The translations under genes and the position numbers were made by a program. Shown in pieces: positions 1 through 64,000 of a stretch of 64,000 nucleotides of DNA (position 1 is its first letter; every line of letters begins with the position of its first letter). Source of the DNA: Agromyces albus (GTDB lineage: Bacteria > Actinomycetota > Actinomycetes > Actinomycetales > Microbacteriaceae); NCBI RefSeq assembly GCF_004134825.1, contig NZ_SDPN01000004.1, forward strand, positions 62,001 to 126,000, given 5' to 3'. The notes beneath the pieces were generated by a model, which saw nothing but the letters and a program-made list of their open reading frames with translations, had not been told where the DNA came from and did no database searches.

Positions 1-801
1 ACCGAGGCCCTCATCGCCGAGCGCGGGTGGGACAGGCCCGTCTTCGTGCAGTACGTCGACTGGCTGGTCAACGCCGCCCAGGGGAACTTCGGCGTTTCCG
101 TGTACACCTCGCTGCCGGTCGGCCCGACCGTGCTGCAACGCCTGGCGGTCACGCTCTCGGTGATCATTCCGGCTCTCATCCTGACCGTGATCCTCTCGAC
201 GATCCTCGGGGTCTGGTCGGCGTCTCGCGGGGGTGCCGTCGATCGACTGGCGCAGGGCATCTCGCTCGTCGGCTACATCGTCCCGGGGCTGCTCCTCGCG
301 ATCGGGCTGGTGGTGATCTTCGCGGTGCAGCTCAAATGGCTTCCCGCCACGGGATACACGCCGCCGGGCGAGGATCCAGCCGCGTGGGCCCGCAGCATCA
401 CCATTCCGGTCATCGTCCTGGTGATCGGCGGCGTCGCCAACATGGCTGCACAGGTGCGCGGCCGCATGATCGACGAGCTCCGCCGCGACTACGTCCGCAC
501 ACTGCGCACGCGAGGAACGTCGACGACGTCCATCGTCCTCCGGCACGCCCTGCGCAACGCAGCGAGCCCGGCGTTGACGGTCATGTCGCTCGAGTTCATC
601 GGCATGTTCGGCGGCGCGCTCATCATCGAGAACGTCTTCGCCCTGCCCGGCTACGGCAGCTTCGCCTTCAACGCGTCGCTGCAGGGCGACATCCCCGTGA
701 TCATGGGCATCACCGCATTCGGGGTGCTCCTCGTCACTGGCGTCAATCTCCTGACCGACCTGGCCAACGGCTGGCTCAATCCGAAAGCGAGAGTCCATTG
801 A
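1..801 (+). CDS. Peptide-type ABC transporter permease (DppB-like), 5' end outside window
   Basis: Inner subunit of an oligopeptide/dipeptide/nickel-type ABC importer. The open frame runs from the first base of the window, so the N-terminal membrane helix lies outside; the first visible residues already match the family's conserved stretch before helix 2. Several hydrophobic segments and the cytoplasmic coupling region around nucleotides 455-560 (ELRRDYVRTLRTRG, then HALRNA) are typical of DppB/OppB permeases. The ending GYGSFAFNASLQGD is close to the usual family C-terminus. The next gene starts 20 bases after the stop, so it is the first visible member of a permease, permease-ATPase, ATPase operon. 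The substrate cannot be read from the sequence. Confidence 0.9.
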   Translation, partial: TEALIAERGWDRPVFVQYVDWLVNAAQGNFGVSVYTSLPVGPTVLQRLAVTLSVIIPALILTVILSTILGVWSASRGGAVDRLAQGISLVGYIVPGLLLAIGLVVIFAVQLKWLPATGYTPPGEDPAAWARSITIPVIVLVIGGVANMAAQVRGRMIDELRRDYVRTLRTRGTSTTSIVLRHALRNAASPALTVMSLEFIGMFGGALIIENVFALPGYGSFAFNASLQGDIPVIMGITAFGVLLVTGVNLLTDLANGWLNPKARVH

Positions 802-821
802 GCAACGAACGGGGACCCATC

Positions 822-2618
822 ATGGAGGCGATGACGGCGCCGAGTACCGAGCACATCCTCGCCATCGAGGATGCCGCGGCCACTTCTCGCATCCCGATCT
901 GGAAGCGGCTCCTGAAAGACCCGCAGGCCGTCGTCACCGCCGGCATCCTGGTCATCATCTTCCTCCTCGGGATCCTCACGCCGTTCCTCACGCAACATGG
1001 GCCGAACGACGCCGACCTCTCGATGGTCAACGCGCCGGTCGGTACCCCCGGCTACCTGCTGGGCGCCGACGAAACCGGTCGTGACATCTGGACGAGGCTG
1101 CTGCACTCGATCAACACCGCGGCGATCTCCGCGATCATCGGCGCGGGCGTGGCGCTCGTGGTCGGCGTCATCGCGGGACTCATCGGAGGCTACTTCGGGG
1201 CGGTCACGCGAGCGTCGACCGAGTGGATCTTCAATCTCGTCATGACCTTCCCCGGCATCCTCCTGCTCATCATCCTGATGCCGGTCACCGGCGGCGACTA
1301 CCGGTTCACGATGCTGATCTTCGGGGTGCTGCTTTCGCCCGGCATCTACCGGATCGTGCGGAACCTCGTCGTCGGGGTGAAGAACGAGCTCTTCGTGGAT
1401 GCCGCGCGCGTGTCGGGGCTCGGCAATCTCCGCATTCTCCGTCGTCACGTGCTCTTCGTGGTCCGCGGCCCCATCATCATCGCTGCGGCCTTCATGGCCG
1501 GATCCGCGATCGCCGTGCAATCCGGCCTCGCGTTCCTCGGCGTCGGCTCCCTGGAGATCCCGAGCTTCGGCGCCATGATCGCGTCGGGCTTCCGCAACCT
1601 GTACATCGCGCCCACCCAGTTCCTGTGGCCCAGCCTCCTGCTCGGCGTCATCACGGCCTCGCTCGTGCTGCTCGGGAACGCGCTGCGCGACACGCTCGAA
1701 GGTTCGAAGCCCACGCCCGTCAAGGTGGGCATCGGCCAGAAGGTGGCGCCAGGCAATGACGTGAAGGCGCGGGATGCTTCGGCGCTGCTGGAGGTCACCG
1801 ACCTCGGCATCGCCTACCGCGGCCCCAGTGGTCAGCCTCGCGAGGTCGTTCGCGGCGTGTCACTCTCCGTCGCGCGCGGCGAGGTGGTCGGCGTGGTCGG
1901 CGAGTCGGGGTCGGGCAAGACGCAGACCGCGTTCGCGACGCTCGGGGTGCTCCCGGCGGAGGCGATCATCACGCGCGGCTCGATCCTCTTCGACGGCAAG
2001 GAGCTCGTCGGGCTCACCGACGCGCGCATGCGACCGCTGCGCGGGAAGGAGATCGCCTACATCCCGCAGGAGCCGATGTCGAATCTCGACCCGTCGTACC
2101 GGGTGGGTTCGCAGCTCGTCGAGGGCGTGCGCTCGGCGCTGGGCGTGTCCAAGAAGGAGGCGAAGGAGCGCGTGCTCGCCCTCCTCGAGCGCTGCGGCAT
2201 CAATGACCCGCATCGCACGTTCGACTCCTATCCGCATCAGATCTCCGGCGGCATGGCGCAGCGCGTGCTCATCGCCGGTGCCGTCGCGAGTCGGCCGCGG
2301 CTGCTCATCGCGGATGAGCCGACGACGGCGCTCGACGTGACCGTGCAGGCCGAGATCCTCGATCTCCTCCGCGACCTGCAGTCCGAACTCGACATGGCGA
2401 TGCTCCTGGTCACCCACAACTTCGGGGTGGTCGCCGACATCTGCGACCGCATCGTCGTCATGCAGAACGGTGCCGTGGTCGAGGAAGGCCCGGCGATCGA
2501 GATCTTCCAGAATCCACAGGATGAATACACGAGGATGCTGCTCGGCGCGATCCTCGACGAGAGCGCAGTGCGAGCCGACCCGCCGGCGGCCGCACTGGCG
2601 GAAGGAGTTCTGCAATGA
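822..2618 (+). CDS. ABC transporter permease-ATPase fusion (DppC-DppD-like)
   Basis: One 598-residue polypeptide joins the second permease and one ATPase of a peptide-type importer. Residues about 20-290 form the DppC-like membrane domain (GADETGRDIWTRLL, coupling loop FVDAARVSGLGNLR). Residues about 318-598 form a nucleotide-binding domain with Walker A GESGSGKT near 360, Q-loop IPQEPMSNLDP, signature SGGMAQR and Walker B LLIADEPTTALD. The ATG at 822 has GGGGA upstream; a TTG at 798 overlapping the previous stop is an alternative start. It overlaps the next ATPase gene by ATGA. Fusions of this kind occur in other actinobacteria, so this is probably a real fusion rather than a sequencing error: the linker is in frame. 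Confidence 0.9.
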   Translation: MEAMTAPSTEHILAIEDAAATSRIPIWKRLLKDPQAVVTAGILVIIFLLGILTPFLTQHGPNDADLSMVNAPVGTPGYLLGADETGRDIWTRLLHSINTAAISAIIGAGVALVVGVIAGLIGGYFGAVTRASTEWIFNLVMTFPGILLLIILMPVTGGDYRFTMLIFGVLLSPGIYRIVRNLVVGVKNELFVDAARVSGLGNLRILRRHVLFVVRGPIIIAAAFMAGSAIAVQSGLAFLGVGSLEIPSFGAMIASGFRNLYIAPTQFLWPSLLLGVITASLVLLGNALRDTLEGSKPTPVKVGIGQKVAPGNDVKARDASALLEVTDLGIAYRGPSGQPREVVRGVSLSVARGEVVGVVGESGSGKTQTAFATLGVLPAEAIITRGSILFDGKELVGLTDARMRPLRGKEIAYIPQEPMSNLDPSYRVGSQLVEGVRSALGVSKKEAKERVLALLERCGINDPHRTFDSYPHQISGGMAQRVLIAGAVASRPRLLIADEPTTALDVTVQAEILDLLRDLQSELDMAMLLVTHNFGVVADICDRIVVMQNGAVVEEGPAIEIFQNPQDEYTRMLLGAILDESAVRADPPAAALAEGVLQ

Positions 2619-3436
2619 GCCTGCTCGAAGTCGCCGACCTGCGCGTCAGCTTTCCCGGCCGCGGCTGGAGGGCCAAACGCGTGGAGGTGCTGCACGGCGT
2701 CTCCCTCGACGTCAGTCACGGTGAGACGCTGGGGCTCGTGGGGGAGTCCGGATCGGGCAAGACGACGATCGGTCGCGCCGTGCTCGGACTCGTCAAGCCT
2801 TCGGGCGGCGAGATCACGTTCGGCGGTGAGACGATCACGCACCTGAGCGCCCGCGACCGCCGACGCCTCGCCAAGGACATCCAGGTGGTCTTCCAGGATC
2901 CGTACACGTCGCTGAACCCATCACTCACGGTCGGCGACATCCTCGCCGAGCCGCTCGTGGTGCAGGGGGCGACGGCGAAAGACGCTCGCGCCCGGGTTCG
3001 GACGCTGCTCGATCAGGTGGGACTGCCCGCGGATGCCGCAGAGCGCCTTCCCCGCGAGTTCTCCGGCGGACAGCGCCAGCGCGTGGCCATCGCGCGCGCG
3101 CTCGCTCCGGAGCCGAAGCTGATCGTCTGCGATGAGCCGGTGAGCGCCCTCGACCTCTCGACGCAGGAGCGCGTGCTCGACCTGTTCATCGACATCCAGC
3201 GATCAACGGGGGTCGCGTATCTGTTCGTCTCGCACGATCTGTCGGTCGTACGCCACATCAGCCATCGCGTCGCGGTGCTGTACCGGGGTGACCTCGTCGA
3301 GACGGGACAGGCCGCGCAGGTCACTTCGGCGCCCGAGCATTCCTACAGTCAGCGACTGCTCCTCGCGGCGCCCGTCGCGGATCCCATCCTCCAGCGCGAG
3401 CGGCGGGAGGAACGCCGCAGGCTCGCGGCTGCGTGA
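2615..3436 (+). CDS. Peptide-type ABC transporter ATPase (DppF-like)
   Basis: Second cytoplasmic ATPase of the importer, 273 residues. Walker A GESGSGKT lies at residues 43-50, the Q-loop reads VFQDPYTSLNPSL, the signature is FSGGQRQRVAIARAL and Walker B is LIVCDEPVSALD, followed by the switch histidine in VSHDLSVV. The tail (VETGQAAQV, then HSYSQRLL) is the usual DppF/OppF C-terminal region, shortened at the end. Its start overlaps the upstream stop by ATGA, which implies translational coupling. No substrate-binding protein gene is visible; it probably lies upstream of the window. Confidence 0.92.
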   Translation: MSLLEVADLRVSFPGRGWRAKRVEVLHGVSLDVSHGETLGLVGESGSGKTTIGRAVLGLVKPSGGEITFGGETITHLSARDRRRLAKDIQVVFQDPYTSLNPSLTVGDILAEPLVVQGATAKDARARVRTLLDQVGLPADAAERLPREFSGGQRQRVAIARALAPEPKLIVCDEPVSALDLSTQERVLDLFIDIQRSTGVAYLFVSHDLSVVRHISHRVAVLYRGDLVETGQAAQVTSAPEHSYSQRLLLAAPVADPILQRERREERRRLAAA

Positions 3437-3517
3437 TCCTCGCCGACCTCGGCGGCGTATCCGACGAAGTGCTCCCGCCGTCATCGACGACGGGGGCGCT
3501 TCGCAGGCCGTGACCCC

Positions 3518-3634
3518 GTGCGGCTCACGCTCGTGGAGCCGTTCGTGATCGAGGTGTCAGCCGACGTCGCCCTCTCAGGGCACTCGTTCCGCCACGCCGT
3601 GCGATTCGTTCGAATCCGTCCCGAGTTGCATTGA
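3518..3634 (+). pseudogene. Probable 3' remnant of an ATP-dependent DNA ligase
   Basis: After the ABC operon about 37 codons in one frame read like the C-terminal end of actinobacterial ATP-dependent DNA ligases: VEPFVIEVSAD, then FRHAVRFVRIRPEL and a stop at 3632-3634. The ligase OB-fold tail has the pattern xPxxVVEVxxD...xRHxxRFxRxRPDL. Upstream of about 3518 the frame loses this resemblance and no nucleotidyltransferase motif (KxDG) is present in the window, so the rest of the gene has been lost. This is recognition by pattern, not by alignment; an alternative is chance coding-like sequence in a 200-bp spacer. Confidence 0.4.
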
Positions 3635-4225
3635 CTAAACGGGCGTGGAAGTCGTGTCGGCTCTTCGGGCCGCGATTCCGTGAAGGAAGAGATCGATCCA
3701 TCGGTCAAGGGTGTCGGTGGGTTGGCCGGCGGGGATGTTGCTGACGAGGAGATAGAAGTCCTCGATTGACAGGTCGGAGCGGACGGCGCGGTCTACGCGG
3801 GCTTGATCGATGATCGACTGCAGGGCGGCGCGGCCTCGTTGCAGGTCTGATGCATCGCCCTCGTCGGCGTCGAGAGCGGCTGCGGCGGCTTTCGCGGCTT
3901 GGTTGGTCGCGGTTGCGATGACGATGTCCCGTAGGAGCGCGGTGAGCTCGGTGTATGCGGGACTGCCATCGCGCACGGCCGCCGCTGCGGTCTCGCTACG
4001 ATCCGCCATCTGCGCGAGGAACTCGCTCACAACCGACGCGACGAGATGCACCTTCGTGGGGAAGTGACTGTAAAGGGTGCCGACAGCAACGCCCGCAGCA
4101 GCAGCGATCTCATCCATGCCGACGTCGGGACCGTGGAGGGTGATCTGCGCTCGGGCAGCCTCCAGGATCTTCCCGCGATTGCGCCGTGCGTCAGCGCGCA
4201 ACGGCTTTCCTGGTGGCTGAGTCAC
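3635..4225 (-). CDS. TetR/AcrR family transcriptional regulator
   Basis: A 196-residue repressor. The N-terminal helix-turn-helix covers about residues 15-60 (ILEAARAQITLHG, then MDEIAAAAGVAVGTLYSHF), the canonical TetR signature; the rest is an alanine-rich helical ligand domain. The start is GTG at 4225 with AGGA about 10 bases upstream. It is transcribed away from the SDR gene at 4328, and the shared 102-bp region contains two matched palindromes (4268-4283 and 4292-4307), so it most likely represses itself and the SDR gene. The inducer is unknown. Confidence 0.9.
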   Translation of the reverse strand: MTQPPGKPLRADARRNRGKILEAARAQITLHGPDVGMDEIAAAAGVAVGTLYSHFPTKVHLVASVVSEFLAQMADRSETAAAAVRDGSPAYTELTALLRDIVIATATNQAAKAAAAALDADEGDASDLQRGRAALQSIIDQARVDRAVRSDLSIEDFYLLVSNIPAGQPTDTLDRWIDLFLHGIAARRADTTSTPV

Positions 4226-4267
4226 GGAGTTAATCCTGTCATGGCTGATCGGCCCGCTTGCAATTAC

Positions 4268-4283
4268 TTGAACAATGGTTCAA
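4268..4283. promoter_or_regulatory. Candidate TetR operator, copy 1
   Basis: Perfect inverted repeat TTGAAC-AATG-GTTCAA in the TetR/SDR divergent spacer. A second copy starts 24 bp further on. The spacer is markedly AT-rich compared with its surroundings, as expected for overlapping divergent promoters. Confidence 0.65.
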
Positions 4284-4291
4284 GATATAAG

Positions 4292-4307
4292 TCGAACTAC
4301 TGTTCAA
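4292..4307. promoter_or_regulatory. Candidate TetR operator, copy 2
   Basis: Inverted repeat TCGAAC-TACT-GTTCAA, with one mismatch between arms. It has the same arm sequence and 4-bp spacer as the copy at 4268-4283, and ends 20 bases before the SDR start codon. Confidence 0.6.
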
Positions 4308-4327
4308 TATAACCGAAGGATCAGACC

Positions 4328-5164
4328 ATGACCACTACCACCACCAAGAAGGTCGCACTCGTCACCGGGGCTTCCTCGGGAATGGGCCACGCATTCGCCA
4401 TCCAGCTGCACGAAGCCGGGTTCCTGGTCTACGGCGTCGCCCGACGCACCGACCGCATGAACGACCTCCGCGCTCGCGGTATCAAGACCATCGCCATGGA
4501 CATCACCGACGACGAATCGACCAGCGACGGTGTCCGCCAGATCCTTACCGAAACTGGTCGGATCGACGTTCTCGTCAACAACGCCGGCTACGGGTCCTAC
4601 GGCGCCGTAGAGGACGTTCCTCTAGAGGAAGCGCGCCGCCAGTTCGAGGTGAATGTGTTCGGCGCCGCTCGTCTAGTCCAGCTCGTGCTCCCGTCGATGC
4701 GATCCCACAAAAGCGGCACCATCATCAACATCACCTCCATGGGCGGAAAGATCTACACCCCGTTCGGCGCCTGGTACCACGCCACCAAGTTCGCGTTCGA
4801 ATCCTTCAGCGACGTCCTCCGCCTGGAAACGAAACCTTTCGGCATCAACGTCGTCATCATCGAACCCGGCGCGATCCGCACCGAATTCAACGGCATCGCC
4901 GCCGACAACCTCATCGAAACGTCCGGCAAAGGCCCGTACGCAGACAAGGCCGCGAAGGTGGCGAAGGCAGCCCGGGCTGAGAACACCGCCACGACGTCGC
5001 CCCCGGAGGTCGTGGCCAGAACCCTCGTCAAAGCCGCCACCGCACGCCGCCCCAAGACGCGCTATGCCGTCGGGTTCGGCGCCAAGCCCCTCATCTTCAC
5101 CCGCAGCATCCTCCCCGACCGGGCATATGACGCAATGATCCTTCGCGCCGCCGGAGCCAGCTGA
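4328..5164 (+). CDS. SDR family NAD(P)-dependent oxidoreductase
   Basis: Classical short-chain dehydrogenase of 278 residues, cytoplasmic. The nucleotide-binding motif TGASSGMGHA is near residue 14, NNAGYGSYG near residue 86 and the catalytic YHATK near residue 150, followed by EPGAIRTEF. The length and motif spacing fit the classical SDR family. The start ATG is preceded by AAGGA at 4316-4320. It is divergent from the TetR gene and probably repressed by it through the two palindromes. Such TetR/SDR pairs often respond to small lipophilic compounds, but the substrate cannot be inferred here. Confidence 0.9.
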   Translation: MTTTTTKKVALVTGASSGMGHAFAIQLHEAGFLVYGVARRTDRMNDLRARGIKTIAMDITDDESTSDGVRQILTETGRIDVLVNNAGYGSYGAVEDVPLEEARRQFEVNVFGAARLVQLVLPSMRSHKSGTIINITSMGGKIYTPFGAWYHATKFAFESFSDVLRLETKPFGINVVIIEPGAIRTEFNGIAADNLIETSGKGPYADKAAKVAKAARAENTATTSPPEVVARTLVKAATARRPKTRYAVGFGAKPLIFTRSILPDRAYDAMILRAAGAS

Positions 5165-5258
5165 CCACGCACCGCCCATCACGGGATCTGGATCGATGAA
5201 CACTCCGCCGGCAACCGAGACGAGGGTCTTCCCCAGTCGCACACCGTGCCGGGTGCAC

Positions 5259-6305
5259 TCAGGCCTCGGGCGACCCCGCTGTCGGAGCGCCGGTCGACTC
5301 GCGCAGCACGAACTCGGTCGGAAGTGGCGGCTCGGCATCGGCGTCGAGGTCGTCGCGGACCTCTGCGAGGAGCCGGCGCATCGCTGCCTCCCCGATCGCG
5401 GCCAGCGGGCTCCGGATCGTCGTGAGCGCCGGAGTCGTGAGATCTGAGCCGAAGATGTCGTCGAATCCGATGATGCTGAGCCGCTCGGGCACGCCGATGC
5501 CCTCCGCCCGGCACGCGCGCATAAGGCCCAGCCCCATGAGGTCGTTGTAGGTGATGACGGCCGTGACGCCCGAAGCGACGACCCGGCGAAGCGCGCTCGC
5601 TCCGCCATCGACCGTCGGTGCCGCGGCAGTGATCTCCACGATCGACAGGCCACGACCGACGGCGTTCTCGAAGAGCGCATCCCAACGGGCTCGGTTCATC
5701 CAGGATGCCTCGGGGCCGGCGAGGTACCCGATGGACCGGTGGCCGAGCTGCTTCAGGTGGTCGAGTGCCTCGATGATGCCGGGCGTGACGTCGGGGACGA
5801 CCGCGGGGATCTCGCCCACGCGTCGGTTCGCGAGCACGAGCGGCTTCGTCGCGGAGAGCTCGAAGATCTGCTCGTCGCTCAATCTCGAGGCGACGAGGAG
5901 CACGCCGTCGACCGCGGGCTGAAGACGTTCGGCGGTCGAGAGCTCGATCTCGGCCGACTCCTGTGACTCGGCGAAGACCAGCGTGTGGTCGGTGGCCGAG
6001 GCGACGCGCTCTGCTCCGCGCACGAGGTCGAAGTACACCGGATTGGTGATGTCGGAGACGAGGAGCGCGAGGGTGCCCGTGCGCCCGGTGGGCAGCGCCC
6101 TGGCCATCGGGTTGATGCGGTATCCGAGGCTCTCGGCGGCGTCGCGAATGCGCCGCTCGGTGCGCACATTGATCCTGCCGGGCTTGTTGAGCGCTCTCGA
6201 CACGGTGGAGGCGCTCACCCCGGTCAAGCGGGCGATGTCGTAGATCGTGGCAGGTGGTTTCCGGTTGCCATTCCCACGCTCGGTCGACGCTGTCTGCTCG
6301 TCCAC
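5259..6305 (-). CDS. LacI family repressor, probable regulator of the glucuronide genes
   Basis: 348 residues: a LacI helix-turn-helix near residues 19-40 (TIYDIARLTGVSASTVSRAL), hinge RINPMARAL, then a periplasmic-binding-protein-like sensor domain (LALLVSDITNPVYFDLVRG; SIIGFDDI). GTG at 6305 was chosen because GAGGAG sits five bases upstream; a longer frame exists but starts inside the uxaC promoter region. It is divergent from uxaC, whose upstream region carries the palindrome TGGCAACCGATTGACA. The same palindrome occurs before two other promoters of this module (9931, 16249), so this protein is the best candidate for their common repressor. The inducer is probably a uronate-pathway intermediate (inference). 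Confidence 0.88.
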   Translation of the reverse strand: MDEQTASTERGNGNRKPPATIYDIARLTGVSASTVSRALNKPGRINVRTERRIRDAAESLGYRINPMARALPTGRTGTLALLVSDITNPVYFDLVRGAERVASATDHTLVFAESQESAEIELSTAERLQPAVDGVLLVASRLSDEQIFELSATKPLVLANRRVGEIPAVVPDVTPGIIEALDHLKQLGHRSIGYLAGPEASWMNRARWDALFENAVGRGLSIVEITAAAPTVDGGASALRRVVASGVTAVITYNDLMGLGLMRACRAEGIGVPERLSIIGFDDIFGSDLTTPALTTIRSPLAAIGEAAMRRLLAEVRDDLDADAEPPLPTEFVLRESTGAPTAGSPEA

Positions 6306-6367
6306 TCGTCTCCTCGGGGTAGATGCTCTCGCCTGACCATCGTGGCACATGGGCGGGCAGACCACCA

Positions 6368-6383
6368 TGGCAACCGATTGACA
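6368..6383. promoter_or_regulatory. Candidate LacI operator, site 1 (LacI/uxaC divergon)
   Basis: TGGCAACCGATTGACA, a 16-bp palindrome with one arm mismatch, located 30 bp before the uxaC start and 62 bp from the LacI start. It shares 15 of 16 bases with site 2 and 14 of 16 with site 3. Confidence 0.75.
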
Positions 6384-6413
6384 AATTCGCCGCCGACCGC
6401 TGGAATGGACACC

Positions 6414-7811
6414 ATGTCATCCCAGCACCACCGTGACCCGGATCGGCTTCTTCCGGCCGACCCGCGCACCCGCGACGTTGCTCGCGCACTCTACGAACGC
6501 GTCGCCGCGGCCCCGATCATCTCGCCGCACGGGCATGTGCCGGTCGACTGGCTGGCGAACGACACCCCGTTCGCCGACCCGGCATCGCTCCTGGTCAGCC
6601 ACGACCACTACGTCACCCGGCTGCTGCACGCCGCGGGAGTCGACCTCGCCTCGCTCGGTGTGGGAGGAGAGGCAGCCGATCCTCGACGAGTCTGGATGGC
6701 GCTCGCCGAACACTGGCACCTGTTCGCGGGCACCGCGTCGGGCTACTGGCTCGAGGAAGAGCTCTCGCAGGTCCTGCAGCTCGACGAGCCGATGCATCCC
6801 GCGAGCGCCGACCGGATCTACGACGAGATCGCGGCGAAGCTCACCACGCCGGCCTTCCGTCCGCGCGCCCTCTTCCGCAGTTTCGGCATCGAGGTCCTCG
6901 CGACGACGGATGACCCGCTCGACGACCTGCACGACCACGAACTCCTGCGACAGAGCGATCTGCGAGGACGGGTGATTCCGACCTTCCGCCCCGACCGCTA
7001 CCTGGATCCCGACGCAGCCGGCTTCGCAGGGCACCTCGAGCGCCTGCTCGCCGCGACCGGCCAGCCGGGTACGTTCGAGGGGTATCTCGCGGCACTGGAA
7101 TCGCGGCGGGAGCATTTCATCCGCCACGGCGCGGTCTCGGCCGACCACGGCGTCGAGGAGGCGTACACCCTCGACCTCGGCTCCGCGGAAGCCCAGCGGC
7201 TGTTCCAGGTGATCGCCGCCGGTGAGGGCGACGCGGATGACCGCCGCGCCTTCCGCGGCCACATGCTCCTGCAGATGGCACGCATGAGCGTCGACGACGG
7301 CCTCGTCATGACCATCCACGCCGGTGTGCTCCGGAACCACAACACCGCCACCTACGAACGGTTCGGCCCCGACTCCGGGCACGACCTGCCGGTGCCGACG
7401 GACTTCGTGCGTGGCCTGCGCCCGCTGCTCGAACGATTCGGGCTCGAGCGCGACTTCCACCTGGTGCTGTTCAGCGTGGACGAGACGACCCACTCGCGCG
7501 AGATCGCCCCGCTGGCGGGCTTCTACCCGAGCGTGTTCATCGGTGCGCCCTGGTGGTTCCTCGACGCGCCCGACGCGATCTCCCGGTTCCGCTCGGCGGT
7601 GACGGAGACCGCCGGCTTCTTCCGCGGGTCGGGATTCATCGACGATACGCGCGCCTTCCTCTCGATCCCGGCACGCCACGACACTGCGCGCCGCGCCGAT
7701 GCGGCGTTCCTCGCCCGGCTCGTCGTCGAGGGGCGGGTGAGCGCGGCATCCGCCGAGCAGATCATCGACGTCCTCGTCGGGCCGCTCCCGAAGCGGGTGT
7801 TCAAGCTGTGA
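6414..7811 (+). CDS. uxaC: Glucuronate isomerase (uronate isomerase)
   Basis: Cytoplasmic aldose-ketose isomerase converting D-glucuronate to D-fructuronate (and D-galacturonate to tagaturonate), first step of hexuronate breakdown. The 465-residue length matches the family. The metal-binding HxH of the amidohydrolase-type barrel is at residues 39-41 (SPHGHVPVDWL), and later motifs TIHAGVLRNHN and GAPWWFLDAPDAI match uronate isomerases. ATG at 6414 was preferred; an ATG three codons earlier (6405) is possible and both have weak ribosome binding sites. The stop overlaps the next gene's GTG by four bases (GTGA). It follows LacI operator site 1. Confidence 0.9.
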   Translation: MSSQHHRDPDRLLPADPRTRDVARALYERVAAAPIISPHGHVPVDWLANDTPFADPASLLVSHDHYVTRLLHAAGVDLASLGVGGEAADPRRVWMALAEHWHLFAGTASGYWLEEELSQVLQLDEPMHPASADRIYDEIAAKLTTPAFRPRALFRSFGIEVLATTDDPLDDLHDHELLRQSDLRGRVIPTFRPDRYLDPDAAGFAGHLERLLAATGQPGTFEGYLAALESRREHFIRHGAVSADHGVEEAYTLDLGSAEAQRLFQVIAAGEGDADDRRAFRGHMLLQMARMSVDDGLVMTIHAGVLRNHNTATYERFGPDSGHDLPVPTDFVRGLRPLLERFGLERDFHLVLFSVDETTHSREIAPLAGFYPSVFIGAPWWFLDAPDAISRFRSAVTETAGFFRGSGFIDDTRAFLSIPARHDTARRADAAFLARLVVEGRVSAASAEQIIDVLVGPLPKRVFKL

Positions 7812-9235
7812 GCGAGAGAACTCAACCGCCGCTGCTGGCCCGAGCGTCCGTGGCCGAGGCCCTTCCGGCAACAGCTCCGCCGGTGCGCATCGTCCACCTC
7901 GGGCTGGGCGCGTTCTCCCGTTCCCACCAGGCGTGGTACACGGCGCACGCCGACGACGCGAGCGAGTGGGGCATCGCCGCATACGCGGGACGCAGCCGCG
8001 ACCTCGCCGACCGCCTCACGGCGCAGGACGGCCTCTACACGCTCATCGAACGGGGGCCGGAATACGACCGATTCGAGGTGATCGGCAGCGTCGTCCGGGC
8101 GCACGCGGGCGACGACCTTGAGTCGCTCCTGCGCGATCTCGCCGCTCCCGATACGGCCGTGGTGACCCTGACGATCACCGAGACGGGCTACGTCTCGACA
8201 CCCGACGGGAGTCCGGATCTCGACCACTTCGGCATGGCGCGGGATCTCGAGGTGCTGCGAGCGCTCGGATCCGATGCCGCAGTCGAGCCGACTGCGCGGC
8301 CGGTGACGGCGCTCGGCCGACTCGTGCTCGGTCTCGAACTGCGGCGCCGAGCCGGTGGCCCGGCGTTGGCGTTGGTCTCGTGCGACAACCTGCCCGACAA
8401 CGGCGGCCGCTTGCGACGGGGGATCGAGGGCCTTGCCGCCGCGGCATTCCCAGCGCTACCGGATTGGCTCGCCGACCACGTGTCGTTCGTCTCGACCTCG
8501 GTCGACCGCATCACGCCGCGCGTTGAAGCCCGGGACGTCGCCGAGGTCGCTGCGGCGACCGGTCGACTCGACGAGGCGCCGGTCATCGCCGAACCGTTCT
8601 CGGATTGGGTGCTGTCGGGGGAGTTCCCCTCCGGTCGCCCCGCCTGGGAGACGGCGGGTGCCACCTTCGTCGCCGATCTCGAACCGTACGAGTTCCGCAA
8701 GCTGTGGATGCTCAACGGCGCGCACTCTCTCCTCGCCTGCGCGGGGCTCCTGCGCGGGCACGTCTCGGTCGCCGAGGCGATCGCGGATCCGGAGTGCCGG
8801 TCGGCGGTCGAGCGGCTCTGGGACGAGGACGCCCGAAATCTCCCGGCCGGCCTCGGCCTCGACCACTATCGCGATGCGTTGCTCGAGCGATTCTCGAATG
8901 CCCGCATCGAGCATCGTCTCGAGCAGATCGCGATCGACTCGCTCGCGAAGCTCCGCGTGCGAGTCGCACCGGTCGCCGAACGAGAGCTCGGCGCCGGCCG
9001 CACCGCCGAGGGGTGCGCCACGGTCATCGCCGCGTGGATGGCGGCGATCGAATCGGGCTTCTGCCGAGCGGATGCCGCGGAGCGCGAGATCGCGGATGCG
9101 CTGGCCTCGCCGAACCCGCGCGAGGGGCTGCTCGGCCTCCTCAGCGCGAAGCTCGCCGCAGATCCCGTGTTCGCGGCGAAGGTCGAGTGCGAGTTCGCAC
9201 GGATCGCAGCGCCCGCCGAGGTCACCGCGAAGTGA
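7808..9235 (+). CDS. uxuB: Mannitol dehydrogenase family protein, probable fructuronate reductase
   Basis: Long-chain (polyol-type) dehydrogenase of 475 residues. It has the N-terminal nucleotide-binding stretch HLGLGAFSRSHQAWY around residues 30-45 and the family catalytic signature K-x4-N-x2-H at K298, N303 and H306 (KLWMLNGAH). In this family context next to uxaC it most likely reduces D-fructuronate to D-mannonate with NADH, feeding the mannonate dehydratase at 18184. The GTG start overlaps the uxaC stop (GTGA), so the two are translationally coupled. Mannitol or tagaturonate activity cannot be excluded from sequence alone. Confidence 0.88.
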   Translation: MSERTQPPLLARASVAEALPATAPPVRIVHLGLGAFSRSHQAWYTAHADDASEWGIAAYAGRSRDLADRLTAQDGLYTLIERGPEYDRFEVIGSVVRAHAGDDLESLLRDLAAPDTAVVTLTITETGYVSTPDGSPDLDHFGMARDLEVLRALGSDAAVEPTARPVTALGRLVLGLELRRRAGGPALALVSCDNLPDNGGRLRRGIEGLAAAAFPALPDWLADHVSFVSTSVDRITPRVEARDVAEVAAATGRLDEAPVIAEPFSDWVLSGEFPSGRPAWETAGATFVADLEPYEFRKLWMLNGAHSLLACAGLLRGHVSVAEAIADPECRSAVERLWDEDARNLPAGLGLDHYRDALLERFSNARIEHRLEQIAIDSLAKLRVRVAPVAERELGAGRTAEGCATVIAAWMAAIESGFCRADAAEREIADALASPNPREGLLGLLSAKLAADPVFAAKVECEFARIAAPAEVTAK

Positions 9236-9269
9236 CGCTCGCAGTCGCCGGCGCGGTCGGCGGGCCCAG

Positions 9270-9878
9270 TCAGCCCTCGTCGACGTCCGGCACGAGCGAG
9301 CGCAGGTACGCCGCGACGGTCGCGTCGACGTCGATCGCAGCGCGATCGTAGAGCCATTGCGTCTGCAGTCCCTCCATCACCGCGATGGTCATCGACGCGA
9401 GCACGGGGGAGTCCTGGTCGGAGGCGAGCTGGCCTCGCTCACGCAGTTCGTCGAAGAGTCGGGTCAGGAACCGACGCACGTCGCGGTAGCGCTCCGTGAA
9501 GTACTCGTGCGCCGGATGCCCCGGGGCGGTCGCTTCCGCGGTGAGCACTGCGTTCAGCTCGACGAGTCCCGCCTGTCGCTCTTGGTCGAGCAGGATCGTG
9601 ACCATGCCGCGGAGTACCGACAGGGGGTCGCCATTCGGACCGGCCGCGGCATGATCGGCGAGGTACTCCCCGCTCCGGTCGTCCTGCAGGGCGAGCACAG
9701 CCGTGAGCAGCTCGTCCTTGCTCGGGAAGTGATGCAGGAGGCCGGTGTGACTGATGCCCGCCCTTCGTGCGATCTCGGCCATGGATGCCCCGTGGAATCC
9801 GGATTCCCCGAACGTGCTGATGCAGGCCTCGAGGATCGTGCGCCGCACCTCGGCCGTCTTGGCGTACTGCCGTGCCAT
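9270..9878 (-). CDS. TetR/AcrR family transcriptional regulator
   Basis: 202 residues with an N-terminal TetR helix-turn-helix (RRTILEACISTFGESGF, then MAEIARRAGISHTGLLHHF) and a C-terminal helical domain of the TetR_C_6 kind (LASMTIAVMEGLQTQWL). It is convergent with uxuB and divergent from the GH1 gene at 9976, with about 97 bp between starts. It may therefore control that gene together with the LacI operator that lies in the same spacer. No clear TetR palindrome was found there. Confidence 0.88.
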   Translation of the reverse strand: MARQYAKTAEVRRTILEACISTFGESGFHGASMAEIARRAGISHTGLLHHFPSKDELLTAVLALQDDRSGEYLADHAAAGPNGDPLSVLRGMVTILLDQERQAGLVELNAVLTAEATAPGHPAHEYFTERYRDVRRFLTRLFDELRERGQLASDQDSPVLASMTIAVMEGLQTQWLYDRAAIDVDATVAAYLRSLVPDVDEG

Positions 9879-9930
9879 CCGACCTCCAGAAAATAGTGAG
9901 CTCTTTCGAGAATTATGCTACCTTGAGGTT

Positions 9931-9946
9931 TGGCAACCGATTGTCA
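9931..9946. promoter_or_regulatory. Candidate LacI operator, site 2 (before GH1 gene)
   Basis: TGGCAACCGATTGTCA, 30 bp before the GH1 start codon. It differs from site 1 by a single base. A possible -10 box TATGCT at 9914-9919 would place the operator just downstream of the transcription start, a repressing position; no convincing -35 was found. Confidence 0.75.
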
Positions 9947-9975
9947 CTTCTGCAACGTAGCGAACAGGATCAGCG

Positions 9976-11208
9976 ATGACGACCTTCCCCGACGGCTTCC
10001 TCTGGGGCGCATCCACGGCGCCGCATCAGATCGAAGGCAACAACGTCAACTCCGACTTCTGGGCGAACGAAGGCCGCGTGCCGGGTATGGAGCGCAGCGG
10101 TGACGCCTGCGACAGTTACCACCGCTATCGGGAAGACATGAAGCTCCTCGCGGATGCGGGGCTCACCGCCTATCGCTTCGGCATCGAGTGGGCGCGCATC
10201 GAACCCATCCCCGGTGAGATCTCCCGCGCCGAGCTCGCGCACTACCGTCGCATGATCGACAGCGCGCACGAGTTCGGGTTGACGCCCGTCGTGACCCTGC
10301 ACCACTTCACGAATCCGCGCTGGTTCGCTGAGGAAGGCGGCTGGCTCGGCGACCGTGCGATCGACCGCTTCCGGTCGTACGTCGACGCGGCCACCGGCAT
10401 CCTCGACGGCGTCGAGTGGGTCGTCACCATGAACGAGCCGAACATGCTCGCCATGATGACCGGCATGGCGAAGGCGATGCAGGCCCCGGGTGCTTCGAGC
10501 GAATGGCAGAGCCCGACCATCGACGAGGAGCGTGGCGACGGCGGCAGCGCGCGGCCACCGCTCCCGGCGCCCGAGCCCGAGATCGGCGCCCGTTTCGTCG
10601 AGGCGCACCACGCAGTGCGTGATCTCGTGCGGCAGCGCATCGGCGCGAAGGTCGGCTGGTCGGTCGCGAACCGTGCGTTCGTGGCCCGGCCCGGCGGCGA
10701 GGAGAAGAAGCGAGAGCTCGAGTACATCTGGGAGGACCTCTACCTCGAGGCATCCCGCGGTGATGACTTCGTCGGCGTGCAGTCGTACTCGAGCCAGTGG
10801 GTGGGCGAGCAGGGCATCGAGCCGTACCCGCCGCATCCCGACAACACGCTGGTCGGCACGGCATACCGGCCCGACGCGATCGGGATCGCCGTGCGCCACA
10901 CGGCCGAGGTCACCGGCGGTGTGCCGATCGTGATCACCGAGAACGGCATCGCGACCGGCGACGACTCGCGCCGCATCGCCTACACCGAGGGTGCGCTTCG
11001 CGCACTCGGCGCCGCGATGGCCGACGGCATCGACATCCGCGGTTACCTGCACTGGACCCTGCTCGACAACTACGAATGGGGTCACTGGGCGCCGACCTTC
11101 GGCCTCGTCGCCGTCGATCGCGAGACCTTCGTGCGCACGCCGAAGCCGAGCCTGGGCTGGCTCGGCGAGGTCGCGCAGCGCGGCGGCCTGGTCGACGCGG
11201 CCGCCTGA
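9976..11208 (+). CDS. Glycoside hydrolase family 1 enzyme (beta-glucosidase type)
   Basis: 410 residues beginning with the family 1 hallmark FLWGASTAPHQIEG. The acid/base glutamate is in VTMNEPNML near residue 155 and the nucleophile in VITENGIAT near residue 323, so both catalytic residues are kept. It is shorter than typical 450-480-residue family members and lacks a signal peptide, so it acts on imported glycosides in the cytoplasm. AGGA lies upstream of the ATG. It heads a run of GH1, Gfo/Idh and MFS genes behind LacI operator site 2. The module suggests glycosides linked to glucuronate metabolism; exact sugar specificity is unknown. Confidence 0.9.
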   Translation: MTTFPDGFLWGASTAPHQIEGNNVNSDFWANEGRVPGMERSGDACDSYHRYREDMKLLADAGLTAYRFGIEWARIEPIPGEISRAELAHYRRMIDSAHEFGLTPVVTLHHFTNPRWFAEEGGWLGDRAIDRFRSYVDAATGILDGVEWVVTMNEPNMLAMMTGMAKAMQAPGASSEWQSPTIDEERGDGGSARPPLPAPEPEIGARFVEAHHAVRDLVRQRIGAKVGWSVANRAFVARPGGEEKKRELEYIWEDLYLEASRGDDFVGVQSYSSQWVGEQGIEPYPPHPDNTLVGTAYRPDAIGIAVRHTAEVTGGVPIVITENGIATGDDSRRIAYTEGALRALGAAMADGIDIRGYLHWTLLDNYEWGHWAPTFGLVAVDRETFVRTPKPSLGWLGEVAQRGGLVDAAA

Positions 11209-11222
11209 GCGAGGCGGCTGAC

Positions 11223-12257
11223 ATGGACGACATGGTGGGCGCGGCGTCGGCTCCGCTGCGCTGGGCGATCATCGGCACCGGACGCATCTCGCGCAGCATG
11301 GTGGCCGACCTCCGCGAGCTCGGCGCCGAAGTCACCTGTGTGCACAGCCGGGATCCCGAACGGGCGACCGCGTTCGCGGCCGAGTTCGGGATTCCCCGCT
11401 CCAGCGGCGACCTCGACGACGTGTTCGGCGACCCCGACGTCGACGTGGTCTACATCGCGACGCCCTTCGCCACTCACGTGGAGCTCGCCCGCCGCGCCCT
11501 GGAGGCGGGCAAGCACGTGCTCGTCGAGAAGCCGATCGCGATGCGCGCCGACGAGGTGCGCGAGCTGTTCGCGCTCGCCCGGCGGCAGCGCCGCTTCCTC
11601 ATGGAGGCGATGTGGATGAAGTTCAATCCCGCGTTTCTCCTTCTCCGCGACGAGATCGCATCAGGTCGAATCGGCGACGTGCGCGCCGTTCGTGCCGGGT
11701 TCGGGGTCCCGTTGCCCGAGGACGGCGGGAGTAAGTGGGATCCCGCGCGGAGTGGCGGAGCGCTGTTCGACAAGGGGATCTACCCGGTGACCCTCGCGCA
11801 CACCCTGCTCGGGCGGCCCGACGTCGTGACGGCCGTAGGACGGATCCGCGCGGACGGACTCGACCTCGCCGAGCACTTCCTGCTCGGATACGGCGACGGC
11901 CGGCACGCCTACGGGTCGAGCTCGATCATCGAGTTCGCCGACCTGTCGGGCGCCATCAGCGGAACGCGCGGGTGGATCGTGCTGCCTCCGCTCTTCTGGA
12001 CGACCACGACGCTCGAGATCCATGCCGGCGGGTGGGAGCAGCTCGTGGCCTCACCGGAGGTGGTGGAACTCCCGCGAGAGGGCAACGGGTACGTGCCCAT
12101 GCTTCGTGCCGTCGCGGGCGCGATCGAGGATGGTCGCCTCGAGCACCCCGAGCATGACGAGTACGCGACCGTCGAGGTCTTCGAGACGCTCGAGCGGATC
12201 CTGCATGAGGTGCGTCGGTTCGCGGATGCCGCCCAGCCGGCTGGCCGCACGTCGTGA
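11223..12257 (+). CDS. Gfo/Idh/MocA family oxidoreductase
   Basis: NAD(P)-dependent sugar oxidoreductase family, 344 residues. The N-terminal Rossmann fold starts WAIIGTGRIS, and the family lysine motif is VEKPIAM near residue 102, followed by the alpha/beta C-terminal domain (DKGIYPVTLAHTLLG). It starts 15 bases after the GH1 stop and its own stop overlaps the MFS gene by GTGA, so it is part of that operon. Members of this family oxidise or epimerise sugars, or cleave glycosides through a transient keto intermediate; the role here is open. Confidence 0.88.
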   Translation: MDDMVGAASAPLRWAIIGTGRISRSMVADLRELGAEVTCVHSRDPERATAFAAEFGIPRSSGDLDDVFGDPDVDVVYIATPFATHVELARRALEAGKHVLVEKPIAMRADEVRELFALARRQRRFLMEAMWMKFNPAFLLLRDEIASGRIGDVRAVRAGFGVPLPEDGGSKWDPARSGGALFDKGIYPVTLAHTLLGRPDVVTAVGRIRADGLDLAEHFLLGYGDGRHAYGSSSIIEFADLSGAISGTRGWIVLPPLFWTTTTLEIHAGGWEQLVASPEVVELPREGNGYVPMLRAVAGAIEDGRLEHPEHDEYATVEVFETLERILHEVRRFADAAQPAGRTS

Positions 12258-13543
12258 GCACGCTCCCCGAGGTCCCCGAACTCAAGACGACGGTCGAACG
12301 GCCACGGCGCTCTCACGACGAGGTGCCCTGGTGGCGCATCCTCCTCCTCGTCGCCGCAACGTTCGGCAGCGGGATGGCCATGATCGTGCCGATGGTGTAC
12401 TCGCTCGCCGTGCGGCTCGACGAGCTGGCCCCCGGTCGTGCCGACGTGCTCGGCTACATCCTCGGCATCGGGTCGGCGGCGACGCTCGTGCTGGCGCCGC
12501 TCACCGGGGTGCTGAGCGATCGCACCCGGTCACGGTGGGGTCGGCGCCGGCCGTACACCGTGCTCGGTCTCGTGCTCGGTCTCGCCGCGGCGCCGATCAT
12601 GGCGATCGCGCCGAACCTCCCGGTCCTCATCCTCGGATGGGTGATCTCGACCGTCGGGTGGGGAACCGCTGCCGGGTCGATCGGCAACTGGCAGGCCGAT
12701 CGGCTCCCGGCGAGCCAGCGCGGGAAGGTCTCGGGGATGACGGGGCTCACGATGCAGGTCGCTCCGGTCGTCGGCATCCTGCTCGTCGGCGCCGTGCCCG
12801 GGCAGACGCTGCTCATCTTCCTGATCCCCGCGATCGTCGCCGTGGTGCTCGTCGCGCTGTTCGTCGTGTTCGCATCCGAAGCCGATAGCCGGCAGGCGCG
12901 GCATCCGGATCGCCTCACCGTCGGCGGGTTGTTCAAGAGCTACCTCTTCGCCCCTCGCGACGTGCCGGACTTCGCATGGAACTGGCTCGGCCGGTTCGTC
13001 TTCTTCCTCGGCCTGACCCTCACGACGAGCTTCACCGTGTTCTTCTACGCGCAGCGGCTGGAGGTGCCTGTCGCCGACGTCGCCGGCGTGCTGGCGCTCA
13101 CGTCCGCGCTCAGCATCGGCACGGCGACCGTCGGTTCGCTGGGCGGAGGTTGGCTCAGCGACCGGATGCGGCGCCGCAAACCGCTCGTCTTCGGCGGCGC
13201 CGCGCTGTTCGCCGTCGGCACCGTCGTGGGCGCGTTCGCGCACGACCTCGTCATGCTCGTGACCGCCGCCCTCGTGACCTCGGTCGGGGTCGCACTCTTC
13301 TCGGCCGTCGGCCAGGCGCTCGTGCTCGACGTCCTGCCGCATCGCGAGACGCAAGCCGGCCGCTACATGGCGATCACGATGTTCGCGCAGAAGATCCCGG
13401 GCGTGCTCGCGCCCATCGCGGCGCCACTCGTGCTGGCGATCGGCGGGGGCGCCCAGAACTTCACCGCCCTCTACCTCGTCGCCGCAGCCCTGGCGTTGGC
13501 CGGCGGCACGCTGATCGCGCTCCGCGTCCGCGGCGTGCGCTGA
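12254..13543 (+). CDS. MFS transporter (sugar or glycoside importer)
   Basis: 429 residues with about twelve hydrophobic segments. The loop after helix 2 carries DRTRSRWGRRRPY, the motif seen in sugar and glycoside-pentoside-hexuronide type carriers, and a second copy (SDRMRRRKPL) follows in the C-terminal half. The GTG start overlaps the preceding stop (GTGA). As the only transporter in the glucuronide module it is the likely importer for the glycosides cut by the GH1, GH78 and GH2 enzymes, none of which has a signal peptide. It is convergent with the GH78 gene, with 12 bp between stops. Confidence 0.88.
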   Translation: MSTLPEVPELKTTVERPRRSHDEVPWWRILLLVAATFGSGMAMIVPMVYSLAVRLDELAPGRADVLGYILGIGSAATLVLAPLTGVLSDRTRSRWGRRRPYTVLGLVLGLAAAPIMAIAPNLPVLILGWVISTVGWGTAAGSIGNWQADRLPASQRGKVSGMTGLTMQVAPVVGILLVGAVPGQTLLIFLIPAIVAVVLVALFVVFASEADSRQARHPDRLTVGGLFKSYLFAPRDVPDFAWNWLGRFVFFLGLTLTTSFTVFFYAQRLEVPVADVAGVLALTSALSIGTATVGSLGGGWLSDRMRRRKPLVFGGAALFAVGTVVGAFAHDLVMLVTAALVTSVGVALFSAVGQALVLDVLPHRETQAGRYMAITMFAQKIPGVLAPIAAPLVLAIGGGAQNFTALYLVAAALALAGGTLIALRVRGVR

Positions 13544-13555
13544 GTCCGGGCTCGG

Positions 13556-16198
13556 TCACATCGGGCGTCGTTCCGAGAAGCGTCCCGGCTGCGCCATCCG
13601 CTCGGTGCCGTCGGGGAAGACGACCCTGGCAGTCGAGCCCGGTGGCACGTCGACCGTGATCTCGAGCTCGGCGTCGTCGAGCCGCCAGCTCGCGGCGATC
13701 GTCCCCTGCGGGCTCTCGAACGTGCCGCTCGCCCACGTGAGCGAAGCTCCGAGCACCGGGGCGACGACGAACGACTCCCACGCGATCGAGTCGGGCTCCT
13801 GCCGAAGCCCCAGCGTGTGGGTGTGCAGGAACCGGATGACCGCGCCCTTGCTGTAGTGGTTCAGGGACTCGTGTGCCGTGCCATCCGCATCGACGCCGTC
13901 CCAGTCCTCCCAGATCGTCGTCGCGCCGCGGTCGAGCATGCCGAGCCACGAGGGGGACGTGCGCTGGAGGAGCACGTCGTAGGCGACATCCGCATACCCG
14001 TGGTCGGCGAGCACGGGCAGCAGGTCGGCGGTGGAGAGGAAGCCGGTGCCGAGATGCATCCCGGCGGCTCGGATCAGTTCGACGAGGCGGGCGGCGGATG
14101 CGGGGCGGAGGTCGTCGGGGATCAGGCCGAAGCTGAGCGCACGCACGTAGCCGGCTTGCGTGTCGCTGGTGGTGCGGCCGTGGTCGTCGAGGTACTCGGT
14201 GCGCCACGCCTCCCGCACATGCGCGGCCAGTTCCAGGTACCGCGTCGCATCGTCCGGACGGCCGAGAACGCGCGCGATCTCAGCGAGCGTCGATGTCGAC
14301 CGGTACAGGTAGGCGGTCGCTACCTCGCCCTTGTCGGCCATGAACCACGCCATCGGGTTCGACTGCACGGGGTCGATGAGCGAACCGTCATCAGCGCGCT
14401 GCTTCGGCTCCAACCACTCGCCCCAGTGGAACGATCCGTCCCAGAGGTACTGCTCGTGCGGTGCGGGCTCGGCTGACTGTTCGACCCGTGACGGATGCCT
14501 CGCCGAGCGCGCGATCCCGGCGGCCCACTCGACCCAGCGCACCATGGCGTCCCAGTTCTCTGCGAGGGCCCGGGTGTCGCCGTACGTCTCGTAGAGCAAC
14601 CACGGCACGGCGACGATCGCATCGCCCCAGCCCGCGGATCCAGTCATCATGGCTGTCTGCGAGGCGAGGTCGACCTTGCTCCTGCGCCCATCGGGCGAGA
14701 AGTTCGCGATGCGCCCATCGGGGAGCTGATCGTCGCGCACCGACTGCAGCCACTTGCGACTGAAGCCCGAGATGTCGTAGAGGCGGGCGGCGGTCGGCGC
14801 GAACACCTGGTAGTCGCCGGTCCAGCCGAGGCGCTCCCTGGTGGGACAGTCGGTCGGCACATCCACGGCGTTGCCGAGGAAGCTCCACCTCGCCACCTCG
14901 TGCAAGCGGTTCAGGTCGTCGTTGCTGCTCTCGAATGCGCCGGCCGGCGCGAAGTCGGTGTGAACAACCTGCATCGACAGCGAGGCGGGGTCGAGGGGCA
15001 CGTCGCCGCGGTCGATGCGGGCGTAGCGGAAGCCGTGCACGGTGTGGCGGGGTTCGAAGACCTGGTCGCCGCCCGATGAGACGACTTCGTCGCGCTGCCT
15101 GAACGGCACTCGAGGGCGCTGCGGGTTGAACCCGTCGAGGTGCGTGAGGGTGAGGTCGCCGTGGGGGTCGAGGTGCTCGCCGTAGTCGATGACGGTGCGA
15201 GTGCCGGCGGGGCCCAGGTCGGCGAGACGCAGCCAGCCCGATGCGTTCTGGCCGAAGTCGGCGATCCATGCGCCGCCGGGGCTGCGGGTGAGTGACACGG
15301 CAGGAAGTTCGGCGACCCGGCGCACGGGGGGAGCGGGCGACCAGCCGACGGGGGGCGCTTCCACCGCATCCACGAGCACCGGTCGCTCCGAGTCGTACGC
15401 CGCGGTCAGATCGGTCGTCTGCCCGTCCATGAGGTCGGCTCGCGTGATCGGACCGACGGAAGAGGTCCAGGTGACGTCGGTCCTCACGACCTGGTTCGTG
15501 CCGTCGGCGTAGTCGAGGTGCAGCTCGAGGCGGGCGCCGAGCACGGAGCCCCAACCGGCCGGCTCGCGGAAGGCGCCGACCTGGCCGCGATACCAGCCGT
15601 CAGACAGCACCATGTCGACGGTGTTCTCGCCTTGGCGGATCGCCGAGCGGACATCGGATGCCTGTGCGTACACGGTGCGGTCGTACGACGTCGCGCCGGG
15701 CGAGAGCTCCGCCGTTCCGGCGCGCACCTCGTTGACGAACGCCTCGTAGACACCGAGCGCGGTCGCGTATACCCGCGCACGTGTCACCGTCCCCTCCGCA
15801 GTGAACGTGCCACGTAGTCGGTACGCCGGACGGGTCGCGGGCACCAGGCCCTCCTGCTCGACTGGCGAGATCCACCGAGCAGACCAATCGTCATCGAACA
15901 GGCCCGCCTCGAAGGCATGCCATGGGCTCCAGCCGGCAACCGGCTCAGCTCGACCGATCACACGCCATTGGACTCGCTCGGTGCTCCGCAACGGCCGCCA
16001 CGGCCACTCGATCAGCCGGTGCCCCTGCACCTCCACTGTCGCCTGGCGCGAATCGTCGATCCGAGCCTCGAGCTCGAACTCATCGCCGCTCGACCAGCCG
16101 GCCGGGAGCCGCCAGGAGAGGCGCGGCGTGGAGGCGCTCACCGGGAATCCATCGCCACCGCTGTCGATGCTCAGGTCATATGGTGCGGGTGCTGTCAT
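13556..16198 (-). CDS. Alpha-L-rhamnosidase, glycoside hydrolase family 78
   Basis: Large multidomain hydrolase of 880 residues releasing terminal alpha-L-rhamnose. An N-terminal beta-sandwich with the Bac_rhamnosid layout (ISPVEQEG; RLRGTFTAEG; ATALGVYEAFVN) is followed by the (alpha/alpha)6 catalytic domain containing DCPTRERLGWTGD, the family's acidic active-site stretch, and a C-terminal beta-sandwich. There is no signal peptide, so it is cytoplasmic. ATG at 16198 has GGAGG upstream; a GTG at 16243 is possible but would touch the operator. It is divergent from the beta-glucuronidase gene, with LacI operator site 3 between them. Together the pair could strip rhamnose then glucuronate from a Rha-GlcA unit. 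Confidence 0.9.
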   Translation of the reverse strand: MTAPAPYDLSIDSGGDGFPVSASTPRLSWRLPAGWSSGDEFELEARIDDSRQATVEVQGHRLIEWPWRPLRSTERVQWRVIGRAEPVAGWSPWHAFEAGLFDDDWSARWISPVEQEGLVPATRPAYRLRGTFTAEGTVTRARVYATALGVYEAFVNEVRAGTAELSPGATSYDRTVYAQASDVRSAIRQGENTVDMVLSDGWYRGQVGAFREPAGWGSVLGARLELHLDYADGTNQVVRTDVTWTSSVGPITRADLMDGQTTDLTAAYDSERPVLVDAVEAPPVGWSPAPPVRRVAELPAVSLTRSPGGAWIADFGQNASGWLRLADLGPAGTRTVIDYGEHLDPHGDLTLTHLDGFNPQRPRVPFRQRDEVVSSGGDQVFEPRHTVHGFRYARIDRGDVPLDPASLSMQVVHTDFAPAGAFESSNDDLNRLHEVARWSFLGNAVDVPTDCPTRERLGWTGDYQVFAPTAARLYDISGFSRKWLQSVRDDQLPDGRIANFSPDGRRSKVDLASQTAMMTGSAGWGDAIVAVPWLLYETYGDTRALAENWDAMVRWVEWAAGIARSARHPSRVEQSAEPAPHEQYLWDGSFHWGEWLEPKQRADDGSLIDPVQSNPMAWFMADKGEVATAYLYRSTSTLAEIARVLGRPDDATRYLELAAHVREAWRTEYLDDHGRTTSDTQAGYVRALSFGLIPDDLRPASAARLVELIRAAGMHLGTGFLSTADLLPVLADHGYADVAYDVLLQRTSPSWLGMLDRGATTIWEDWDGVDADGTAHESLNHYSKGAVIRFLHTHTLGLRQEPDSIAWESFVVAPVLGASLTWASGTFESPQGTIAASWRLDDAELEITVDVPPGSTARVVFPDGTERMAQPGRFSERRPM

Positions 16199-16248
16199 GG
16201 CCGCTTCGCCTCCGGTGAATCCATCGGGCAGTTGCCCGGCCACTAGTA

Positions 16249-16264
16249 TGGCAACCGCTTGCCA
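16249..16264. promoter_or_regulatory. Candidate LacI operator, site 3 (GH78/GH2 divergon)
   Basis: TGGCAACCGCTTGCCA: perfect 6-bp arms TGGCAA/TTGCCA around CCGC. It sits between the divergent starts of the rhamnosidase (16198) and beta-glucuronidase (16343), and is the most symmetric of the three copies. Confidence 0.78.
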
Positions 16265-16342
16265 AAAAGTCCAAAGTCTGTTCTACTGAGTTCCGACCTC
16301 AGTCCACTCGATCCCGCAGCGCCGCGCAGGAGGCCCGCCAAC

Positions 16343-18148
16343 ATGCTGAAGCCCCGTTCCACCCCCACCAGGGACCTCATCAACCTCGACGGGCTCTGGC
16401 TGTTCGCCACCGACTCCTCCGTCGGTGGCTCCCCATGGACGGCGATGCTCGAGACGCAGCTGGAGGCGGCGGTGCCCGCGAGCTACAACGACCTCTTCAC
16501 CGACCCGGCGATCCGCAACCACGTGGGGTGGGTCTTCTACCAGCGCCGGGTGAGGATCCCCCGCGGTTGGAGCGGCGAGCGGGTCCTCCTCCGCTTCGAC
16601 GCCGCCACACATGCCGCTCGGGTCTACGTCGACGATGTGCTCGTCGGCAGCCATGTCGGCGGCTACACCCCCTTCGAGATCGACATCACGGATGCCGCGC
16701 CCGCCGGCTCGGAGGTTCGACTCACGGTGGCTGTCGACAACCAGCTCACGAACGTGACGATCCCTCCCGGCACCGTCACCGAGACTCACGACGGCCGCCG
16801 CCAGCAGCAGTACCTGCACGACTTCTACAACTACGCCGGTCTAGCGCGCTCGGTCTGGCTGCACAGCACGCCGACGACCCGGATCGAGGACATCACCGTC
16901 ATCACCGACGTGTCCGGGGGCGACGGAATCGTCCGCTACGACGTCGAGACGTCGGCGTCGGCCGACGTTCGCGTCCGCGTGCTCGATGCGCACGGCGCCG
17001 TGGTTGCCGAAGGCGCCGGGGCGACGGGCGAGCTCTCCATTCCCGGGGTCACGCTGTGGCAACCCGGCGCCGCGTATCTCTACGACCTCGAGGTCGAGCT
17101 CGTCGACGGTGACACCGTCTTCGACAGTTACGCCCAGGCTTTCGGGGTGCGCACCGTGGAGGTGCGTGGCACCGAGCTCCTCATCAACGGCGAGCCGTTC
17201 TACTTCACGGGCTTCGGCAAGCATGAAGACACGGCGGTCCGCGGCAAGGGCCACGATGACGCCTACCTCGTCCACGACTTCCAGCTGCTCGAGTGGATCG
17301 GCGCGAACTCGTTCCGCACCTCGCACTACCCCTACGCGGAGGAAGTGCTCGAGTTCGCCGATCGACACGGCATCGTCGTGGTCGACGAGACGGCCGCGGT
17401 CGGGCTGAACCTCGGCGTGCAGGGCGGCCTCACGGGCGTCGGCCCCAAACCGACGTTCTCGCCAGAGACGTTCAACGACGAAACCAGGTCGGCGCACGAG
17501 CAGCACATCCGCGAGCTCATCGCGCGTGACAAGAACCACCCCAGCGTCGTGATGTGGAGCATCGCCAACGAGCCGGCGTCGAACGAGGACGGTGCGCGGG
17601 AGTACTTCGCCCCCCTCGTCGAGCTTGCCCGCGAGCTCGACCCGACGCGCCCCCTTACCTACGCCGCGGTGATGTTCGCCACACCCCAGAACGACCAGAT
17701 CGCCGACCTGTTCGACATTCTGAGCATCAACCGCTACTGGGGCTGGTACGTCTTCACGGGCGATCTCGAGACGGCGGAGCACTACCTCGAACAGGATCTC
17801 CGCGGGTGGGCCCAGCGATTCGGCAAGCCGATCATGATGTCCGAGTACGGCGCCGACACCATGCCGGGGCAGCATTCGGTGTGGGACATGCCGTGGAGCG
17901 AGGAGTACCAGCGCGACTATCTCGCGATGAACCACCGGGTGTTCGACCGCATCCCCGAGTTCATCGGCGAGCACGTCTGGAACTTCGCCGACTTCCAGAC
18001 GTCGGCCGGCATCCACCGGGTGGACGGCAACCGGAAGGGCGTGTTCACGCGCGACCGGAAGCCGAAGACCGCGGCCTTCTCCCTGCGCGAGCGGTGGAGC
18101 TCGCTCGACGGCCGCAAGCCCGGCGCGCCCGCGGCATCCGACCACTGA
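16343..18148 (+). CDS. uidA: Beta-glucuronidase, glycoside hydrolase family 2
   Basis: Cytoplasmic hydrolase of beta-D-glucuronides, 601 residues, near the 603 of E. coli GusA and collinear with it ([18 protein letters not shown] at the start). The acid/base is E410 in SIANEPAS and the nucleophile E501 in MSEYGADT. The glucuronidase-specific tyrosine region INRYWGWY and the carboxylate-binding N-x-K ([14 protein letters not shown]) are both kept, which supports glucuronide rather than galactoside specificity. The ATG follows AGGAGG. It lies downstream of LacI operator site 3 and 35 bp before manD; its product glucuronate feeds uxaC, uxuB and manD. Confidence 0.95.
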
Positions 18149-18183
18149 CCTTCAGTTCGATCACGAGACGCGAAAGACCAACC

Positions 18184-19422
18184 ATGATCATCGACAAGGC
18201 CGAAGTCATCGTCACGAGCCCCGACCGGAACTTCGTGACTCTGAAGCTCACGACCGACGATGGCCTCACCGGCCTCGGCGATGCCACGCTCAACGGCCGG
18301 GAGCTCGCCGTGGTGAGCTACCTCAGCGAGCATGTGGTGCCACTGCTCCTCGGCCGCGATGCGAGCCGGATTGAAGACGCCTGGCAGTTCCTCTACCGCA
18401 GCGCGTACTGGCGCCGCGGCCCAGTGACCATGGCGGCGATCGCCGCAGTCGACATGGCGCTGTGGGACATCAAGGGCAAGGCCGCCGGGATGCCCGTGTA
18501 CCAGCTCCTCGGCGGAGCCTCGCGGAGCGGCCTGCTCGCCTACGGGCACGCCTCCGGCAAGGACACCGACGAACTCTTCGACTCGGTGCGGGAGCATCAG
18601 GAGCACGGATACCGGGCCATCCGTGTCCAGACCGGGGTGCCCGGCCTGAAGTCGATCTACGGCATCGCCTCGAACGCCACCTACGAGGCGAACGCCGGCG
18701 TGCGCTACGACCACGAACCCGCCCAGCGCGGCGGCCTTCCGAACGAGGAGGATTGGGACACCCGCAGCTACCTGCGGCACATTCCGACCGTCTTCGAGGC
18801 GGTGCGGAACGAGTTCGGGCCCGAGCTGCCGCTGCTCCACGACGGGCATCACCGGATGACGCCGATCCAGGCGGCGCAGCTCGGCAAGTCGCTCGAGCCC
18901 TACGACCTGTTCTGGCTCGAGGACTGCACCCCGGCCGAGAACCAGGAGGCCCTGCGCCTGGTGCGCCAGCACACCACGACACCGCTCGCGATTGGCGAGA
19001 TCTTCAACACCGTCTGGGACTACCAGCAGATCGTCCGCGAGCAGCTGATCGACTACGTACGCAGCGCAGTGACGCACACGGGCGGCATCACCCACCTGAA
19101 GAAGGTGCTCGACTATGCGTCGCAGTACCAGATCAAGTCGGGCATGCACGGCCCCACCGACATCTCGCCCGTCGGCATGGCGGCGGCGATGCACCTCGGC
19201 CTCGCGATCCACAACTTCGGCATCCAGGAGTACATGAAGCACGGCGAGAAGACCGACGCGGTCTTCCAGCAGTCGTACACCTGGGCCGACGGCTTCCTCC
19301 ACCCGGGGGAGCAGCCCGGCCTCGGCGTCGAGCTCGACGTCGACGAGGCCGGCAAGTACCCGTACATCCGGGCCTACCTGCCCTACAACCGTCTCGCAGA
19401 CGGCACCGTCCACGACTGGTGA
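18184..19422 (+). CDS. manD: D-mannonate dehydratase, enolase superfamily
   Basis: Dehydrates D-mannonate to 2-keto-3-deoxygluconate, third step of glucuronate breakdown. 412 residues, collinear with characterised ManD proteins: [51 protein letters not shown], metal ligands in [22 protein letters not shown] and AIGEIFNT, ending [10 protein letters not shown] and LADGTVHDW. This is the ManD branch, unrelated to UxuA. It lies immediately after uidA. A KDG kinase and KDPG aldolase, needed to finish the route, are not in the window. Confidence 0.93.
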
Positions 19423-19464
19423 CCGGCACCCCCACCACACGAATCACAACAAGGATCCCCTTCC

Positions 19465-19596
19465 ATGAGCGCCAATGACGAGCTCATCCGCCAGGATGCC
19501 GAGCGAATCACGATCGCCGCTGCCACCTCGAGGCCGGTGACCGCCGTGCCCGCCGCCAGCCCGATGACCACGAACCGGCCCAAGGCGGTGCGCTGA
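19465..19596 (+). CDS. Small hypothetical protein or gene remnant
   Basis: A 43-codon open frame (MSANDELIRQDAERITIA...) with AAGGA upstream, filling the gap between manD and gntK and stopping three bases before the gntK start. The acidic first third looks like a normal protein N-terminus, while the rest is low-complexity Ala/Pro/Thr ending NRPKAVR. This suggests a real start joined to unrelated sequence by an internal deletion, or a genuine small protein. No family was recognised. Confidence 0.35.
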   Translation: MSANDELIRQDAERITIAAATSRPVTAVPAASPMTTNRPKAVR

Positions 19597-19598
19597 CC

Positions 19599-20111
19599 GT
19601 GACCGAATTTCCCGAGTCCCGGCACGCCGTGGTCGTGATGGGCGTGTCGGGCTCGGGCAAGACGACCATCGGTCGGTTGCTCGCCGAAGGCCTCGGCGCG
19701 GCGTTCGTCGATGCCGACGACCTGCATCCAGACACCAATCGCGCGAAGATGAGCGCCGGCGTGCCGCTCACCGATGACGACCGATGGCCATGGCTGGAAT
19801 CGGTGGGCCGGGTCATCCGTGACGAGACGCTTGCCGGAGGCTCGATCGTGGCGTGTTCCGCGCTCAAGCGGGCCTACCGAGACCGCATCGCAGCGGCTGC
19901 CGACGACGACGTGAGCTTCATCCACCTGACCGGATCGACGGCGACGATCTCCGCCCGCATGCAGGAGCGGCCCGGCCACTTCATGCCTCCCGCGCTGCTC
20001 ACGTCGCAGCTCGAGACGCTCGAGCCGCTCGAACCGCAGGAACGGGGCGCCACCTTCGCGAACGTCGGCGATCCTCGCGAGGTCGTGTCGCGAATCCGCG
20101 ACCTGCTATGA
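19599..20111 (+). CDS. gntK: Gluconokinase
   Basis: ATP-dependent gluconate kinase making 6-phosphogluconate, 170 residues, typical of the GntK family. The P-loop GVSGSGKT starts near residue 15; the substrate region DADDLHPDTNRAKM and GVPLTDDDRWPWL follows, then ACSALKRAYRD and the ERPGHFMPPALLTSQ segment. The GTG start lies just after the small frame at 19465, so it belongs to the uidA-manD transcript. It does not phosphorylate KDG as far as the family is known, so it adds a gluconate branch rather than completing uronate breakdown. The stop overlaps the convergent amidohydrolase stop by six bases. Confidence 0.93.
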   Translation: MTEFPESRHAVVVMGVSGSGKTTIGRLLAEGLGAAFVDADDLHPDTNRAKMSAGVPLTDDDRWPWLESVGRVIRDETLAGGSIVACSALKRAYRDRIAAAADDDVSFIHLTGSTATISARMQERPGHFMPPALLTSQLETLEPLEPQERGATFANVGDPREVVSRIRDLL

Positions 20112-20966
20112 CGGCACTCGACGCAGGGCCGAGCCGCCGCCGGGAAGGTAGGCGCGCCGAGCCGTTTCGGCTGAGACCGCAGGCCAGTCAGCGTCGCCGA
20201 CGATGCGCCGAACACGGTCGACCCAGTCTTCGAAGGCTCCCCCGATGCCGAAGGTGGCGCTGACGGGCCAGTCGCTGCCGACCATGGCACGCTCGGGCCC
20301 GAAGACGGCGAGCGCATGCTCGATCCAGCCGTCGGCGTGACGCGCGAAGGCAGCCGGGTCGGTGGACTCCGCCGTCATTCCGGAGAGCTTGACGAAGGTG
20401 TCGGGGCGCTCGGCGAGCGACTCGATGTTGCGCGCCCAGGCACCCCCGGCCGTGCTGCCGATTCCTTCGTCGACGGGCGGCTTGCCCAGGTGGTCGAGGA
20501 TCACGGTGAGGTTCGGGGCCACGGCCAGCAGCTCGATCAGCGCTGGCAACTGCGCGTGCCGGATGCACGCGTCGAAGCGCGCGCCGTGAGCCTCGACCAC
20601 TCGCAGCCCCTCGGCGACCGAGGGGAAGTCTTCAACTGGAATGTCCTGCAGCAGATGCCGGACGCCGACCACGCGAGGGAGTGCCGCAAGTGCATTCAGG
20701 TGGTCGGAGACCGCGGATGCCTCGAGCGTCAGGTCTGCGCCGGCGACGATCGCGATGAGCTCGGGCCACTCGCTCTCGTCGACCCATCGCGCCTCGTCGA
20801 GCGGGTCGGAACCGCCGGCCTCCACGAAGATCATGCCGGTCGTCGTTCCACCGGCGCGGTCGACCTCTTGGGGCAGCACCGGGCGGTCGAGCTCGGTCCC
20901 CGCGAGCCAGGCGTAGGGGAGTCGTCGCGGATCCCAGACGTGCACGTGGCAGTCGATGAGCGTCAT
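20106..20966 (-). CDS. Amidohydrolase family protein, sugar-lactonase type
   Basis: TIM-barrel metal-dependent hydrolase of 286 residues in the COG3618 group, which includes L-fucono- and L-rhamnono-lactonases. The N-terminal DCHVHVWDP, the central VILDHLGKPP, FVKLSGM and the late VGSDWPVS are the family landmarks. ATG at 20966 has GGAGGG six bases upstream. Beside an alpha-L-rhamnosidase, L-rhamnono-1,4-lactone is an attractive substrate (inference), though no rhamnose dehydrogenase was recognised. It is divergent from the GntR regulator at 21083. Confidence 0.85.
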   Translation of the reverse strand: MTLIDCHVHVWDPRRLPYAWLAGTELDRPVLPQEVDRAGGTTTGMIFVEAGGSDPLDEARWVDESEWPELIAIVAGADLTLEASAVSDHLNALAALPRVVGVRHLLQDIPVEDFPSVAEGLRVVEAHGARFDACIRHAQLPALIELLAVAPNLTVILDHLGKPPVDEGIGSTAGGAWARNIESLAERPDTFVKLSGMTAESTDPAAFARHADGWIEHALAVFGPERAMVGSDWPVSATFGIGGAFEDWVDRVRRIVGDADWPAVSAETARRAYLPGGGSALRRVPS

Positions 20967-21047
20967 CGTGTTCCCTCCATCATCGCTGACCGGGTCGTAT
21001 GACTCGGGTTCGAAGAGGTTCGCGAGTTGGGCCCGCGTGGCGGCTCC

Positions 21048-21076
21048 CTGCCAGCCCATCTTCGCCCACCTACAAT
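21048..21076 (+). promoter_or_regulatory. Probable promoter giving a leaderless GntR transcript
   Basis: A -35-like CTGCCA at 21048-21053 and a -10 TACAAT at 21071-21076 are separated by 17 bp. The expected start of transcription is about seven bases after the -10, at the A of the GntR start codon (21083). No ribosome binding site precedes that ATG, which fits leaderless translation. Confidence 0.55.
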
Positions 21077-21082
21077 GGTCAC

Positions 21083-21859
21083 ATGAATGGCGTTCGCTCG
21101 TCCCCGTCGCCGCGTTCGGCAGGCCACCTTCCGCGGGCGCAGACCGATGTTGTCGTCGATGAGATCAAACGAATGATCATCGAAGGGGCATGGGCTCCGG
21201 GTGCCCGATTGCCGATCGAAAAGGAGCTCGCCCTCCAGCTCGGGGTGTCCCGCGGGCCTTTGCGAGAGGGTGTCCGTGCACTGTGCATGATGGGCGTGCT
21301 GGAAACGCGGCAGGGTGACGGTACGTATGTGACGTCGCTCGACGCGAGCCTGTTGTTGTCGCCGGTGAGTTTCATGGTTGATCTGCAAGCCGCTCACAGC
21401 AGTGTTCATCTGCAGGCTGTTCGTCGAGTGTTGGAGATGGAAGCGGCGGGGTTGGCTGCGTGTGCCATCGACGAGAAGGCCCTTCTCGAGGCCGACGAGA
21501 CGCTCGACCATTTCGAGTCCCTTCTCAGCGCCTCGGAGATCGACCACGATGCGGTAATGGAGGCCGACATCCGATTCCATCGGATCGTCGCTCACGCCTC
21601 CGGCAATCCGGCTCTCGAGGCCCTCATCGAGGCACTGGCGAGCAAAACCGTGCGCACGCGGATGTGGCGAGCCATTGCCGAAGACGGTGCTACGCGCGCC
21701 ACCCATGCGGAGCACCGCGCTGTTCTTCGTGCCCTCGCGGCACATGATCCGGAAGCCGCACGCTTGTGGATGGGCGCTCATCTGCTGGCTGTGGAAGAGT
21801 TCATCCACGAGCGTGAGGTTCGGGGACTTACCGAGGAAGATGCCGCCCTGCCGTCCTAG
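21083..21859 (+). CDS. GntR/FadR family transcriptional regulator
   Basis: 258 residues. The N-terminal winged helix (DVVVDEIKRMIIEGAWAPGARLP; EKELALQLGVSRGPLREGVRAL; GDGTYV) is the GntR signature, and the C-terminal all-helical FCD domain carries the metal-binding pattern (D..FH...; H..H). ATG at 21083 was chosen because a good -10 box ends seven bases before it. It is divergent from the lactonase-like gene and may control it. FadR-type regulators commonly sense sugar acids or organic acids. Confidence 0.9.
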   Translation: MNGVRSSPSPRSAGHLPRAQTDVVVDEIKRMIIEGAWAPGARLPIEKELALQLGVSRGPLREGVRALCMMGVLETRQGDGTYVTSLDASLLLSPVSFMVDLQAAHSSVHLQAVRRVLEMEAAGLAACAIDEKALLEADETLDHFESLLSASEIDHDAVMEADIRFHRIVAHASGNPALEALIEALASKTVRTRMWRAIAEDGATRATHAEHRAVLRALAAHDPEAARLWMGAHLLAVEEFIHEREVRGLTEEDAALPS

Positions 21860-21893
21860 CGCGTTACAGGTCGCGGGCCGAAGGGAACTGCAG

Positions 21894-22865
21894 TTGGAGA
21901 GTGTCACCAAGAACCGGCAGTCATCCCAAGTGCTGTCTGCGATGGTGGCCCGTGCCTACGGACCGGAGTCGGTGCCTGCCGGCGACTCCTGGTACTCCGA
22001 GTTGGGAGACGGCTGGTTCAACATCGCCTACCGCATCACGCTCCGCGACGGGCGAGATGTCGTCTTGAAGGTCGCACCTCCGGCCGACGTCGAGGTGATG
22101 ACCTATGAACGCGATGCGATGCGCACCGAGCTGAAGACCATCGAACTGCTCAGGCAGCTCGGCGACATCCCCGTTCCGAGGGTCGACTACGCCGACGTCT
22201 CGCGTGAAGTCTGCGATGCCGACTACTTCTTCATGGAGCACATCGACGCCGAGAACCTCGCTGCCAGGATGAGCGAGCTGCCGCCAGACGAGGTGCGGAG
22301 CCACATGGTCGAACTCGGTGCGATGAACCGGCGCATCAACACCATCGTCGGCCCTGCGTTCGGCTCGATCACCGGACCCGACCACTCGACCTGGGACAGT
22401 GCGTTCCTCCAGATGGTCGACGAGCTCCTGGCTGACGGCGAACGGCGCAGCGTCGATCTCGGTGCCACCTCCGACAGCATCCGGCAGCTCATCATCGGCA
22501 ACATCGACAGCCTCCGCGAGGTCACCGTGCCACGCCTCGTCGAATGGGACCTCTGGCCAGGGAACGTGCTGATCAGCGGCGGGCGCATCAGGGCGGTCAT
22601 CGACCATGAACGTGCGTTCTTCGGCGACCCCCTCATCGAAGTGGGGTTCGCCGGCACGCAATCAGCGCACTTCGGCGACTCCGACGCGTTCATGGAAGGC
22701 TACGGTCACCCCGAACTCTCGACCACGGAAGTCACACGCCGGAAGCTCTACCAGATCCACCTCTGTCTGATCCTGACCATCGAGACCGCCTACCGAGAGT
22801 ACGGGGACCCGAACCATTACGAGTGGGCCCGCCGACAGTTGGCGGAAAGCCTCGCGGCCTTGTAG
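21894..22865 (+). CDS. Phosphotransferase family protein (APH fold)
   Basis: 323-residue protein with the aminoglycoside-phosphotransferase/kinase-like fold. The C-lobe has VEWDLWPGNVLIS and AVIDHERAFFGDPLIEVG: the catalytic aspartate and metal-binding asparagine of HxDxxxxN are kept, but the usual histidine is tryptophan. DYFFMEHIDAENL is the hinge. TTG at 21894 was chosen, with AAGGGA upstream. It follows the GntR gene by 34 bp. The target is probably a small hydroxylated metabolite; nothing specifically indicates antibiotic resistance. Confidence 0.82.
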   Translation: MESVTKNRQSSQVLSAMVARAYGPESVPAGDSWYSELGDGWFNIAYRITLRDGRDVVLKVAPPADVEVMTYERDAMRTELKTIELLRQLGDIPVPRVDYADVSREVCDADYFFMEHIDAENLAARMSELPPDEVRSHMVELGAMNRRINTIVGPAFGSITGPDHSTWDSAFLQMVDELLADGERRSVDLGATSDSIRQLIIGNIDSLREVTVPRLVEWDLWPGNVLISGGRIRAVIDHERAFFGDPLIEVGFAGTQSAHFGDSDAFMEGYGHPELSTTEVTRRKLYQIHLCLILTIETAYREYGDPNHYEWARRQLAESLAAL

Positions 22866-22887
22866 AGCCGCGCGTGGGGGCGTGCAT

Positions 22888-23730
22888 CTAGCGAAGCGCT
22901 TGTGTTCCGATGACGGAGAGCAACGGCAGCTTCTCGTGACTCTCGCTGCCCGGAATGGCCGTGTAGACGAGCAGCCAATGTGACTGGTCGGGGTCGAGCA
23001 GCCTCTGGCACGTCAGCTCCAAGGCGCCGACTTCAGGGTGGATGAAGTGCTTGACGTCGTGGGGGCGGATCCCGATCTCGTGGTCCTCCCACACGCTTCG
23101 GAACTCGTCGCTGCGGGCGAGGAGCAGGTCGGCGAGGTGCGCGGCTCGGGAGTCGTGGCCACGGAGGGTGACGATTTCGCGCAGCCCCGAGACGTACATC
23201 CGGGTGAGGAACGGATGTTCTTCGGGCGCATAGAGCTGCCGAGCTGCCGGGTCGGTGAACCAGCGGTACCCTGCGCTGCGGGCAGGCCCGGTGTGTCGAG
23301 TCGTGTCGCCCGTGAGCGCGACACCCATCGGAGTCTGCCGCAGGGTCTCGCCGAGCTCGGTGACGATCTCCGCCGGAGTGTCGTACAGGCGATCGAAGAT
23401 GCGCAGCAGGCCGGGGCTGATGTGCTCGCTGACCGCGCCGCGCGTGGGTGGGTTGTGTCCGGCGAGCCGGAACAGGTGGTCACGCTCATCGAGGGAGAGG
23501 TGGAGTCCTTGCGCAATGGAGGCGACCATCTGCACGGAGGGCTGGGGTCCTCGTTCCCGCTCCAACCGCGAGTAGTAATCAGTCGACATGTGGCAGAGCG
23601 AGGCGACTTCCTCCCGCCGGAGTCCGCTTGTCCTGCGGCGTTGTCCGCGCGGGAGGCCGACGTCTTCGGGTTGCAGCGATTCTCGGCGGCTGCGGAGGAA
23701 CTCCGCCAATCCCGTCCTGTCGATCACCAT
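22888..23730 (-). CDS. Helix-turn-helix regulator, MmyB type
   Basis: 280 residues: an N-terminal XRE-like helix-turn-helix (RRTSGLRREEVASLCHMSTDYYSRLERERG, typical of the actinobacterial branch) and a C-terminal MmyB ligand-binding domain (LYAPEEHPFLTRMYVSGLREIV; HPEVGALELTCQRL). ATG at 23730 has GGGAGG six bases upstream. It is divergent from the SDR gene at 23915 with 184 bp between starts. MmyB-type regulators are frequently found divergent from a dehydrogenase or SDR gene and probably control it. Confidence 0.9.
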   Translation of the reverse strand: MVIDRTGLAEFLRSRRESLQPEDVGLPRGQRRRTSGLRREEVASLCHMSTDYYSRLERERGPQPSVQMVASIAQGLHLSLDERDHLFRLAGHNPPTRGAVSEHISPGLLRIFDRLYDTPAEIVTELGETLRQTPMGVALTGDTTRHTGPARSAGYRWFTDPAARQLYAPEEHPFLTRMYVSGLREIVTLRGHDSRAAHLADLLLARSDEFRSVWEDHEIGIRPHDVKHFIHPEVGALELTCQRLLDPDQSHWLLVYTAIPGSESHEKLPLLSVIGTQALR

Positions 23731-23914
23731 GCGTGCCTCCCTCGGTGCTGCTTCCTTCTTACCGCCCGCGCATCTGTGCATCCACGGCTCACCGATCCCC
23801 CCTTCTCGAGGCCGGCCGGAGCCTGGCCTTCCGTATCAGGGGATCGAGCGGCCCTGAATAACGCCGCCGTCTTCAACGAGCGTGGAGGCGACCACGCGAC
23901 GATCAGGAGTGAAC

Positions 23915-24859
23915 ATGCCACGAAAGAACATCGACATCACCGTCCCCGACCTCTCCGGGAAGCGCGCCGTCGTCACCGGCGCCAGCGACGGGATGGGGCT
24001 GGGAATGGCCGCGCGGCTGGCCGCAGCCGGTGCGGAGGTGCTGATGCCCGTCCGCAACCGGCGCAAGGGCGAGACGGCGATCGCCAGGATCAGACAGTCG
24101 GCCCCTGGCGCCGACGTCTCGCTCCGCGACCTCGACCTGTCCTCGCTCGACTCCGTCGCCGTCCTCGGGCAGACCCTGCGAGGTGAGGGCCTGCCGATCC
24201 ACATCCTCATCAACAACGCGGGCGTCATGACGCCGCCCGACCGGCAGACGACCGCCGACGGGTTCGAGCTCCAGTTCGGCTCCAACCACCTCGGCCACTT
24301 CGCTCTCGTCGCTCACCTGCTGCCCCTCCTCACGGCCGGTCGGGCACGCGTGACCTCGCAGGTCAGCATCGCGGCCCGGCGAGGCGCCATCAACTGGGAC
24401 GACCTGAATTGGGAACGCTCCTACGACGGGATGAAGGCCTACAGCCAGTCGAAGATCGCGTTCGGGCTCTTCGGTCTCGAGTTGGGGCGGCGCAGCAGGA
24501 CCTACGGATGGGGCATCACCAGCAACCTGTCGCACCCTGGCATCGCCCCGACGAATCTGCTCGCTGCGCGCCCTGAAGTCGGCCGCGACAAGGAGACGCC
24601 GGGCCGGAGACTCATCCGCGCCCTCTCCGACCGCGGCATCCTCCTCGGGACGGTCGAGACCGCGAAGCTGCCGGCGCTCATGGCCGCCACCGGCCCAGCG
24701 TCCAAGCCCGGCGTCCTTTACGGCCCTCGCGGCCTCGGCGATCTCGGAGGTCCGCCCGCCGAGCAGCAGATGTACTCCCCCCTGCGCAGCGCCGACGACG
24801 CCCAGCGCATCTGGAAGATCTCCGAGCGACTCACCATGGCCGCCTTCCCGACCAGCTGA
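23915..24859 (+). CDS. SDR family oxidoreductase
   Basis: 314-residue short-chain dehydrogenase. Cofactor motif [12 protein letters not shown] near residue 23, [10 protein letters not shown] near residue 99, catalytic YSQSK near residue 170 and [11 protein letters not shown] after it. The extended C-terminus and the motif NHLGHF are like retinol-dehydrogenase/WW-type SDRs. ATG at 23915 follows AGGAG. It is divergent from the MmyB-type regulator. The substrate is unknown, and it is not evidently part of the quinate module that starts further on. Confidence 0.9.
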
Positions 24860-24921
24860 CACCTCGAATCGCGCGATCGCCCGTCTGCGTCGGCCGTGGG
24901 GTGTTTCGAACTGCTCCTGTA

Positions 24922-25005
24922 CCACTCGGTGGGTCGGTGGGTTGCCGGCCCCTGCCAACCGCCTCAGGGTGAAACCCAGGCGGGCTTCGGCCCGACCGTC
25001 AGTGG
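24922..25005 (+). ncRNA. Candidate structured mRNA leader upstream of the PQQ dehydrogenase
   Basis: The 172-bp spacer before the PQQ gene contains several complementary segments ending 26 bases before the ATG. CCACT (24922) pairs with AGTGG (25001); GGTCGG (24932) with CCGACC (24992); GGTTG (24940) with CAACC (24956); GCCT..GGGT (24961) with ACCC-AGGC (24974); and GGGC-UUCG-GCCC (24982-24993) is a UUCG hairpin. The last hairpin and the GGTCGG/CCGACC pairing share bases, so two folds exclude each other, as in a switch. It matches no riboswitch consensus I know. In GC-rich DNA some pairing arises by chance. Confidence 0.35.
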
Positions 25006-25031
25006 ATCAATGACGATCAAGGAGTTGAAGG

Positions 25032-27722
25032 ATGCGCACACGTCTGACCAAGAGGCTTGGAGCAGCGGGGCTGGGGACACTGGTAGTGCTCGCGATGGCC
25101 GCCTCGCCGGCGCACGGCTTCGTACTGCCCGCTGAACCCGTACCGCCCTCCGGGCTGACGGGTCTCGAGCCCACCGGATCCGACATGCCGACCGTCGGAG
25201 GCAATCTCGGCAACCAGCATTACTCCGGGTTGACGCAGATCGACAACCGCAACCTCCACGAGCTGGGGCCGACGTGGCGTACGCATGTGTCGGCGGTCGC
25301 GCCGGCCTCCGACGATGTCGGCCAGCAGACCACGCCCATCGTCGTGGATGGCGTCATCTATCTCGACACCCCGAGCGGTGGGGTGATCGCGGTCGACGGC
25401 GCGACGGGCGAGTCCGAATGGAAATGGGAACCCGCCGAGTTCGAGACGGCCGACACCCGTCGCGGCGTCTCCGCCGGCGACGGCAAGATCTTCACCCTTG
25501 CCGACGGCGATCGCGTCGTCGCGCTGGACCAGGGGACCGGCGAAGAAGTGTGGGTGGTCCAGCCCGCCGGGCCGAACGGTGAAGACCTGGGGAGCCTCGA
25601 CCGAGTCGCGACCGTGTACCACGACGGCATCGTCTACGCCCACGCCGCCAACGGCGATCGCGCCGCAGTCGTGGCCCTGAGCGCGACCGATGGCAGCTAT
25701 CTCTGGCACTTCTTCGGCGGCCCCGACAGGGGCACTATCTTCACCGACGTCAACGGCAACTCCGTCGATGCTGGCGCGACATGGGGACCAGTCCTGCCGG
25801 ACGGCACGGATTGCGCCCTCGAAGGCGGATCGACGCCATGGATCCATGGCGCCGTCGACCCCGAGCTCGGCATGTACTACATGACGTTCGGAAACGCCCG
25901 CAGCTGCACCTCCTCGCAGAACGGCTCCCTCCGGCCGGGAGACAACCTGTTCTCGAGCACAATGGTGGCGGTCGAGGCCACCACCGGCGAGTACAAATGG
26001 CATTACCAGTCCATCCGCCACGATGTCTGGGACATGGACAACGTGCACCCGCCGACGCTCGCCGATGTCGAGATCGGTGGCGAGGAGCGCAAGGTCGTCT
26101 TCTACGGCAGCAAGTCCGGTCACCAGTTCGTGCTCGACCGCACCGACGGTCAGCCGGTCCTGCCCGTGGTCGAGAAGCCGATGATCACCGACTCGCGACA
26201 GAACCACGCCGAGACTCAGCCGTTCCCCGAGGAGCGCCTGTTGCCCGAGTGCGTCGTCTGGGAGAAGTTGGACCAGGAGAACATTCCGGGGGACCCCTGG
26301 CGTGCCGTCCCGAACTACAACGGCTACCAGCCCGACGAGGATGGCAACCTGGTCTTCAATCCGGACAGCTACGTCGCGGCGGACGAGCCGTTCCTGACCT
26401 ATCCCGACGGCTACCCATCGGACCACCGCCAAGGCTGCATGTACGACCCCCAGTGGGACCTGCCGATCCTGTCGACCACCAGTCAGAACGGCGGCGCCGA
26501 CTGGTCGAACAACTCCTACAGCCACCGCACGAACCTGGTCTACTACCCGTACGGCACCAACCCCGTCGCGCACTGGAACGGCGCCGCGGCCAACGGCCAG
26601 CGCGCCATGGGCCAGTACCAGACCGGCGGCATCCTCGCCTATGAAGCCTCCACCGGTCAGGTCCAGTGGCGCAACCACCTCGGCACAGACATGTCGCACG
26701 GCCAGGGCCCCCTGACTACGGCCTCCGACCTGCTCTTCGTCGGACAGATCGACGGTCGGCTCCTCGCGATGGACTCCACCGACGGCGAGGTGCTCTGGGA
26801 GTTCCAGACCGGCTCCGGCATCGCGTCGGCACCGATCACGTATGAGGTCGATGGCGAGCAGTACGTCGCGGTGTTCGCCGCTGGCTCGACGAATCCCTAC
26901 GGGGGATCGGTCACCCAAGGTGACTCGCTGTGGGCCTTCAAGCTCGGCGGCACCTACAGCACGGACTCGGGCAGCCAAGAGGGACCGGACACGGCGCCCT
27001 TGTCCATCCGCCGCCCCGTCTCCGGCGCTGCCGTGGCGGGGGAGTCGGTCGGCAACACGGTCTACCTCGCGAGAAGCAGCCGAACGGCCGACACTGCGGC
27101 CGCGCGGGACAGCAAAGCGCAGGCGGCCATGCAGCCGACGCACCTCCGCGTGCCCGTCGGCACGACGGTCACCTTCCTCAACCCCGGGGCGGAGACATTC
27201 CCGAACTTCCCGAACCAGTTGCCGCATTGCGCGACACAGTTCTTCGAGGGCGAGTTCAACGTGAAGCTGCAGCCCGGAGAGAGCTACCAGCACACGTTCG
27301 ATCGGGCCGGTGAATACTTCTTCAACGACTGCACCGACCCTCGGCCGACCGGAAAGATCGAGGTCTACCTCGACCCGCAGGATCAGCCGGGGGCGCTGAC
27401 GTTCACCCCGAGCAGGCTCGATCTCAGCTCCGGAACGGGGATCTTCACGGGGGTGAACGGCAAGGTCACCGCGCACTTCGAGCTTCCGCCTGGGCACGAG
27501 TACGAGAGCGGCGCGATCCTGCGGGCCCCGCTCTCGCAGACGCCGATCCCTGCTACGACGGTGACGGCGAACAAGAATCGGCTGATCGTGGAGTTCGAGA
27601 AGGCCGACCTCGACAACAATGTGCCCGAGGGCGAGGTCACCCTGACCCTCGTGGCGAACGTCCTCCATGAGGGGGTGCAGAAGCAGCTGATGGCGACCAC
27701 GACCGTGACGGTCGTCAAATAG
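25032..27722 (+). CDS. Secreted PQQ-type dehydrogenase with C-terminal cupredoxin-like domain
   Basis: 896 residues. A Sec signal peptide (about 1-29, ending SPAHG) is followed by a quinoprotein beta-propeller to about residue 640, with repeated TG..W docking motifs. HDVWDMD includes D331, aligned with the catalytic aspartate of methanol/ethanol dehydrogenases, and the late segment GPLTTASDLLFVGQ, LWEFQTGSGIASAPITYEVDGEQYVAVFAAGS is typical. No adjacent Cys-Cys pair is seen. Residues about 690-785 look like a cupredoxin fold, but only one His and one Cys stand where copper ligands are expected, and an Ig-like tail follows. In this neighbourhood it may oxidise quinate or shikimate outside the cell (inference). 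GGAG precedes the ATG. Confidence 0.85.
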   Translation: MRTRLTKRLGAAGLGTLVVLAMAASPAHGFVLPAEPVPPSGLTGLEPTGSDMPTVGGNLGNQHYSGLTQIDNRNLHELGPTWRTHVSAVAPASDDVGQQTTPIVVDGVIYLDTPSGGVIAVDGATGESEWKWEPAEFETADTRRGVSAGDGKIFTLADGDRVVALDQGTGEEVWVVQPAGPNGEDLGSLDRVATVYHDGIVYAHAANGDRAAVVALSATDGSYLWHFFGGPDRGTIFTDVNGNSVDAGATWGPVLPDGTDCALEGGSTPWIHGAVDPELGMYYMTFGNARSCTSSQNGSLRPGDNLFSSTMVAVEATTGEYKWHYQSIRHDVWDMDNVHPPTLADVEIGGEERKVVFYGSKSGHQFVLDRTDGQPVLPVVEKPMITDSRQNHAETQPFPEERLLPECVVWEKLDQENIPGDPWRAVPNYNGYQPDEDGNLVFNPDSYVAADEPFLTYPDGYPSDHRQGCMYDPQWDLPILSTTSQNGGADWSNNSYSHRTNLVYYPYGTNPVAHWNGAAANGQRAMGQYQTGGILAYEASTGQVQWRNHLGTDMSHGQGPLTTASDLLFVGQIDGRLLAMDSTDGEVLWEFQTGSGIASAPITYEVDGEQYVAVFAAGSTNPYGGSVTQGDSLWAFKLGGTYSTDSGSQEGPDTAPLSIRRPVSGAAVAGESVGNTVYLARSSRTADTAAARDSKAQAAMQPTHLRVPVGTTVTFLNPGAETFPNFPNQLPHCATQFFEGEFNVKLQPGESYQHTFDRAGEYFFNDCTDPRPTGKIEVYLDPQDQPGALTFTPSRLDLSSGTGIFTGVNGKVTAHFELPPGHEYESGAILRAPLSQTPIPATTVTANKNRLIVEFEKADLDNNVPEGEVTLTLVANVLHEGVQKQLMATTTVTVVK

Positions 27723-27810
27723 GCCGCGCTCGGCCAGCGAATGGCCTGTCGCGCCGTGTCCCATTCGGCGAGACTCGGCCTTGCAGAGATCGGCCCCAAG
27801 ACGCAGAGTC

Positions 27811-27850
27811 GCAAGGGCGGCCGCGTGCACGCGCACACGGCCGCCCTTGC
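27811..27850 (+). terminator. Strong stem-loop after the PQQ dehydrogenase gene
   Basis: Perfect 13-bp inverted repeat (27811-27823 with 27838-27850, arms GCAAGGGCGGCCG/CGGCCGCCCTTGC) with a 14-base loop that can pair further (GTGC/GCAC). There is no T-run, as is common in high-GC terminators. It lies 88 bp after the PQQ stop and just before the leader frame of the TRAP operon. Confidence 0.7.
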
Positions 27851-27869
27851 ATCAACAGAGAGGTTGGCA

Positions 27870-27947
27870 ATGCATCCTGACTCCCTGACGTCCGCTGTTC
27901 GGGCACACCGCCCCTCGCGGAGCGCCGCCCGGGCGGTGGCGCCGTGA
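27870..27947 (+). CDS. Possible 25-residue leader peptide coupled to dctQ
   Basis: Short frame MHPDSLTSAVRAHRPSRSAARAVAP with a good ribosome binding site (GAGAGG, six bases upstream). Its stop overlaps the GTG start of the TRAP small permease (GTGA), and that GTG has no good ribosome binding site of its own. This arrangement suggests translational coupling. The peptide is basic and resembles nothing known; it could be only a device for initiation. Confidence 0.45.
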   Translation: MHPDSLTSAVRAHRPSRSAARAVAP

Positions 27948-28528
27948 CCGAGAAGGAGCCCGAGGAGTCCATCTACGGGCACACCAACAGCTTCTACACC
28001 GTCCCCAACCTCAATCAGGGCGTCCCGCGGGATCCCGGATTCCTGCGCGGCCTGTCGATGGTCGAGATTGTGATCGGGGTGGCATTGTTTGCCCTGCTCT
28101 TCTTCGGTGTGATGTACCAGGTGCTGGGCCGGTACGTTCCCGCCATCGGCTGGGTAGGTGCCGGCGAACTCGCACTCCTGTCCATGGTCGGAGTGACCTT
28201 CATCACCACCGGGTACCTCGTCGGCCGGAACGGACACATCGTGCTCGAGGTGTTCGACCGGGTGCTCGAGGGCACGAAGCTCTTCGTCGCCCTGCGAATC
28301 GTCTCTGCGGTCATCATGGTTGCGACGAGTCTCGCGCTCGCCTACGAGGCGTTCGTGAAGATCGAGAGCGAGTGGGTGCGAGCCAGCGCCGCGATGCACG
28401 TCCCGCTGGGCATGCTGTACGTCTTCGCGCTGATCGGCTTCCTTTCGGCCGCGGTGCATTCGGCGTGGAAGATCCCGTATGCGAACCGCCCCGAGCGCAA
28501 GCTCGACATCTCCGAGATGGAGGGCTAG
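27944..28528 (+). CDS. dctQ: TRAP transporter small permease (DctQ-like)
   Basis: 194-residue membrane subunit of a tripartite ATP-independent periplasmic-type transporter. After a cytoplasmic N-terminus of about 35 residues come four hydrophobic segments with the DctQ-type sequence MVEIVIGVALFALLFFGVMYQVLGRY and ELALLSMVGVTFITTGYLVGRNGHI. It partners the DctM permease that follows within three bases and the lipoprotein DctP at 30496. The GTG start overlaps the stop of a short upstream frame. The location between a PQQ dehydrogenase and aroQ suggests quinate/shikimate-type substrates. Confidence 0.88.
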   Translation: MTEKEPEESIYGHTNSFYTVPNLNQGVPRDPGFLRGLSMVEIVIGVALFALLFFGVMYQVLGRYVPAIGWVGAGELALLSMVGVTFITTGYLVGRNGHIVLEVFDRVLEGTKLFVALRIVSAVIMVATSLALAYEAFVKIESEWVRASAAMHVPLGMLYVFALIGFLSAAVHSAWKIPYANRPERKLDISEMEG

Positions 28529-28531
28529 GAG

Positions 28532-29812
28532 TTGGATCTCTGGCTCTACATCGTCCTGCTCGTCGTCCTTCTCCTGCTCAGAGTGCCCGTCGCGTTCGCC
28601 ATGATCGCGCCCAGCATGCTCTACTTCTACAGTCAGGGTCTCTCCCCGGGGTACGCGATCTCGTCGATCGTCAACGGCATCAACAGCTTTCCGCTGCTCG
28701 CTGTGCCACTGTTCATCTTCGTCGGCACCATCGCGAACCACCTGGGCATCGCCACGAGGCTCTACGACTTCGCGAGGGCGTTGCTTCCTCGGCTTCCCGG
28801 CAACCTCGCCTATGTCAACCTCGGGACCGCGATCGGATTCTCCTGGATCAGCGGCTCCGCACTTGCGGATGCTGCGTCCACGAGCAAGGTCCAGATCCCG
28901 CAGATGCTCAAAGCAGGCTACCCCTACGGGTTCTCGGCGGGTCTGACGGCATCGGGTTCGCTGATGAGCACGGTGATGCCACCGAGCATCCCCGCCGTCC
29001 TGTTCGCAGCGACCGCCTCGATCTCCACCGGTGCGCTCTTCGCCGGCTCGATCCTTCCGGCGATCCTGATGGCAGTCGGCCTGGCGGTCTACATCTTCAT
29101 CTGGGTGCGACTGCATCCGGCCGTCGCCGTGAGTCGCCCGTTCGATGGAACATTGTTCCGCAAAGCGCTCGTGCGCGTCATCGGACCCATGATGCTGCCG
29201 ATCATCATCCTCGGTGGCATCTTCAGCGGGTGGTTCACCCCGACCGAGAGCGCCGGCATCGCGGCCGGCTACATGCTCGTGCTGGGGGTGATCTACCGGA
29301 CCCTGTCGTGGAAGGTGTTCTGGCGAGCATCCAAGGAGACGGTCGTCATCTCCGGGGGCATCCTGCTGATCCTCGGTGCATCCAACCTCATGGGGCAGGT
29401 GCTGGCACGCGAGCAGGTGTCGCGAAACCTGGGTGAATGGCTCACGGCGCTCACCGACAACCCGATCGTCTTCCTGCTGCTGCTCAACGTGCTGCTGATC
29501 CTGCTCGGCATCTTCCTGGAGGCGCCTCCGGTGATTCTGGTGCTCGTGCCGATCCTGATGCCGATCATCGGCCAGTTCGGGATCGACCCGGTGCACCTCG
29601 GCGTCATCATGATCCTCAACCTGATGATCGGCTCCTTGACACCACCCGTCGGCGCCGTGCTGTTCGTCGTCGGCTCGATCACGCGGAGGCCGATGGGCGA
29701 GCTGTTCAGGGGCATCCTTCCGTTCCTCATTCCGCTGGGGGTCGTGTTGCTGTTGCTGACACTGTTCCCGGCCATCGTCACGATCGTGCCCACGTGGCTC
29801 GGCCTGCTGTGA
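28532..29812 (+). CDS. dctM: TRAP transporter large permease (DctM-like)
   Basis: 426 residues, about twelve membrane segments, the ion-coupled transport channel of the TRAP system. Family landmarks include FPLLAVPLFIFVGTIANHLGIA, the SGSALADAAS loop, MPPSIPAVLFAATASISTGALF, GWFTPTESAGIAAGY and MIGSLTPPVGAVLFVV. TTG at 28532 was chosen because GGAGGG ends seven bases upstream. It lies in one transcript with dctQ, aroQ and probably dctP. Confidence 0.93.
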   Translation: MDLWLYIVLLVVLLLLRVPVAFAMIAPSMLYFYSQGLSPGYAISSIVNGINSFPLLAVPLFIFVGTIANHLGIATRLYDFARALLPRLPGNLAYVNLGTAIGFSWISGSALADAASTSKVQIPQMLKAGYPYGFSAGLTASGSLMSTVMPPSIPAVLFAATASISTGALFAGSILPAILMAVGLAVYIFIWVRLHPAVAVSRPFDGTLFRKALVRVIGPMMLPIIILGGIFSGWFTPTESAGIAAGYMLVLGVIYRTLSWKVFWRASKETVVISGGILLILGASNLMGQVLAREQVSRNLGEWLTALTDNPIVFLLLLNVLLILLGIFLEAPPVILVLVPILMPIIGQFGIDPVHLGVIMILNLMIGSLTPPVGAVLFVVGSITRRPMGELFRGILPFLIPLGVVLLLLTLFPAIVTIVPTWLGLL

Positions 29813-29836
29813 CGCCGCCCCTGAAAGGAGCCATCC

Positions 29837-30274
29837 GTGACCAGGAAGCTGTACGTCCTGAACGGCCCGAATCTCGACATGCTCGGTCAGCGCGAGCCCG
29901 AGCTGTACGGCAGTGCGACGCTCGACGACGTCCGAACCGATTGTGAGCGCGTCGCCGGCGAGCTGGACTTCGACGTGTTCTTCGCGCAGTCCAACGCCGA
30001 GCACCAGATCGTGGAGTGGTTGCACGATGCGTATCGCGAGAATGCGGCGGTGGTCATAAATCCCGCCGGATTCAGCTTTGGCTCGGTGCCGGTGCTCGAC
30101 GCGCTCCTCATGCTCGACGCCCCGATCGTGGAGATCCACATCACCAACATCCATGCGCGCGACGCCGCTCATCAGCACTCGCTGATCTCCTCGGCCGCTC
30201 GAACCGTGATCGCAGGAGCGGGCGTCTTCGGGTACGAACTCGCGATCCGAGCGGCCGACCGGCTCACGTCGTAG
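29837..30274 (+). CDS. aroQ: Divergent type II 3-dehydroquinate dehydratase
   Basis: 145 residues with the type II dehydroquinase layout: LNGPNL, R19, the catalytic Y24 (REPELYG), N75 (INPAG), E99 and H101 (VEIHITNIHAR) and R108. It converts 3-dehydroquinate to 3-dehydroshikimate, the catabolic middle step for quinate. Two substrate-contact positions differ: H81 is Phe (NPAGFSFGS instead of NPxAYTHTS) and R112 is His (ARDAAHQHS instead of AREEFRHHS); QSNHEG is QSNAEH. Activity on the standard substrate is therefore not assured. The GTG start has AAAGGAG upstream. Confidence 0.85.
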   Translation: MTRKLYVLNGPNLDMLGQREPELYGSATLDDVRTDCERVAGELDFDVFFAQSNAEHQIVEWLHDAYRENAAVVINPAGFSFGSVPVLDALLMLDAPIVEIHITNIHARDAAHQHSLISSAARTVIAGAGVFGYELAIRAADRLTS

Positions 30275-30495
30275 CGCGCCGCGAGGAAGGGCGATGTTCC
30301 ACTCGACGGGACTTCGCTTTTCGGACCGAGTGGATTCGGCAAGAGTCGGCACTGCCACCGGGCCGTTTCCTTGACAGAGTGGTCGACGATGCCCCGCCCC
30401 ATGCAGAGTCGTCGCCACTCCCTCGTCGCAGTCTCGGCCATCGACCTGCACGTCAACCCAAGCACGAGGACGTGCGCACACAAGAGGAGAGTCAC

Positions 30496-31548
30496 ATGAG
30501 CACAGCCCGCTCGACGAGACGAGGCCGAATCGCCGCGTCGGTGCTCGCAGCAACCACGCTCGTCTTCACCGGCTGTGCCGGCGGCAGCCCGGAGAGTGAG
30601 ACCCCCGGCACCGACGCCGAGAGCACGCCGGTCACACTCACCGTCGCGACCAGCCAGAACGAGCAGACGCCCAATTACTACTGCGGCGTCGAACTGCTCC
30701 AGGAACGACTCGAGGAGGCCGACCTGGGCTTCACCGTCGAGCTGTATCCCGCGAGCCAGCTCGGCCCCGACGCGGATCGCTTCCCCCTCGTCCAGGCCGG
30801 CGACATCGACATCGACCTGCAGGGTGCTTCGGCGCTCAGTTCCACGTATGAGCCGATCGGAGTCGTCGACGCGGCATATGCCTTCGACGACGTCGAGCAT
30901 GCGTTCGAGTGGATCGACGACGGTTCAGAAGACCTGTTCACCTCATTCCAGGAGGCGACCGGTGTCAGCATCGTCGACGGATGGTTCTTCGGGAACCGCA
31001 CGTTCACGACGAAGGACATCGAGGTCCGCAGCCCCGACGACCTCGAAGGCGTGCCGATCCGGTTCCCGAATTCGCCGGCATTCCTGGCGAACGCGGAAGC
31101 TCTCGGCGTCACGAACCCGGTTTCCGTCGCAGTCGAGGAGCTCTACACCGCGCTTCAGCAGGGCATCGCCGTCGGACAGGAGAATCCCATCGTCGCGACC
31201 CGCTCGTCGAGCTACGACGAGATCCTCAACGTGGCCGTCCTCAACAACCACAACGTCGGCATCCACTGGATCCTCGTGAGTGACAAGACGTACGAGAAGA
31301 TGAGCGACGAGCAGGCTGCCCTCCTGGAGGAGACGATCCACGAGATCCGCTCGGAGAACCGCGACTGCGTCGACGAGGCCACCGAGGAGATCCTCGATGA
31401 GTATCGTGCGAACGACGCCTTCACGGTGATCGAGCAGGAGGACATCGATATGGAGGCGTTCATCAGCGAGGCGGAAGCCTACTTCGAGGGCTACTTCTCG
31501 GGTGAGACGCTCGAGATCTACCAGGCCATCCGAGACATGGCCGGCTGA
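30496..31548 (+). CDS. dctP: TRAP transporter substrate-binding lipoprotein (DctP-like)
   Basis: 350-residue extracytoplasmic binding protein. The lipoprotein signal ends in FTGC with the lipidated cysteine at residue 27, then an acidic Ser/Thr-rich linker and the DctP domain (ELYPASQLGPDADRFPLVQAGDIDIDLQG; GVPIRFPNSPAF; ELYTALQQGIAVGQENP; HWILVSDKTYEKMSDEQ). GAGGAG precedes the ATG. It lies 221 bp after aroQ, possibly with its own promoter; the gap holds a 7-bp inverted repeat CCACTCG/CGAGTGG near 30299-30333. The strong hairpin at 31561 ends the transcript. By context the ligand may be quinate, shikimate or dehydroshikimate. Confidence 0.9.
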   Translation: MSTARSTRRGRIAASVLAATTLVFTGCAGGSPESETPGTDAESTPVTLTVATSQNEQTPNYYCGVELLQERLEEADLGFTVELYPASQLGPDADRFPLVQAGDIDIDLQGASALSSTYEPIGVVDAAYAFDDVEHAFEWIDDGSEDLFTSFQEATGVSIVDGWFFGNRTFTTKDIEVRSPDDLEGVPIRFPNSPAFLANAEALGVTNPVSVAVEELYTALQQGIAVGQENPIVATRSSSYDEILNVAVLNNHNVGIHWILVSDKTYEKMSDEQAALLEETIHEIRSENRDCVDEATEEILDEYRANDAFTVIEQEDIDMEAFISEAEAYFEGYFSGETLEIYQAIRDMAG

Positions 31549-31560
31549 TCCCGGAATGAG

Positions 31561-31597
31561 GAGATGGGGTGGGTGCGATACGCACCCACCCCATCTC
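31561..31597. terminator. Bidirectional terminator between dctP and the IclR gene
   Basis: Perfect 17-bp stem (31561-31577 with 31581-31597, arms beginning GAGATGGGGTGGG) closed by the three-base loop ATA. It is one of the strongest hairpins in the window and sits between convergent stops at 31548 and 31610. Confidence 0.85.
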
Positions 31598-31609
31598 TGT
31601 TGCCGGGAG

Positions 31610-32368
31610 TCAGAGGGTCCGACCGGCGGCGCAGACACGACGACTCAGGGAGAGTGCAGCTGCGCGCACCACGGGAGAGACCCGGTCTGCAGCGAACTCC
31701 TCGGCGTGTGCGATCACCGAGATGGCCGCGACGGGAACGGCCCCGTGACCGAGGATGGGGCTCGCGACGCTCGCGCGCCCGACCGCGCATTCTTCGCGCT
31801 CGGTGGCGATCCCGCTCCTGCGCGTCTCAGTCAGTTCTCGCAGAAGGGACGAGGGCTCGCGGATCGTGCGTGGCTCGAGCCATCCGTCGGCGATGACGTC
31901 GACCACCTCCTGCGCAGAGAACGCGAGGATGGCCTTTCCAAGCGCTGTGGCATGAGCCGGGAGGCGCCCTCCGAGCCTTCCGGCCGATGTCGGCGTGTGC
32001 TGACCACGGACGATCGCGATCAACACCACGTCCGCTCCGTCCAGGACGGCGAGTTCGACGGTATGGCCGGTGAGATTGCGCAGTTCGGTCATCACGGGCA
32101 GGGCGAGCTGTCGGAGCCTCCGCGGCTGCTCGACCGTCTGACCCAGTTCGAACAGCCGGAACCCGAGGTAGAGCTTGTCCCCTTCACGGTCGAGGAAGCG
32201 CTGCCCGACGAGCTCGGCGGCGATCCTGGACACCGTGGACTTCGGAAGGTTCGCCCGCCGGGCCAGCTCGGAGACGCCGAGGCCGTCGTCATTCTCGCCG
32301 AAGGCATCGAAGACCGCCGCGACGCGGTCCAGCACACTGACCGCTTCCGTCCAGTCCGCGGTTCGCAC
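31610..32368 (-). CDS. IclR family regulator, second of a tandem pair
   Basis: 252 residues: an N-terminal winged helix (SVLDRVAAVFDAFG; VSELARRANLPKSTVSRIAAELV) and the IclR effector domain (GHTVELAVLDGADVVLI; LPAHATALGKAILAF). GTG at 32368 starts six bases after the stop of the related gene upstream, so the two are co-transcribed. The two proteins are paralogous in layout (LPKSTVSR in both). IclR regulators such as PcaR and PobR control protocatechuate-pathway genes elsewhere, which fits the quinate module. Confidence 0.9.
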   Translation of the reverse strand: MRTADWTEAVSVLDRVAAVFDAFGENDDGLGVSELARRANLPKSTVSRIAAELVGQRFLDREGDKLYLGFRLFELGQTVEQPRRLRQLALPVMTELRNLTGHTVELAVLDGADVVLIAIVRGQHTPTSAGRLGGRLPAHATALGKAILAFSAQEVVDVIADGWLEPRTIREPSSLLRELTETRRSGIATEREECAVGRASVASPILGHGAVPVAAISVIAHAEEFAADRVSPVVRAAALSLSRRVCAAGRTL

Positions 32369-32374
32369 GGCTGC

Positions 32375-33133
32375 CTATGCCGCCGCGAGACGGCGGGTGA
32401 CCCGCACGCCGGCCGCGCGCACGAGCGGCGCGACGCGTTCGGGGTCCATTGCCCCGCTCGGTCCCGCGATGGAGAGTGCGCCGAGGACCACGTGGTCGGC
32501 CGAGAGCACGGGGCTCGCCACAGCAAGGATGCCGGGATAGGAGTCGCCGGGGTCCGTCGCGACGACGGAGGCCCGCACCTGGTTCAGCTCGTCCCTGAAG
32601 TGGTCGGCGGCGTCATCGCCGAGGAGCGCGCTGACCCGATCCACCACGCGCTGATCTTCGCAGAAGGCGAGGTAGGCCTTGCCGCTGGCGGTGGTGAGCG
32701 CGGGCGAGCGCATGCCGGCGCGCGTCGGAAGCATCGGCAGTCGCCCCGCCACGGTTGCGATCGACACCATGTCGGTACCCTGATTGACCCAGAGTCCTAC
32801 GCGCTCGCCCGTGAGGTCCCAGAGATCCTTGATGACGGGGGCTGCGGCGCTGAGGAGCCGGCGAGGCAGGCTTGCGCGTGCGCCGAGTTCGTACAGCCGG
32901 AGGCCGAGGGTGACGCCTCCGGGAGTGCGCTCGAGGTAGCGCTGCTGAACCAATGCCGCCACGAGGCGCGAGACGGTGGACTTCGGCAAGGCCGTATGCA
33001 GCGCGAGATCGGTGATGGAGGTCGACCCGCCCGACTCCTTCACCGTGTCGAGGATCGCGATGATGCGGTCGAGCACCGAGGTCGACCCGCTCGGCCGGGA
33101 CGGGGACGTGTTCCACTCGGCGAGACTCGTCAT
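32375..33133 (-). CDS. IclR family regulator, first of a tandem pair
   Basis: 252 residues with winged helix SVLDRIIAILDTVKESGG and ALHTALPKSTVSRLVAALV and the effector domain (GERVGLWVNQGTDMVSIATV; SPALTTASGKAYLAF). ATG at 33133 has GGAAGGGG seven bases upstream. It is divergent from the quiC/qsuB gene at 33266, and the 132-bp spacer carries the 16-bp palindrome at 33189-33204. It probably regulates itself, its paralogue and the catabolic genes, with a pathway compound such as quinate or protocatechuate as effector (inference). Confidence 0.9.
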   Translation of the reverse strand: MTSLAEWNTSPSRPSGSTSVLDRIIAILDTVKESGGSTSITDLALHTALPKSTVSRLVAALVQQRYLERTPGGVTLGLRLYELGARASLPRRLLSAAAPVIKDLWDLTGERVGLWVNQGTDMVSIATVAGRLPMLPTRAGMRSPALTTASGKAYLAFCEDQRVVDRVSALLGDDAADHFRDELNQVRASVVATDPGDSYPGILAVASPVLSADHVVLGALSIAGPSGAMDPERVAPLVRAAGVRVTRRLAAA

Positions 33134-33188
33134 CGAAGATCCCCTTCCAGCAGGTTGAATCATCATCGATCGCCCTCAGCGATTCGAA

Positions 33189-33204
33189 CGTACTAGTTAG
33201 TACG
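33189..33204. promoter_or_regulatory. Candidate IclR operator
   Basis: CGTACTA-GT-TAGTACG, a perfect palindrome with 7-bp arms, midway between the divergent IclR gene and the 3-dehydroshikimate dehydratase gene. I did not find the same palindrome before the PQQ gene or the TRAP genes. Confidence 0.65.
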
Positions 33205-33265
33205 GATTGATGCAATGCTGTCTTGAGAATCGCAGTCGCCGCCGTCGGCGCCTGCCGGAGGTGTC

Positions 33266-35113
33266 ATGCGCACATCGATCGCCACGGTCTGCTTGAGCGG
33301 CACCCTCGATCAGAAGCTGGTAGCGGCGCACGAGGCCGGGTTCGATGGGGTGGAGATCTTCGAGCCTGACCTCGTCGCGTCACCCGACTCGCCCGAGACG
33401 ATCCGCACACGAGCGGAGGAGCTCGGGCTGTCGCTCGATCTCTACCAGCCGTTCCGCGACTTCGAAGGGGTCGGGCCAGACCTGCTCGAGCGGAATCTGC
33501 GACGCGCCGCGGCGAAGTTCACGCTCATGAACCGCCTCGGCATCGAGACGATGCTGCTGTGCAGCAACGTCGCGACTGCGCGCAGCGGCGACGAGCAGCT
33601 CGCGGCAGCGCAGCTGCGTGAGCTGGGGGACCTGGCGGAGCGCTTCGGCGTGCGAGTCGCATACGAGGCGCTTGCGTGGGGAAGATTCGTCGACAGTTAC
33701 GAGCAGGCAGCGCGCATCGTCCGCCTCACGGATCACCCTCGCGTCGGGGTGTGCCTCGACAGCTTCCACATCCTCTCGAAGGGCCACAATCCGGAAGCGA
33801 TCGAGACGATTCCGGCTGACAAGATCTTCTTCGTGCAGCTGGCGGATGCCCCACTGCTCTCAATGGACGTGCTCTCGTGGAGCCGCCACCACAGGCTCTT
33901 CCCCGGCGAAGGCGGCTTCGAGCTCGGTGCTTTCATGGGGCATCTGGTCCGAACGGGCTACGACGGCCCCATCTCGCTCGAGATCTTCAACGACACGTTC
34001 CGGCAGTCGGATCCCCGGGCGACGGCTGTCGAAGCGCGGCGCTCATTGCGCTGGCTCGAGCACGAGACCGCGCTCTGGCTGGGCGCCTCGCCCGGCGCTC
34101 GGGCCGCCAGGATGTCGGCCTCGGCGCTGCCAGCCGTCGAGCCGCCCGCGGAGGTCAACTACCTGGAACTGCGTGCGGACGCGGTCGACGATATGCGGGC
34201 GCTGCTCTCGCAACTCGGATTCCACGCGCACGGGCGTCACCGGACCAAGGCCGTCGAACTGTGGTCGCAGGGGGCGGCCCGCATCATCGTCGGTCGACCG
34301 GAATCGGATCGGCCCCAGCCCACCGTGGCCGGCATCGGACTCTCGGTTGTGTCGCCGGAAACGGCGATGCGGCGGGCCACGGAGCTGTTCGCTCCCGAGA
34401 TCCTCCGCCGGGAGAGCGCGGGCGACGAGCCGTTGGTCGGCGTGCGCGCGCCTGATGGATCCGAGGTGTTCTTCGGGGCTGAGGGGGAGACCGAGCCGAA
34501 CTGGGTGCATGAGTTCGGCGCTCCCGCAGGCGAAGACACCCCCGTGATCCAGCGGGTGGATCACGTCAATCTCGCACAACCGTGGCAGCACTTCGACGCG
34601 GGCGTGCTCTTCTTCCACTCCGTACTCGACCTGCGAGCACAGCCCTCGCTCGAGGTCGCCGCGCCGGTGGGCCTCGTGCGCAGCCAGGTGCTTCGAAGTG
34701 CCGATGGCGTCATCCGCATCGCCCTGAACCTGGTGCCGTCGGGCGCGGACCCGGATGCCATCCTGCCGCAGCACATCGCGTTTGCGGCATCCGACGTCCT
34801 GGGGCTGGCACGGACTGCCCGCGAGCGTGGATTCCGGCCCCTCGACATCCCCGCCAACTACTACGACGACATCGCAGCCCGATACGACATCGACCCAGCG
34901 CTGCTCAGCGAGCTCAAGGAGCTGAACGTCATGTACGACCGGGACGAGTCGGGCGAATTCCTCCACTTCTACACCCCACCGATCGGGACGGTCTTCCTCG
35001 AAGTCGTCGAGCGGCGAGACGGCTACGACGGGTACGGAGCGCTCAACGCTCCCGTCCGTCTCGCCGCGCAGTACCAGCAACGGCGCGTGGCGACGGAGGG
35101 AGTGTCGGCGTGA
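33266..35113 (+). CDS. qsuB: 3-dehydroshikimate dehydratase with HPPD-like C-terminal domain
   Basis: 615 residues, close to the size of QsuB/QuiC proteins. The N-terminal sugar-isomerase-like TIM barrel (1-280) holds candidate metal ligands in VAYEALAWGRF, VCLDSFHILS, FVQLADAP and ISLEIFNDTF. It turns 3-dehydroshikimate into protocatechuate. The C-terminal half is a vicinal-oxygen-chelate domain like 4-hydroxyphenylpyruvate dioxygenase, with His in VDHVNL and QHIAFA and Glu in FLEVVER, so the metal triad is kept. The ATG has GGAGG upstream. It heads a four-gene transcript with start/stop overlaps to the Dabb and QsuD genes. Confidence 0.92.
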   Translation: MRTSIATVCLSGTLDQKLVAAHEAGFDGVEIFEPDLVASPDSPETIRTRAEELGLSLDLYQPFRDFEGVGPDLLERNLRRAAAKFTLMNRLGIETMLLCSNVATARSGDEQLAAAQLRELGDLAERFGVRVAYEALAWGRFVDSYEQAARIVRLTDHPRVGVCLDSFHILSKGHNPEAIETIPADKIFFVQLADAPLLSMDVLSWSRHHRLFPGEGGFELGAFMGHLVRTGYDGPISLEIFNDTFRQSDPRATAVEARRSLRWLEHETALWLGASPGARAARMSASALPAVEPPAEVNYLELRADAVDDMRALLSQLGFHAHGRHRTKAVELWSQGAARIIVGRPESDRPQPTVAGIGLSVVSPETAMRRATELFAPEILRRESAGDEPLVGVRAPDGSEVFFGAEGETEPNWVHEFGAPAGEDTPVIQRVDHVNLAQPWQHFDAGVLFFHSVLDLRAQPSLEVAAPVGLVRSQVLRSADGVIRIALNLVPSGADPDAILPQHIAFAASDVLGLARTARERGFRPLDIPANYYDDIAARYDIDPALLSELKELNVMYDRDESGEFLHFYTPPIGTVFLEVVERRDGYDGYGALNAPVRLAAQYQQRRVATEGVSA

Positions 35114-35412
35114 TCCGTCATGTCGCCGTCTTCCGATTCGTTCCGTCGTTCACCGCCGCGGATCGTGAGCACTGGATGTCATTGCTGCGCGCGCTGCCCT
35201 CACAGATCCCCGAGTTGCGGAGCATGAGCGTGGGCGAGGACCTCTTGGCCGGCCCGAATTCGCACGAGCTCGCGATCGTCGCAGACTTCGACGACCTCGA
35301 TGCGCTCGATGCATACTCGCGGCACCCGGCGCACGCCGAGGTCCTCAGCATCTCGGCTCCCGTCAAGGTGTCGCTCGCCACCGTGGACTTCGAGGTCCCT
35401 GACACACCATGA
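35110..35412 (+). CDS. Dabb domain protein (stress-responsive alpha/beta barrel)
   Basis: 100-residue ferredoxin-like alpha/beta-barrel protein beginning IRHVAVFRF with the Dabb pattern LAIVADFDDLDALDAYSRHPAHAEV. Dabb proteins are small dimers acting as enzymes or ligand-binding helpers in aromatic and polyketide metabolism. Start and stop both overlap the neighbouring genes (GTGA with qsuB, ATGA with qsuD), so it is made together with the pathway enzymes. It has no assigned step in known quinate catabolism. Confidence 0.85.
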   Translation: MIRHVAVFRFVPSFTAADREHWMSLLRALPSQIPELRSMSVGEDLLAGPNSHELAIVADFDDLDALDAYSRHPAHAEVLSISAPVKVSLATVDFEVPDTP

Positions 35413-36332
35413 GGCCGCAGCGACAGCACAGCCAGTCGGATGCGTCCGCGACTCGCGCCCACTACCTCGTCGGCCTCATCGGCGAGGGCATCACCGCATC
35501 ACTCACGCCGCTGATGCACGAGGCCGAAGCGGCCGCGCTCGGTCTCGAGTACGAGTACCGCATCCTGGATCTCATCCAGCTCCGCAAGCGGCCTGAGGAT
35601 GTGGGGGCGCTCCTCGCCGAGGCCAATCGCCTCGGCTACGCGGCGATGAACATCACCCACCCCTGCAAGCGGCTGGTGCTCGATCTCGTCGACGAGCTCG
35701 ACCCGGATGCCGAACGTCTGGGAGCCGTCAACCTCGTGGTATTCGAGGCCGGACGTCTCATCGGTTACAACACCGACTGGATGGGCTATCGCGACGGACT
35801 CATCGCGGGCCTGCCCGGTGCATCGTTCGAGCGTGTCGTGCAGGTCGGATGCGGCGGCGCCGGCGCAGCCACTGCGTATGCGCTGCTCTCGTGCGGCGCC
35901 GCCCGGCTCGACCTGTGCGACGTCGACCGTACCCGCGCGGAGGAACTGTCCGAGCGCATGCGCTCCCACTTTCCGACGCAGACCATCGCGCCTGTCGGCG
36001 CAGAGGGCGTCGCGGCGGCGATATCGCGCGCGACCGGGGTGGTGCACGCCACCCCGTTGGGAATGCTGCACAACCCGGGTGTCGCGTTCGACGTCAGCCT
36101 GATCTCGAAGGGGTCATGGGTCTCGGACGTCGTCTACCGGCCGCTGGAGACCGAGCTCATCCGGCGGGCGGCGCGGCAGGGGCATCCGGTGCTCGACGGA
36201 GGCCGGATGGCTGTCGGCCAGGCATACGCTAGTCTCCAGATCATCACGGGCGAGCAGCCCGATCGCGATCGGATGGAGCGGCATTTCCGCGCCCTCGTCG
36301 AAGCCGAGGAGTGGTCAGAGGGCGGCGAGTGA
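35409..36332 (+). CDS. qsuD: Quinate/shikimate dehydrogenase, QsuD type
   Basis: 307 residues in the AroE superfamily. It resembles the Corynebacterium QsuD type: GLIGEGITASLTPLMHEAEA at the start, catalytic lysine K87 in NITHPCK and aspartate D123 in NTDWMGY, glycine-rich VGCGGAGAATAYAL, and SDVVYRPLETELIRRA. It oxidises quinate to 3-dehydroquinate and shikimate to 3-dehydroshikimate with NAD+. The direction is taken from its catabolic neighbours: an overlap with the Dabb gene and qsuB three frames upstream. A biosynthetic AroE role is less likely given this context. Confidence 0.9.
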   Translation: MRPQRQHSQSDASATRAHYLVGLIGEGITASLTPLMHEAEAAALGLEYEYRILDLIQLRKRPEDVGALLAEANRLGYAAMNITHPCKRLVLDLVDELDPDAERLGAVNLVVFEAGRLIGYNTDWMGYRDGLIAGLPGASFERVVQVGCGGAGAATAYALLSCGAARLDLCDVDRTRAEELSERMRSHFPTQTIAPVGAEGVAAAISRATGVVHATPLGMLHNPGVAFDVSLISKGSWVSDVVYRPLETELIRRAARQGHPVLDGGRMAVGQAYASLQIITGEQPDRDRMERHFRALVEAEEWSEGGE

Positions 36333-36424
36333 CGCCCGCCGGACCGGATCGACGCCCCACACGGGCGCGGAATAGCCGCGGAACTGCGCAGAACTCGGAC
36401 GTGCCGCGGCGGAGGGAGCTCTCG

Positions 36425-37099
36425 ATGACCGACCAGCTGAGCGAGGTCCCCGATGAGGGGGTGACCCGACGCGCCGCGCGGAGCCAGGAGGACATCCTGG
36501 AGGTCGCAACGGCCGAGTTCGCCGCGAACGGGTATGCGGGGGCTCGGGTGGATGAGATTGCCGCCCGTACGCGCACGACCAAGCGGATGATCTACTACTA
36601 CTTCGGTTCGAAGGAAGCGCTCTACCTCACCGTTCTGGAACGCGTGTACGCCCAGATCCGTCGGGTCGAGCGTGGCATCCAGATCGACGAGCTGTCGCCA
36701 ACCGAGGCGCTTCGCAAGCTCGCCGAGGCGACGTACGACCACCACACGACGCACGAGATGTTCATCCAGCTCGTCAGCATCGAGAACATCCACCGAGCGG
36801 AGCACCTTCAACAGTCCGAGACGATCCTGCGGGAGAACGCCACAGCGATCACCCTGCTCGAGCAGGTGATCGAGCGAGGCGTGCGGGAGGGCATCTTCCG
36901 TGACGACGTCGATGCGCTCGACGTGCACATGATGATCAGCGCCTATGCGTGTTTCCACGTCGCGAACCGGCACACCTTCGCCGCCATCTTCAAGCGCGAC
37001 ATGCTCGATCCCGCGCTGCAGCCCTCGCACCGGCGTCTCATCGGCGACATGATCGTGGCGACGATGGCAGACCGGCGCAACCGGCGAACCGTCCCGTGA
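36425..37099 (+). CDS. TetR/AcrR family transcriptional regulator
   Basis: 224 residues. Helix-turn-helix: SQEDILEVATAEFAANGYAGARVDEIAARTRTTKRMIYYYF; C-terminal region LVSIENIHRAEHL and HMMISAYACFHVANRHTFAAIF as in TetR regulators of aromatic and fatty-acid catabolism. ATG at 36425 was chosen because GGAGGGAG precedes it; an in-frame GTG at 36329 overlapping the qsuD stop would add 32 residues and couple the genes. It lies last in the qsuB-Dabb-qsuD transcript, so it is a third regulator of the quinate module. Confidence 0.88.
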   Translation: MTDQLSEVPDEGVTRRAARSQEDILEVATAEFAANGYAGARVDEIAARTRTTKRMIYYYFGSKEALYLTVLERVYAQIRRVERGIQIDELSPTEALRKLAEATYDHHTTHEMFIQLVSIENIHRAEHLQQSETILRENATAITLLEQVIERGVREGIFRDDVDALDVHMMISAYACFHVANRHTFAAIFKRDMLDPALQPSHRRLIGDMIVATMADRRNRRTVP

Positions 37100-37140
37100 G
37101 AAGGGAGCCCGGGCCGGATACCGGGCACGGGCCCCCTTTC
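37100..37140. terminator. Probable terminator between TetR and ThuA genes
   Basis: Imperfect hairpin: outer AAGGG (37101-37105) with CCCTT (37134-37138) and inner GCCCGG (37107-37112) with CCGGGC (37121-37126), followed by TTTC on the plus strand. It lies between convergent stops at 37099 and 37170. Confidence 0.6.
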
Positions 37141-37169
37141 AGCGATCGTGCGAATCCCTCGATGCAGGC

Positions 37170-38147
37170 TCAGACCGTGCAGAAGGGCTTGATGCCCATG
37201 GCGCTCTCGAGTCCCTCCACCACGTGCTGCCTGAAGAGGTCGTCGTTCACCATCGCCGTGTCGGTCCATGCCGCTGCATCATGCCCCAGGGTCGTCAGCC
37301 ACGCCTTGCCACCGTCGTAGTAGTGGCACCAACTCACGGCGTGCTCGGCACCGTGTCCGGGGTGGCCGGCCGTACGGCCGTTGAGGCTGGTCGCCTCATC
37401 GACTTCGAGCAGCACGTTGACGTAGCTGGGGTAGGGCTCGAGGTTGTACCACTCGTCCTTGAATGCCCACTCCGACGGCATGAAGGAGGTCGACACGTCG
37501 TCCCCGTCGATCGTCTCGACAGTGCCGTCGCGGTGCGGGGCGTGATCGTAGAAGTTGGCTCCGCCGAGGAGGCCCTCGTACCACGGCCAGTGATACTCCG
37601 CACCGAACGCGTTGTGGATCCCGACGAACCCACCGCCGCGGCGAACGTATTGCATCAGATTCGTCTGCGCGGTGTCGTCAAGGGTGTCGCGGTTGGAACT
37701 GAGGAAGACGACCGCCTGGTACCGATTCAGGTTGCCGAAGCTGGCAAGGTCTTCGGTGTAGTCGACGACGATGCCGCGCTCCTCCGCCCACGCCTTGAGC
37801 CCGGCCTGCGCGACGTTGTCGGCGTTCAGCGGCGGATTCAGACCGGCGCCGAGCGGCGTGCCGAGGTGGGCATGGCGCGGACCCGCGGTGCGGCTCCAGA
37901 TCAGGATGCGCTTCTCCTCACCTTCCACCCATCCATTGCCCCACTCGTGATAGCAGACGGGGTCGGTGCCGCGGCAGACGCCGTAGTCCTTGATCTCGTC
38001 CTGATAGATCTGGCTCGCGGTCGCGGGCTGACCGCGCCCGCTCCCGTCCCGGTCGCTCTCGCTCGCGGGAGTTGCCGTCAGCGCGATGCCGGCGCCGAGA
38101 ACCCCTGCGGCGATGACGGCGACTCCGGAGCGTACTGGTGATCTCAC
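37170..38147 (-). CDS. Secreted ThuA domain protein
   Basis: 325 residues. An N-terminal signal peptide (VRSPVRSGVAVIAAGVLGAGIALTA region) is followed by a linker and a ThuA/trehalose-utilisation domain of the glutamine-amidotransferase-like fold (KRILIWSRTAGPRHAH; VVFLSSNRDTLDD; GGGFVGIHNAFG; PWYEGLLGGANFYDH; HYYDGGKAWLTTLGHD). Four cysteines in the secreted part (CRGTDPVC; WC; FC) may form disulfides. GTG at 38147 has AAAGGAG upstream. It is monocistronic. Its function is unknown; secreted ThuA domains often accompany sugar-acting proteins. Confidence 0.85.
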   Translation of the reverse strand: MRSPVRSGVAVIAAGVLGAGIALTATPASESDRDGSGRGQPATASQIYQDEIKDYGVCRGTDPVCYHEWGNGWVEGEEKRILIWSRTAGPRHAHLGTPLGAGLNPPLNADNVAQAGLKAWAEERGIVVDYTEDLASFGNLNRYQAVVFLSSNRDTLDDTAQTNLMQYVRRGGGFVGIHNAFGAEYHWPWYEGLLGGANFYDHAPHRDGTVETIDGDDVSTSFMPSEWAFKDEWYNLEPYPSYVNVLLEVDEATSLNGRTAGHPGHGAEHAVSWCHYYDGGKAWLTTLGHDAAAWTDTAMVNDDLFRQHVVEGLESAMGIKPFCTV

Positions 38148-38526
38148 GTGATCTCCTTTGATCGTTCGTACTGTCTCCTCGGGACTGCCGAAGGGCGTGA
38201 TCACCGGCCGGTGCCGTTACCGCATCCGTTGTCCAGCCCGCTCTGAGGGTGCCGGCGACCCGAGTTCGTGCGAATCTAAGCGCACGCGAAGCCCGAGGCA
38301 ACGGCTGTTCCACCCAGTAGGCCGCGGGTCGCTGGGCCGCCCGACGGTCGGCAATGTGATCGACAGCATGGGGGCCCGAACCCGAGGACTGACGTGCGGC
38401 GTGAGACACGACATCGACGCCGGGGCATCCGTCGCTCAACCGGTGATCGCGAACACGATGCTCGCTCCGCCGAGGAACACGTCGAGGCCGATACAACGAT
38501 CGCTCCGATCGGAAGAGGTCGTGAAA
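38148..38526. other. Intergenic stretch without recognisable gene
   Basis: 379 bp between the starts/ends of two minus-strand genes. Open frames here have the skewed composition of antisense shadows. Visible elements are the ThuA ribosome binding site at its left edge and a 12-bp perfect palindrome CACCGGCCGGTG at 38202-38213, possibly an operator for the ThuA gene. Nothing else was supported. Confidence 0.5.
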
Positions 38527-39540
38527 TCAGCGGGCGATCTCGACGTGGATCTTGGGTCCGGATGCGGCATTCGAGCGCCGTTCGCCGGCGAGCACGCCGG
38601 CAACTTCGTCGAGGGCGACGGTCGCCGCGATGAGCGGGGTCGGGTCGACCGTGCCGCTCGCGTAGGAGCGGATGGTCGGGGCGAGGCCCGCGGACGCACC
38701 GAGGATGCCGACGGCCGTGAGGTCGCCGAGCACGAGCCTGCGCGAGTCGATGAGGCTCGGGCTGCCCGCGAGCCCGACGTACACGACGCGCTTTCCCGGC
38801 TCGACAAGCTCGAGTGCCTTCGCGGGCAGATGCAGGGCGTTGGATGCCTCGATGACGGCGTCCCATCGCAGCGCCGGAAGATCGTCCTCCGTCCAGACGC
38901 CGTCGAACTCGAACGTGCGGGCGAACTCGAGTGACCGGCCTGACCGGCCCATGAGGTGCACCTCGGCGCCGACCGCGCGGGCGAACATCGCGCAGAGCAG
39001 CCCGATGGTGCCGGGTCCGAGGACCAGCACGCGGTCACCCTCGCGGAGCCCCGCCGCCTCGACGCTGCGCCACGCGTTGCCGCCCGGTTCGACGAGCGCG
39101 CCCGCGGCATCCGTCACCGAATCAGGCAGCGCGTGGAGGTAGTGGGCCGGGAACGCGACCTGTTCGGCGAGCGCGCCCGGGCGACCGCCGCGGATGCCGA
39201 GCTCCGTGCGGAACTCGCACACGTGGTGGTATCCCGTGCGGCAACGGTGGCATTCACCGCAGCCGAGCATCGTGTCGCCGGTGACCCGGCGGCCGATCCA
39301 GGTCGCATCGACGCCCTCGCCCACAGCGGAAACCGTGCCCATCCACTCGTGGCCGATGCGGATCGGGTACGACGTTTGCCCGTCGTGCAGATACTGCATC
39401 TCGCCCGTGTAGAACTCGATGTCGGTGCCGCAGATGCCGGCGCGCGCGACGTCGATGACGAGCTCACCCGGGCCGGCAGTGGGCGGCTCGACGTCTTCAA
39501 CCCCCGCCTGCTGCGGACCTGAGATGACGAAGGCCTTCAT
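38527..39540 (-). CDS. Zinc-dependent alcohol dehydrogenase family protein
   Basis: Medium-chain dehydrogenase of 337 residues. Catalytic zinc site: ARAGICGTD and IGHEWMG; structural zinc loop with four cysteines (GCGECHRCRTGYHHVC). The cofactor site is VLVLGPGTIGLLCAM. It is most like polyol or sugar-acid dehydrogenases (sorbitol, L-idonate). ATG at 39540 has GAGGAG upstream. It is divergent from the IlvD/Edd dehydratase with 80 bp between starts, so both may act on one sugar-acid route (inference). Confidence 0.9.
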   Translation of the reverse strand: MKAFVISGPQQAGVEDVEPPTAGPGELVIDVARAGICGTDIEFYTGEMQYLHDGQTSYPIRIGHEWMGTVSAVGEGVDATWIGRRVTGDTMLGCGECHRCRTGYHHVCEFRTELGIRGGRPGALAEQVAFPAHYLHALPDSVTDAAGALVEPGGNAWRSVEAAGLREGDRVLVLGPGTIGLLCAMFARAVGAEVHLMGRSGRSLEFARTFEFDGVWTEDDLPALRWDAVIEASNALHLPAKALELVEPGKRVVYVGLAGSPSLIDSRRLVLGDLTAVGILGASAGLAPTIRSYASGTVDPTPLIAATVALDEVAGVLAGERRSNAASGPKIHVEIAR

Positions 39541-39576
39541 CGTTGCGTGCTCCTCGTTCGGCGGCCACCTCATACG

Positions 39577-39598
39577 CTGTGCTCACAACGATTCACAG
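39577..39598. promoter_or_regulatory. Possible operator in the ADH/dehydratase divergon
   Basis: Inverted repeat CTGTG (39577-39581) and CACAG (39594-39598) separated by 12 bp, 22 bp before the dehydratase start. The spacing of about two helical turns suits a dimeric regulator. No regulator gene is adjacent. Short arms, so weak. Confidence 0.3.
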
Positions 39599-39620
39599 GT
39601 GACCGAGAGTTGGAAAGCCG

Positions 39621-41342
39621 ATGTCGTCCCAGCTTCGCAGTTCCGAGTGGTACTCGGGTGATGACCGCAATGCTTACATTCACCGGGCGTGGATGCGGCG
39701 GGGTCTGCCCGACAGTGCGTTCGCGGGGGCGCGCCCGCATATCGCGATCGCCAACACCGCGTCCGATCTCACGCCGTGCAACGCGCACCTCGACGAGGTC
39801 GCGCAGTCGGTGAAGAACGGGATCTACGAGGCGGGCGGCATCCCGCTGAACCTGCCGGTCGTGTCCCTCGGCGAGACCCAAGTGCGTCCGACCGCGATGC
39901 TGTGGCGCAACATGGCGGCGATGGCGACCGAGGAGATGCTCCGCGCGAACCCGATCGACGGGGTGGTGCTGCTCGGCGGGTGCGACAAGACGATTCCGGC
40001 GCTGCTGATGGCGGCGGCATCCGTCGACCTGCCCGCCGTCGTCGTGCCCGGCGGGCCGATGAGCACCGGCACCTTCCGCGGCGAGGCGCTCGGCTGCGGC
40101 ACCGACGTCTGGCGACTGAGCGAGGAAGTACGCGCTGAGACGCTCAGCGAGCGCGACTTCCTGAGGTCCGAGTCGTCGATGATCCGCAGTCGCGGACACT
40201 GCAACACCATGGGCACGGCATCGACGATGGCCCTCGTCGCCGAGGCGCTCGGCACCGTCATCCCCGGCCTCGCCGGAACGCCCGCCGTCGACAGTCGCCT
40301 GCTCGAGGCGTCGCACGAGACCGGGCGGCTCGCGGTCGCCCTCGTCGAGGCCGACCGGCGACCATCGACCTTCCTCACCAAGGCGAGTTTCCACAACGCG
40401 ATCGTCGCACTTGCCGCGATCGGCGGTTCGACCAACGCGGTCGTGCACCTGCTCGCGATCGCCGGGCGCCTCGGCATCGACCTGACCCTCGACGACTTCG
40501 ACCGCATCGGCGCGAACGTGCCGCTGCTGGTGAACCTGCAGCCCGCCGGCCGCTATCTGATGGACGACCTGCAGCGAGCCGGCGGGTTCCACGCCGTGCT
40601 GCGCGAGGTGCGCGACCTGCTCGACCCCGATGCCCTCACGATCACCGGGCGCCCGCTCGTCGACTACCTCGATGACGCGAGGATCTGGGACTCCGACGTC
40701 ATCACCCCGCGGGAAACCCCGCTGCTGCCGGCCGCGGGCATCAGTGTGCTGCGGGGGAGTCTCGCCCCGGGCGGCGCCCTCATCAAGCCCGCCGCTGCAT
40801 CACCGCACCTGCTCAAGCACCGCGGCCAGGCCGTGGTCTTCGACAGCATCGAGGACTTCTATGCTCGTATCGACGACCCCGAACTCGACGTCGACGCCGA
40901 CTCCGTGCTCGTGCTCCGCGGTTGCGGCCCGAAGGGCTACCCGGGCATGCCCGAGGTGGCGAACATGCCGCTGCCGAAGAAGCTGCTCGAACAGGGAGTG
41001 CGTGACATGGTCCGCATCTGCGACGGCCGCATGAGCGGCACCGCGTACGGCACGGTCGTGCTCCACGTCACGCCGGAGGCCGCGGCCGGCGGCCCGCTCG
41101 CGCTCGTGCAGACCGGGGACTGGATCTCGCTCGACGTTCGCGGCCGCCGACTCGATCTCGAGGTCCCGGCCGAGGAGCTCGCCGCCCGCCTGCCCAACCA
41201 GGCGACGCTCGACGGCTTCGCGAAGCCCCGGCGTGGCTGGGAGCGTCTCTACGTCGACCACGTCATGCAGGCCGACACGGGCGTCGACCTCGACTTCCTC
41301 GTCGGCTCGAGCGGGCCGAAGGTCAGCCGCGAGTCGCACTGA
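39621..41342 (+). CDS. IlvD/Edd family sugar-acid dehydratase
   Basis: Iron-sulfur dehydratase of 573 residues. Conserved cluster and metal cysteines are in [11 protein letters not shown] and [14 protein letters not shown], with DLTPCN near residue 54, [10 protein letters not shown] in the middle and [17 protein letters not shown] towards the end. The RxAWMRRGL start and length match the pentonate/hexonate dehydratase branch (L-arabinonate, D-xylonate, D-galactonate) rather than branched-chain amino acid IlvD. GGAAAG precedes the ATG. It is divergent from the zinc dehydrogenase and convergent with the phosphotransferase gene. The product would be a 2-keto-3-deoxy acid. Confidence 0.88.
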
Positions 41343-41362
41343 GGTGATGCCCCCTCAGAGAG

Positions 41363-41377
41363 CGGATGCGGCATCCG
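41363..41377. terminator. Small hairpin between convergent genes
   Basis: CGGATG (41363-41368) pairs with CATCCG (41372-41377) around a three-base loop, between convergent stops at 41342 and 41409. The stem is short and there is no T-run, so termination is only possible. Confidence 0.35.
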
Positions 41378-41408
41378 TATCCATTCTCGAGGCGGTGTGC
41401 GAAGAGCC

Positions 41409-42269
41409 CTAGCTGTCGACGATCCCGGCCAGGTCCCGGGCGATGCCGTCGAGGTGAGCGGTGGTGCCTCTCGAAGCGAACCAGTCCCAGAGCTCGAGCG
41501 AATGGTAGAGCCGGTAGAGCGTGGTCCGTTCCCGCCAGTCCGGCGGCAACTCGCCGTACCCGTCGAGCAGGCCCGCGAGCTTCTCCTCGTTCCCGCGGAT
41601 GGAATACGCCTGCGTCTTGGCGAGATCCATCAGCGGGTCGGCGGCGATCGCATTCTCGACGTCGATGAACCCGGTGACGCGCCAGGTCGCCGGATCCACC
41701 AGCACGTTGCCCTCGTGAAAATCGTTGTGACACAGGGTCGGCGTCGTGTTGGACTCGAGGAGTTCGGCGTGTGTCTCGACGAACCGCTGGATGCCCTGGT
41801 GCAGTGCAGGATCACCATTCAGGTCCTCGAATTCCCTGAGTTTCTTGGCGAACTGGCGACGCATGTACTGCGTGTTGTCCGGCAGCGGATCGAGGATCTC
41901 GTCGGTGAGATAGCCGTACGCCGGTTGCTCGATGCGATGGATCGCCTTGAGGAGTCGTCCGAGTTGCTCGTACATCGCTCGCCAATCGGGCGGATCGGTT
42001 TCGGACAGCGGTACGCCGTCGAGCTTCGTGAGCGCGGTGAAGTTGTCGCCGACCTCGATGACGTGCGGGACCGCATCGGCCAGCTGGGTGGCGAGGAGGT
42101 TGTACACGTAGACCTCCTTGGCCTGTTTCCAGGCCCATTCGGGTGCGTAGACCTTGACGATCAACGGATCGGCGGCCGTTCGTCGTACCTCGAAGACGGT
42201 GTGCAGCTCACCGCCGCTGCGCGGGATGATCTCGCTGTCCGGAAACGCTCGCCTGATGGCATCAGTCAT
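41409..42269 (-). CDS. Phosphotransferase family protein (APH fold)
   Basis: 286 residues. The kinase-like C-lobe has the catalytic loop LCHNDFHEGNVLVD (intact H-x-D-x4-N) and FIDVENAIAADPLMDLAK with the metal-binding aspartate. EVYVYNLLA belongs to the N-lobe. It follows the MocR-type gene by 45 bp on the same strand and is probably co-transcribed with it. Such proteins phosphorylate sugars, choline or aminoglycosides; here the link to a DapA-family aldolase and MFS carrier suggests a metabolite kinase, but this is guesswork. Confidence 0.83.
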   Translation of the reverse strand: MTDAIRRAFPDSEIIPRSGGELHTVFEVRRTAADPLIVKVYAPEWAWKQAKEVYVYNLLATQLADAVPHVIEVGDNFTALTKLDGVPLSETDPPDWRAMYEQLGRLLKAIHRIEQPAYGYLTDEILDPLPDNTQYMRRQFAKKLREFEDLNGDPALHQGIQRFVETHAELLESNTTPTLCHNDFHEGNVLVDPATWRVTGFIDVENAIAADPLMDLAKTQAYSIRGNEEKLAGLLDGYGELPPDWRERTTLYRLYHSLELWDWFASRGTTAHLDGIARDLAGIVDS

Positions 42270-42314
42270 GATCTGACCAGGTTTCCACGTTGCAGCGGTG
42301 CGCGTCGATGGCGG

Positions 42315-43673
42315 TCATGCAGGTTCTCGTCGGGTTGCGGCGGTGCGCAGGTCGAGGTGCGCGGCGCGGTCAGCGAGATCAGCGGCGAAGACGCTCGCGA
42401 TCGGTGGCGTCAGCGTGGCGGTGGACACCCGGATCGCGTTCCGGTGCCGCCCGTTCTCAGTCGCGAACGGATCCCCGGGGCGGACCAGCCAGCCGAGTTC
42501 GCCGAGGTCTGCCACGAGGTTCTGCACGGGTCGGTCGAACTCCACCCACACGTTCAGCCCGTCGGGTCTGGGATTCGCGTGGATGCCGTGTTCGGCGAGC
42601 GCATCGACGAGGAACGACGACCGCTCCGCGTATGCCTGCTTCGCCTGAGCCAGCAGCTCGGAGGTCACGGGGTCGGTGAGGATTGTGTGCACGAGTTGCT
42701 GGATCAGGTGACTCACCCACGTCGTTCCGGAGCTCAGCCGGGTTTCCAGACGGGCAGCGGTTTCGGAGTCGGCGGCGATGAACGCGAGCCGGAGATCGGG
42801 GCCGAGGAACTTCGACACCGACCTGACGAGCGCCCATCGGTTCGTCGACGGCGGCGTCGCGCGATGGTAGTCGAACGAGGAGACGGCCGAGAAGTGGTCG
42901 TCCTCGATCACCAGAACCTGCGGGTTGCGCTCGAGCACGGCGCGGAGCTCGGCTGCGCGGCGCTCGGTGAGGCTGGCGCCGGTCGGGTTGTGCGCTCGTG
43001 GTGTGAGGATGACCGCTCGAGCGCCGGCGCGGATCGCGTCGTCGAGTCGGTCGGGGAGCATTCCGTGGTCGTCAACCGGCACAGCGGCTGTCTGGAATCC
43101 GTTCAGTCGAAGGGTTCCGATGCTCGAGAGGAAGCACGGGTCTTCGACGGCGACGGCGTCGCCTCGGGTCAGGTGTGCCGTGAGCAGGCGTTCGACGGCA
43201 TCGACGGCGCCATGGGCGAGGACGAGCCGGTACTCGCCTCCCACGTCGGGCGCGAGGTGCGCGTCGGCCCAGTCGAGCAGCCCTTCGTCGATGACGGGTG
43301 TCCCGTACAACGGGGGCTCGTACCGGACTCGGCTGAGCGCGCGGCTCGGGTCGGGCAGGAACGCAGGATCGGGGTTGCCGCTTGCGAGGTTGATGGCTCG
43401 ACCTCCGCCGGCGGCGCCCTCCCGGTCGAGAACGGGAACCCTGGAGATCGTCGTTCCGCTCCGGCCGTGGGTTTCCGCGGTGCCGGCGGTAGCGAGCAAG
43501 CGGTATGCGGCGGCGACCGTGTTCCGGTTCACTCCGAGCGACTTGGCGAGCTCCCGGATCGGGGGGAGGGACTCGCCTGGTGCGAACTCGCCTGCGGCGA
43601 CGAGGTCGCGCACATGCGCGGCGATCTCCGCGGCGGTCGTGCCGCTGATCGTGATCGCGCGTTCTGAGGCCAC
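42315..43673 (-). CDS. MocR family regulator (GntR helix-turn-helix plus aminotransferase domain)
   Basis: 452 residues. The N-terminal winged helix (AAHVRDLVAAGEFAPGESLPP; RELAKSLGVNRNTVAAAYRLL) is fused to a fold-type-I aminotransferase domain with PLP lysine in VRSVSKFLGPDLRLAF and NPTG in PRAHNPTGASL. GTG at 43673 has no ribosome binding site; TAGAAT on the minus strand ends six bases before it, so a leaderless transcript is likely. The divergent spacer holds two TTTGTCCTA repeats (43688 and 43707), the second within a 16-bp palindrome. It probably controls the DapA-family/MFS pair in response to an amino compound. Confidence 0.9.
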   Translation of the reverse strand: MASERAITISGTTAAEIAAHVRDLVAAGEFAPGESLPPIRELAKSLGVNRNTVAAAYRLLATAGTAETHGRSGTTISRVPVLDREGAAGGGRAINLASGNPDPAFLPDPSRALSRVRYEPPLYGTPVIDEGLLDWADAHLAPDVGGEYRLVLAHGAVDAVERLLTAHLTRGDAVAVEDPCFLSSIGTLRLNGFQTAAVPVDDHGMLPDRLDDAIRAGARAVILTPRAHNPTGASLTERRAAELRAVLERNPQVLVIEDDHFSAVSSFDYHRATPPSTNRWALVRSVSKFLGPDLRLAFIAADSETAARLETRLSSGTTWVSHLIQQLVHTILTDPVTSELLAQAKQAYAERSSFLVDALAEHGIHANPRPDGLNVWVEFDRPVQNLVADLGELGWLVRPGDPFATENGRHRNAIRVSTATLTPPIASVFAADLADRAAHLDLRTAATRREPA

Positions 43674-43687
43674 GCCGCGATTCTATC

Positions 43688-43722
43688 TTTGTCCTATGAC
43701 GTTTGCTTTGTCCTAGGACAAA
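43688..43722. promoter_or_regulatory. Candidate MocR operator: direct repeats and palindrome
   Basis: Two direct copies of TTTGTCCTA start at 43688 and 43707, 19 bp apart. The second is the left half of the perfect 16-bp palindrome TTTGTCCTAGGACAAA (43707-43722). MocR proteins characteristically bind repeated half-sites spaced about two helical turns apart. The block overlaps both divergent promoters: TAGAAT on the minus strand, TACACT at 43728-43733 on the plus strand. Confidence 0.75.
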
Positions 43723-43756
43723 CGGGTTACACTGTGGGCGTCAGTTAGGAGTCCAC

Positions 43757-44650
43757 ATGTTCACCGGCCTCAGCGCATTCCCACTCACCCCGATCGCCGA
43801 CGAGCGCGTCGACGAAGATGCCTTCGTCCGGGTCGTCGCCAGACTTCGCGACGCTCACGTCGACTCCATCGGCGCGCTCGGTTCGACCGGCAGCTACATG
43901 TATCTGAGCCGGCCAGAACGCGCGCGAGTTGCCGAACTCGCCGTCGAAGCCGCGGGCGACGTGCCGGTGATCATCGGCATCGGCGCTTTCCGCACGCGCG
44001 ATGTCATCGCCAACGCCGAAGACGCCCAGGAGGCAGGGGCCGCCGGTCTCCTCCTCGCCCCGGTCAGCTACCAGAAGCTCACCGCCGAGGACGTGTTCAG
44101 GTTGTACGCGGATGTCACACAGAGCCTTTCGGTGCCGCTCGTCATCTACGACAACCCCGGCACCACCCACTTCACGTTCAGCGAACAGCTGTACGCCCGC
44201 ATCGCCGACCTGCCGCACGTCGCATCGGTGAAGATCCCCGGCGTCCCAGCGGAATCGGATGCCGCCACCGCGCACATCCAGGACCTGCACCGGCAACTCC
44301 CCGACGGGTTCACCATCGGGGTCAGCGGAGACGCATCCGCCGCGACCGGTCTCGCCGCCGGCTGCGACGCCTGGTACTCCGTCATCGGCGGGATTCTCCC
44401 GCAGCCCGCGTTGGACATCACGAGAGCAGCCCAGACCGGCGACACCGAACGCGCCCGAAGCCTCTCCGACCAGCTCACCCCGCTCTGGGAGCTCTTCGCA
44501 ACCCACGGCAGCCTCCGGGTCGTCGCCGTCATCGCGCATCTCCTCGGCCTGACCGCGCCCCGCAATCTGCCCGCCCCGATCCTCGGCCTCGACCAAGCGG
44601 TGCACGACACGGTCCGTGCTGCACTTCACCGCATCGGCGTGGACGTATGA
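43757..44650 (+). CDS. DapA family aldolase (dihydrodipicolinate synthase/N-acetylneuraminate lyase superfamily)
   Basis: 297-residue class I aldolase. GSTGSYMYLS is the carboxylate-binding loop, the catalytic tyrosine is in VIYDNPGTT and the Schiff-base lysine in ASVKIPGVP. ATG at 43757 has AGGAG upstream. It is divergent from the MocR regulator and followed by an MFS gene 13 bp later. In a MocR-controlled operon it is more likely a catabolic or specialised pyruvate aldolase than the lysine enzyme; the substrate is not evident. Confidence 0.88.
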   Translation: MFTGLSAFPLTPIADERVDEDAFVRVVARLRDAHVDSIGALGSTGSYMYLSRPERARVAELAVEAAGDVPVIIGIGAFRTRDVIANAEDAQEAGAAGLLLAPVSYQKLTAEDVFRLYADVTQSLSVPLVIYDNPGTTHFTFSEQLYARIADLPHVASVKIPGVPAESDAATAHIQDLHRQLPDGFTIGVSGDASAATGLAAGCDAWYSVIGGILPQPALDITRAAQTGDTERARSLSDQLTPLWELFATHGSLRVVAVIAHLLGLTAPRNLPAPILGLDQAVHDTVRAALHRIGVDV

Positions 44651-44663
44651 CGGTGACGGCACC

Positions 44664-45866
44664 ATGACTGGCGCTCAGTCGAACGGACCGCCGCTGGCAC
44701 GCTACGTCATCGCGGCAACCCTGGCCCGAACGAGCGACGGAGGGGCCGTCGTCGCCATCGTGCTGCTGGTCAACACGAGTGGCGGACCAGGCTGGCTCGC
44801 GGGCCTGCTCGCCGCCAGCATCACCGCACCGCATCTGCTGGGGCCGTTCGTCGCGCGACGCCTGGACACCGCCGAAGACGGGCGGACGGTCATCGCCTGG
44901 TCAGCAGTCATCCACGCGCTCACCCTTGCAGGGGCGGTGCTGCTGTTTCCGTTCACACCTGCGTTGGTCCCCGCCGTGCTCCTCATCGCTTCCGGCCTGG
45001 TCGGACCGATGCTCACCGGTGGCATCAGCAGCCGGCTGCCACGAATCGCCGGCCCCGAACTCGCACAGCAACGCCGAGCCCAGGGCTGGGACGTCGCGAC
45101 CTACGGGATCGGCGGGACCGTCGGCCCATCCGTCGTCGCGGCCATCTCCGCATGGGCGTCACCGACCGTCGCTGCGCTCACTCTCGCTGCAGGGGCACTC
45201 ATGGCCGCCGCATTCATCAGGCTCCTGCCGTACCAACCTCGAGAATTTGCAGCCACCGACGTTCCCCGACCGGCACGGACGCTGGCGTTGATGCTCCGGT
45301 CGGCGCGCCTGCGACGCACCCTGTATCTCACCGTCGTCGTCGCGCTCAGCGTTGCCGTACTGCCGATCACCGCCGTCAATTCAGCCTCGATGCTCAACGT
45401 CGACGCAGCGTCCGCGGCTCTGCTCACGGCGGCCTACGGGCTCGGCAGTCTGACCGGATCGTTCGGGGTGATGGTCCGGCCCTTGCGCGGCAGCGCCGAT
45501 CGGTTGATGACCAGGCTTGCCGCTCTCATCGTCGTCGCGCTGGCAGCGGTCATGCTCGCGCCCAGCTTCCCGATCGCTGCGATCACCTATGTGGTGGCGG
45601 GAACCCTGAACTCGTATTTCTTCGCCGCGACTCTCGCCGCTCGAAGCGAGTACTCGCCACGATCGGCACGCGCACAGGTGTTCGTGTGGGTCGGTGCGTT
45701 GAAGATCACAGCCGGATCGGCCGGCACTGCGCTGGCCGGCGCGCTCGTCGGCATCGACCCGGTGCTGCCGCTCGTGGCCGGTGCCGTCGTCACCGCTGCG
45801 GCGGTGCTGGTCTCAGCTGCTGAGCGCCGGATCGACCCCGGTGTCGGCGAGGCCGCGCAGTCGTAG
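44664..45866 (+). CDS. MFS transporter
   Basis: 400 residues with about twelve hydrophobic segments (VIAATLARTSDGGAVVAIVLLV; WLAGLLAASITAPHLLGPFVARRLD; TLYLTVVVALSVAVLPITAVNSA). The loop after helix 2 (ARRLDTAEDGR) is a degenerate form of the MFS motif. ATG at 44664 is 13 bp after the aldolase stop. It forms an operon with the DapA-family gene and may import its substrate or export a product; the sequence resembles drug-efflux-type MFS members. Confidence 0.85.
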   Translation: MTGAQSNGPPLARYVIAATLARTSDGGAVVAIVLLVNTSGGPGWLAGLLAASITAPHLLGPFVARRLDTAEDGRTVIAWSAVIHALTLAGAVLLFPFTPALVPAVLLIASGLVGPMLTGGISSRLPRIAGPELAQQRRAQGWDVATYGIGGTVGPSVVAAISAWASPTVAALTLAAGALMAAAFIRLLPYQPREFAATDVPRPARTLALMLRSARLRRTLYLTVVVALSVAVLPITAVNSASMLNVDAASAALLTAAYGLGSLTGSFGVMVRPLRGSADRLMTRLAALIVVALAAVMLAPSFPIAAITYVVAGTLNSYFFAATLAARSEYSPRSARAQVFVWVGALKITAGSAGTALAGALVGIDPVLPLVAGAVVTAAAVLVSAAERRIDPGVGEAAQS

Positions 45867-46092
45867 CGGACTGACGGTCGCGAAGAGGTCGTGCGCTCGT
45901 GCTTCCCCGCAAGGCCCGAGTAGGTCGCCGCTTCGCGACGCTGAGTGTCGACCTTCTCGCGCCATCTGTCAAGTACTAGGTGTCGCCGAAATGCGGTGTT
46001 ATCGTCGCCTGCATCGGCTCCCCTGGACCTTGGGAACCCGCGAGTCCGAACCGCTCGAAGAGCCCAAACCCGCTCGAACCCAGGGGAACATC

Positions 46093-46458
46093 ATGGAACG
46101 AATCCACTACGGAAGCCACGTCTTCTGCACAGGAACCGAGATCGCGGGTGCTGTGCTCGACTACGCCGGCTTGCTCGCGGCGGCCGGCAGGTTTGCCATG
46201 GTCGACATTCCGATCATCGCCGTCGACGGCGGTCCCTCGAAGGCCAGGTTGCTGCTCGGCCCGTCGATGCCCATCGCGAGCGAGACCGTGTCAGCGCCGA
46301 TGGTGGAGCTGCTCGATGACGGGGCCGTGGCAACGCTTCGCGACGCCGCCCTGGTGCTGTCGGCACCGCCCTTGGTGCCGACGCATGCGGCACCAGCGAG
46401 GATCGATCGTCGGAAGACATCGATGATCGACGATTGGCTCGAACTCGACGCGGACTGA
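46093..46458 (+). CDS. Hypothetical protein
   Basis: 121 residues, MERIHYGSHVFCTGTEIAGAVLDYAGLLAA at the start. AGGGGA lies upstream of the ATG. It has no signal peptide or membrane segment; the first 75 residues look like a small alpha/beta domain, and the end (TSMIDDWLELDAD) is acidic. I recognised no family. It lies after a 226-bp gap containing a 9-bp inverted repeat GTCGCGAAG/CTTCGCGAC, and is convergent with the GAF-ANTAR pair. Confidence 0.7.
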   Translation: MERIHYGSHVFCTGTEIAGAVLDYAGLLAAAGRFAMVDIPIIAVDGGPSKARLLLGPSMPIASETVSAPMVELLDDGAVATLRDAALVLSAPPLVPTHAAPARIDRRKTSMIDDWLELDAD

Positions 46459-46489
46459 GCCGCGCCGATCAGAGGCCGCGCCGATCAGA
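46459..46489. repeat. Tandem 15-bp direct repeat
   Basis: GCCGCGCCGATCAGA occurs at 46459-46473 and again at 46475-46489, a 16-bp period. It spans the gap between the convergent hypothetical gene and the GAF-ANTAR gene and includes the latter's stop codon (46485-46487). It looks like a recent local duplication. Confidence 0.8.
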
Positions 46490-47198
46490 AGATGATGGTG
46501 CGGTCGACGAGCTGCCGCGCCACCAGGGCGAGTGGCAGTTGATTCGACCGGGCGTGGTTGCGCAGCAACGAGAACGCCTCTTCCATCGACACCCCGTGCG
46601 TGTACGCGAGGATGCCCTTCGCCTGCTCGATCGTGACCCGTGAGTTCAGTGCGTTCTGCAGCTGCTCACGTGCCACGTCGCTCGCCCTGAGCGTGCGCTC
46701 GTGAAGGATGCCGATGGTCGCGACATCCGCGAGCGCCCTGGCAGCCCGCAGATCGCGATCGCCCAGCGAGTCGCCCTGCTGCTGGAAGAGATTGAGCGCG
46801 CCGATCGTCGTCTCGCGCAGCCGCAGGGGAATCGCGTGCACCGCGGTGAATCCATGCTCGCGCGCCGCCGTGCGGAACGGCTTCCAGTCGGGCGGACCCT
46901 GGTCGAGATCTGTGACGGAGATCACCGTGCCGGTGCGGAAGCTCTCGATGCACGGCCCCGCCTCGGCGCTCAGCTGCATCGTCTCGACGAGCCGGCTCTC
47001 CTCGCTCGTCGACACGAGCACCTCGAGGTCACCCCCGTCATCGGACAGGAGCAGCCCGGCCGCTGCAACCTCGAATGTCGATACGCACGTGTCCACGAGC
47101 GTCTGCAGCAGGTCGACGACGTCGTAATCGTCGATGAGCGTGTCGGCGAGGGTCGCGAACATGTCGACGAGTCGTTCCTCTCGCGTGAGCTGGCTCAT
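46485..47198 (-). CDS. GAF-ANTAR domain protein, second of a pair
   Basis: 237 residues: a GAF sensory domain (about 20-165; SAEAGPCIESFRTGTVISVTDLD; TAVHAIPLRLRETTIGALNLF) followed by a C-terminal ANTAR RNA-binding domain (LQNALNSRVTIEQAKGILAYTHGVSMEEAFSLLRNHAR). ANTAR proteins bind paired hexaloop hairpins in nascent mRNA and prevent termination. The start overlaps the preceding GAF-ANTAR stop by four bases. Signal and RNA targets are unknown. Confidence 0.9.
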   Translation of the reverse strand: MSQLTREERLVDMFATLADTLIDDYDVVDLLQTLVDTCVSTFEVAAAGLLLSDDGGDLEVLVSTSEESRLVETMQLSAEAGPCIESFRTGTVISVTDLDQGPPDWKPFRTAAREHGFTAVHAIPLRLRETTIGALNLFQQQGDSLGDRDLRAARALADVATIGILHERTLRASDVAREQLQNALNSRVTIEQAKGILAYTHGVSMEEAFSLLRNHARSNQLPLALVARQLVDRTIIF

Positions 47199-47899
47199 CG
47201 TTCCACCTCGATTGCGTTGTCGTTGAGTTCGAAGGTGAGGCGTCGCTCGATCAGGTCTTCGGCGATCTCGCGCATCGAGCGGCCCTGCGAGAACGCCTGG
47301 CCCTGGATCAGCAGGTGCGCGTCTTCGGCGGAGATCGCCAATTGGGCGATGACGAACCCCGTGGCCTGATGGATGATGCGGCGCGAGTTCGGGCCGTCGT
47401 CGCCGGAGTCGGTCGCGCCTGCCTCGCGCAGGGCGCGTCGCAGCACGTGCCGGCTCACGATCGAGGCGAACACCTCGGTGCGCTTCGCATCCTGCGATCC
47501 GAGTTCCATGGGTTGCACGGCGTACAGGTCGAGCGCGCCGATGCGCAGCGGGCCGATGATGAGCGGGAATGCGAACAGCGAACCGACCGGCTGCGCCGAC
47601 ACGGCCTCGGAGAATGCCGGCCAGCGAACCATCGCGGACCGGAGGTCGGGCTCGAGCACCGGCACCCCAGCCGCGAGCGCGTCCCAGCAGGGGCCCTCGC
47701 CGAGATCGAACTGCAGCTCGTCGATTCGGGCGGCGAGGGCGTCACTCGCGCTGATGGTCTCGGACCCGAGGAAATCGCCGAGGGTGGAGATGGCCGCGCC
47801 CGAGACGGGGATGATGTCGAGGATCGGCGTGGTCAGCGACGAATTGTCGCCGTCCATCTGTGACAGGGCGTCTGCTGCGGCGGCGAAGCGATCAGCCAT
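47195..47899 (-). CDS. GAF-ANTAR domain protein, first of a pair
   Basis: 234 residues: GAF domain (LQFDLGEGPCWDALAAGVPVLEPDL; PVGSLFAFPLIIGPLRIGALDLYA) and C-terminal ANTAR region (IIHQATGFVIAQLAISAEDAHLLIQGQAFSQGRSMREIAEDLIERRL). The ANTAR part is more divergent than in its partner (HQATG instead of EQAKG). ATG at 47899 was chosen; GTG at 47908 is an alternative. A 22-codon frame (47960 down to 47892, MDDRDVTKSS...) overlaps the start and could be a leader. The pair may form a heterodimer (inference). Confidence 0.87.
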   Translation of the reverse strand: MADRFAAAADALSQMDGDNSSLTTPILDIIPVSGAAISTLGDFLGSETISASDALAARIDELQFDLGEGPCWDALAAGVPVLEPDLRSAMVRWPAFSEAVSAQPVGSLFAFPLIIGPLRIGALDLYAVQPMELGSQDAKRTEVFASIVSRHVLRRALREAGATDSGDDGPNSRRIIHQATGFVIAQLAISAEDAHLLIQGQAFSQGRSMREIAEDLIERRLTFELNDNAIEVER

Positions 47900-48040
47900 G
47901 AGCGCCACCGATTATGGTCTCGGTGATACGCGAGGACTTGGTCACGTCGCGATCGTCCATACGGAAAACGTTACTCCGCGGATCGGTCGGGAAACCGGCA
48001 GGTTGCCGCGAATTCACCAACCCTGGGCATCTCGCCGACG

Positions 48041-49162
48041 TCAGCCGGCCGTGGCCTCCACCGACGTCGACGACGCCCTCACGTGCAGCTCGGGCAGCAC
48101 CTGCACGCGCTGGATCGGGCGCTTCGGCCCCTCGGAGAGGCGCGCGAGCAGGGTCTCGACCGCGAGCCGCCCGATGTGCTGCTTCGGCGGCCGCAGCGCG
48201 GTGATCGGCGGCTCGCCGTTCTCGGCGATCTCGTCGTCGTAGGCGACGATCGCAAGATCGTCGGGAATGCGGATGCCGCGATCGAAGCAGCGGTGCTCGA
48301 GCAGGATCGCCTGCGGGTCGGAGTGGATCATGATCGCCGTCGTGCCCGTCGTGAGGCACCGATCGAGCACCTCGTCGAGGCGCGCGTCGCGGTGTCCGTT
48401 CTCGATGTCGTCGAGCACGGTGTCGACCGTGAGCGAGGAATCGAGTCCGAGCTCTGAGTGCGCACGAGCCCACCCCCGGCGCAGGTGACCTGAGGTGGGG
48501 GAGTGCCGCGCGATCGCGATGCCGATGCGGCGGTGACCCTGCTGGTAGAGGTGGTGCACGGCGAGGATCGCCCCGAACTCGTGGTCGGTCGTCACCCACT
48601 CGAGCTTCCGCAGCGCGAGCGCCGTCGGGGCGCGCCGCTCGGCGAGCACCACGGGGATCGGCAGCGAGTCGAGCCACGCGAGCAGCGAGTACCCGTCCTG
48701 CCCGCTCGTCTCCGGTGCGGCGATGAGGCCGTGGATGCCGCCGGTCTCCACGAGCGCCGCGATCTGCCGGCGCTGGTCGGCCGGGTCGTACGTGGAGCCG
48801 CGGAGCACGAGCTGCGAGCGGCTGAGTGCCGCGGTCGCCCGCGCGCCGTTGACGATCTGCGGCCAGTAGTAGCTGAGCGAGGGCACGACCATGCCGAGCC
48901 GGAAGCGGGATGGACCGGATGCGTCGGCCGCGCGCGCCACGCTCGTGTCGAGGGAGCTGCGCAGCGTCGCGCCGCCGTGCACGCGGGTCACGAGCCCGCG
49001 GTCGGCGAGCTCGGCGATGTCGCGGCGGATGGTGAGCTCGGTGACGCCCAGCAGCACGGCGAGGTCGCGCACGACCACCTTGCCGGCGCGGCGGATCTCG
49101 TCCATGATCCGTTCGCGTCGCTCGATCCCGAACGCCGGGGTCGCCCCGCCGTCGCGGCTCAT
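48041..49162 (-). CDS. Hybrid regulator: DeoR helix-turn-helix with LacI-type sensor domain
   Basis: 373 residues. The N-terminus is a DeoR/GlpR winged helix (ERRERIMDEIRRAGKVVVRDLAVLLGVTELTIRRDIAELADRG, then VHGGATL). From about residue 85 it is a LacI-type periplasmic-binding domain (RLGMVVPSLSYYWPQIVNGARA; GIHGLIAAPETSG; LAIVAYDDEIAENGEPPITAL). Its ATG overlaps the heparinase-like gene's stop (ATGA), so the lyase and its regulator are co-expressed. Direct GTTCG repeats and a TGATCA pair at 51051-51086 are candidate binding sites. A sugar released by the lyase is the likely effector (inference). Confidence 0.88.
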   Translation of the reverse strand: MSRDGGATPAFGIERRERIMDEIRRAGKVVVRDLAVLLGVTELTIRRDIAELADRGLVTRVHGGATLRSSLDTSVARAADASGPSRFRLGMVVPSLSYYWPQIVNGARATAALSRSQLVLRGSTYDPADQRRQIAALVETGGIHGLIAAPETSGQDGYSLLAWLDSLPIPVVLAERRAPTALALRKLEWVTTDHEFGAILAVHHLYQQGHRRIGIAIARHSPTSGHLRRGWARAHSELGLDSSLTVDTVLDDIENGHRDARLDEVLDRCLTTGTTAIMIHSDPQAILLEHRCFDRGIRIPDDLAIVAYDDEIAENGEPPITALRPPKQHIGRLAVETLLARLSEGPKRPIQRVQVLPELHVRASSTSVEATAG

Positions 49163-51039
49163 CGCGCAGCCTCGGCGGTGAAGCGGATGCCGGAGGCATC
49201 CGGCGCCGGATACAGCACGAGCCGCGCGACCTGCGAGCCCCAGGAGCGCGTCATGACCGGATCGTCGAGCTGCCGCGCCTCGATCGTGTGGCGCTCGCCG
49301 TCGTGACGCAGGACGACATCGCGCACGCCCTCGACGGGCCGGTGCACCACGAGGCGACCGTCGCCCTCGTCGGAGAGCTCGCCCCACACGATGTACGTGA
49401 TCGTCGTGCCGGCGGAATCGTCGAGTGCCCAGGAGTCGTCGACCGTCACGCGGCGGGCGCTCCGGTCGAGGCTCACGCGTCGCTGCCACGACTCGTCGGC
49501 GTCGAGCCCGTACGCCCCGCCGATCTCGACCTGCCAGGCGGCGACGTTGCCGTCGTCTCCGCCGGTGAATGCTCGCGCTGCGAACTCCGCGCCGACCCCC
49601 TGCAGAAGACCCCGGGGCGAGGCCGTGCTGTGCCACTCGCTGCGCATCGACCAGATGTCGTAGCGGTCGGGTCCGAAGGTGCGGGCGTCGTAGGTCGGTC
49701 GTCCGACATCGATCACCGCCGGCACGCCGTCGAGCGCGACGATCACGCTGCCGACGTCGTTGTGATTGTGGTTCTCCCCGTTGTGCCCGCCCTTCAGCGT
49801 GACGGCGAGGCCGCGATCGGAGCCGGATGTCTCGCGCGCGAGCGCGAGCTGCACCGACGGGAGCTCGACGCTCGCGGGCAGCGGCGGCGGCGATGGAGTC
49901 GCCGCTCGCCAGTCCTCGTCGAGCAGCGCGGTCAGGATCCTGCCCGTGCTCATGCCCGTGGAGACGACGGGTTCTCCCGGGCGCCGATGGGAGGCGGCGT
50001 AGGCGGCGACATCCGGCAGCTCCAATCGCCGCGCCCAGCGGTGCAGCACGTGCCAGGGGCGTTCATCGTCGGCGCGAGCCTGGGCATCGGCGATGTTCAC
50101 GTACCACTCGGCCGACAGCTGCATCCGCTGCGGGAAGCGAAGCAGCGCGGCGAGGCCCGGCATTCCTGCCAGGTCGAGGGGAGCGCCGCCGATGCGGTCG
50201 AGCACGTCGAGCGCCTCGAGGGCCCGCGCTGCGCCGTTCCACCAGTACTCGTAGCCCTCGTCGATGGCGCCGTCGGCGGGCATCGCGGCGAGGTAGCGAT
50301 CGATTCCCGCGACCGCCCGATCGATCAGAAGTCGAGCCTCTGCCGGCTCTGCGAGGGCCGCCGCCGCGACGATGACGTTGCCGAGAATCCATGGATTCCA
50401 GTTGTGCAGTCGCCCGTCGAGGCCCAGCCAGTGCCAGTCGTCGCGATCGAGGAACGGCCGGAACACCCGGAGCTCGGCCTCTTCGCGGAGCCGAGCGGTC
50501 AAGCCGGGGAAGCGCTCGTCGAGCGCGGGCCCGATCGCCGCGACCGCCCAGCCGATCGTCGCGACCGACTCGCCCGCGCCGAGGTCGAGGTAGGGTGACG
50601 ACCGCGACGGGGTGACCGTGCCGAACCGTGCGAAGGCGTCGTCGTGCGCCGGCCAGCACCACGTCGACTGTTCGCAGAGCATCCAGAGCCCGTCGGCCGC
50701 CTCCGAGAGCCATCGCTCCTCGCCCGTGGCGGCGGCGAGGGCGACGGCACGGGTAAGGCGGTCGCCGTGTGCGAAGACCGGAGTCTCATACGCGACGCGG
50801 TCGCCCCGGAGCGGGTAGGCCGTGTACTGGGAGAACAGCGGGCGCGGCCACGGGGCGTCGAGCTCCGCGAGCGCCGTGGTGGTGAGGGCGTCGAGGAGCG
50901 CAGGGTCTGCGGATGCCCACGCCGACCGGCCCGATGCGAGGGGAGGGCGCAGCTCTTCGGCCCCGATCGCCGCCCAGGCTCGAACGAGGGCCCCGGGCTC
51001 GGCGACGGTCGTCGGCACCGTCTCGTCTCGGACTGTCAC
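49159..51039 (-). CDS. Heparinase II/III-like lyase, apparently cytoplasmic
   Basis: 626 residues. An (alpha/alpha)6-toroid N-terminal half (LDRDDWHWLGLDGRLHNWNPWILGNV; DEGYEYWWNGAARALE) and a beta-sandwich C-terminal half with the heparinase II/III motif GGHNGENHNHNDVGS. There is no signal peptide, so it should act on imported oligosaccharides, probably eliminating at uronic acids. GTG at 51039 was chosen because GGAGG precedes it by five bases; ATG at 51057 is also open but lacks a binding site and lies within the TGATCA palindrome. It is divergent from the hydroxyacid dehydrogenase/DUF2264/ABC operon. Confidence 0.85.
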   Translation of the reverse strand: MTVRDETVPTTVAEPGALVRAWAAIGAEELRPPLASGRSAWASADPALLDALTTTALAELDAPWPRPLFSQYTAYPLRGDRVAYETPVFAHGDRLTRAVALAAATGEERWLSEAADGLWMLCEQSTWCWPAHDDAFARFGTVTPSRSSPYLDLGAGESVATIGWAVAAIGPALDERFPGLTARLREEAELRVFRPFLDRDDWHWLGLDGRLHNWNPWILGNVIVAAAALAEPAEARLLIDRAVAGIDRYLAAMPADGAIDEGYEYWWNGAARALEALDVLDRIGGAPLDLAGMPGLAALLRFPQRMQLSAEWYVNIADAQARADDERPWHVLHRWARRLELPDVAAYAASHRRPGEPVVSTGMSTGRILTALLDEDWRAATPSPPPLPASVELPSVQLALARETSGSDRGLAVTLKGGHNGENHNHNDVGSVIVALDGVPAVIDVGRPTYDARTFGPDRYDIWSMRSEWHSTASPRGLLQGVGAEFAARAFTGGDDGNVAAWQVEIGGAYGLDADESWQRRVSLDRSARRVTVDDSWALDDSAGTTITYIVWGELSDEGDGRLVVHRPVEGVRDVVLRHDGERHTIEARQLDDPVMTRSWGSQVARLVLYPAPDASGIRFTAEAAR

Positions 51040-51050
51040 TGCCGCCTCCG

Positions 51051-51066
51051 TGATCATCTGTGATCA
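51051..51066. promoter_or_regulatory. Candidate operator TGATCA-TCTG-TGATCA
   Basis: Two TGATCA hexamers spaced 10 bp apart, centre to centre, forming an interrupted palindrome in the divergon of the heparinase-like and hydroxyacid dehydrogenase genes. It lies just upstream of the preferred lyase start. Confidence 0.5.
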
Positions 51067-51071
51067 AGCGT

Positions 51072-51086
51072 GTTCGAATGGGTTCG
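51072..51086. promoter_or_regulatory. Candidate DeoR-type direct repeat
   Basis: GTTCG at 51072-51076 and again at 51082-51086, exactly one helical turn apart (10 bp). DeoR-family proteins often bind direct repeats rich in TTCG. It lies just upstream of a -35 TTGACT (51093-51098) and -10 TTCACT (51116-51121) candidate promoter with 17-bp spacing for the rightward operon. Confidence 0.45.
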
Positions 51087-51172
51087 TTTACTTTGACTGG
51101 GATCGAAGGGGAGTATTCACTATCTCTCAGCCCGCCGCAACACGGGGCACCACTCGAAGAGGAGACCACCGG

Positions 51173-52192
51173 ATGACTCACGGATCGCGACCTTCCGCGT
51201 TCGTTGCGATGTGGCCCGACTCGTTCTCCGCCCTCTTCGACGAGAGCCGGCTCGCCCGGTTGCGCAGTCTTTGCGAGGTGCCCGACCCCGTGACATCCGG
51301 AGACCTCGACGACCCGGCCCTGGCTGATCGACTCGCCTCGGTCGAGGTGCTCATCACTTCATGGGGCACGCCCGCGCTCACGGCGGAACGCCTCGCCCGG
51401 ATGCCGAACCTGAAGGCGGTCTTCCATTGCGCCGGCACCGTGCGGCCGATGGTGAGCGAGGCGTTCTGGGATCGCGGCATCCTCGTCACGTCGGCCGCCG
51501 AGGCCAACGCGATCCCCGTCGCCGAGTTCACCTTCGCGTCGATCGTGCTCGCCGGGAAGCGCGCACAGTACTTCGCTCGCGACCCCCGCGCGCACCGCCG
51601 CGAGTGGCGATCGCTGCTCGACTCGCCGCGCATGTCGAACTTCCAGCGCAGCGTGGGCGTCGTCGGTTTCTCGCGCATCGGCCGCCGGGTCGTCGCGCTC
51701 CTGCGGCAGCTCGACGGAGCCGACGTGCTCGTCGCCGATCCCTATGCGGATGCCGCGGTCGTCGCCGCCGCCGGAGCCCGTCTCGTCTCGCTCGACGAGC
51801 TGCTCCCCTCGGTCGACGTGCTCTCCCTCCACGCCCCTGCCCTGCCCGAGACGATCAACATGATCGGCGAGCGTGAGCTCGGGATGCTGCGTGACGGCGC
51901 CACGGTCATCAACACGGCTCGCGGCACCCTCCTCGACACCGATGCCCTCGCGGCCGAGTGCTCGAGCGGCCGGCTCGATGCCATCCTCGACGTCACCGAC
52001 CCGGAGCCCCTTCCGCTCGACTCGCCCCTCTTCGACCTGCCGAACGTCTCGATCACGCCCCACATCGCAGGCTCCCTCGGCACCGAGACGTTCCGGCTCG
52101 CCGATGCGGCACTCGACGAGCTCGAGCGCTACCTCGACGGGCGTGCGCCGCTCTCCGCCGTCACGTTCGCCGACCTCGGAGTGAGCGCATGA
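51173..52192 (+). CDS. D-isomer-specific 2-hydroxyacid dehydrogenase
   Basis: 339-residue NAD-dependent dehydrogenase or reductase. The Rossmann part has VGVVGFSRIGRRVV, then INTARGTLLDTDAL with the substrate arginine, DVTDPEPLP with the glutamate, and TPHIAGS with the catalytic histidine. It opens the rightward operon, and its stop overlaps the DUF2264 gene (ATGA). Members of this family include glycerate and 3-phosphoglycerate dehydrogenases; here it may process a keto acid derived from the imported sugar (inference). AGAGGAG precedes the ATG. Confidence 0.88.
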   Translation: MTHGSRPSAFVAMWPDSFSALFDESRLARLRSLCEVPDPVTSGDLDDPALADRLASVEVLITSWGTPALTAERLARMPNLKAVFHCAGTVRPMVSEAFWDRGILVTSAAEANAIPVAEFTFASIVLAGKRAQYFARDPRAHRREWRSLLDSPRMSNFQRSVGVVGFSRIGRRVVALLRQLDGADVLVADPYADAAVVAAAGARLVSLDELLPSVDVLSLHAPALPETINMIGERELGMLRDGATVINTARGTLLDTDALAAECSSGRLDAILDVTDPEPLPLDSPLFDLPNVSITPHIAGSLGTETFRLADAALDELERYLDGRAPLSAVTFADLGVSA

Positions 52193-54177
52193 GCGCCGCG
52201 ACCCTGCAGCTGCCCGCCCTCGACCGGGAGCTCTCGCCGCACACCGGCTGGACCCGCGAGCACTGGGCCGCGCTCGCCGACCGCATCCTCTCCTCCTCGC
52301 GCCCGTTCGCGTCGCCGGGACACGCCCTCATCTCGTTCCCGGGTGCGCCGGGCGGCTACGGCAGTGCGGTCGACGGCCTCGAGGGCTTCGCGCGCACGTT
52401 CATGCTCGCCGCGTTCCGCATCGCGGGCTCGCCCGGCGACACCGGCGCGCTCGCCGCGTGGTTCAGCGAGGGGCTCGACGCGGGCACCGATCCGTCGTCG
52501 CCCGAGCGGTGGCTGCGCCCCGACGAGATCGGCCAGGCGAAGGTCGAGGCCGCGGCGCTCGCGATCGGCCTGCACCTCACTCGCGACGTCATCTGGCATC
52601 GCCTCGGCGCTCGCGTGCAGGGCAACATCGTCGGCTACCTCTCCACCGTCATCGGCCAGCCGTACCCGCCGATCAACTGGGTGTGGTTCCGCATCGTCGT
52701 CGAGCAGTTCCTCGCGAGCGTCGGCGGCCCCCATCGCCGCGACGACATCGAAGAGGACCTCGCGATCGCCGATGGCTTCTTCAGGGCCGACGGATGGTTC
52801 TCCGACGGCTCCTCTCGAGCGTTCGACCACTACACGGGCTGGGCGCTCCACCTCTACCCGGTGCTGTGGGCCGGCATGGTCGCCGGCGACCCGCAGCACG
52901 AAGAGCGCCTCGCCCGGTATCGCGCCCACCTCGACCGCTACCTCGACGATGCCGTCACCCTCATCGGGGCCGACGGGTCACCGCTCATCCAGGGTCGCAG
53001 CCTCGTCTACCGGTTCGCCGCCGCCGCGCCGTTCTGGGCGGGCGCGCTCGCCGGGTCCGAGACGCTCGCGCCGGGACTCGTGCGCCGCGCGGCGAGCGGC
53101 ATCGTCCGGCACTTCGCCGACCGCGGGGCACCCGATGCCCGCGGCATCCTCACCCTCGGCTGGCACCACGAGTGGCGAGCCATGGCGCAGTCCTACTCCG
53201 GACCCGGCTCGCCGAACTGGGCGTCGAAGGGCATGCTCGGCCTCGCCCTGCCCGCCGACCACCCCGTGTGGACCGCGGTCGAGGAGCCGCTTCCCGTCGA
53301 ACTCGGCGACGTGCAGCGAGTGATCGCCGCGCCGGGCTGGCTTGTCAGCGGCACGCGTGCCGACGGCCTCGTGCGCGTCGTCAACCACGGCACCGACCAC
53401 GGCCACGAGGGCGAAGCGCAGACCGACCCGCCCCTGTACGCGCGATTCGGCTACTCGACCGCGACGGCACCCCTGCTGCGCGGCATGGGGGTGGCGCATC
53501 CGCTCGACGGCTCGGTCGCCGCGATGCGCGATGGCCTTCCAAGCCACCGCTCCGGCTTCGCCCGCGGCCCGCTCGAGTCGCTGCTCGGCGACGACGGGGA
53601 GGAGTTCGGCTGGGGGACATCCGTCGCCCGTGCGCACTGGATCGACGACGCGCCGACCGGTCCCGATCACGGCGACGGGAGGGCCGCGACCGCTGTGACG
53701 CGCGGCCCGCTCATCGAGACGTGCTCGCTCGTACGCGGCGCCTGGGAGGTGCGGTTCGTGCGTGTCTCGACGACCGGCGACGAGGACGTTCCCGCCGCCG
53801 TCATCCGCGTCGGGGGGTGGACCCTGTCGGGCGATGCCGCGCCGCTCATCGAGGGAGCCGTCGCGAGCTGCAACGGCCTCACGAGCGCCCTCGTGCCGCT
53901 CGCCGGATTCGAGGACTCGGGCGTGCGCGAAGACCTCGATGCGACGCCGCTCGGCGCCCACTCCGCGACGCCGTGGTGCAGCACGGCCGATCAGGTGACG
54001 GATGCCGCGTGGCGCATCGTCGCCGTCCTGCTCTCGGGCGACGCCAACCCGCCGTCGCCGGCTCCACAGGTCGATCTCCTCGGCGCCGACCGGTGCCGCG
54101 TGGAGTGGCCCGATGGAGCCGTGATCTCGATCGACCTTCCGGAGGTGAACCGAGCCCGAGTGCCCCGCCAACCCTGA
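52189..54177 (+). CDS. DUF2264 domain protein
   Basis: 662 residues without signal peptide. The N-terminal two thirds (TREHWAALADRILSSSRPFASPGHALISFPG; INWVWFRIVVEQFLASVG; DDIEEDLAIADGFFRADGWFSDG; DHYTGWALHLYPVLW) match DUF2264, an uncharacterised family predicted to form an alpha/alpha barrel followed by a beta-sandwich, reminiscent of heparinase-type lyases. The start overlaps the dehydrogenase stop. It lies in the same divergon as a heparinase II/III-like gene, so the cluster has two large lyase-like proteins. No catalytic residues can be assigned. Confidence 0.85.
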   Translation: MSAATLQLPALDRELSPHTGWTREHWAALADRILSSSRPFASPGHALISFPGAPGGYGSAVDGLEGFARTFMLAAFRIAGSPGDTGALAAWFSEGLDAGTDPSSPERWLRPDEIGQAKVEAAALAIGLHLTRDVIWHRLGARVQGNIVGYLSTVIGQPYPPINWVWFRIVVEQFLASVGGPHRRDDIEEDLAIADGFFRADGWFSDGSSRAFDHYTGWALHLYPVLWAGMVAGDPQHEERLARYRAHLDRYLDDAVTLIGADGSPLIQGRSLVYRFAAAAPFWAGALAGSETLAPGLVRRAASGIVRHFADRGAPDARGILTLGWHHEWRAMAQSYSGPGSPNWASKGMLGLALPADHPVWTAVEEPLPVELGDVQRVIAAPGWLVSGTRADGLVRVVNHGTDHGHEGEAQTDPPLYARFGYSTATAPLLRGMGVAHPLDGSVAAMRDGLPSHRSGFARGPLESLLGDDGEEFGWGTSVARAHWIDDAPTGPDHGDGRAATAVTRGPLIETCSLVRGAWEVRFVRVSTTGDEDVPAAVIRVGGWTLSGDAAPLIEGAVASCNGLTSALVPLAGFEDSGVREDLDATPLGAHSATPWCSTADQVTDAAWRIVAVLLSGDANPPSPAPQVDLLGADRCRVEWPDGAVISIDLPEVNRARVPRQP

Positions 54178-54233
54178 ATTTCGCGGCCGCCCGGTCGCGA
54201 ACTAGCATGCCCCCGAATGAGGAGTACAACGCA

Positions 54234-55496
54234 ATGAAGCGAACATTGGTCTCAGCGGCCGCGATCACCGCGGCCATCGGACTCGCACTCACCGGCTGCT
54301 CGGGCGCCCCCGCCCAGCAGGAGGACGAAGGTCCGGTCACCTTGAGCGTGTCGGTCTGGAACATGGAGCAGACGCCCGAGTTCCAGGCGCTCTTCGACGC
54401 CTTCGAGAAGGCGAACCCCGACATCACGATCGAGCCCGTCGACATCCTCGCCGACGACTACTCGGAGAAGGTCACCACGATGCTCGCCGGCGGTGACAAG
54501 ACCGACGTGCTCACGATGAAGAACGTCACCGACTACGCGCGCTACGCGAACCGCGGCCAGCTCCTCGACGTGAGCGACGTCGTCGAGTCGCTCGGCGCCG
54601 ACAACCTCGCCGGCATCGAGCCGTTCGACCTCGACGGCGAGTACTTCTCCGTCCCCTACCGCCAGGACTTCTGGCTGCTCTACTACAACAAGGGCCTCTT
54701 CGACGCGGCGGGCGTCGAGTACCCCGACCACATCACGTGGGACGAGTACAAGAGCATTGCCGAGCAGCTCACCGGCGAGACCGGTGGCCAGAAGGTCTTC
54801 GGCACCTACCACCACTACTGGCGATCGGTCGTGCAGGCGATCGCCGCAGCACAGACCGGTGGCGACCTGCTGAGCGGCGACTACGGGTTCATGGAAGACC
54901 AGTACTCGCTCGCGCTCGACCTGCAGACCGGCGGGAACGCGCTCGACTTCGGAACCGCGAAGACGCAGCAGATCAGCTACCGCACGATGTTCGAGACCGG
55001 CCAGGCCGCGATGATGCCGATGGGCACGTGGTACATCTCGGGAATCGCCGCGGCGATCGAGGGCGGAACGTCGACGGTCGATTGGGGCGTCGCGCCGATG
55101 CCGCAGATCGATGCCGGTGAGGAGACCGTGACCTTCGGATCGCCGACCGCCTTCGCCGTGAACAAGAACTCGGAGCACCAGGACGCGGCCAAGAAGTTCC
55201 TCGAGTTCGCAGCCGGCGAAGAGGGTGCCAAGGCGATCGCCGCGATCGGCGTCGTGCCGGCCTTCTCGTCCGACGACGTAACCGCGGCCTTCACGGCACT
55301 GCCCACCGACGACCTGTCGGTCACCACGTTCAGTGAGCCGAAGGACGTCGTGCTCGAGATGCCCGTGAGCGAGTACTCCTCGGACATCAGCACCATCCTC
55401 GATGAGGAACACGAACTCATCATGGTCGGCGACGCCTCGATCCCCGACGGCATCGCCACGATGGACGAGCGCGTCACGGGCGACGTCCTCGAGTGA
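54234..55496 (+). CDS. Sugar ABC transporter substrate-binding lipoprotein (CUT1)
   Basis: 420-residue binding protein. Lipobox ALTGC with the lipidated cysteine at residue 22, then the family 1 extracellular solute-binding domain (LSVSVWNMEQTPEFQALFDAFEKANPDITIE; FWLLYYNKGLFDAAGVE; AAMMPMGTWYISGIAAA; VAPMPQ). GAGGAG is upstream. It belongs with the two permeases that follow; the separate ATPase (MsiK-type) must be elsewhere, as is usual for actinobacterial CUT1 systems. A strong hairpin right after the stop should raise its level relative to the permeases. Confidence 0.92.
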   Translation: MKRTLVSAAAITAAIGLALTGCSGAPAQQEDEGPVTLSVSVWNMEQTPEFQALFDAFEKANPDITIEPVDILADDYSEKVTTMLAGGDKTDVLTMKNVTDYARYANRGQLLDVSDVVESLGADNLAGIEPFDLDGEYFSVPYRQDFWLLYYNKGLFDAAGVEYPDHITWDEYKSIAEQLTGETGGQKVFGTYHHYWRSVVQAIAAAQTGGDLLSGDYGFMEDQYSLALDLQTGGNALDFGTAKTQQISYRTMFETGQAAMMPMGTWYISGIAAAIEGGTSTVDWGVAPMPQIDAGEETVTFGSPTAFAVNKNSEHQDAAKKFLEFAAGEEGAKAIAAIGVVPAFSSDDVTAAFTALPTDDLSVTTFSEPKDVVLEMPVSEYSSDISTILDEEHELIMVGDASIPDGIATMDERVTGDVLE

Positions 55497-55500
55497 TCCC

Positions 55501-55535
55501 TGCGGGGACCCCGCCTTCCCGGCGGGGTCCCCGCA
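55501..55535 (+). terminator. Stem-loop between binding-protein and permease genes
   Basis: Perfect 15-bp stem (55501-55515 with 55521-55535, arms beginning TGCGGGGACC) with the loop TTCCC, starting four bases after the binding-protein stop and 37 bases before the permease start. Such hairpins protect the upstream mRNA or cause partial termination. Confidence 0.85.
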
Positions 55536-55571
55536 CCAGCTCGCACCTGAACCAACCCCGGAGGAACCGCC

Positions 55572-56486
55572 ATGGCGATCGCCGCAACGCGCGCACCGGT
55601 GCGCCCGCAGTCCAGAGCCCGAGCGCGGCGCAACGCGCTCGTGGGCTGGAGCTTCATCCTGCCCAACTTCATCGGGTTCGCGGTGCTGACCCTCATTCCC
55701 ATGGGCGCCGCCTTCGTCATCGCCTTCATGGAGTGGGACTCGTACTCGCCTCCCGAGTGGGTCGGCTTCGACAACTTCGAGCGGATGCTGGGCAACCAGT
55801 CCTTCTGGATCGCGCTCGGCAACACCGCCTACTACGCCGCCGGCCACATCCCCCTCACGATGCTCGCCGCCCTCGGCCTCGCGCTCCTCCTGAACAAGCG
55901 GATCCGCGGCCTCGGCTTCTTCCGCACGACGATGTTCTTCCCGTACATCACGTCGCTCGTGGCCGTCGCGGTCGTCTGGAACATGCTCTTCAACCCGACC
56001 ATGGGCCCGATCAACCAGTTCCTCGAGTGGATCGGCGTGCAGGACCCGCCGGGGTGGACGACCACGTCGGCCTGGTCGATGCCCGCCGTCATCATCACGA
56101 GCGTCTGGCGTGACATGGGCTACTACATGGTGCTCTATCTCGCGGGTCTGCAGGCCATTCCGCAGGAGTACTACGAGGCCGCCGACGTCGACGGCGCGAA
56201 TGCCTGGCAGCGGTTCTGGAACATCACGATCCCGTCGCTGCGGCCGACGACGTTCTTCGTGCTCATCATGGTCACGATCGCGAGCTTCAAGGTGTTCGAC
56301 CTGATCGTCGTGATGACCGACGGCGGCCCGGGCCGCGCGACCCTCGTGCTCTCGCAACTGATCTATGAAGAGGGCATCACGGAGAATCGCTTCGGATACT
56401 CGTCGGCGATCTCGCTCGCGCTCTTCCTCATCGTGCTCGTCTTCACCGTCGTGCAGTTCCGCATCCAGAAGAGGAAGGAGGACTGA
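55572..56486 (+). CDS. Sugar ABC transporter permease (MalF-type)
   Basis: 304 residues, six membrane segments, CUT1 family. The cytoplasmic EAA loop reads EYYEAADVDGANAWQRFWNITIPSL near residues 197-220, and the N-terminus FILPNFIGFAVLTLIPMGAAFVIAF is typical. GGAGG precedes the ATG. The stop overlaps the next permease start (TGATG). Substrate by context: an acidic oligosaccharide or lyase product (inference). Confidence 0.93.
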   Translation: MAIAATRAPVRPQSRARARRNALVGWSFILPNFIGFAVLTLIPMGAAFVIAFMEWDSYSPPEWVGFDNFERMLGNQSFWIALGNTAYYAAGHIPLTMLAALGLALLLNKRIRGLGFFRTTMFFPYITSLVAVAVVWNMLFNPTMGPINQFLEWIGVQDPPGWTTTSAWSMPAVIITSVWRDMGYYMVLYLAGLQAIPQEYYEAADVDGANAWQRFWNITIPSLRPTTFFVLIMVTIASFKVFDLIVVMTDGGPGRATLVLSQLIYEEGITENRFGYSSAISLALFLIVLVFTVVQFRIQKRKED

Positions 56487-57406
56487 TGTCCGTCACCAGT
56501 ACCCTCCCTGAAGTCGACCGGCTCGCCGACGAGCTCGCACCCCCGGCCGCCGGCCGCCGGCTGACCGCGAAGCGCCGCGGGCCGAGGTTGAAGCCCGCGA
56601 AGCGCGTCCTCCTCTACGTGCTGCTCGCGGCACTCACGCTGCTCATCTTCGTGCCGTTCTTCTGGATGGTCTCGTCGTCGCTCAAGCACAATAACCAGGT
56701 CTTCTCGATTCCGATCCAGTGGATCCCGACCGAGTTCGTCTGGTCGAACTACGTCGACATCTGGACGCGCATCCCGCTGCTGACCTACCTGAAGAACTCG
56801 CTGTTCCTCTCGGTCACGATCACGTTCCTGCAGGTGCTGACGGGCAGCTTCGCCGCCTACGGCTTCTCGAAGATGCGCTTCAAGGGCCGTGACGTGCTGT
56901 TCGTCATCTACATCGCGACGATCGCCGTGCCGTGGCAGGCCTACATGATTCCGCAGTACATCATGATGCAGAACGCCGGCCTCGTGAACACGCACCTCTC
57001 GATCATCCTGCTGCAGGCGTTCGGCGCGTTCGGCGTGTTCCTCATGCGGCAGTACTACATGACGATCCCCGATGAGCTGAGCGAGGCCGCCCGCATCGAC
57101 GGCCTCAACGAGTACCGGATCTGGTGGCGGATCATCCTGCCCCTCACGAAGCCGGCACTCGCGAGCCTCGCCCTGCTGACGTTCGTGAGCACGTGGAACG
57201 ACTACATGGGTCCGTTCATCTACTTCACGAGCAATGACCTGTGGACCGTGCAGATCGGGCTGCGGTCGTTCGTCGGCCAGTTCGACGCGGAGTACGCCAT
57301 GATCATGACCGGATCGGTGATCTCGGTCATCCCGATCGTGATCGTCTTCCTGCTCGGCCAGCGGTTCTTCATCCAGGGCATCGCGACGAGCGGATTGAAG
57401 GGCTGA
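56486..57406 (+). CDS. Sugar ABC transporter permease (MalG-type)
   Basis: 306 residues with six membrane segments. The EAA loop is ELSEAARIDGLNEYRIWWRIILPLTKPAL, and the family ending FFIQGIATSGLKG is present. The N-terminal 50 residues are a charged cytoplasmic extension. It forms the transmembrane pore with the preceding gene. The DUF624-like gene starts two bases after its stop. Confidence 0.93.
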   Translation: MSVTSTLPEVDRLADELAPPAAGRRLTAKRRGPRLKPAKRVLLYVLLAALTLLIFVPFFWMVSSSLKHNNQVFSIPIQWIPTEFVWSNYVDIWTRIPLLTYLKNSLFLSVTITFLQVLTGSFAAYGFSKMRFKGRDVLFVIYIATIAVPWQAYMIPQYIMMQNAGLVNTHLSIILLQAFGAFGVFLMRQYYMTIPDELSEAARIDGLNEYRIWWRIILPLTKPALASLALLTFVSTWNDYMGPFIYFTSNDLWTVQIGLRSFVGQFDAEYAMIMTGSVISVIPIVIVFLLGQRFFIQGIATSGLKG

Positions 57407-57408
57407 CC

Positions 57409-58155
57409 GTGGGCACCGACGCCGACCAGCGCGCGAGCATCGATCGGCGGCCGAAGTCGGGCATCGCGCGAGTGCTCGCGCCGAGCCGCGAGACGTTCGA
57501 GAACGTGTTCGACACGGTCTACCAGGCGCTCGCGATCGCGTTCTCGGTGGCCGTCGCGGGCGTGCCGCTCGTCGCGGCCCTCACCGTCGTCGCCCAGCCG
57601 CTCGCGGCGTGGCCGTTCCTGCTGCTGTGCGCCGTGCCGCTCGGGCCGGCGATCACCGCGGCGTTCAGTTGCTTCGAACGCGCAAGGCGCACGGGTGACC
57701 TGCGGCCGATGCGCGACTTCTGGATCGCCTACGCCGGCACCGCCAGGCGTGCGCTCGGCGTCTGGGTCGCGACGCTCGTGCTGGGCGCGATCCTCGTGCT
57801 CGACGTCATGTTCCTGTGGGGCACGGAGTTCGCCGCGCTCGTCGGTCCGCTTCTCGCCGTGGTCGGCGCACTGCTCGTCGTCACGGCGCTCGGCTCGTTC
57901 GCCGGCATCGCGCGGCATCCCGAGTCGCGTGTGCGCGACATCCTGAAGGCCGCGCTGTTCCTCGCCGTCAGGCGCTGGCCGGTCTCGCTCGTGACCCTCG
58001 CCATCCTCGGTGCGTGGGCCACGATCATCCTGGCCCAGCCGGTGGTCGGAGTGCTCGGGCTCGGCGGCTTCGCGCTCTACCTGCTCTGGAGCAATTCCGC
58101 GGCCGGCTACGCGTCGCTCACGCGCGAGTCCGAGGCCACTCCGACCACCCGATAG
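57409..58155 (+). CDS. DUF624-like membrane protein (YesL-like)
   Basis: 248 residues with about five to six hydrophobic segments after a charged N-terminus (LAPSRETFENVFDTVYQALAIAFSVAVAGVPLVAALTVV). The layout and the stretch ITAAFSCFERARRTGDLRPMRDFWIAY suit the DUF624/YesL family, which commonly accompanies CUT1 sugar permease operons and whose role is unknown. GTG at 57409 follows the permease by two bases. A similar protein closes the second ABC operon at 58593, facing this one. Confidence 0.78.
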   Translation: MGTDADQRASIDRRPKSGIARVLAPSRETFENVFDTVYQALAIAFSVAVAGVPLVAALTVVAQPLAAWPFLLLCAVPLGPAITAAFSCFERARRTGDLRPMRDFWIAYAGTARRALGVWVATLVLGAILVLDVMFLWGTEFAALVGPLLAVVGALLVVTALGSFAGIARHPESRVRDILKAALFLAVRRWPVSLVTLAILGAWATIILAQPVVGVLGLGGFALYLLWSNSAAGYASLTRESEATPTTR

Positions 58156-58156
58156 C

Positions 58157-58444
58157 TCAGACCTGCTGCGGCACGACGTCGAAGGCGACGCGGCCGTCGG
58201 GGGAGACGCTCGCGTCGAGTGTCTTGTCCGAGAGGGCGACGGCGGCATTCTCGCCGAGGTAGACGCGGGCGCCGGCCTGTTCCACGATGGCGTCGCTCTC
58301 CTCGGGGGTGGGGACGATCTCGACGGCGAACTCCGTGCCGGCCGGATCCTCCGCGTTGATGCGGAGTCCGGTGCCGTCGGGGCCGCCGCTGCGATCGACG
58401 ATCTCCTTGACGACCATGGTGGCGGTGTCGGTCAGTGTGAGCAT
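58157..58444 (-). CDS. HesB/IscA-like protein without cysteines
   Basis: 95 residues, MLTLTDTATMVVKEIVDRSG, then GLRINAEDPAGTEFAVEIVP and VYLGENAAVALSDKTLDASV: the HesB/IscA A-type carrier fold. IscA proteins bind iron or clusters through three cysteines; this one has none, so it cannot act as a classical carrier. AGAGGAG lies upstream of the ATG. It is monocistronic, tucked between the converging DUF624-like genes, and its stop lies one base from that of the plus-strand gene. Confidence 0.82.
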   Translation of the reverse strand: MLTLTDTATMVVKEIVDRSGGPDGTGLRINAEDPAGTEFAVEIVPTPEESDAIVEQAGARVYLGENAAVALSDKTLDASVSPDGRVAFDVVPQQV

Positions 58445-58592
58445 GCGATTCTCCTCTGCGATCACGAAGTGTCCACCCTTCAGGATCGCCACAGACTCGG
58501 CAACCCCTTGAGATCGAGGCGCGGATGCCCCAGACTGGGCGCCCTTGGGGACCCGTCGGGTGGTATCGATACGCGTCCGGCTTCGCCGGGCG

Positions 58593-59294
58593 CTACTCAA
58601 CCACCGGGGCCGCTGCGTAGCGTCGCACGAGTTCGTCGAATCCGAAGGTCGTGTTGACGATCAGGATTCCGGCTGCCGCGAAGGCGGGTGTGAAGAATGC
58701 CAGGCTCGGCCCGACGAGCGGGATGAGCGTCGCTGCATACGCGACCGCGATGAGCATGAGCCACGCGAGCGCGACATGCGGGCGGGATGCCACCGACCGC
58801 CCGGCCACGACGAGGAGTGCGGATGGGCGACCCGAGACGCCCGTCGCGACGGCACACGAGAGCGCCACGGCGAGCACGATCGCGATGACCGCGAGGAGGA
58901 CCGCGCCGGCGACGACCACCGCCGTGTTCTCCGTGAGGATGACGTTGTAGGCCATGAGGAGGGCGAGGAGCGCGACGAGCCCCCAGTACCACCCCAGCGA
59001 GGTCGTCCCCGACGCGAAAGCCCGCCAGAACCGGCGGAACGCAGTCCCGGGGGAGCCGCGCTCCTGGAGGAGGGCCCGCGAGGTCGAGAGCGCGGCGAAC
59101 AGCGCTGGGCCGAGGGGCAGCATCGAGACGACGCCTACGACGACGGCCAGGTGCGTCGGCTGCCATCCCACCAGTTGCTCGAACAGCACATAGGGAATCG
59201 CGCACGCGACCACGCTCACGGAGACCGCGACGACGTAGGCGACGTTCAGCAGTGCCCGCGCAAGGGGCCCGTCGTGCGCGAAGCCCTTCATCAT
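58593..59294 (-). CDS. DUF624-like membrane protein (YesL-like)
   Basis: 233 residues, about six hydrophobic segments (LLNVAYVVAVSVSVVACAIPYVLFEQLVG; LAVVVGVVSMLPLGPALFAALSTSRALLQERGSPGTAFRRFWRAF). It has the same architecture as the protein at 57409. Its ATG overlaps the upstream permease stop (ATGA), so it is the last gene of the leftward CUT1 operon. Function unknown; co-occurrence with sugar permeases suggests an accessory role. Confidence 0.78.
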   Translation of the reverse strand: MMKGFAHDGPLARALLNVAYVVAVSVSVVACAIPYVLFEQLVGWQPTHLAVVVGVVSMLPLGPALFAALSTSRALLQERGSPGTAFRRFWRAFASGTTSLGWYWGLVALLALLMAYNVILTENTAVVVAGAVLLAVIAIVLAVALSCAVATGVSGRPSALLVVAGRSVASRPHVALAWLMLIAVAYAATLIPLVGPSLAFFTPAFAAAGILIVNTTFGFDELVRRYAAAPVVE

Positions 59295-60181
59295 CCCTTG
59301 ACCGCTCCGATCGACATCCCCTTGATGAAGTATCGCTGGAAGGCGGCGAAGATGATCACCGAGGGGACGATGGCCAGGATCGCGCCGGTGTAGATGAGCT
59401 CCCACTGCGAGGTCAGCAGGCCCATCATGCGGCTGAGGGCGACGTTGATCGTTCCCGCCGACGAGGAGTCCAGGAACACGAGCGGAATGAAGAAGTCGTT
59501 CCAGAGGCCGAGCGCCTGGATGATGATGAACGCCGAGGTCACGGGCATCAGCATCGGGAAGACGATCGTCCAGAACGTGCGGAGCCGGCCGGCCCCGTCC
59601 ATGTGGGCGGCTTCCTCGACCTCGGTCGGAACGCCCTTGATGAAGCTGCAATACAGGAGCACGCCGAAGGATGCCGCGCCTCCGAGATGCACGAGGATCA
59701 CGCTCGTCAGGGTGCTGTACAGGCCGACGTCGTCCATCGCCGATACGAGCGGGATCATCCGCACCTGGAAGGGGATCATGAGCCCCGCGATGAAGAGGAT
59801 GTAGATGAATCTCGACGTGCGTCCGCCGATGCGCTCGATGCCGTACGCCGCCATCGGCACCAGGGCGATCAGCAGCACGATCGTGCCGACGGTGATGACG
59901 AGGGTGTTCCAGAGCGCCTCGCCGTATTGGGTGTCCTGGAACAGCCGTACATAGTTGTCGAACCTGAACGACGTGGGCAATCCCATCGGATCGCGCGTGA
60001 TCTCCGCGTAGTTGCGGAAGGAGTTGAGCAACGCGTAGACGACGGGGAACGACACCACGATGACGAGCACCGCGAGGACGACCATCGAGACGACTTCGCC
60101 ACGGCCCAGCCGGACCCGCTCGGCCTTCCGGATGCTGCTGCGCGACGCCGGGCGCTGTGCTTTCGTGGATTGCGTGCTCAT
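59291..60181 (-). CDS. Sugar ABC transporter permease (MalG-type)
   Basis: 296 residues, six membrane segments. EAA loop EVEEAAHMDGAGRLRTFWTIVFPMLMPVT and ending RYFIKGMSIGAVKG are typical of CUT1. An N-terminal basic stretch precedes the first helix. It overlaps the MalF-type gene by ATGA and the DUF624-like gene by ATGA, so the three are tightly coupled. Confidence 0.93.
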   Translation of the reverse strand: MSTQSTKAQRPASRSSIRKAERVRLGRGEVVSMVVLAVLVIVVSFPVVYALLNSFRNYAEITRDPMGLPTSFRFDNYVRLFQDTQYGEALWNTLVITVGTIVLLIALVPMAAYGIERIGGRTSRFIYILFIAGLMIPFQVRMIPLVSAMDDVGLYSTLTSVILVHLGGAASFGVLLYCSFIKGVPTEVEEAAHMDGAGRLRTFWTIVFPMLMPVTSAFIIIQALGLWNDFFIPLVFLDSSSAGTINVALSRMMGLLTSQWELIYTGAILAIVPSVIIFAAFQRYFIKGMSIGAVKG

Positions 60182-61203
60182 GCCTGGATCTCCCGTTTGC
60201 GCATGTACCGATTGGCCAGGACCGTGCTCACGATGACGACGATGAAGAGCACGATGGCCGCGGCACTGCCGTAGCCGGCGCGGTACTCGCCGAAGCCGAC
60301 CTTGTAGATGAAGAAGGCCATCGTCTCGCTCACGAATCCGGGGCCGCCGCTGGTCAGCACCATGACCTGGTCGAAGATCGTCCAGCCGGCGATCACCGCG
60401 AGGGTCATGTTTACGGTGACGGCGCCGGCCAGCATCGGCCAGGTGACGAAGCGGAAGACCTTCGCGTTGCTCGCGCCGTCGATCTTCGCCGCCTCCACGA
60501 GCTCTTGCGGCACGGACTGCAGGTTCGCGAGGTAGATCAGCGTCGTGTTGCCGCCGAGCGTGAAGCAGACGATGAAGAGGAGCACGCCGACCACGAGATC
60601 GCTGTCGCCCAGCCAGTCCTGGGCGAGGTCGCCGAGGCCCAGGTCGCGCAGCAGCGTGTTCACGGAGCCGAAGTTGAAGTTCAGCATGTACTTCCAGATC
60701 GTCGCCGCGATGAATCCGCTGACGAGTGCAGGCAGGTAGACGATCGTGCGGAAGAACCCCTGCCCTCGGTTGAGCTTGTCGAGCAGCAGCGCGACCACGA
60801 GGGAGATGACGTTGATGATGACGGCCGAACCGAGGCCGAGGAGGAGCGTGTTCCTGACGGCATTCCAGAACCGCCCGCTGCCGAGGATCTCCTCGTAATT
60901 GCGCAACCCGATGTAGTCGTACGAGCTGTTGACGCCGTCCCAGTCGGTCAGGCTCAGCTGCAGCGACTGCAGCGAGGGGAGGATGACCATCACGAGGTAG
61001 ACCACGAGCGCCGGCAGGATGAACATGAACATGCCCCAGCGCTGCCGGCGGAAGCGGCGTGAGACGACGCGTACCGGCGCGACGTCGGCGGCGGGGTGGT
61101 CACCACCGGGGCCTTGGGGTTGCGCCAGCGGTTCCAGCGGCCCATCGCCCGTCAGGCGCACGGCCGTGGCGACGGCCGTGGCCTGTCCCTCTCGATCACT
61201 CAT
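60178..61203 (-). CDS. Sugar ABC transporter permease (MalF-type)
   Basis: 341 residues, six membrane segments after a cytoplasmic extension of about 55 residues. The EAA loop is ELVEAAKIDGASNAKVFRFVTWPMLAGAV, lacking the final conserved proline found in most members. MFMFILPALVVYLVMVILPSLQSLQLSLTDWDG and the late GGPGFVSETMAFFIYKVGF are family-typical. It is separated from the binding-protein gene by a 107-bp gap with a very strong hairpin. Confidence 0.93.
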   Translation of the reverse strand: MSDREGQATAVATAVRLTGDGPLEPLAQPQGPGGDHPAADVAPVRVVSRRFRRQRWGMFMFILPALVVYLVMVILPSLQSLQLSLTDWDGVNSSYDYIGLRNYEEILGSGRFWNAVRNTLLLGLGSAVIINVISLVVALLLDKLNRGQGFFRTIVYLPALVSGFIAATIWKYMLNFNFGSVNTLLRDLGLGDLAQDWLGDSDLVVGVLLFIVCFTLGGNTTLIYLANLQSVPQELVEAAKIDGASNAKVFRFVTWPMLAGAVTVNMTLAVIAGWTIFDQVMVLTSGGPGFVSETMAFFIYKVGFGEYRAGYGSAAAIVLFIVVIVSTVLANRYMRKREIQA

Positions 61204-61256
61204 TCGTCTCTTCGTTCCCGGTAGGGGCCTTCTCGGCCCGTCATACGGTGGCGGAT

Positions 61257-61303
61257 GACCCGGTGATCCGCGTCGACCGGGCAGGTCGGCGGATCACCGG
61301 GTC
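61257..61303 (-). terminator. Stem-loop between binding-protein and permease genes
   Basis: A 15-bp perfect inverted repeat (61257-61271 with 61289-61303, arms beginning GACCCGGTGATCC) encloses a second 5-bp stem CGACC/GGTCG (61274-61278 with 61284-61288). It starts a few bases after the binding-protein stop on the minus strand, as in the other CUT1 operon at 55501. Confidence 0.85.
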
Positions 61304-61310
61304 GGTCCGT

Positions 61311-62693
61311 TCAGCCTGCGGCCGCGATCTTCTCGTACTCGGCCTGAGCCTTCTCGATGGCCTGGTCGATCGTCGTCTGGCCGTCCTGCATCTCGATTCG
61401 GGTCTGGCGGAAGAACGTGTTGAAGCTGCTGAAAGTGGCCAGCTTCGGCTCGTTCGAGTACCAGGTGAGGTTCGGGTTCTCGAGCAGCGCGAAGAAGTCC
61501 TCGGCGCCGGGGATCGACGTGTTGCGCTTCACCTTGTCGGCTTCGGCGATGTTCGGGGCGATCATGCCCAGCTCCTCGATGAGGTTCGCCGTGTCGACCG
61601 AGAAGTAGAACTCCAGGAAGTCGACGGCCGCCTGGTATTCCTTCTCGTCCTCGGCCGCCTGCGAGGAGATGGCGATTCCGCTCGCGGTGTCGCCGTTCAC
61701 GGCGTTCTTGAGGACGTTGATGTCGCCGTCCTCATCAGGGATGATGAACAGCCCCGCCTCGAAGTCGGGATCGACCTTGTTGACGTCGAGGAGTCGCCCG
61801 AGGCCCGCCGACGAGGTCGCCATCACGGCCTGGCCGTTGACGAGGAGCGTCGTCGTCTGCGCGTCTGCCGTGGACTGCCAGCCCTGGAGCACGTAGGTGT
61901 CGGTGATGCGCTTGAGCTCTTCGAGCGGTGCCTTGAGGTCTGCGATGGAAGCCTCGCCGGCCTGAACCGCGTTCCAGAAGCCGTCTTCGTCGCTCCACTC
62001 GGCGAACACGGGCGCTGCCAGCGGCTTCCAGAGCTGGTCGCTCGGCCACACCTCGCCGGCGGCTGTGGCCAACGGCACGTCACCGTTGCTCTTGATCTCC
62101 TCCATGAGGTCGATGAAGTCGTCGTAGGTCTCGGGCACCTCGAGCTTGTGCTTCTTGAAGTAGGCCTTGTCATAGACGATGTTGATGCCGATCTCGCCGT
62201 TCAGTGCAGTCGTCGGCACGACGTAGACGTTCCCGTCGCTGCTCTCGCCGTAGACGTTCTCGTCGAGGAGCGAGGTGACCGACTCGGGGATCGGGGCGAG
62301 CTTGCCCGCGTTGATGTAGGTGAGGGTGTCGCGCATGTCGATGAGCGCCGGCCAGTTGCCCGTGGCGTCCATGGTCTTCACCGCGGTGGCGTAGTCGCTG
62401 CCGGCGGGCAGGGGGTCGAGCTGCACGGTCGCCGTGTCGCTCTGCTCGTTGAAGGCGTCGACGACGCCCTCGACGACGCCGTTCCAGGTCTCGTCACCGG
62501 TCGCGTACGTGAACCGGATAGTGGTCTTCTCGGCAGCTTCGGTCTCGGCTCCGCCCGAGGCGCAGCCGGTCAGGGCGAGTGCAGCGATGGCCGTCATCGC
62601 GAGGCCGATGCCTGCTTTCCTCCTCGCACCGCGCGCAGTGGGCTGCTCCGCCCCGACGCCTCGCGACGAGGGTCGCACCATTGCGTATGTCAT
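61311..62693 (-). CDS. Sugar ABC transporter substrate-binding lipoprotein (CUT1)
   Basis: 460 residues. The N-terminus is long before the hydrophobic signal (ATG at 62693, AAAGGAG upstream), and the lipobox ALTGC places the lipidated cysteine at residue 44. The mature part is a family 1 solute-binding domain (TIRFTYATGDETWNGVVEGVVDAFNEQSD; GEIGINIVYDKAYFKKHKLEVPETYDDFIDLMEEIKSNGDVP; VNGQAVMATSSAGLG; AVDFLEFYFS). A shorter start may be used, since 43 residues is long for a signal. It is divergent from the LacI gene at 62891. Confidence 0.92.
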   Translation of the reverse strand: MTYAMVRPSSRGVGAEQPTARGARRKAGIGLAMTAIAALALTGCASGGAETEAAEKTTIRFTYATGDETWNGVVEGVVDAFNEQSDTATVQLDPLPAGSDYATAVKTMDATGNWPALIDMRDTLTYINAGKLAPIPESVTSLLDENVYGESSDGNVYVVPTTALNGEIGINIVYDKAYFKKHKLEVPETYDDFIDLMEEIKSNGDVPLATAAGEVWPSDQLWKPLAAPVFAEWSDEDGFWNAVQAGEASIADLKAPLEELKRITDTYVLQGWQSTADAQTTTLLVNGQAVMATSSAGLGRLLDVNKVDPDFEAGLFIIPDEDGDINVLKNAVNGDTASGIAISSQAAEDEKEYQAAVDFLEFYFSVDTANLIEELGMIAPNIAEADKVKRNTSIPGAEDFFALLENPNLTWYSNEPKLATFSSFNTFFRQTRIEMQDGQTTIDQAIEKAQAEYEKIAAAG

Positions 62694-62749
62694 GTCTTCT
62701 CCTTTGAGATCACGTCGCCCACTCGGGTCGCGGGCCACTTTACGTCACT

Positions 62750-62763
62750 GGAGAACGTTTGCC
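62750..62763. promoter_or_regulatory. Candidate LacI operator, left copy
   Basis: GGAGAACGTTTGCC, a partial palindrome around AACGTT, 57 bp before the binding-protein start. The CG-centred core is typical of LacI-family sites. A second AACGTT lies at 62846-62851. Confidence 0.45.
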
Positions 62764-62840
62764 AACACTGTGACGACGCAATGACCGCCGAACCGCTTCC
62801 GCAGGTGACACTGACTATCGTCATACAGTGGATATCGGTG

Positions 62841-62856
62841 TCCGTAACGTTTCGTC
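62841..62856. promoter_or_regulatory. Candidate LacI operator, right copy
   Basis: AACGTT core at 62846-62851 in the context TCCGTAACGTTTCGTC, 40 bp before the LacI start and 92 bp from the left copy, a spacing that would permit looping between two repressor dimers. Confidence 0.4.
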
Positions 62857-62890
62857 GTGGACGAGGGGACGGCGCCGAAGGGGAGGGTGG

Positions 62891-63943
62891 ATGGTGGCAG
62901 ACGATTCGGGTTCGAAGCCCGTGACGCTGACCGATGTGGCGCGCCTCGCCCGGGTGTCCGTTCCCACGGCATCACGCGTGCTCAACGGCGGCGTGCGCGG
63001 GAAGGCGAGTGGCACTCCCGAGCTGCGCCGGCGCGTCGAGGAGGCCGCCCGCGCGCTGGGGTACTCGGTGAGCACCGCGGCCCAGGCGATCAAAGACGGG
63101 CGCGCCCGAACGATCGCGCTCATCGTCAGCGACATCGACGACTTCGGCTCGGCCACCGTGATCGCGGGCGTGATGCACGCAGCCGAGGAGCGAGGGCTCT
63201 CCGTCGCGGTGCGCACCACGCGCGACGACGCTCGGCGCGAGCTCGACCTGCTCACCAAGCTGCGAGGTGAGCGCCACCGCGCGATCGTGCTCGCCACGAG
63301 CCGCACGACCGACGCCGAGCGGGAGGCCGTGCTCGATGAGCACTTGCGCCTGCTCCAGGCGCAGGGCGCGAGCGTCGTGCTCATCGGCGACAGCGACCTG
63401 CCGTATCCGGCCGTGACCGTCGACAACCGCGGGGCAGCGGCGCGACTCGCGGTGGGACTCGTCGACGCCGGCCATCGCTCGTTCGCGGTGATCTCCGGTC
63501 CGACCGACCAGGTGACCTCGCGCGATCGGGTCGAGGGATTTCTCGAGGGGCTCGCGGAGCGGGGCATCACGGTGCCCGACGATGACGTGATCCACGCGCC
63601 GTTCTCGCGCGATGGCGGATTTGAGGCCGTGCAGCGTCTCGGTGATCGCGTCGGCGGATTCGACGTGATCGCCGCCATGAGCGATGCGATGGCGGTGGGC
63701 GCGATCGCATCGCTGCGCGACCGCGGCATCGAGGTGCCGAACGGCATCGAGGTGACCGGCTTCGACCACGTGCCGATGCTCGGCGACGTCCTGCCGCGAT
63801 TCAGCACGGTCGAGATCCCGCTCGAGGCCTTCGGCGAGGCCGCGCTCTCCCTCGCGCTCGATGAGGCCGAGGGCGATGAACGGCCGACGCGCATCGCACT
63901 GCCCACCGAGACGATCGTCAAGGGCTCGGTCTACGCCGGCTGA
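62891..63943 (+). CDS. LacI family repressor of the adjacent sugar importer
   Basis: 350 residues: helix-turn-helix VTLTDVARLARVSVPTASRVLNGG, hinge YSVSTAAQAIKDG and the sensor domain (TIALIVSDIDDFGSATVIAGVMHAAEERG; VTVDNRGAAARLAVGLVDAGHRSFAVISGP; EVTGFDHVP). The hinge lacks the common NxxAR form. ATG at 62891 follows GGGAGGG closely. It is divergent from the CUT1 binding-protein gene and most likely represses that operon through the two AACGTT sites. Confidence 0.9.
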   Translation: MVADDSGSKPVTLTDVARLARVSVPTASRVLNGGVRGKASGTPELRRRVEEAARALGYSVSTAAQAIKDGRARTIALIVSDIDDFGSATVIAGVMHAAEERGLSVAVRTTRDDARRELDLLTKLRGERHRAIVLATSRTTDAEREAVLDEHLRLLQAQGASVVLIGDSDLPYPAVTVDNRGAAARLAVGLVDAGHRSFAVISGPTDQVTSRDRVEGFLEGLAERGITVPDDDVIHAPFSRDGGFEAVQRLGDRVGGFDVIAAMSDAMAVGAIASLRDRGIEVPNGIEVTGFDHVPMLGDVLPRFSTVEIPLEAFGEAALSLALDEAEGDERPTRIALPTETIVKGSVYAG

Positions 63944-63986
63944 TGCCCGTCGGCGTGCGATGGTCGCGAGTCGTTGTAAGCTGCTG

Positions 63987-64000
63987 GGATAACGATATCC
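63987..64000. promoter_or_regulatory. Near-palindrome at the window end
   Basis: GGATAACGATATCC, arms GGATA/TATCC around ACGA, 43 bp after the LacI stop. It may be an operator for the next gene, which lies beyond the window. Confidence 0.35.

Follow-up and report, generated by a model that had tools for sequence, protein, structure and literature searches.

The acids quinate and shikimate abound in plants, and a gene block of Agromyces albus that combines enzymes for such acids with a secreted PQQ-type dehydrogenase (QP) raises the question of whether part of their oxidation takes place outside the cell. We analyzed this block within a stretch of 64,000 nucleotides (the window). All genes listed for the block in the initial annotation were confirmed, every one of them by one or more Pfam domains above the gathering cut-off. 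The genes and candidate regulatory sites are as follows.

24919..24935, + strand: operator-like site before QP, GTACCACTCGGTGGGTC; exact match to the motif GTNCCAYTCGRYGRGNC, 113 bp before the QP start
25032..27722, + strand: QP, secreted PQQ-type propeller dehydrogenase, 896 aa (Pfam PQQ, 255.5 bits)
27758..27774, + strand: operator-like site before dctQ, GTCCCATTCGGCGAGAC; motif match
27944..28528, + strand: DctQ, TRAP small permease (Pfam DctQ, 58.2 bits)
28532..29812, + strand: DctM, TRAP large permease (Pfam DctM, 344.2 bits; TIGR00786 over cut-off)
29837..30274, + strand: AroQ, type II 3-dehydroquinate dehydratase (Pfam, 162.3 bits; NF003806 over cut-off, TIGR01088 below)
30296..30312, + strand: operator-like site before dctP, GTTCCACTCGACGGGAC; motif match
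about 30493..31548, + strand: DctP, TRAP solute-binding lipoprotein (Pfam DctP, 155.7 bits, scored with the extended frame 30016-31548)
31610..32368, - strand: IclR regulator 1 (Pfam; best NCBIfam match PcaR/PcaU/PobR, below cut-off)
32375..33166, - strand: IclR regulator 2, iclR2 (Pfam domain)
33110..33126, + strand: operator-like site at the iclR2 start, GTTCCACTCGGCGAGAC; 156 bp before qsuB
33266..35113, + strand: QsuB/QuiC-type 3-dehydroshikimate dehydratase, 615 aa, with HPPD-like second half (AP_endonuc_2 TIM barrel, 155.9 bits)
35110..35412, + strand: Dabb (A/B barrel) protein (Pfam Dabb, 57.3 bits; GTG start probable)
35409..36332, + strand: QsuD-like quinate/shikimate dehydrogenase (Shikimate_dh_N, 64; SDH_C below its cut-off)
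36311..37099, + strand: TetR regulator (TetR_N, TetR_C_29)
37170..38204, - strand: secreted ThuA-domain protein (Pfam ThuA, 150.5 bits; signal-peptide-like N-terminus)

The ThuA-domain gene at 37170-38204 and the operator-like sites at 24919, 27758, 30296 and 33110 had not been mentioned in the initial annotation. An upstream SDR gene (23882-24859) was rejected as a member of the island, being matched in one of 54 QP loci versus two of 20 control stretches. Neither sigma-70 promoters (0 versus 1.2 in shuffled sequences) nor terminators (2 versus 3.9) were found in excess.

By their sequences, DctQ-DctM-AroQ-DctP, the QsuB/QuiC-type dehydratase and the quinate/shikimate-type dehydrogenase constitute a catabolic set. 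QsuB matches the QuiC model NF042435 across nearly the whole length with 540.6 bits, below the cut-off of 1200, and its second half resembles HPPD only under the cut-offs (Glyoxalase_5, 25.4 of 27; TIGR01263, 89.9 of 277). QsuD exceeds the cut-off of the shikimate dehydrogenase model NF009201 (367 bits, cut-off 235) and falls below that of the equivalog model for NAD+-dependent quinate/shikimate dehydrogenase (252.8, cut-off 515). The island AroQ is the second copy in the genome, the other being located about 2.5 kb from aroB, and the genome contains three Shikimate_dh_N matches; thus, the catabolic set appears to stand beside separate biosynthetic copies, and the Qsu-type clustering of DHQ dehydratase, 3-dehydroshikimate dehydratase and quinate/shikimate dehydrogenase is observed. 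Elsewhere in the genome, pcaG (177.3 bits, cut-off 126.25) and pcaH (346.7, cut-off 296.4) both exceed their equivalog cut-offs, and beside them lie a 4-hydroxybenzoate hydroxylase that passes a subfamily cut-off and a pcaB-like protein that does not reach its cut-off. The proposal of a quinate/shikimate catabolic island with TRAP uptake is supported by these data. QsuB-type enzymes can divert 3-dehydroshikimate, and the island might instead draw on intermediates of the cell's shikimate pathway to supply protocatechuate, for example for iron uptake; however, uptake and catabolism are indicated by the TRAP transporter, the second AroQ and the QsuD-type dehydrogenase, and the genome has pcaGH, which makes such a role highly improbable.

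The N-terminus of DctP reads as that of a lipoprotein, and in the alignment to solved structures its Arg coincides with the Arg of TRAP binders, which has a carboxylate-binding role; we propose quinate and shikimate as its ligands. The use of TRAP in place of an MFS permease had been regarded as a special feature of the island, which was not borne out by comparison with other genomes. According to the record annotation, a plasmid of Chelatococcus sp. CO-6 carries the cluster TetR-SDH-DctP-DctQ-DctM-AroQ-QuiC-like, with the same block of TRAP, AroQ, QuiC/QsuB-type and shikimate dehydrogenase genes, but, unlike in the island, no quinoprotein, ThuA or IclR is annotated in its 16.4 kb. Furthermore, in three genomes of the same genus QsuB lies beside a TRAP permease and full-length QP is missing, so QP would not be needed for the route as such.

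Is QP then a part of the island? Among the QP loci, 51 span 14 kb or more; quinate genes (AroQ, QsuB or QsuD) were found in 34 of these and in none of 20 control stretches, taken at arbitrary positions in 20 QP genomes (19 stretches measured 20 kb and the remaining one 2.1 kb). The initial annotation had suggested a search for PQQ dehydrogenases next to such genes. DctM is also present in 26 of these 34 loci (controls, 0/20). The 54 QP loci behind these counts are not independent, many being from Microbacteriaceae or of the Actinoplanes type, and the scan reaches close relatives only; each locus extends at most 10 kb to either side, and the counts of far genes (QsuD, TetR, ThuA, ADH, EDD) are lower bounds. 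Among 60 genomes of the genus, QP of near-whole length occurs in eight (in two of them in two pieces), all of which fall among the 11 genomes with a QsuB match, versus none of the 49 others. In two of the eight (G001 and G046) the QsuB match is a longer 43% paralogue alone, and in G040 QP and QsuB are on different contigs.

The second line of evidence is a 17-bp operator-like motif, GTNCCAYTCGRYGRGNC, new here, which precedes QP, dctQ, dctP and iclR2/qsuB and recurs at these places in Microbacteriaceae relatives. The site at 24919 is a conserved block within the otherwise poorly alignable QP upstream DNA of relatives, and that at 33110 falls on the 5' end of the called iclR2 frame. The window contains five exact matches, compared to 0.34 matches with up to one mismatch in shuffled sequences; these sites are where the motif was noticed first, before it was widened with the QP upstream regions of relatives, and the window matches are therefore not independent. 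The test of the motif lies in relatives, which share descent, and in controls: 42 exact matches were found in 384 kb from 18 relatives versus none in 382 kb of control DNA. In 18 clusters defined by DctM over 70%, the window included, the motif within two mismatches precedes QP in 15/18, dctQ in 18/18, dctP in 16/16 and qsuB in 13/14, the counts for qsuB and iclR2 referring largely to one and the same site. Two loci (L008 and L014) have an exact match before QP although QP does not adjoin dctQ, and no motif precedes QP in L031, L032 and L033, also from Microbacteriaceae, or in any QP locus of other families. We suggest that the motif marks a predicted regulon of QP, uptake and breakdown genes, and it offers a means of finding further members of it.

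QP could in principle be a mere neighbour co-inherited with the quinate genes, and 17 of the 51 loci indeed have no quinate gene within reach. Yet QP and quinate genes remain together in Microbacteriaceae, Actinoplanes-type and proteobacterial loci despite differing gene orders, and most of the clusters have the motif ahead of QP; we therefore consider a QP with no pathway role very unlikely. Conserved neighbourhood and shared motif thus support the membership of QP in the island that had been assumed for the secreted PQQ-type protein from the start.

The secreted ThuA protein is tied to the island by its neighbourhood and not by the motif, judging from genome comparison: ThuA is matched in 30/51 QP loci versus 0/20 control stretches, above AroQ (23), QsuB (21) or QsuD (15) singly, and the motif precedes ThuA in one of four clusters and is absent before the ThuA gene of the window. 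ThuA would presumably have a role in the island, and its frequency leads to a different view of the substrate, in which QP and ThuA act outside the cell on a related plant compound, be it an ester of quinate or shikimate, for example chlorogenate, or a different cyclitol acid, and TRAP imports only the quinate/shikimate-like acid product. The same view draws on the three genus genomes in which QsuB neighbours a TRAP permease and full-length QP is absent, and on the identity of DctM to that of the window, 86-89% in QP-linked clusters versus 35-58% for other DctM hits in the genus. However, no esterase turned up in the scan of the island genes, only nine QP loci have a TAT-signal protein that matches Esterase_PHB, and that below the cut-off (19.5 of 23), and the ThuA gene of the window lacks the shared motif, so we rate this view as rather unlikely. 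Near QP in relatives there is often a set of TPP-enzyme, aldehyde-dehydrogenase and citryl-CoA-lyase-like genes, which might mean another substrate; nothing in the window matches this set, and across the A. albus genome the top hit to its TPP enzyme shares 34% identity.

The QP sequence begins with a signal-peptide-like segment, and both sequence and model place the start of the propeller near residue 50-60 after this single segment; the N-terminal membrane domain of the QuiA/Gcd family is absent from this reading. After the propeller come a cupredoxin-like domain, at about residues 700-780, and a terminal beta domain. The AF2 model has a mean pLDDT of 83.4, and its best Foldseek hits are PQQ alcohol dehydrogenases. 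QP falls under the curated cut-off of every PQQ family matched: TIGR03075, the methanol/ethanol family (268.3 bits, cut-off 480.05), TIGR04528, the 'acido-empty-quinoprotein' (240.4, cut-off 650), and TIGR03074, the membrane-bound glucose/quinate/shikimate family of QuiA and Gcd (209.4, cut-off 832.65). In a tree of 20 of the 48 rows of alignment A1 with 12 plasmid-borne references, some of them long-branched, the QP rows lie on one side of a branch (100/99), and six Gcd-like references, namely three annotated as TIGR03074 family, E. coli gcd and two with other PQQ names, none a proven QuiA, form another (100/100). QP thus appears as its own clade beside Gcd-like and alcohol-dehydrogenase references, and the earlier tie to QuiA by family was dropped on account of the TIGR03074 cut-off and the tree.

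Alignment A1 covers 47 of the 54 loci (48 rows); L007, L042, L044, L046, L054, L055 and L056 were left out as short, frame-split or with stops in the stretch given, except L055, which was dropped without failing. Six residues, R144, W270, N288, D334, D336 and K361, which we take to be PQQ-site residues including the catalytic Asp, are invariant in 48/48 sequences, and in fold and in catalytic and PQQ-contact residues QP agrees with PQQ-dependent dehydrogenases at large. The closest solved sequences and folds are those of PedH and quinohaemoprotein alcohol dehydrogenases (6zcv/6zcw, 1kv9, 1yiq, 1kb0), from which QP differs in its cupredoxin-like tail and in the lack of the vicinal Cys pair and the Glu, presumably a metal ligand in alcohol-type enzymes: both are found in 6/6 alcohol-type references versus 0/20 QP rows for either. 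The Glu column contains Asp in 32/48 QP sequences. The xDN motif, carried by 5/6 Gcd-like references, is absent from QP. An extra Asp two residues past the catalytic one, given as the motif of lanthanide-dependent PQQ-ADH in PMC11996626, is present in 48/48 sequences (D336), but E. coli Gcd also has WDMD, so this motif does not discriminate for lanthanide dependence in QP. A copper relay in the tail was rejected, because no more than a single His and a single Cys are invariant there and the Copper-bind match is below its cut-off (19.6 of 21.2).

PqqE, the only pqq gene searched for, has no match over the cut-off in the A. albus genome; in the genomes of 49 of the 54 loci plus this one, 10/50 encode it over the cut-off and 40/50 have no such match, and QP rows from PqqE-encoding genomes sit in the same clade as the others. 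PQQ for oxidation outside the cell would therefore have to be scavenged, and the secreted apo-QP of a Gram-positive bacterium could pick it up directly. A propeller that is empty or carries a different load, and serves to bind some ligand or a cofactor other than PQQ, would also fit the missing PqqE, the TIGR04528 match, though below cut-off, and the loss of the Glu ligand and vicinal Cys. Against it stand the six invariant residues, the Asp that often fills the Glu column, the PqqE-encoding QP genomes and the possible direct uptake of PQQ by the apo-enzyme, and we consider a QP without PQQ unlikely.

The reading that best explains the data as a whole, to which we assign a probability of about 0.5, is a quinate/shikimate catabolic regulon with an oxidation step outside the cell. 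One or both IclR proteins would bind GTNCCAYTCGRYGRGNC before QP, dctQ-dctM-aroQ, dctP and iclR2/qsuB-dabb-qsuD-tetR. Outside the membrane, QP would load scavenged PQQ and oxidise a ring hydroxyl of quinate and/or shikimate to 3-dehydroquinate/3-dehydroshikimate, presumably passing electrons to an acceptor; no cytochrome or other electron acceptor was seen among the genes scanned. The TRAP transporter would bring in the oxidised or native acid. AroQ and QsuB have no signal peptide in their sequences, so the later steps would be inside the cell, where QsuD, acting on the native acid, and AroQ would yield 3-dehydroshikimate, QsuB would convert it to protocatechuate, and pcaGH would open the ring.

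The known systems resemble this route in part. In Corynebacterium glutamicum, qsuC also belongs to the qsu cluster, and QsuA is an MFS transporter; QuiA of Acinetobacter baylyi is PQQ-using and membrane-bound. The C. glutamicum cluster, described in PMC11258901 with qsuB, qsuD, the qsuA promoter and the LysR-type QsuR, likewise has both a 3-dehydroshikimate dehydratase and a quinate/shikimate dehydrogenase within one catabolic set of an actinobacterium, whereas the island has TRAP instead of QsuA and an IclR pair and TetR instead of QsuR, and adds the secreted quinoprotein and the ThuA neighbour. The QuiA-QuiB-QuiC pathway, as outlined in PMC4213383, oxidises quinate outside the cytoplasm before dehydration to protocatechuate, which is similar to the first step proposed here, but QP is predicted to be soluble and secreted and is of another clade than the Gcd-like enzymes, and AroQ and QsuB of the island would act inside. 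In the open-access PMC literature, we found no title or abstract describing a PQQ-TRAP-quinate cluster or a ThuA-quinoprotein pair.

Since the same motif precedes the secreted PQQ-type enzyme and the uptake and breakdown genes, our analysis suggests that part of the oxidation occurs outside the cell and uses a cofactor that this bacterium seems unable to make. More tentatively, and with some doubt, QP may found a third PQQ dehydrogenase family that is specialised in cyclitol acids of the quinate/shikimate type and has a cupredoxin-like tail free of copper; bacteria of at least two phyla would pair it with secreted ThuA and with quinate enzymes in the cytoplasm, and in Gram-positives that do not synthesise PQQ, this outside enzyme would be switched on by PQQ of neighbours. 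If so, quinate use would be a partly shared, community-dependent trait. In the predicted regulon, quinate/shikimate uptake and breakdown are linked to a secreted PQQ-type enzyme whose clade is uncharacterised, and this bears on the substrate oxidised by the clade, on the use of others' PQQ by Gram-positive soil bacteria, and on the role of ThuA beside quinoproteins.

Profile searches of the window for domains and families confirmed the gene list of the initial annotation. The genome of Agromyces albus (4.29 Mb in 111 contigs, 99.98% completeness) carries these genes together with a ThuA neighbor in the following arrangement, with 221 bases separating the end of QP from dctQ.

25032-27722, + strand: QP, secreted PQQ-type propeller protein of 896 aa
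+ strand: dctQ-dctM-aroQ, then dctP
Minus strand: two IclR genes, one of them iclR2 (32375-33166)
+ strand: qsuB-dabb-qsuD-tetR
37170-38204, - strand: secreted-looking ThuA-domain protein, after tetR

The AroQ protein of the island is the second type II dehydroquinate dehydratase of the genome. The other copy looks biosynthetic, with aroB (itself over its cut-off) some 2.5 kb away and efp- and nusB-like genes, recognized by eye, as neighbors. Shikimate_dh_N has three matches in the genome. For QsuD, one subfamily model of shikimate dehydrogenases gives 367, over its cut-off of 235, and the quinate/shikimate NAD model gives 252.8, under its cut-off of 515; QsuB matches the QuiC model at nearly full length with 540.6 bits, short of the cut-off of 1200. 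On contig C90 of the same genome, PcaG and PcaH are both over equivalog cut-offs and a 4-hydroxybenzoate hydroxylase is over a subfamily cut-off; a pcaB-like protein (282.2) is below its cut-off of 355.75. Given PcaG, PcaH, and the putative island enzymes, the genome encodes enzymes of a route from dehydroquinate to protocatechuate and the opening of its ring. One arginine of DctP is aligned with the carboxylate-binding arginine of solved TRAP binders.

Among known systems, Corynebacterium possesses qsuC, and its QsuA is an MFS transporter. Its Qsu enzymes are controlled by QsuR (PMC11258901), and in Acinetobacter, according to PMC4213383, quinate is converted to protocatechuate in the periplasm by QuiA, QuiB, and QuiC. 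A Chelatococcus plasmid has a TRAP-aroQ-quiC-like-SDH cluster that lacks QP.

The structural model shows QP as a propeller of the PQQ type, with a mean pLDDT of 83.4 (poor at residues 1-58 and 485-492). Among solved proteins, QP best matches PQQ alcohol dehydrogenases, e.g. quinohaemoproteins and PedH. QP is under the curated cut-off of each of the TIGR03075, TIGR04528, and TIGR03074 models. In a tree of 20 QP rows and 12 references, which carries a long-branch warning and includes no proven QuiA, the QP rows form one group (100/99) separate from the six Gcd-like and six alcohol-type references. Six PQQ-, metal-, and catalytic-site residues are invariant in 48 of 48 QP sequences. Where the alcohol-type references have their Glu ligand, QP has Asp (32 sequences), Asn (6), Ser (4), Gly (3), or Ala, Pro, and Arg (1 each), and the alignment shows no vicinal Cys pair in QP. 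An extra Asp, which marks lanthanide enzymes according to PMC11996626, is present in QP; since E. coli Gcd also has WDMD, this residue is no decisive lanthanide mark. In the cupredoxin-like tail of QP, under the Pfam cut-off, a single His and a single Cys are invariant.

PqqE, sought by profile search, has a best match of only 69.6 bits in the A. albus genome (cut-off 381.35). It is over the cut-off in 10 of 50 QP genomes, namely those of Nakamurella, Dactylosporangium, Rugosimonospora, and Paractinoplanes toevensis and six proteobacterial ones; the model therefore works in Actinomycetota. None of the 19 other Microbacteriaceae QP genomes, assigned to the family by genus name, has PqqE over the cut-off. 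The secreted apo-enzyme may instead take up scavenged PQQ, for which Gcd of E. coli, a host without PQQ synthesis, is a precedent.

A scan of one genome per species (84,980 species), which detects close relatives only, yielded 54 QP loci. The pairing of a quinoprotein with quinate genes put forward in the initial annotation recurs in 34 of the 51 loci of at least 14 kb, where AroQ, QsuB, or QsuD is present, and is lacking in the other 17. DctM also occurs in 26 of the 34, ThuA in 30/51, and either ThuA or a quinate gene in 45/51. No match to the AroQ, QsuB, QsuD, DctM, or ThuA families was found in 20 control stretches placed at arbitrary positions in 20 of the QP genomes. Gene order varies between Microbacteriaceae, Actinoplanes-type, and proteobacterial loci; on a Variovorax plasmid, ThuA-QP is followed by a propeller-like protein and then by DctM-DctQ-AroQ-DctP on the opposite strand.

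Several further genes were observed at these loci. A protein of ~460-520 residues adjoins QP or ThuA in proteobacterial loci L043-L046, L049, L052, and L084 and matches a propeller of the PQQ_2 type, with 33.8 bits in L045. A TPP enzyme is found in 28/54 loci. Its frequent companions are a citryl-CoA-lyase-like protein and either an acylating aldehyde dehydrogenase or the pair of an aldehyde dehydrogenase and a class III CoA-transferase; in such loci QsuB is often ~900 residues long, with an additional C-terminal part. The TPP/citryl-CoA-lyase-like set, which has no match in the window, could convert a 2-oxo acid via acyl-CoA into acetyl-CoA plus an oxo acid. In many relatives, the opposite strand between aroQ and dctP encodes a flavoprotein (FAD_binding_2, a family present in 8 loci) and a Gfo/Idh/MocA protein resembling inositol-2-dehydrogenase (a family present in 14 loci); the window has neither there.

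L010 5599-9708; also L024, L029, L045, L049, L057, L085, L086, near QP: TPP/citryl-CoA-lyase-like set
L006, L009, L010, L011, L017, L028, L034, L037, and others: flavoprotein and Gfo/Idh/MocA protein between aroQ and dctP

After ThuA, the window encodes a zinc alcohol dehydrogenase plus an IlvD/EDD dehydratase (38527-41342); their counts in the QP loci (3/54 and 0/54) carry little weight, as at this spacing both would fall beyond the 10-kb flanks.

Five of the genomes of the genus match Agromyces records identically over their QP loci. Among 60 genomes of the genus, near-full-length QP occurs in 8, all with a QsuB match; in two of these, G001 and G029, it is split in two. A partial QP (33%) is present in G056, and G053 and G055 have weak matches only. 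QsuB is found in 11 genomes, and DctM reaches at least 86% in 7. The QsuB match of G001 and G046 is only a longer 43% paralog, G040 has QP and QsuB on separate contigs, and G004, G038, and G056, which lack full-length QP, have QsuB (54-56%) adjoining a TRAP permease (50-51%). In Agromyces agglutinans and G029, QP matched as two overlapping pieces (L042/L064, L065/L070), and may be broken or the sequence faulty.

Comparison of the intergenic regions of the island revealed a common 17-mer. The sequence GTNCCAYTCGRYGRGNC occurs exactly before QP, dctQ, and dctP and at iclR2/qsuB (operator-like sites at 24919, 27758, 30296, and 33110); shuffled sequence gives 0.34 matches at up to one mismatch. 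A fifth exact copy lies outside the island, inside an APH-type kinase frame (22534-22550, - strand). In 18 clusters with DctM over 70%, the window included, the motif with up to two mismatches precedes QP in 15/18, dctQ in 18/18, and dctP in 16/16, as well as qsuB in 13/14 and iclR2 in 14/16, largely as one shared site, and ThuA in 1/4. It is missing before QP in L007 (about 100 bases upstream to scan), L032, and L033. In 384 kb of 18 relatives, exact matches number 42; the remaining QP loci (742 kb) have a single one, upstream of QP in L008, and the controls (382 kb) have none. At two mismatches, the controls have 20 matches, or ~0.02 per 400 bases. In the alignment of QP upstream regions, the motif is a conserved block amid poorly alignable DNA. 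Among the 37 other QP loci, it precedes QP in L008 and L014 only, exactly in both, where QP does not adjoin dctQ; it is absent before QP in L031, also from Agromyces. In the open-access PMC titles and abstracts searched, we found no description of the link between the QP clade and quinate genes, of the common operator-like motif, or of the ThuA partner. Through this motif, predicted regulation connects QP with the genes of uptake and breakdown in this bacterial group.
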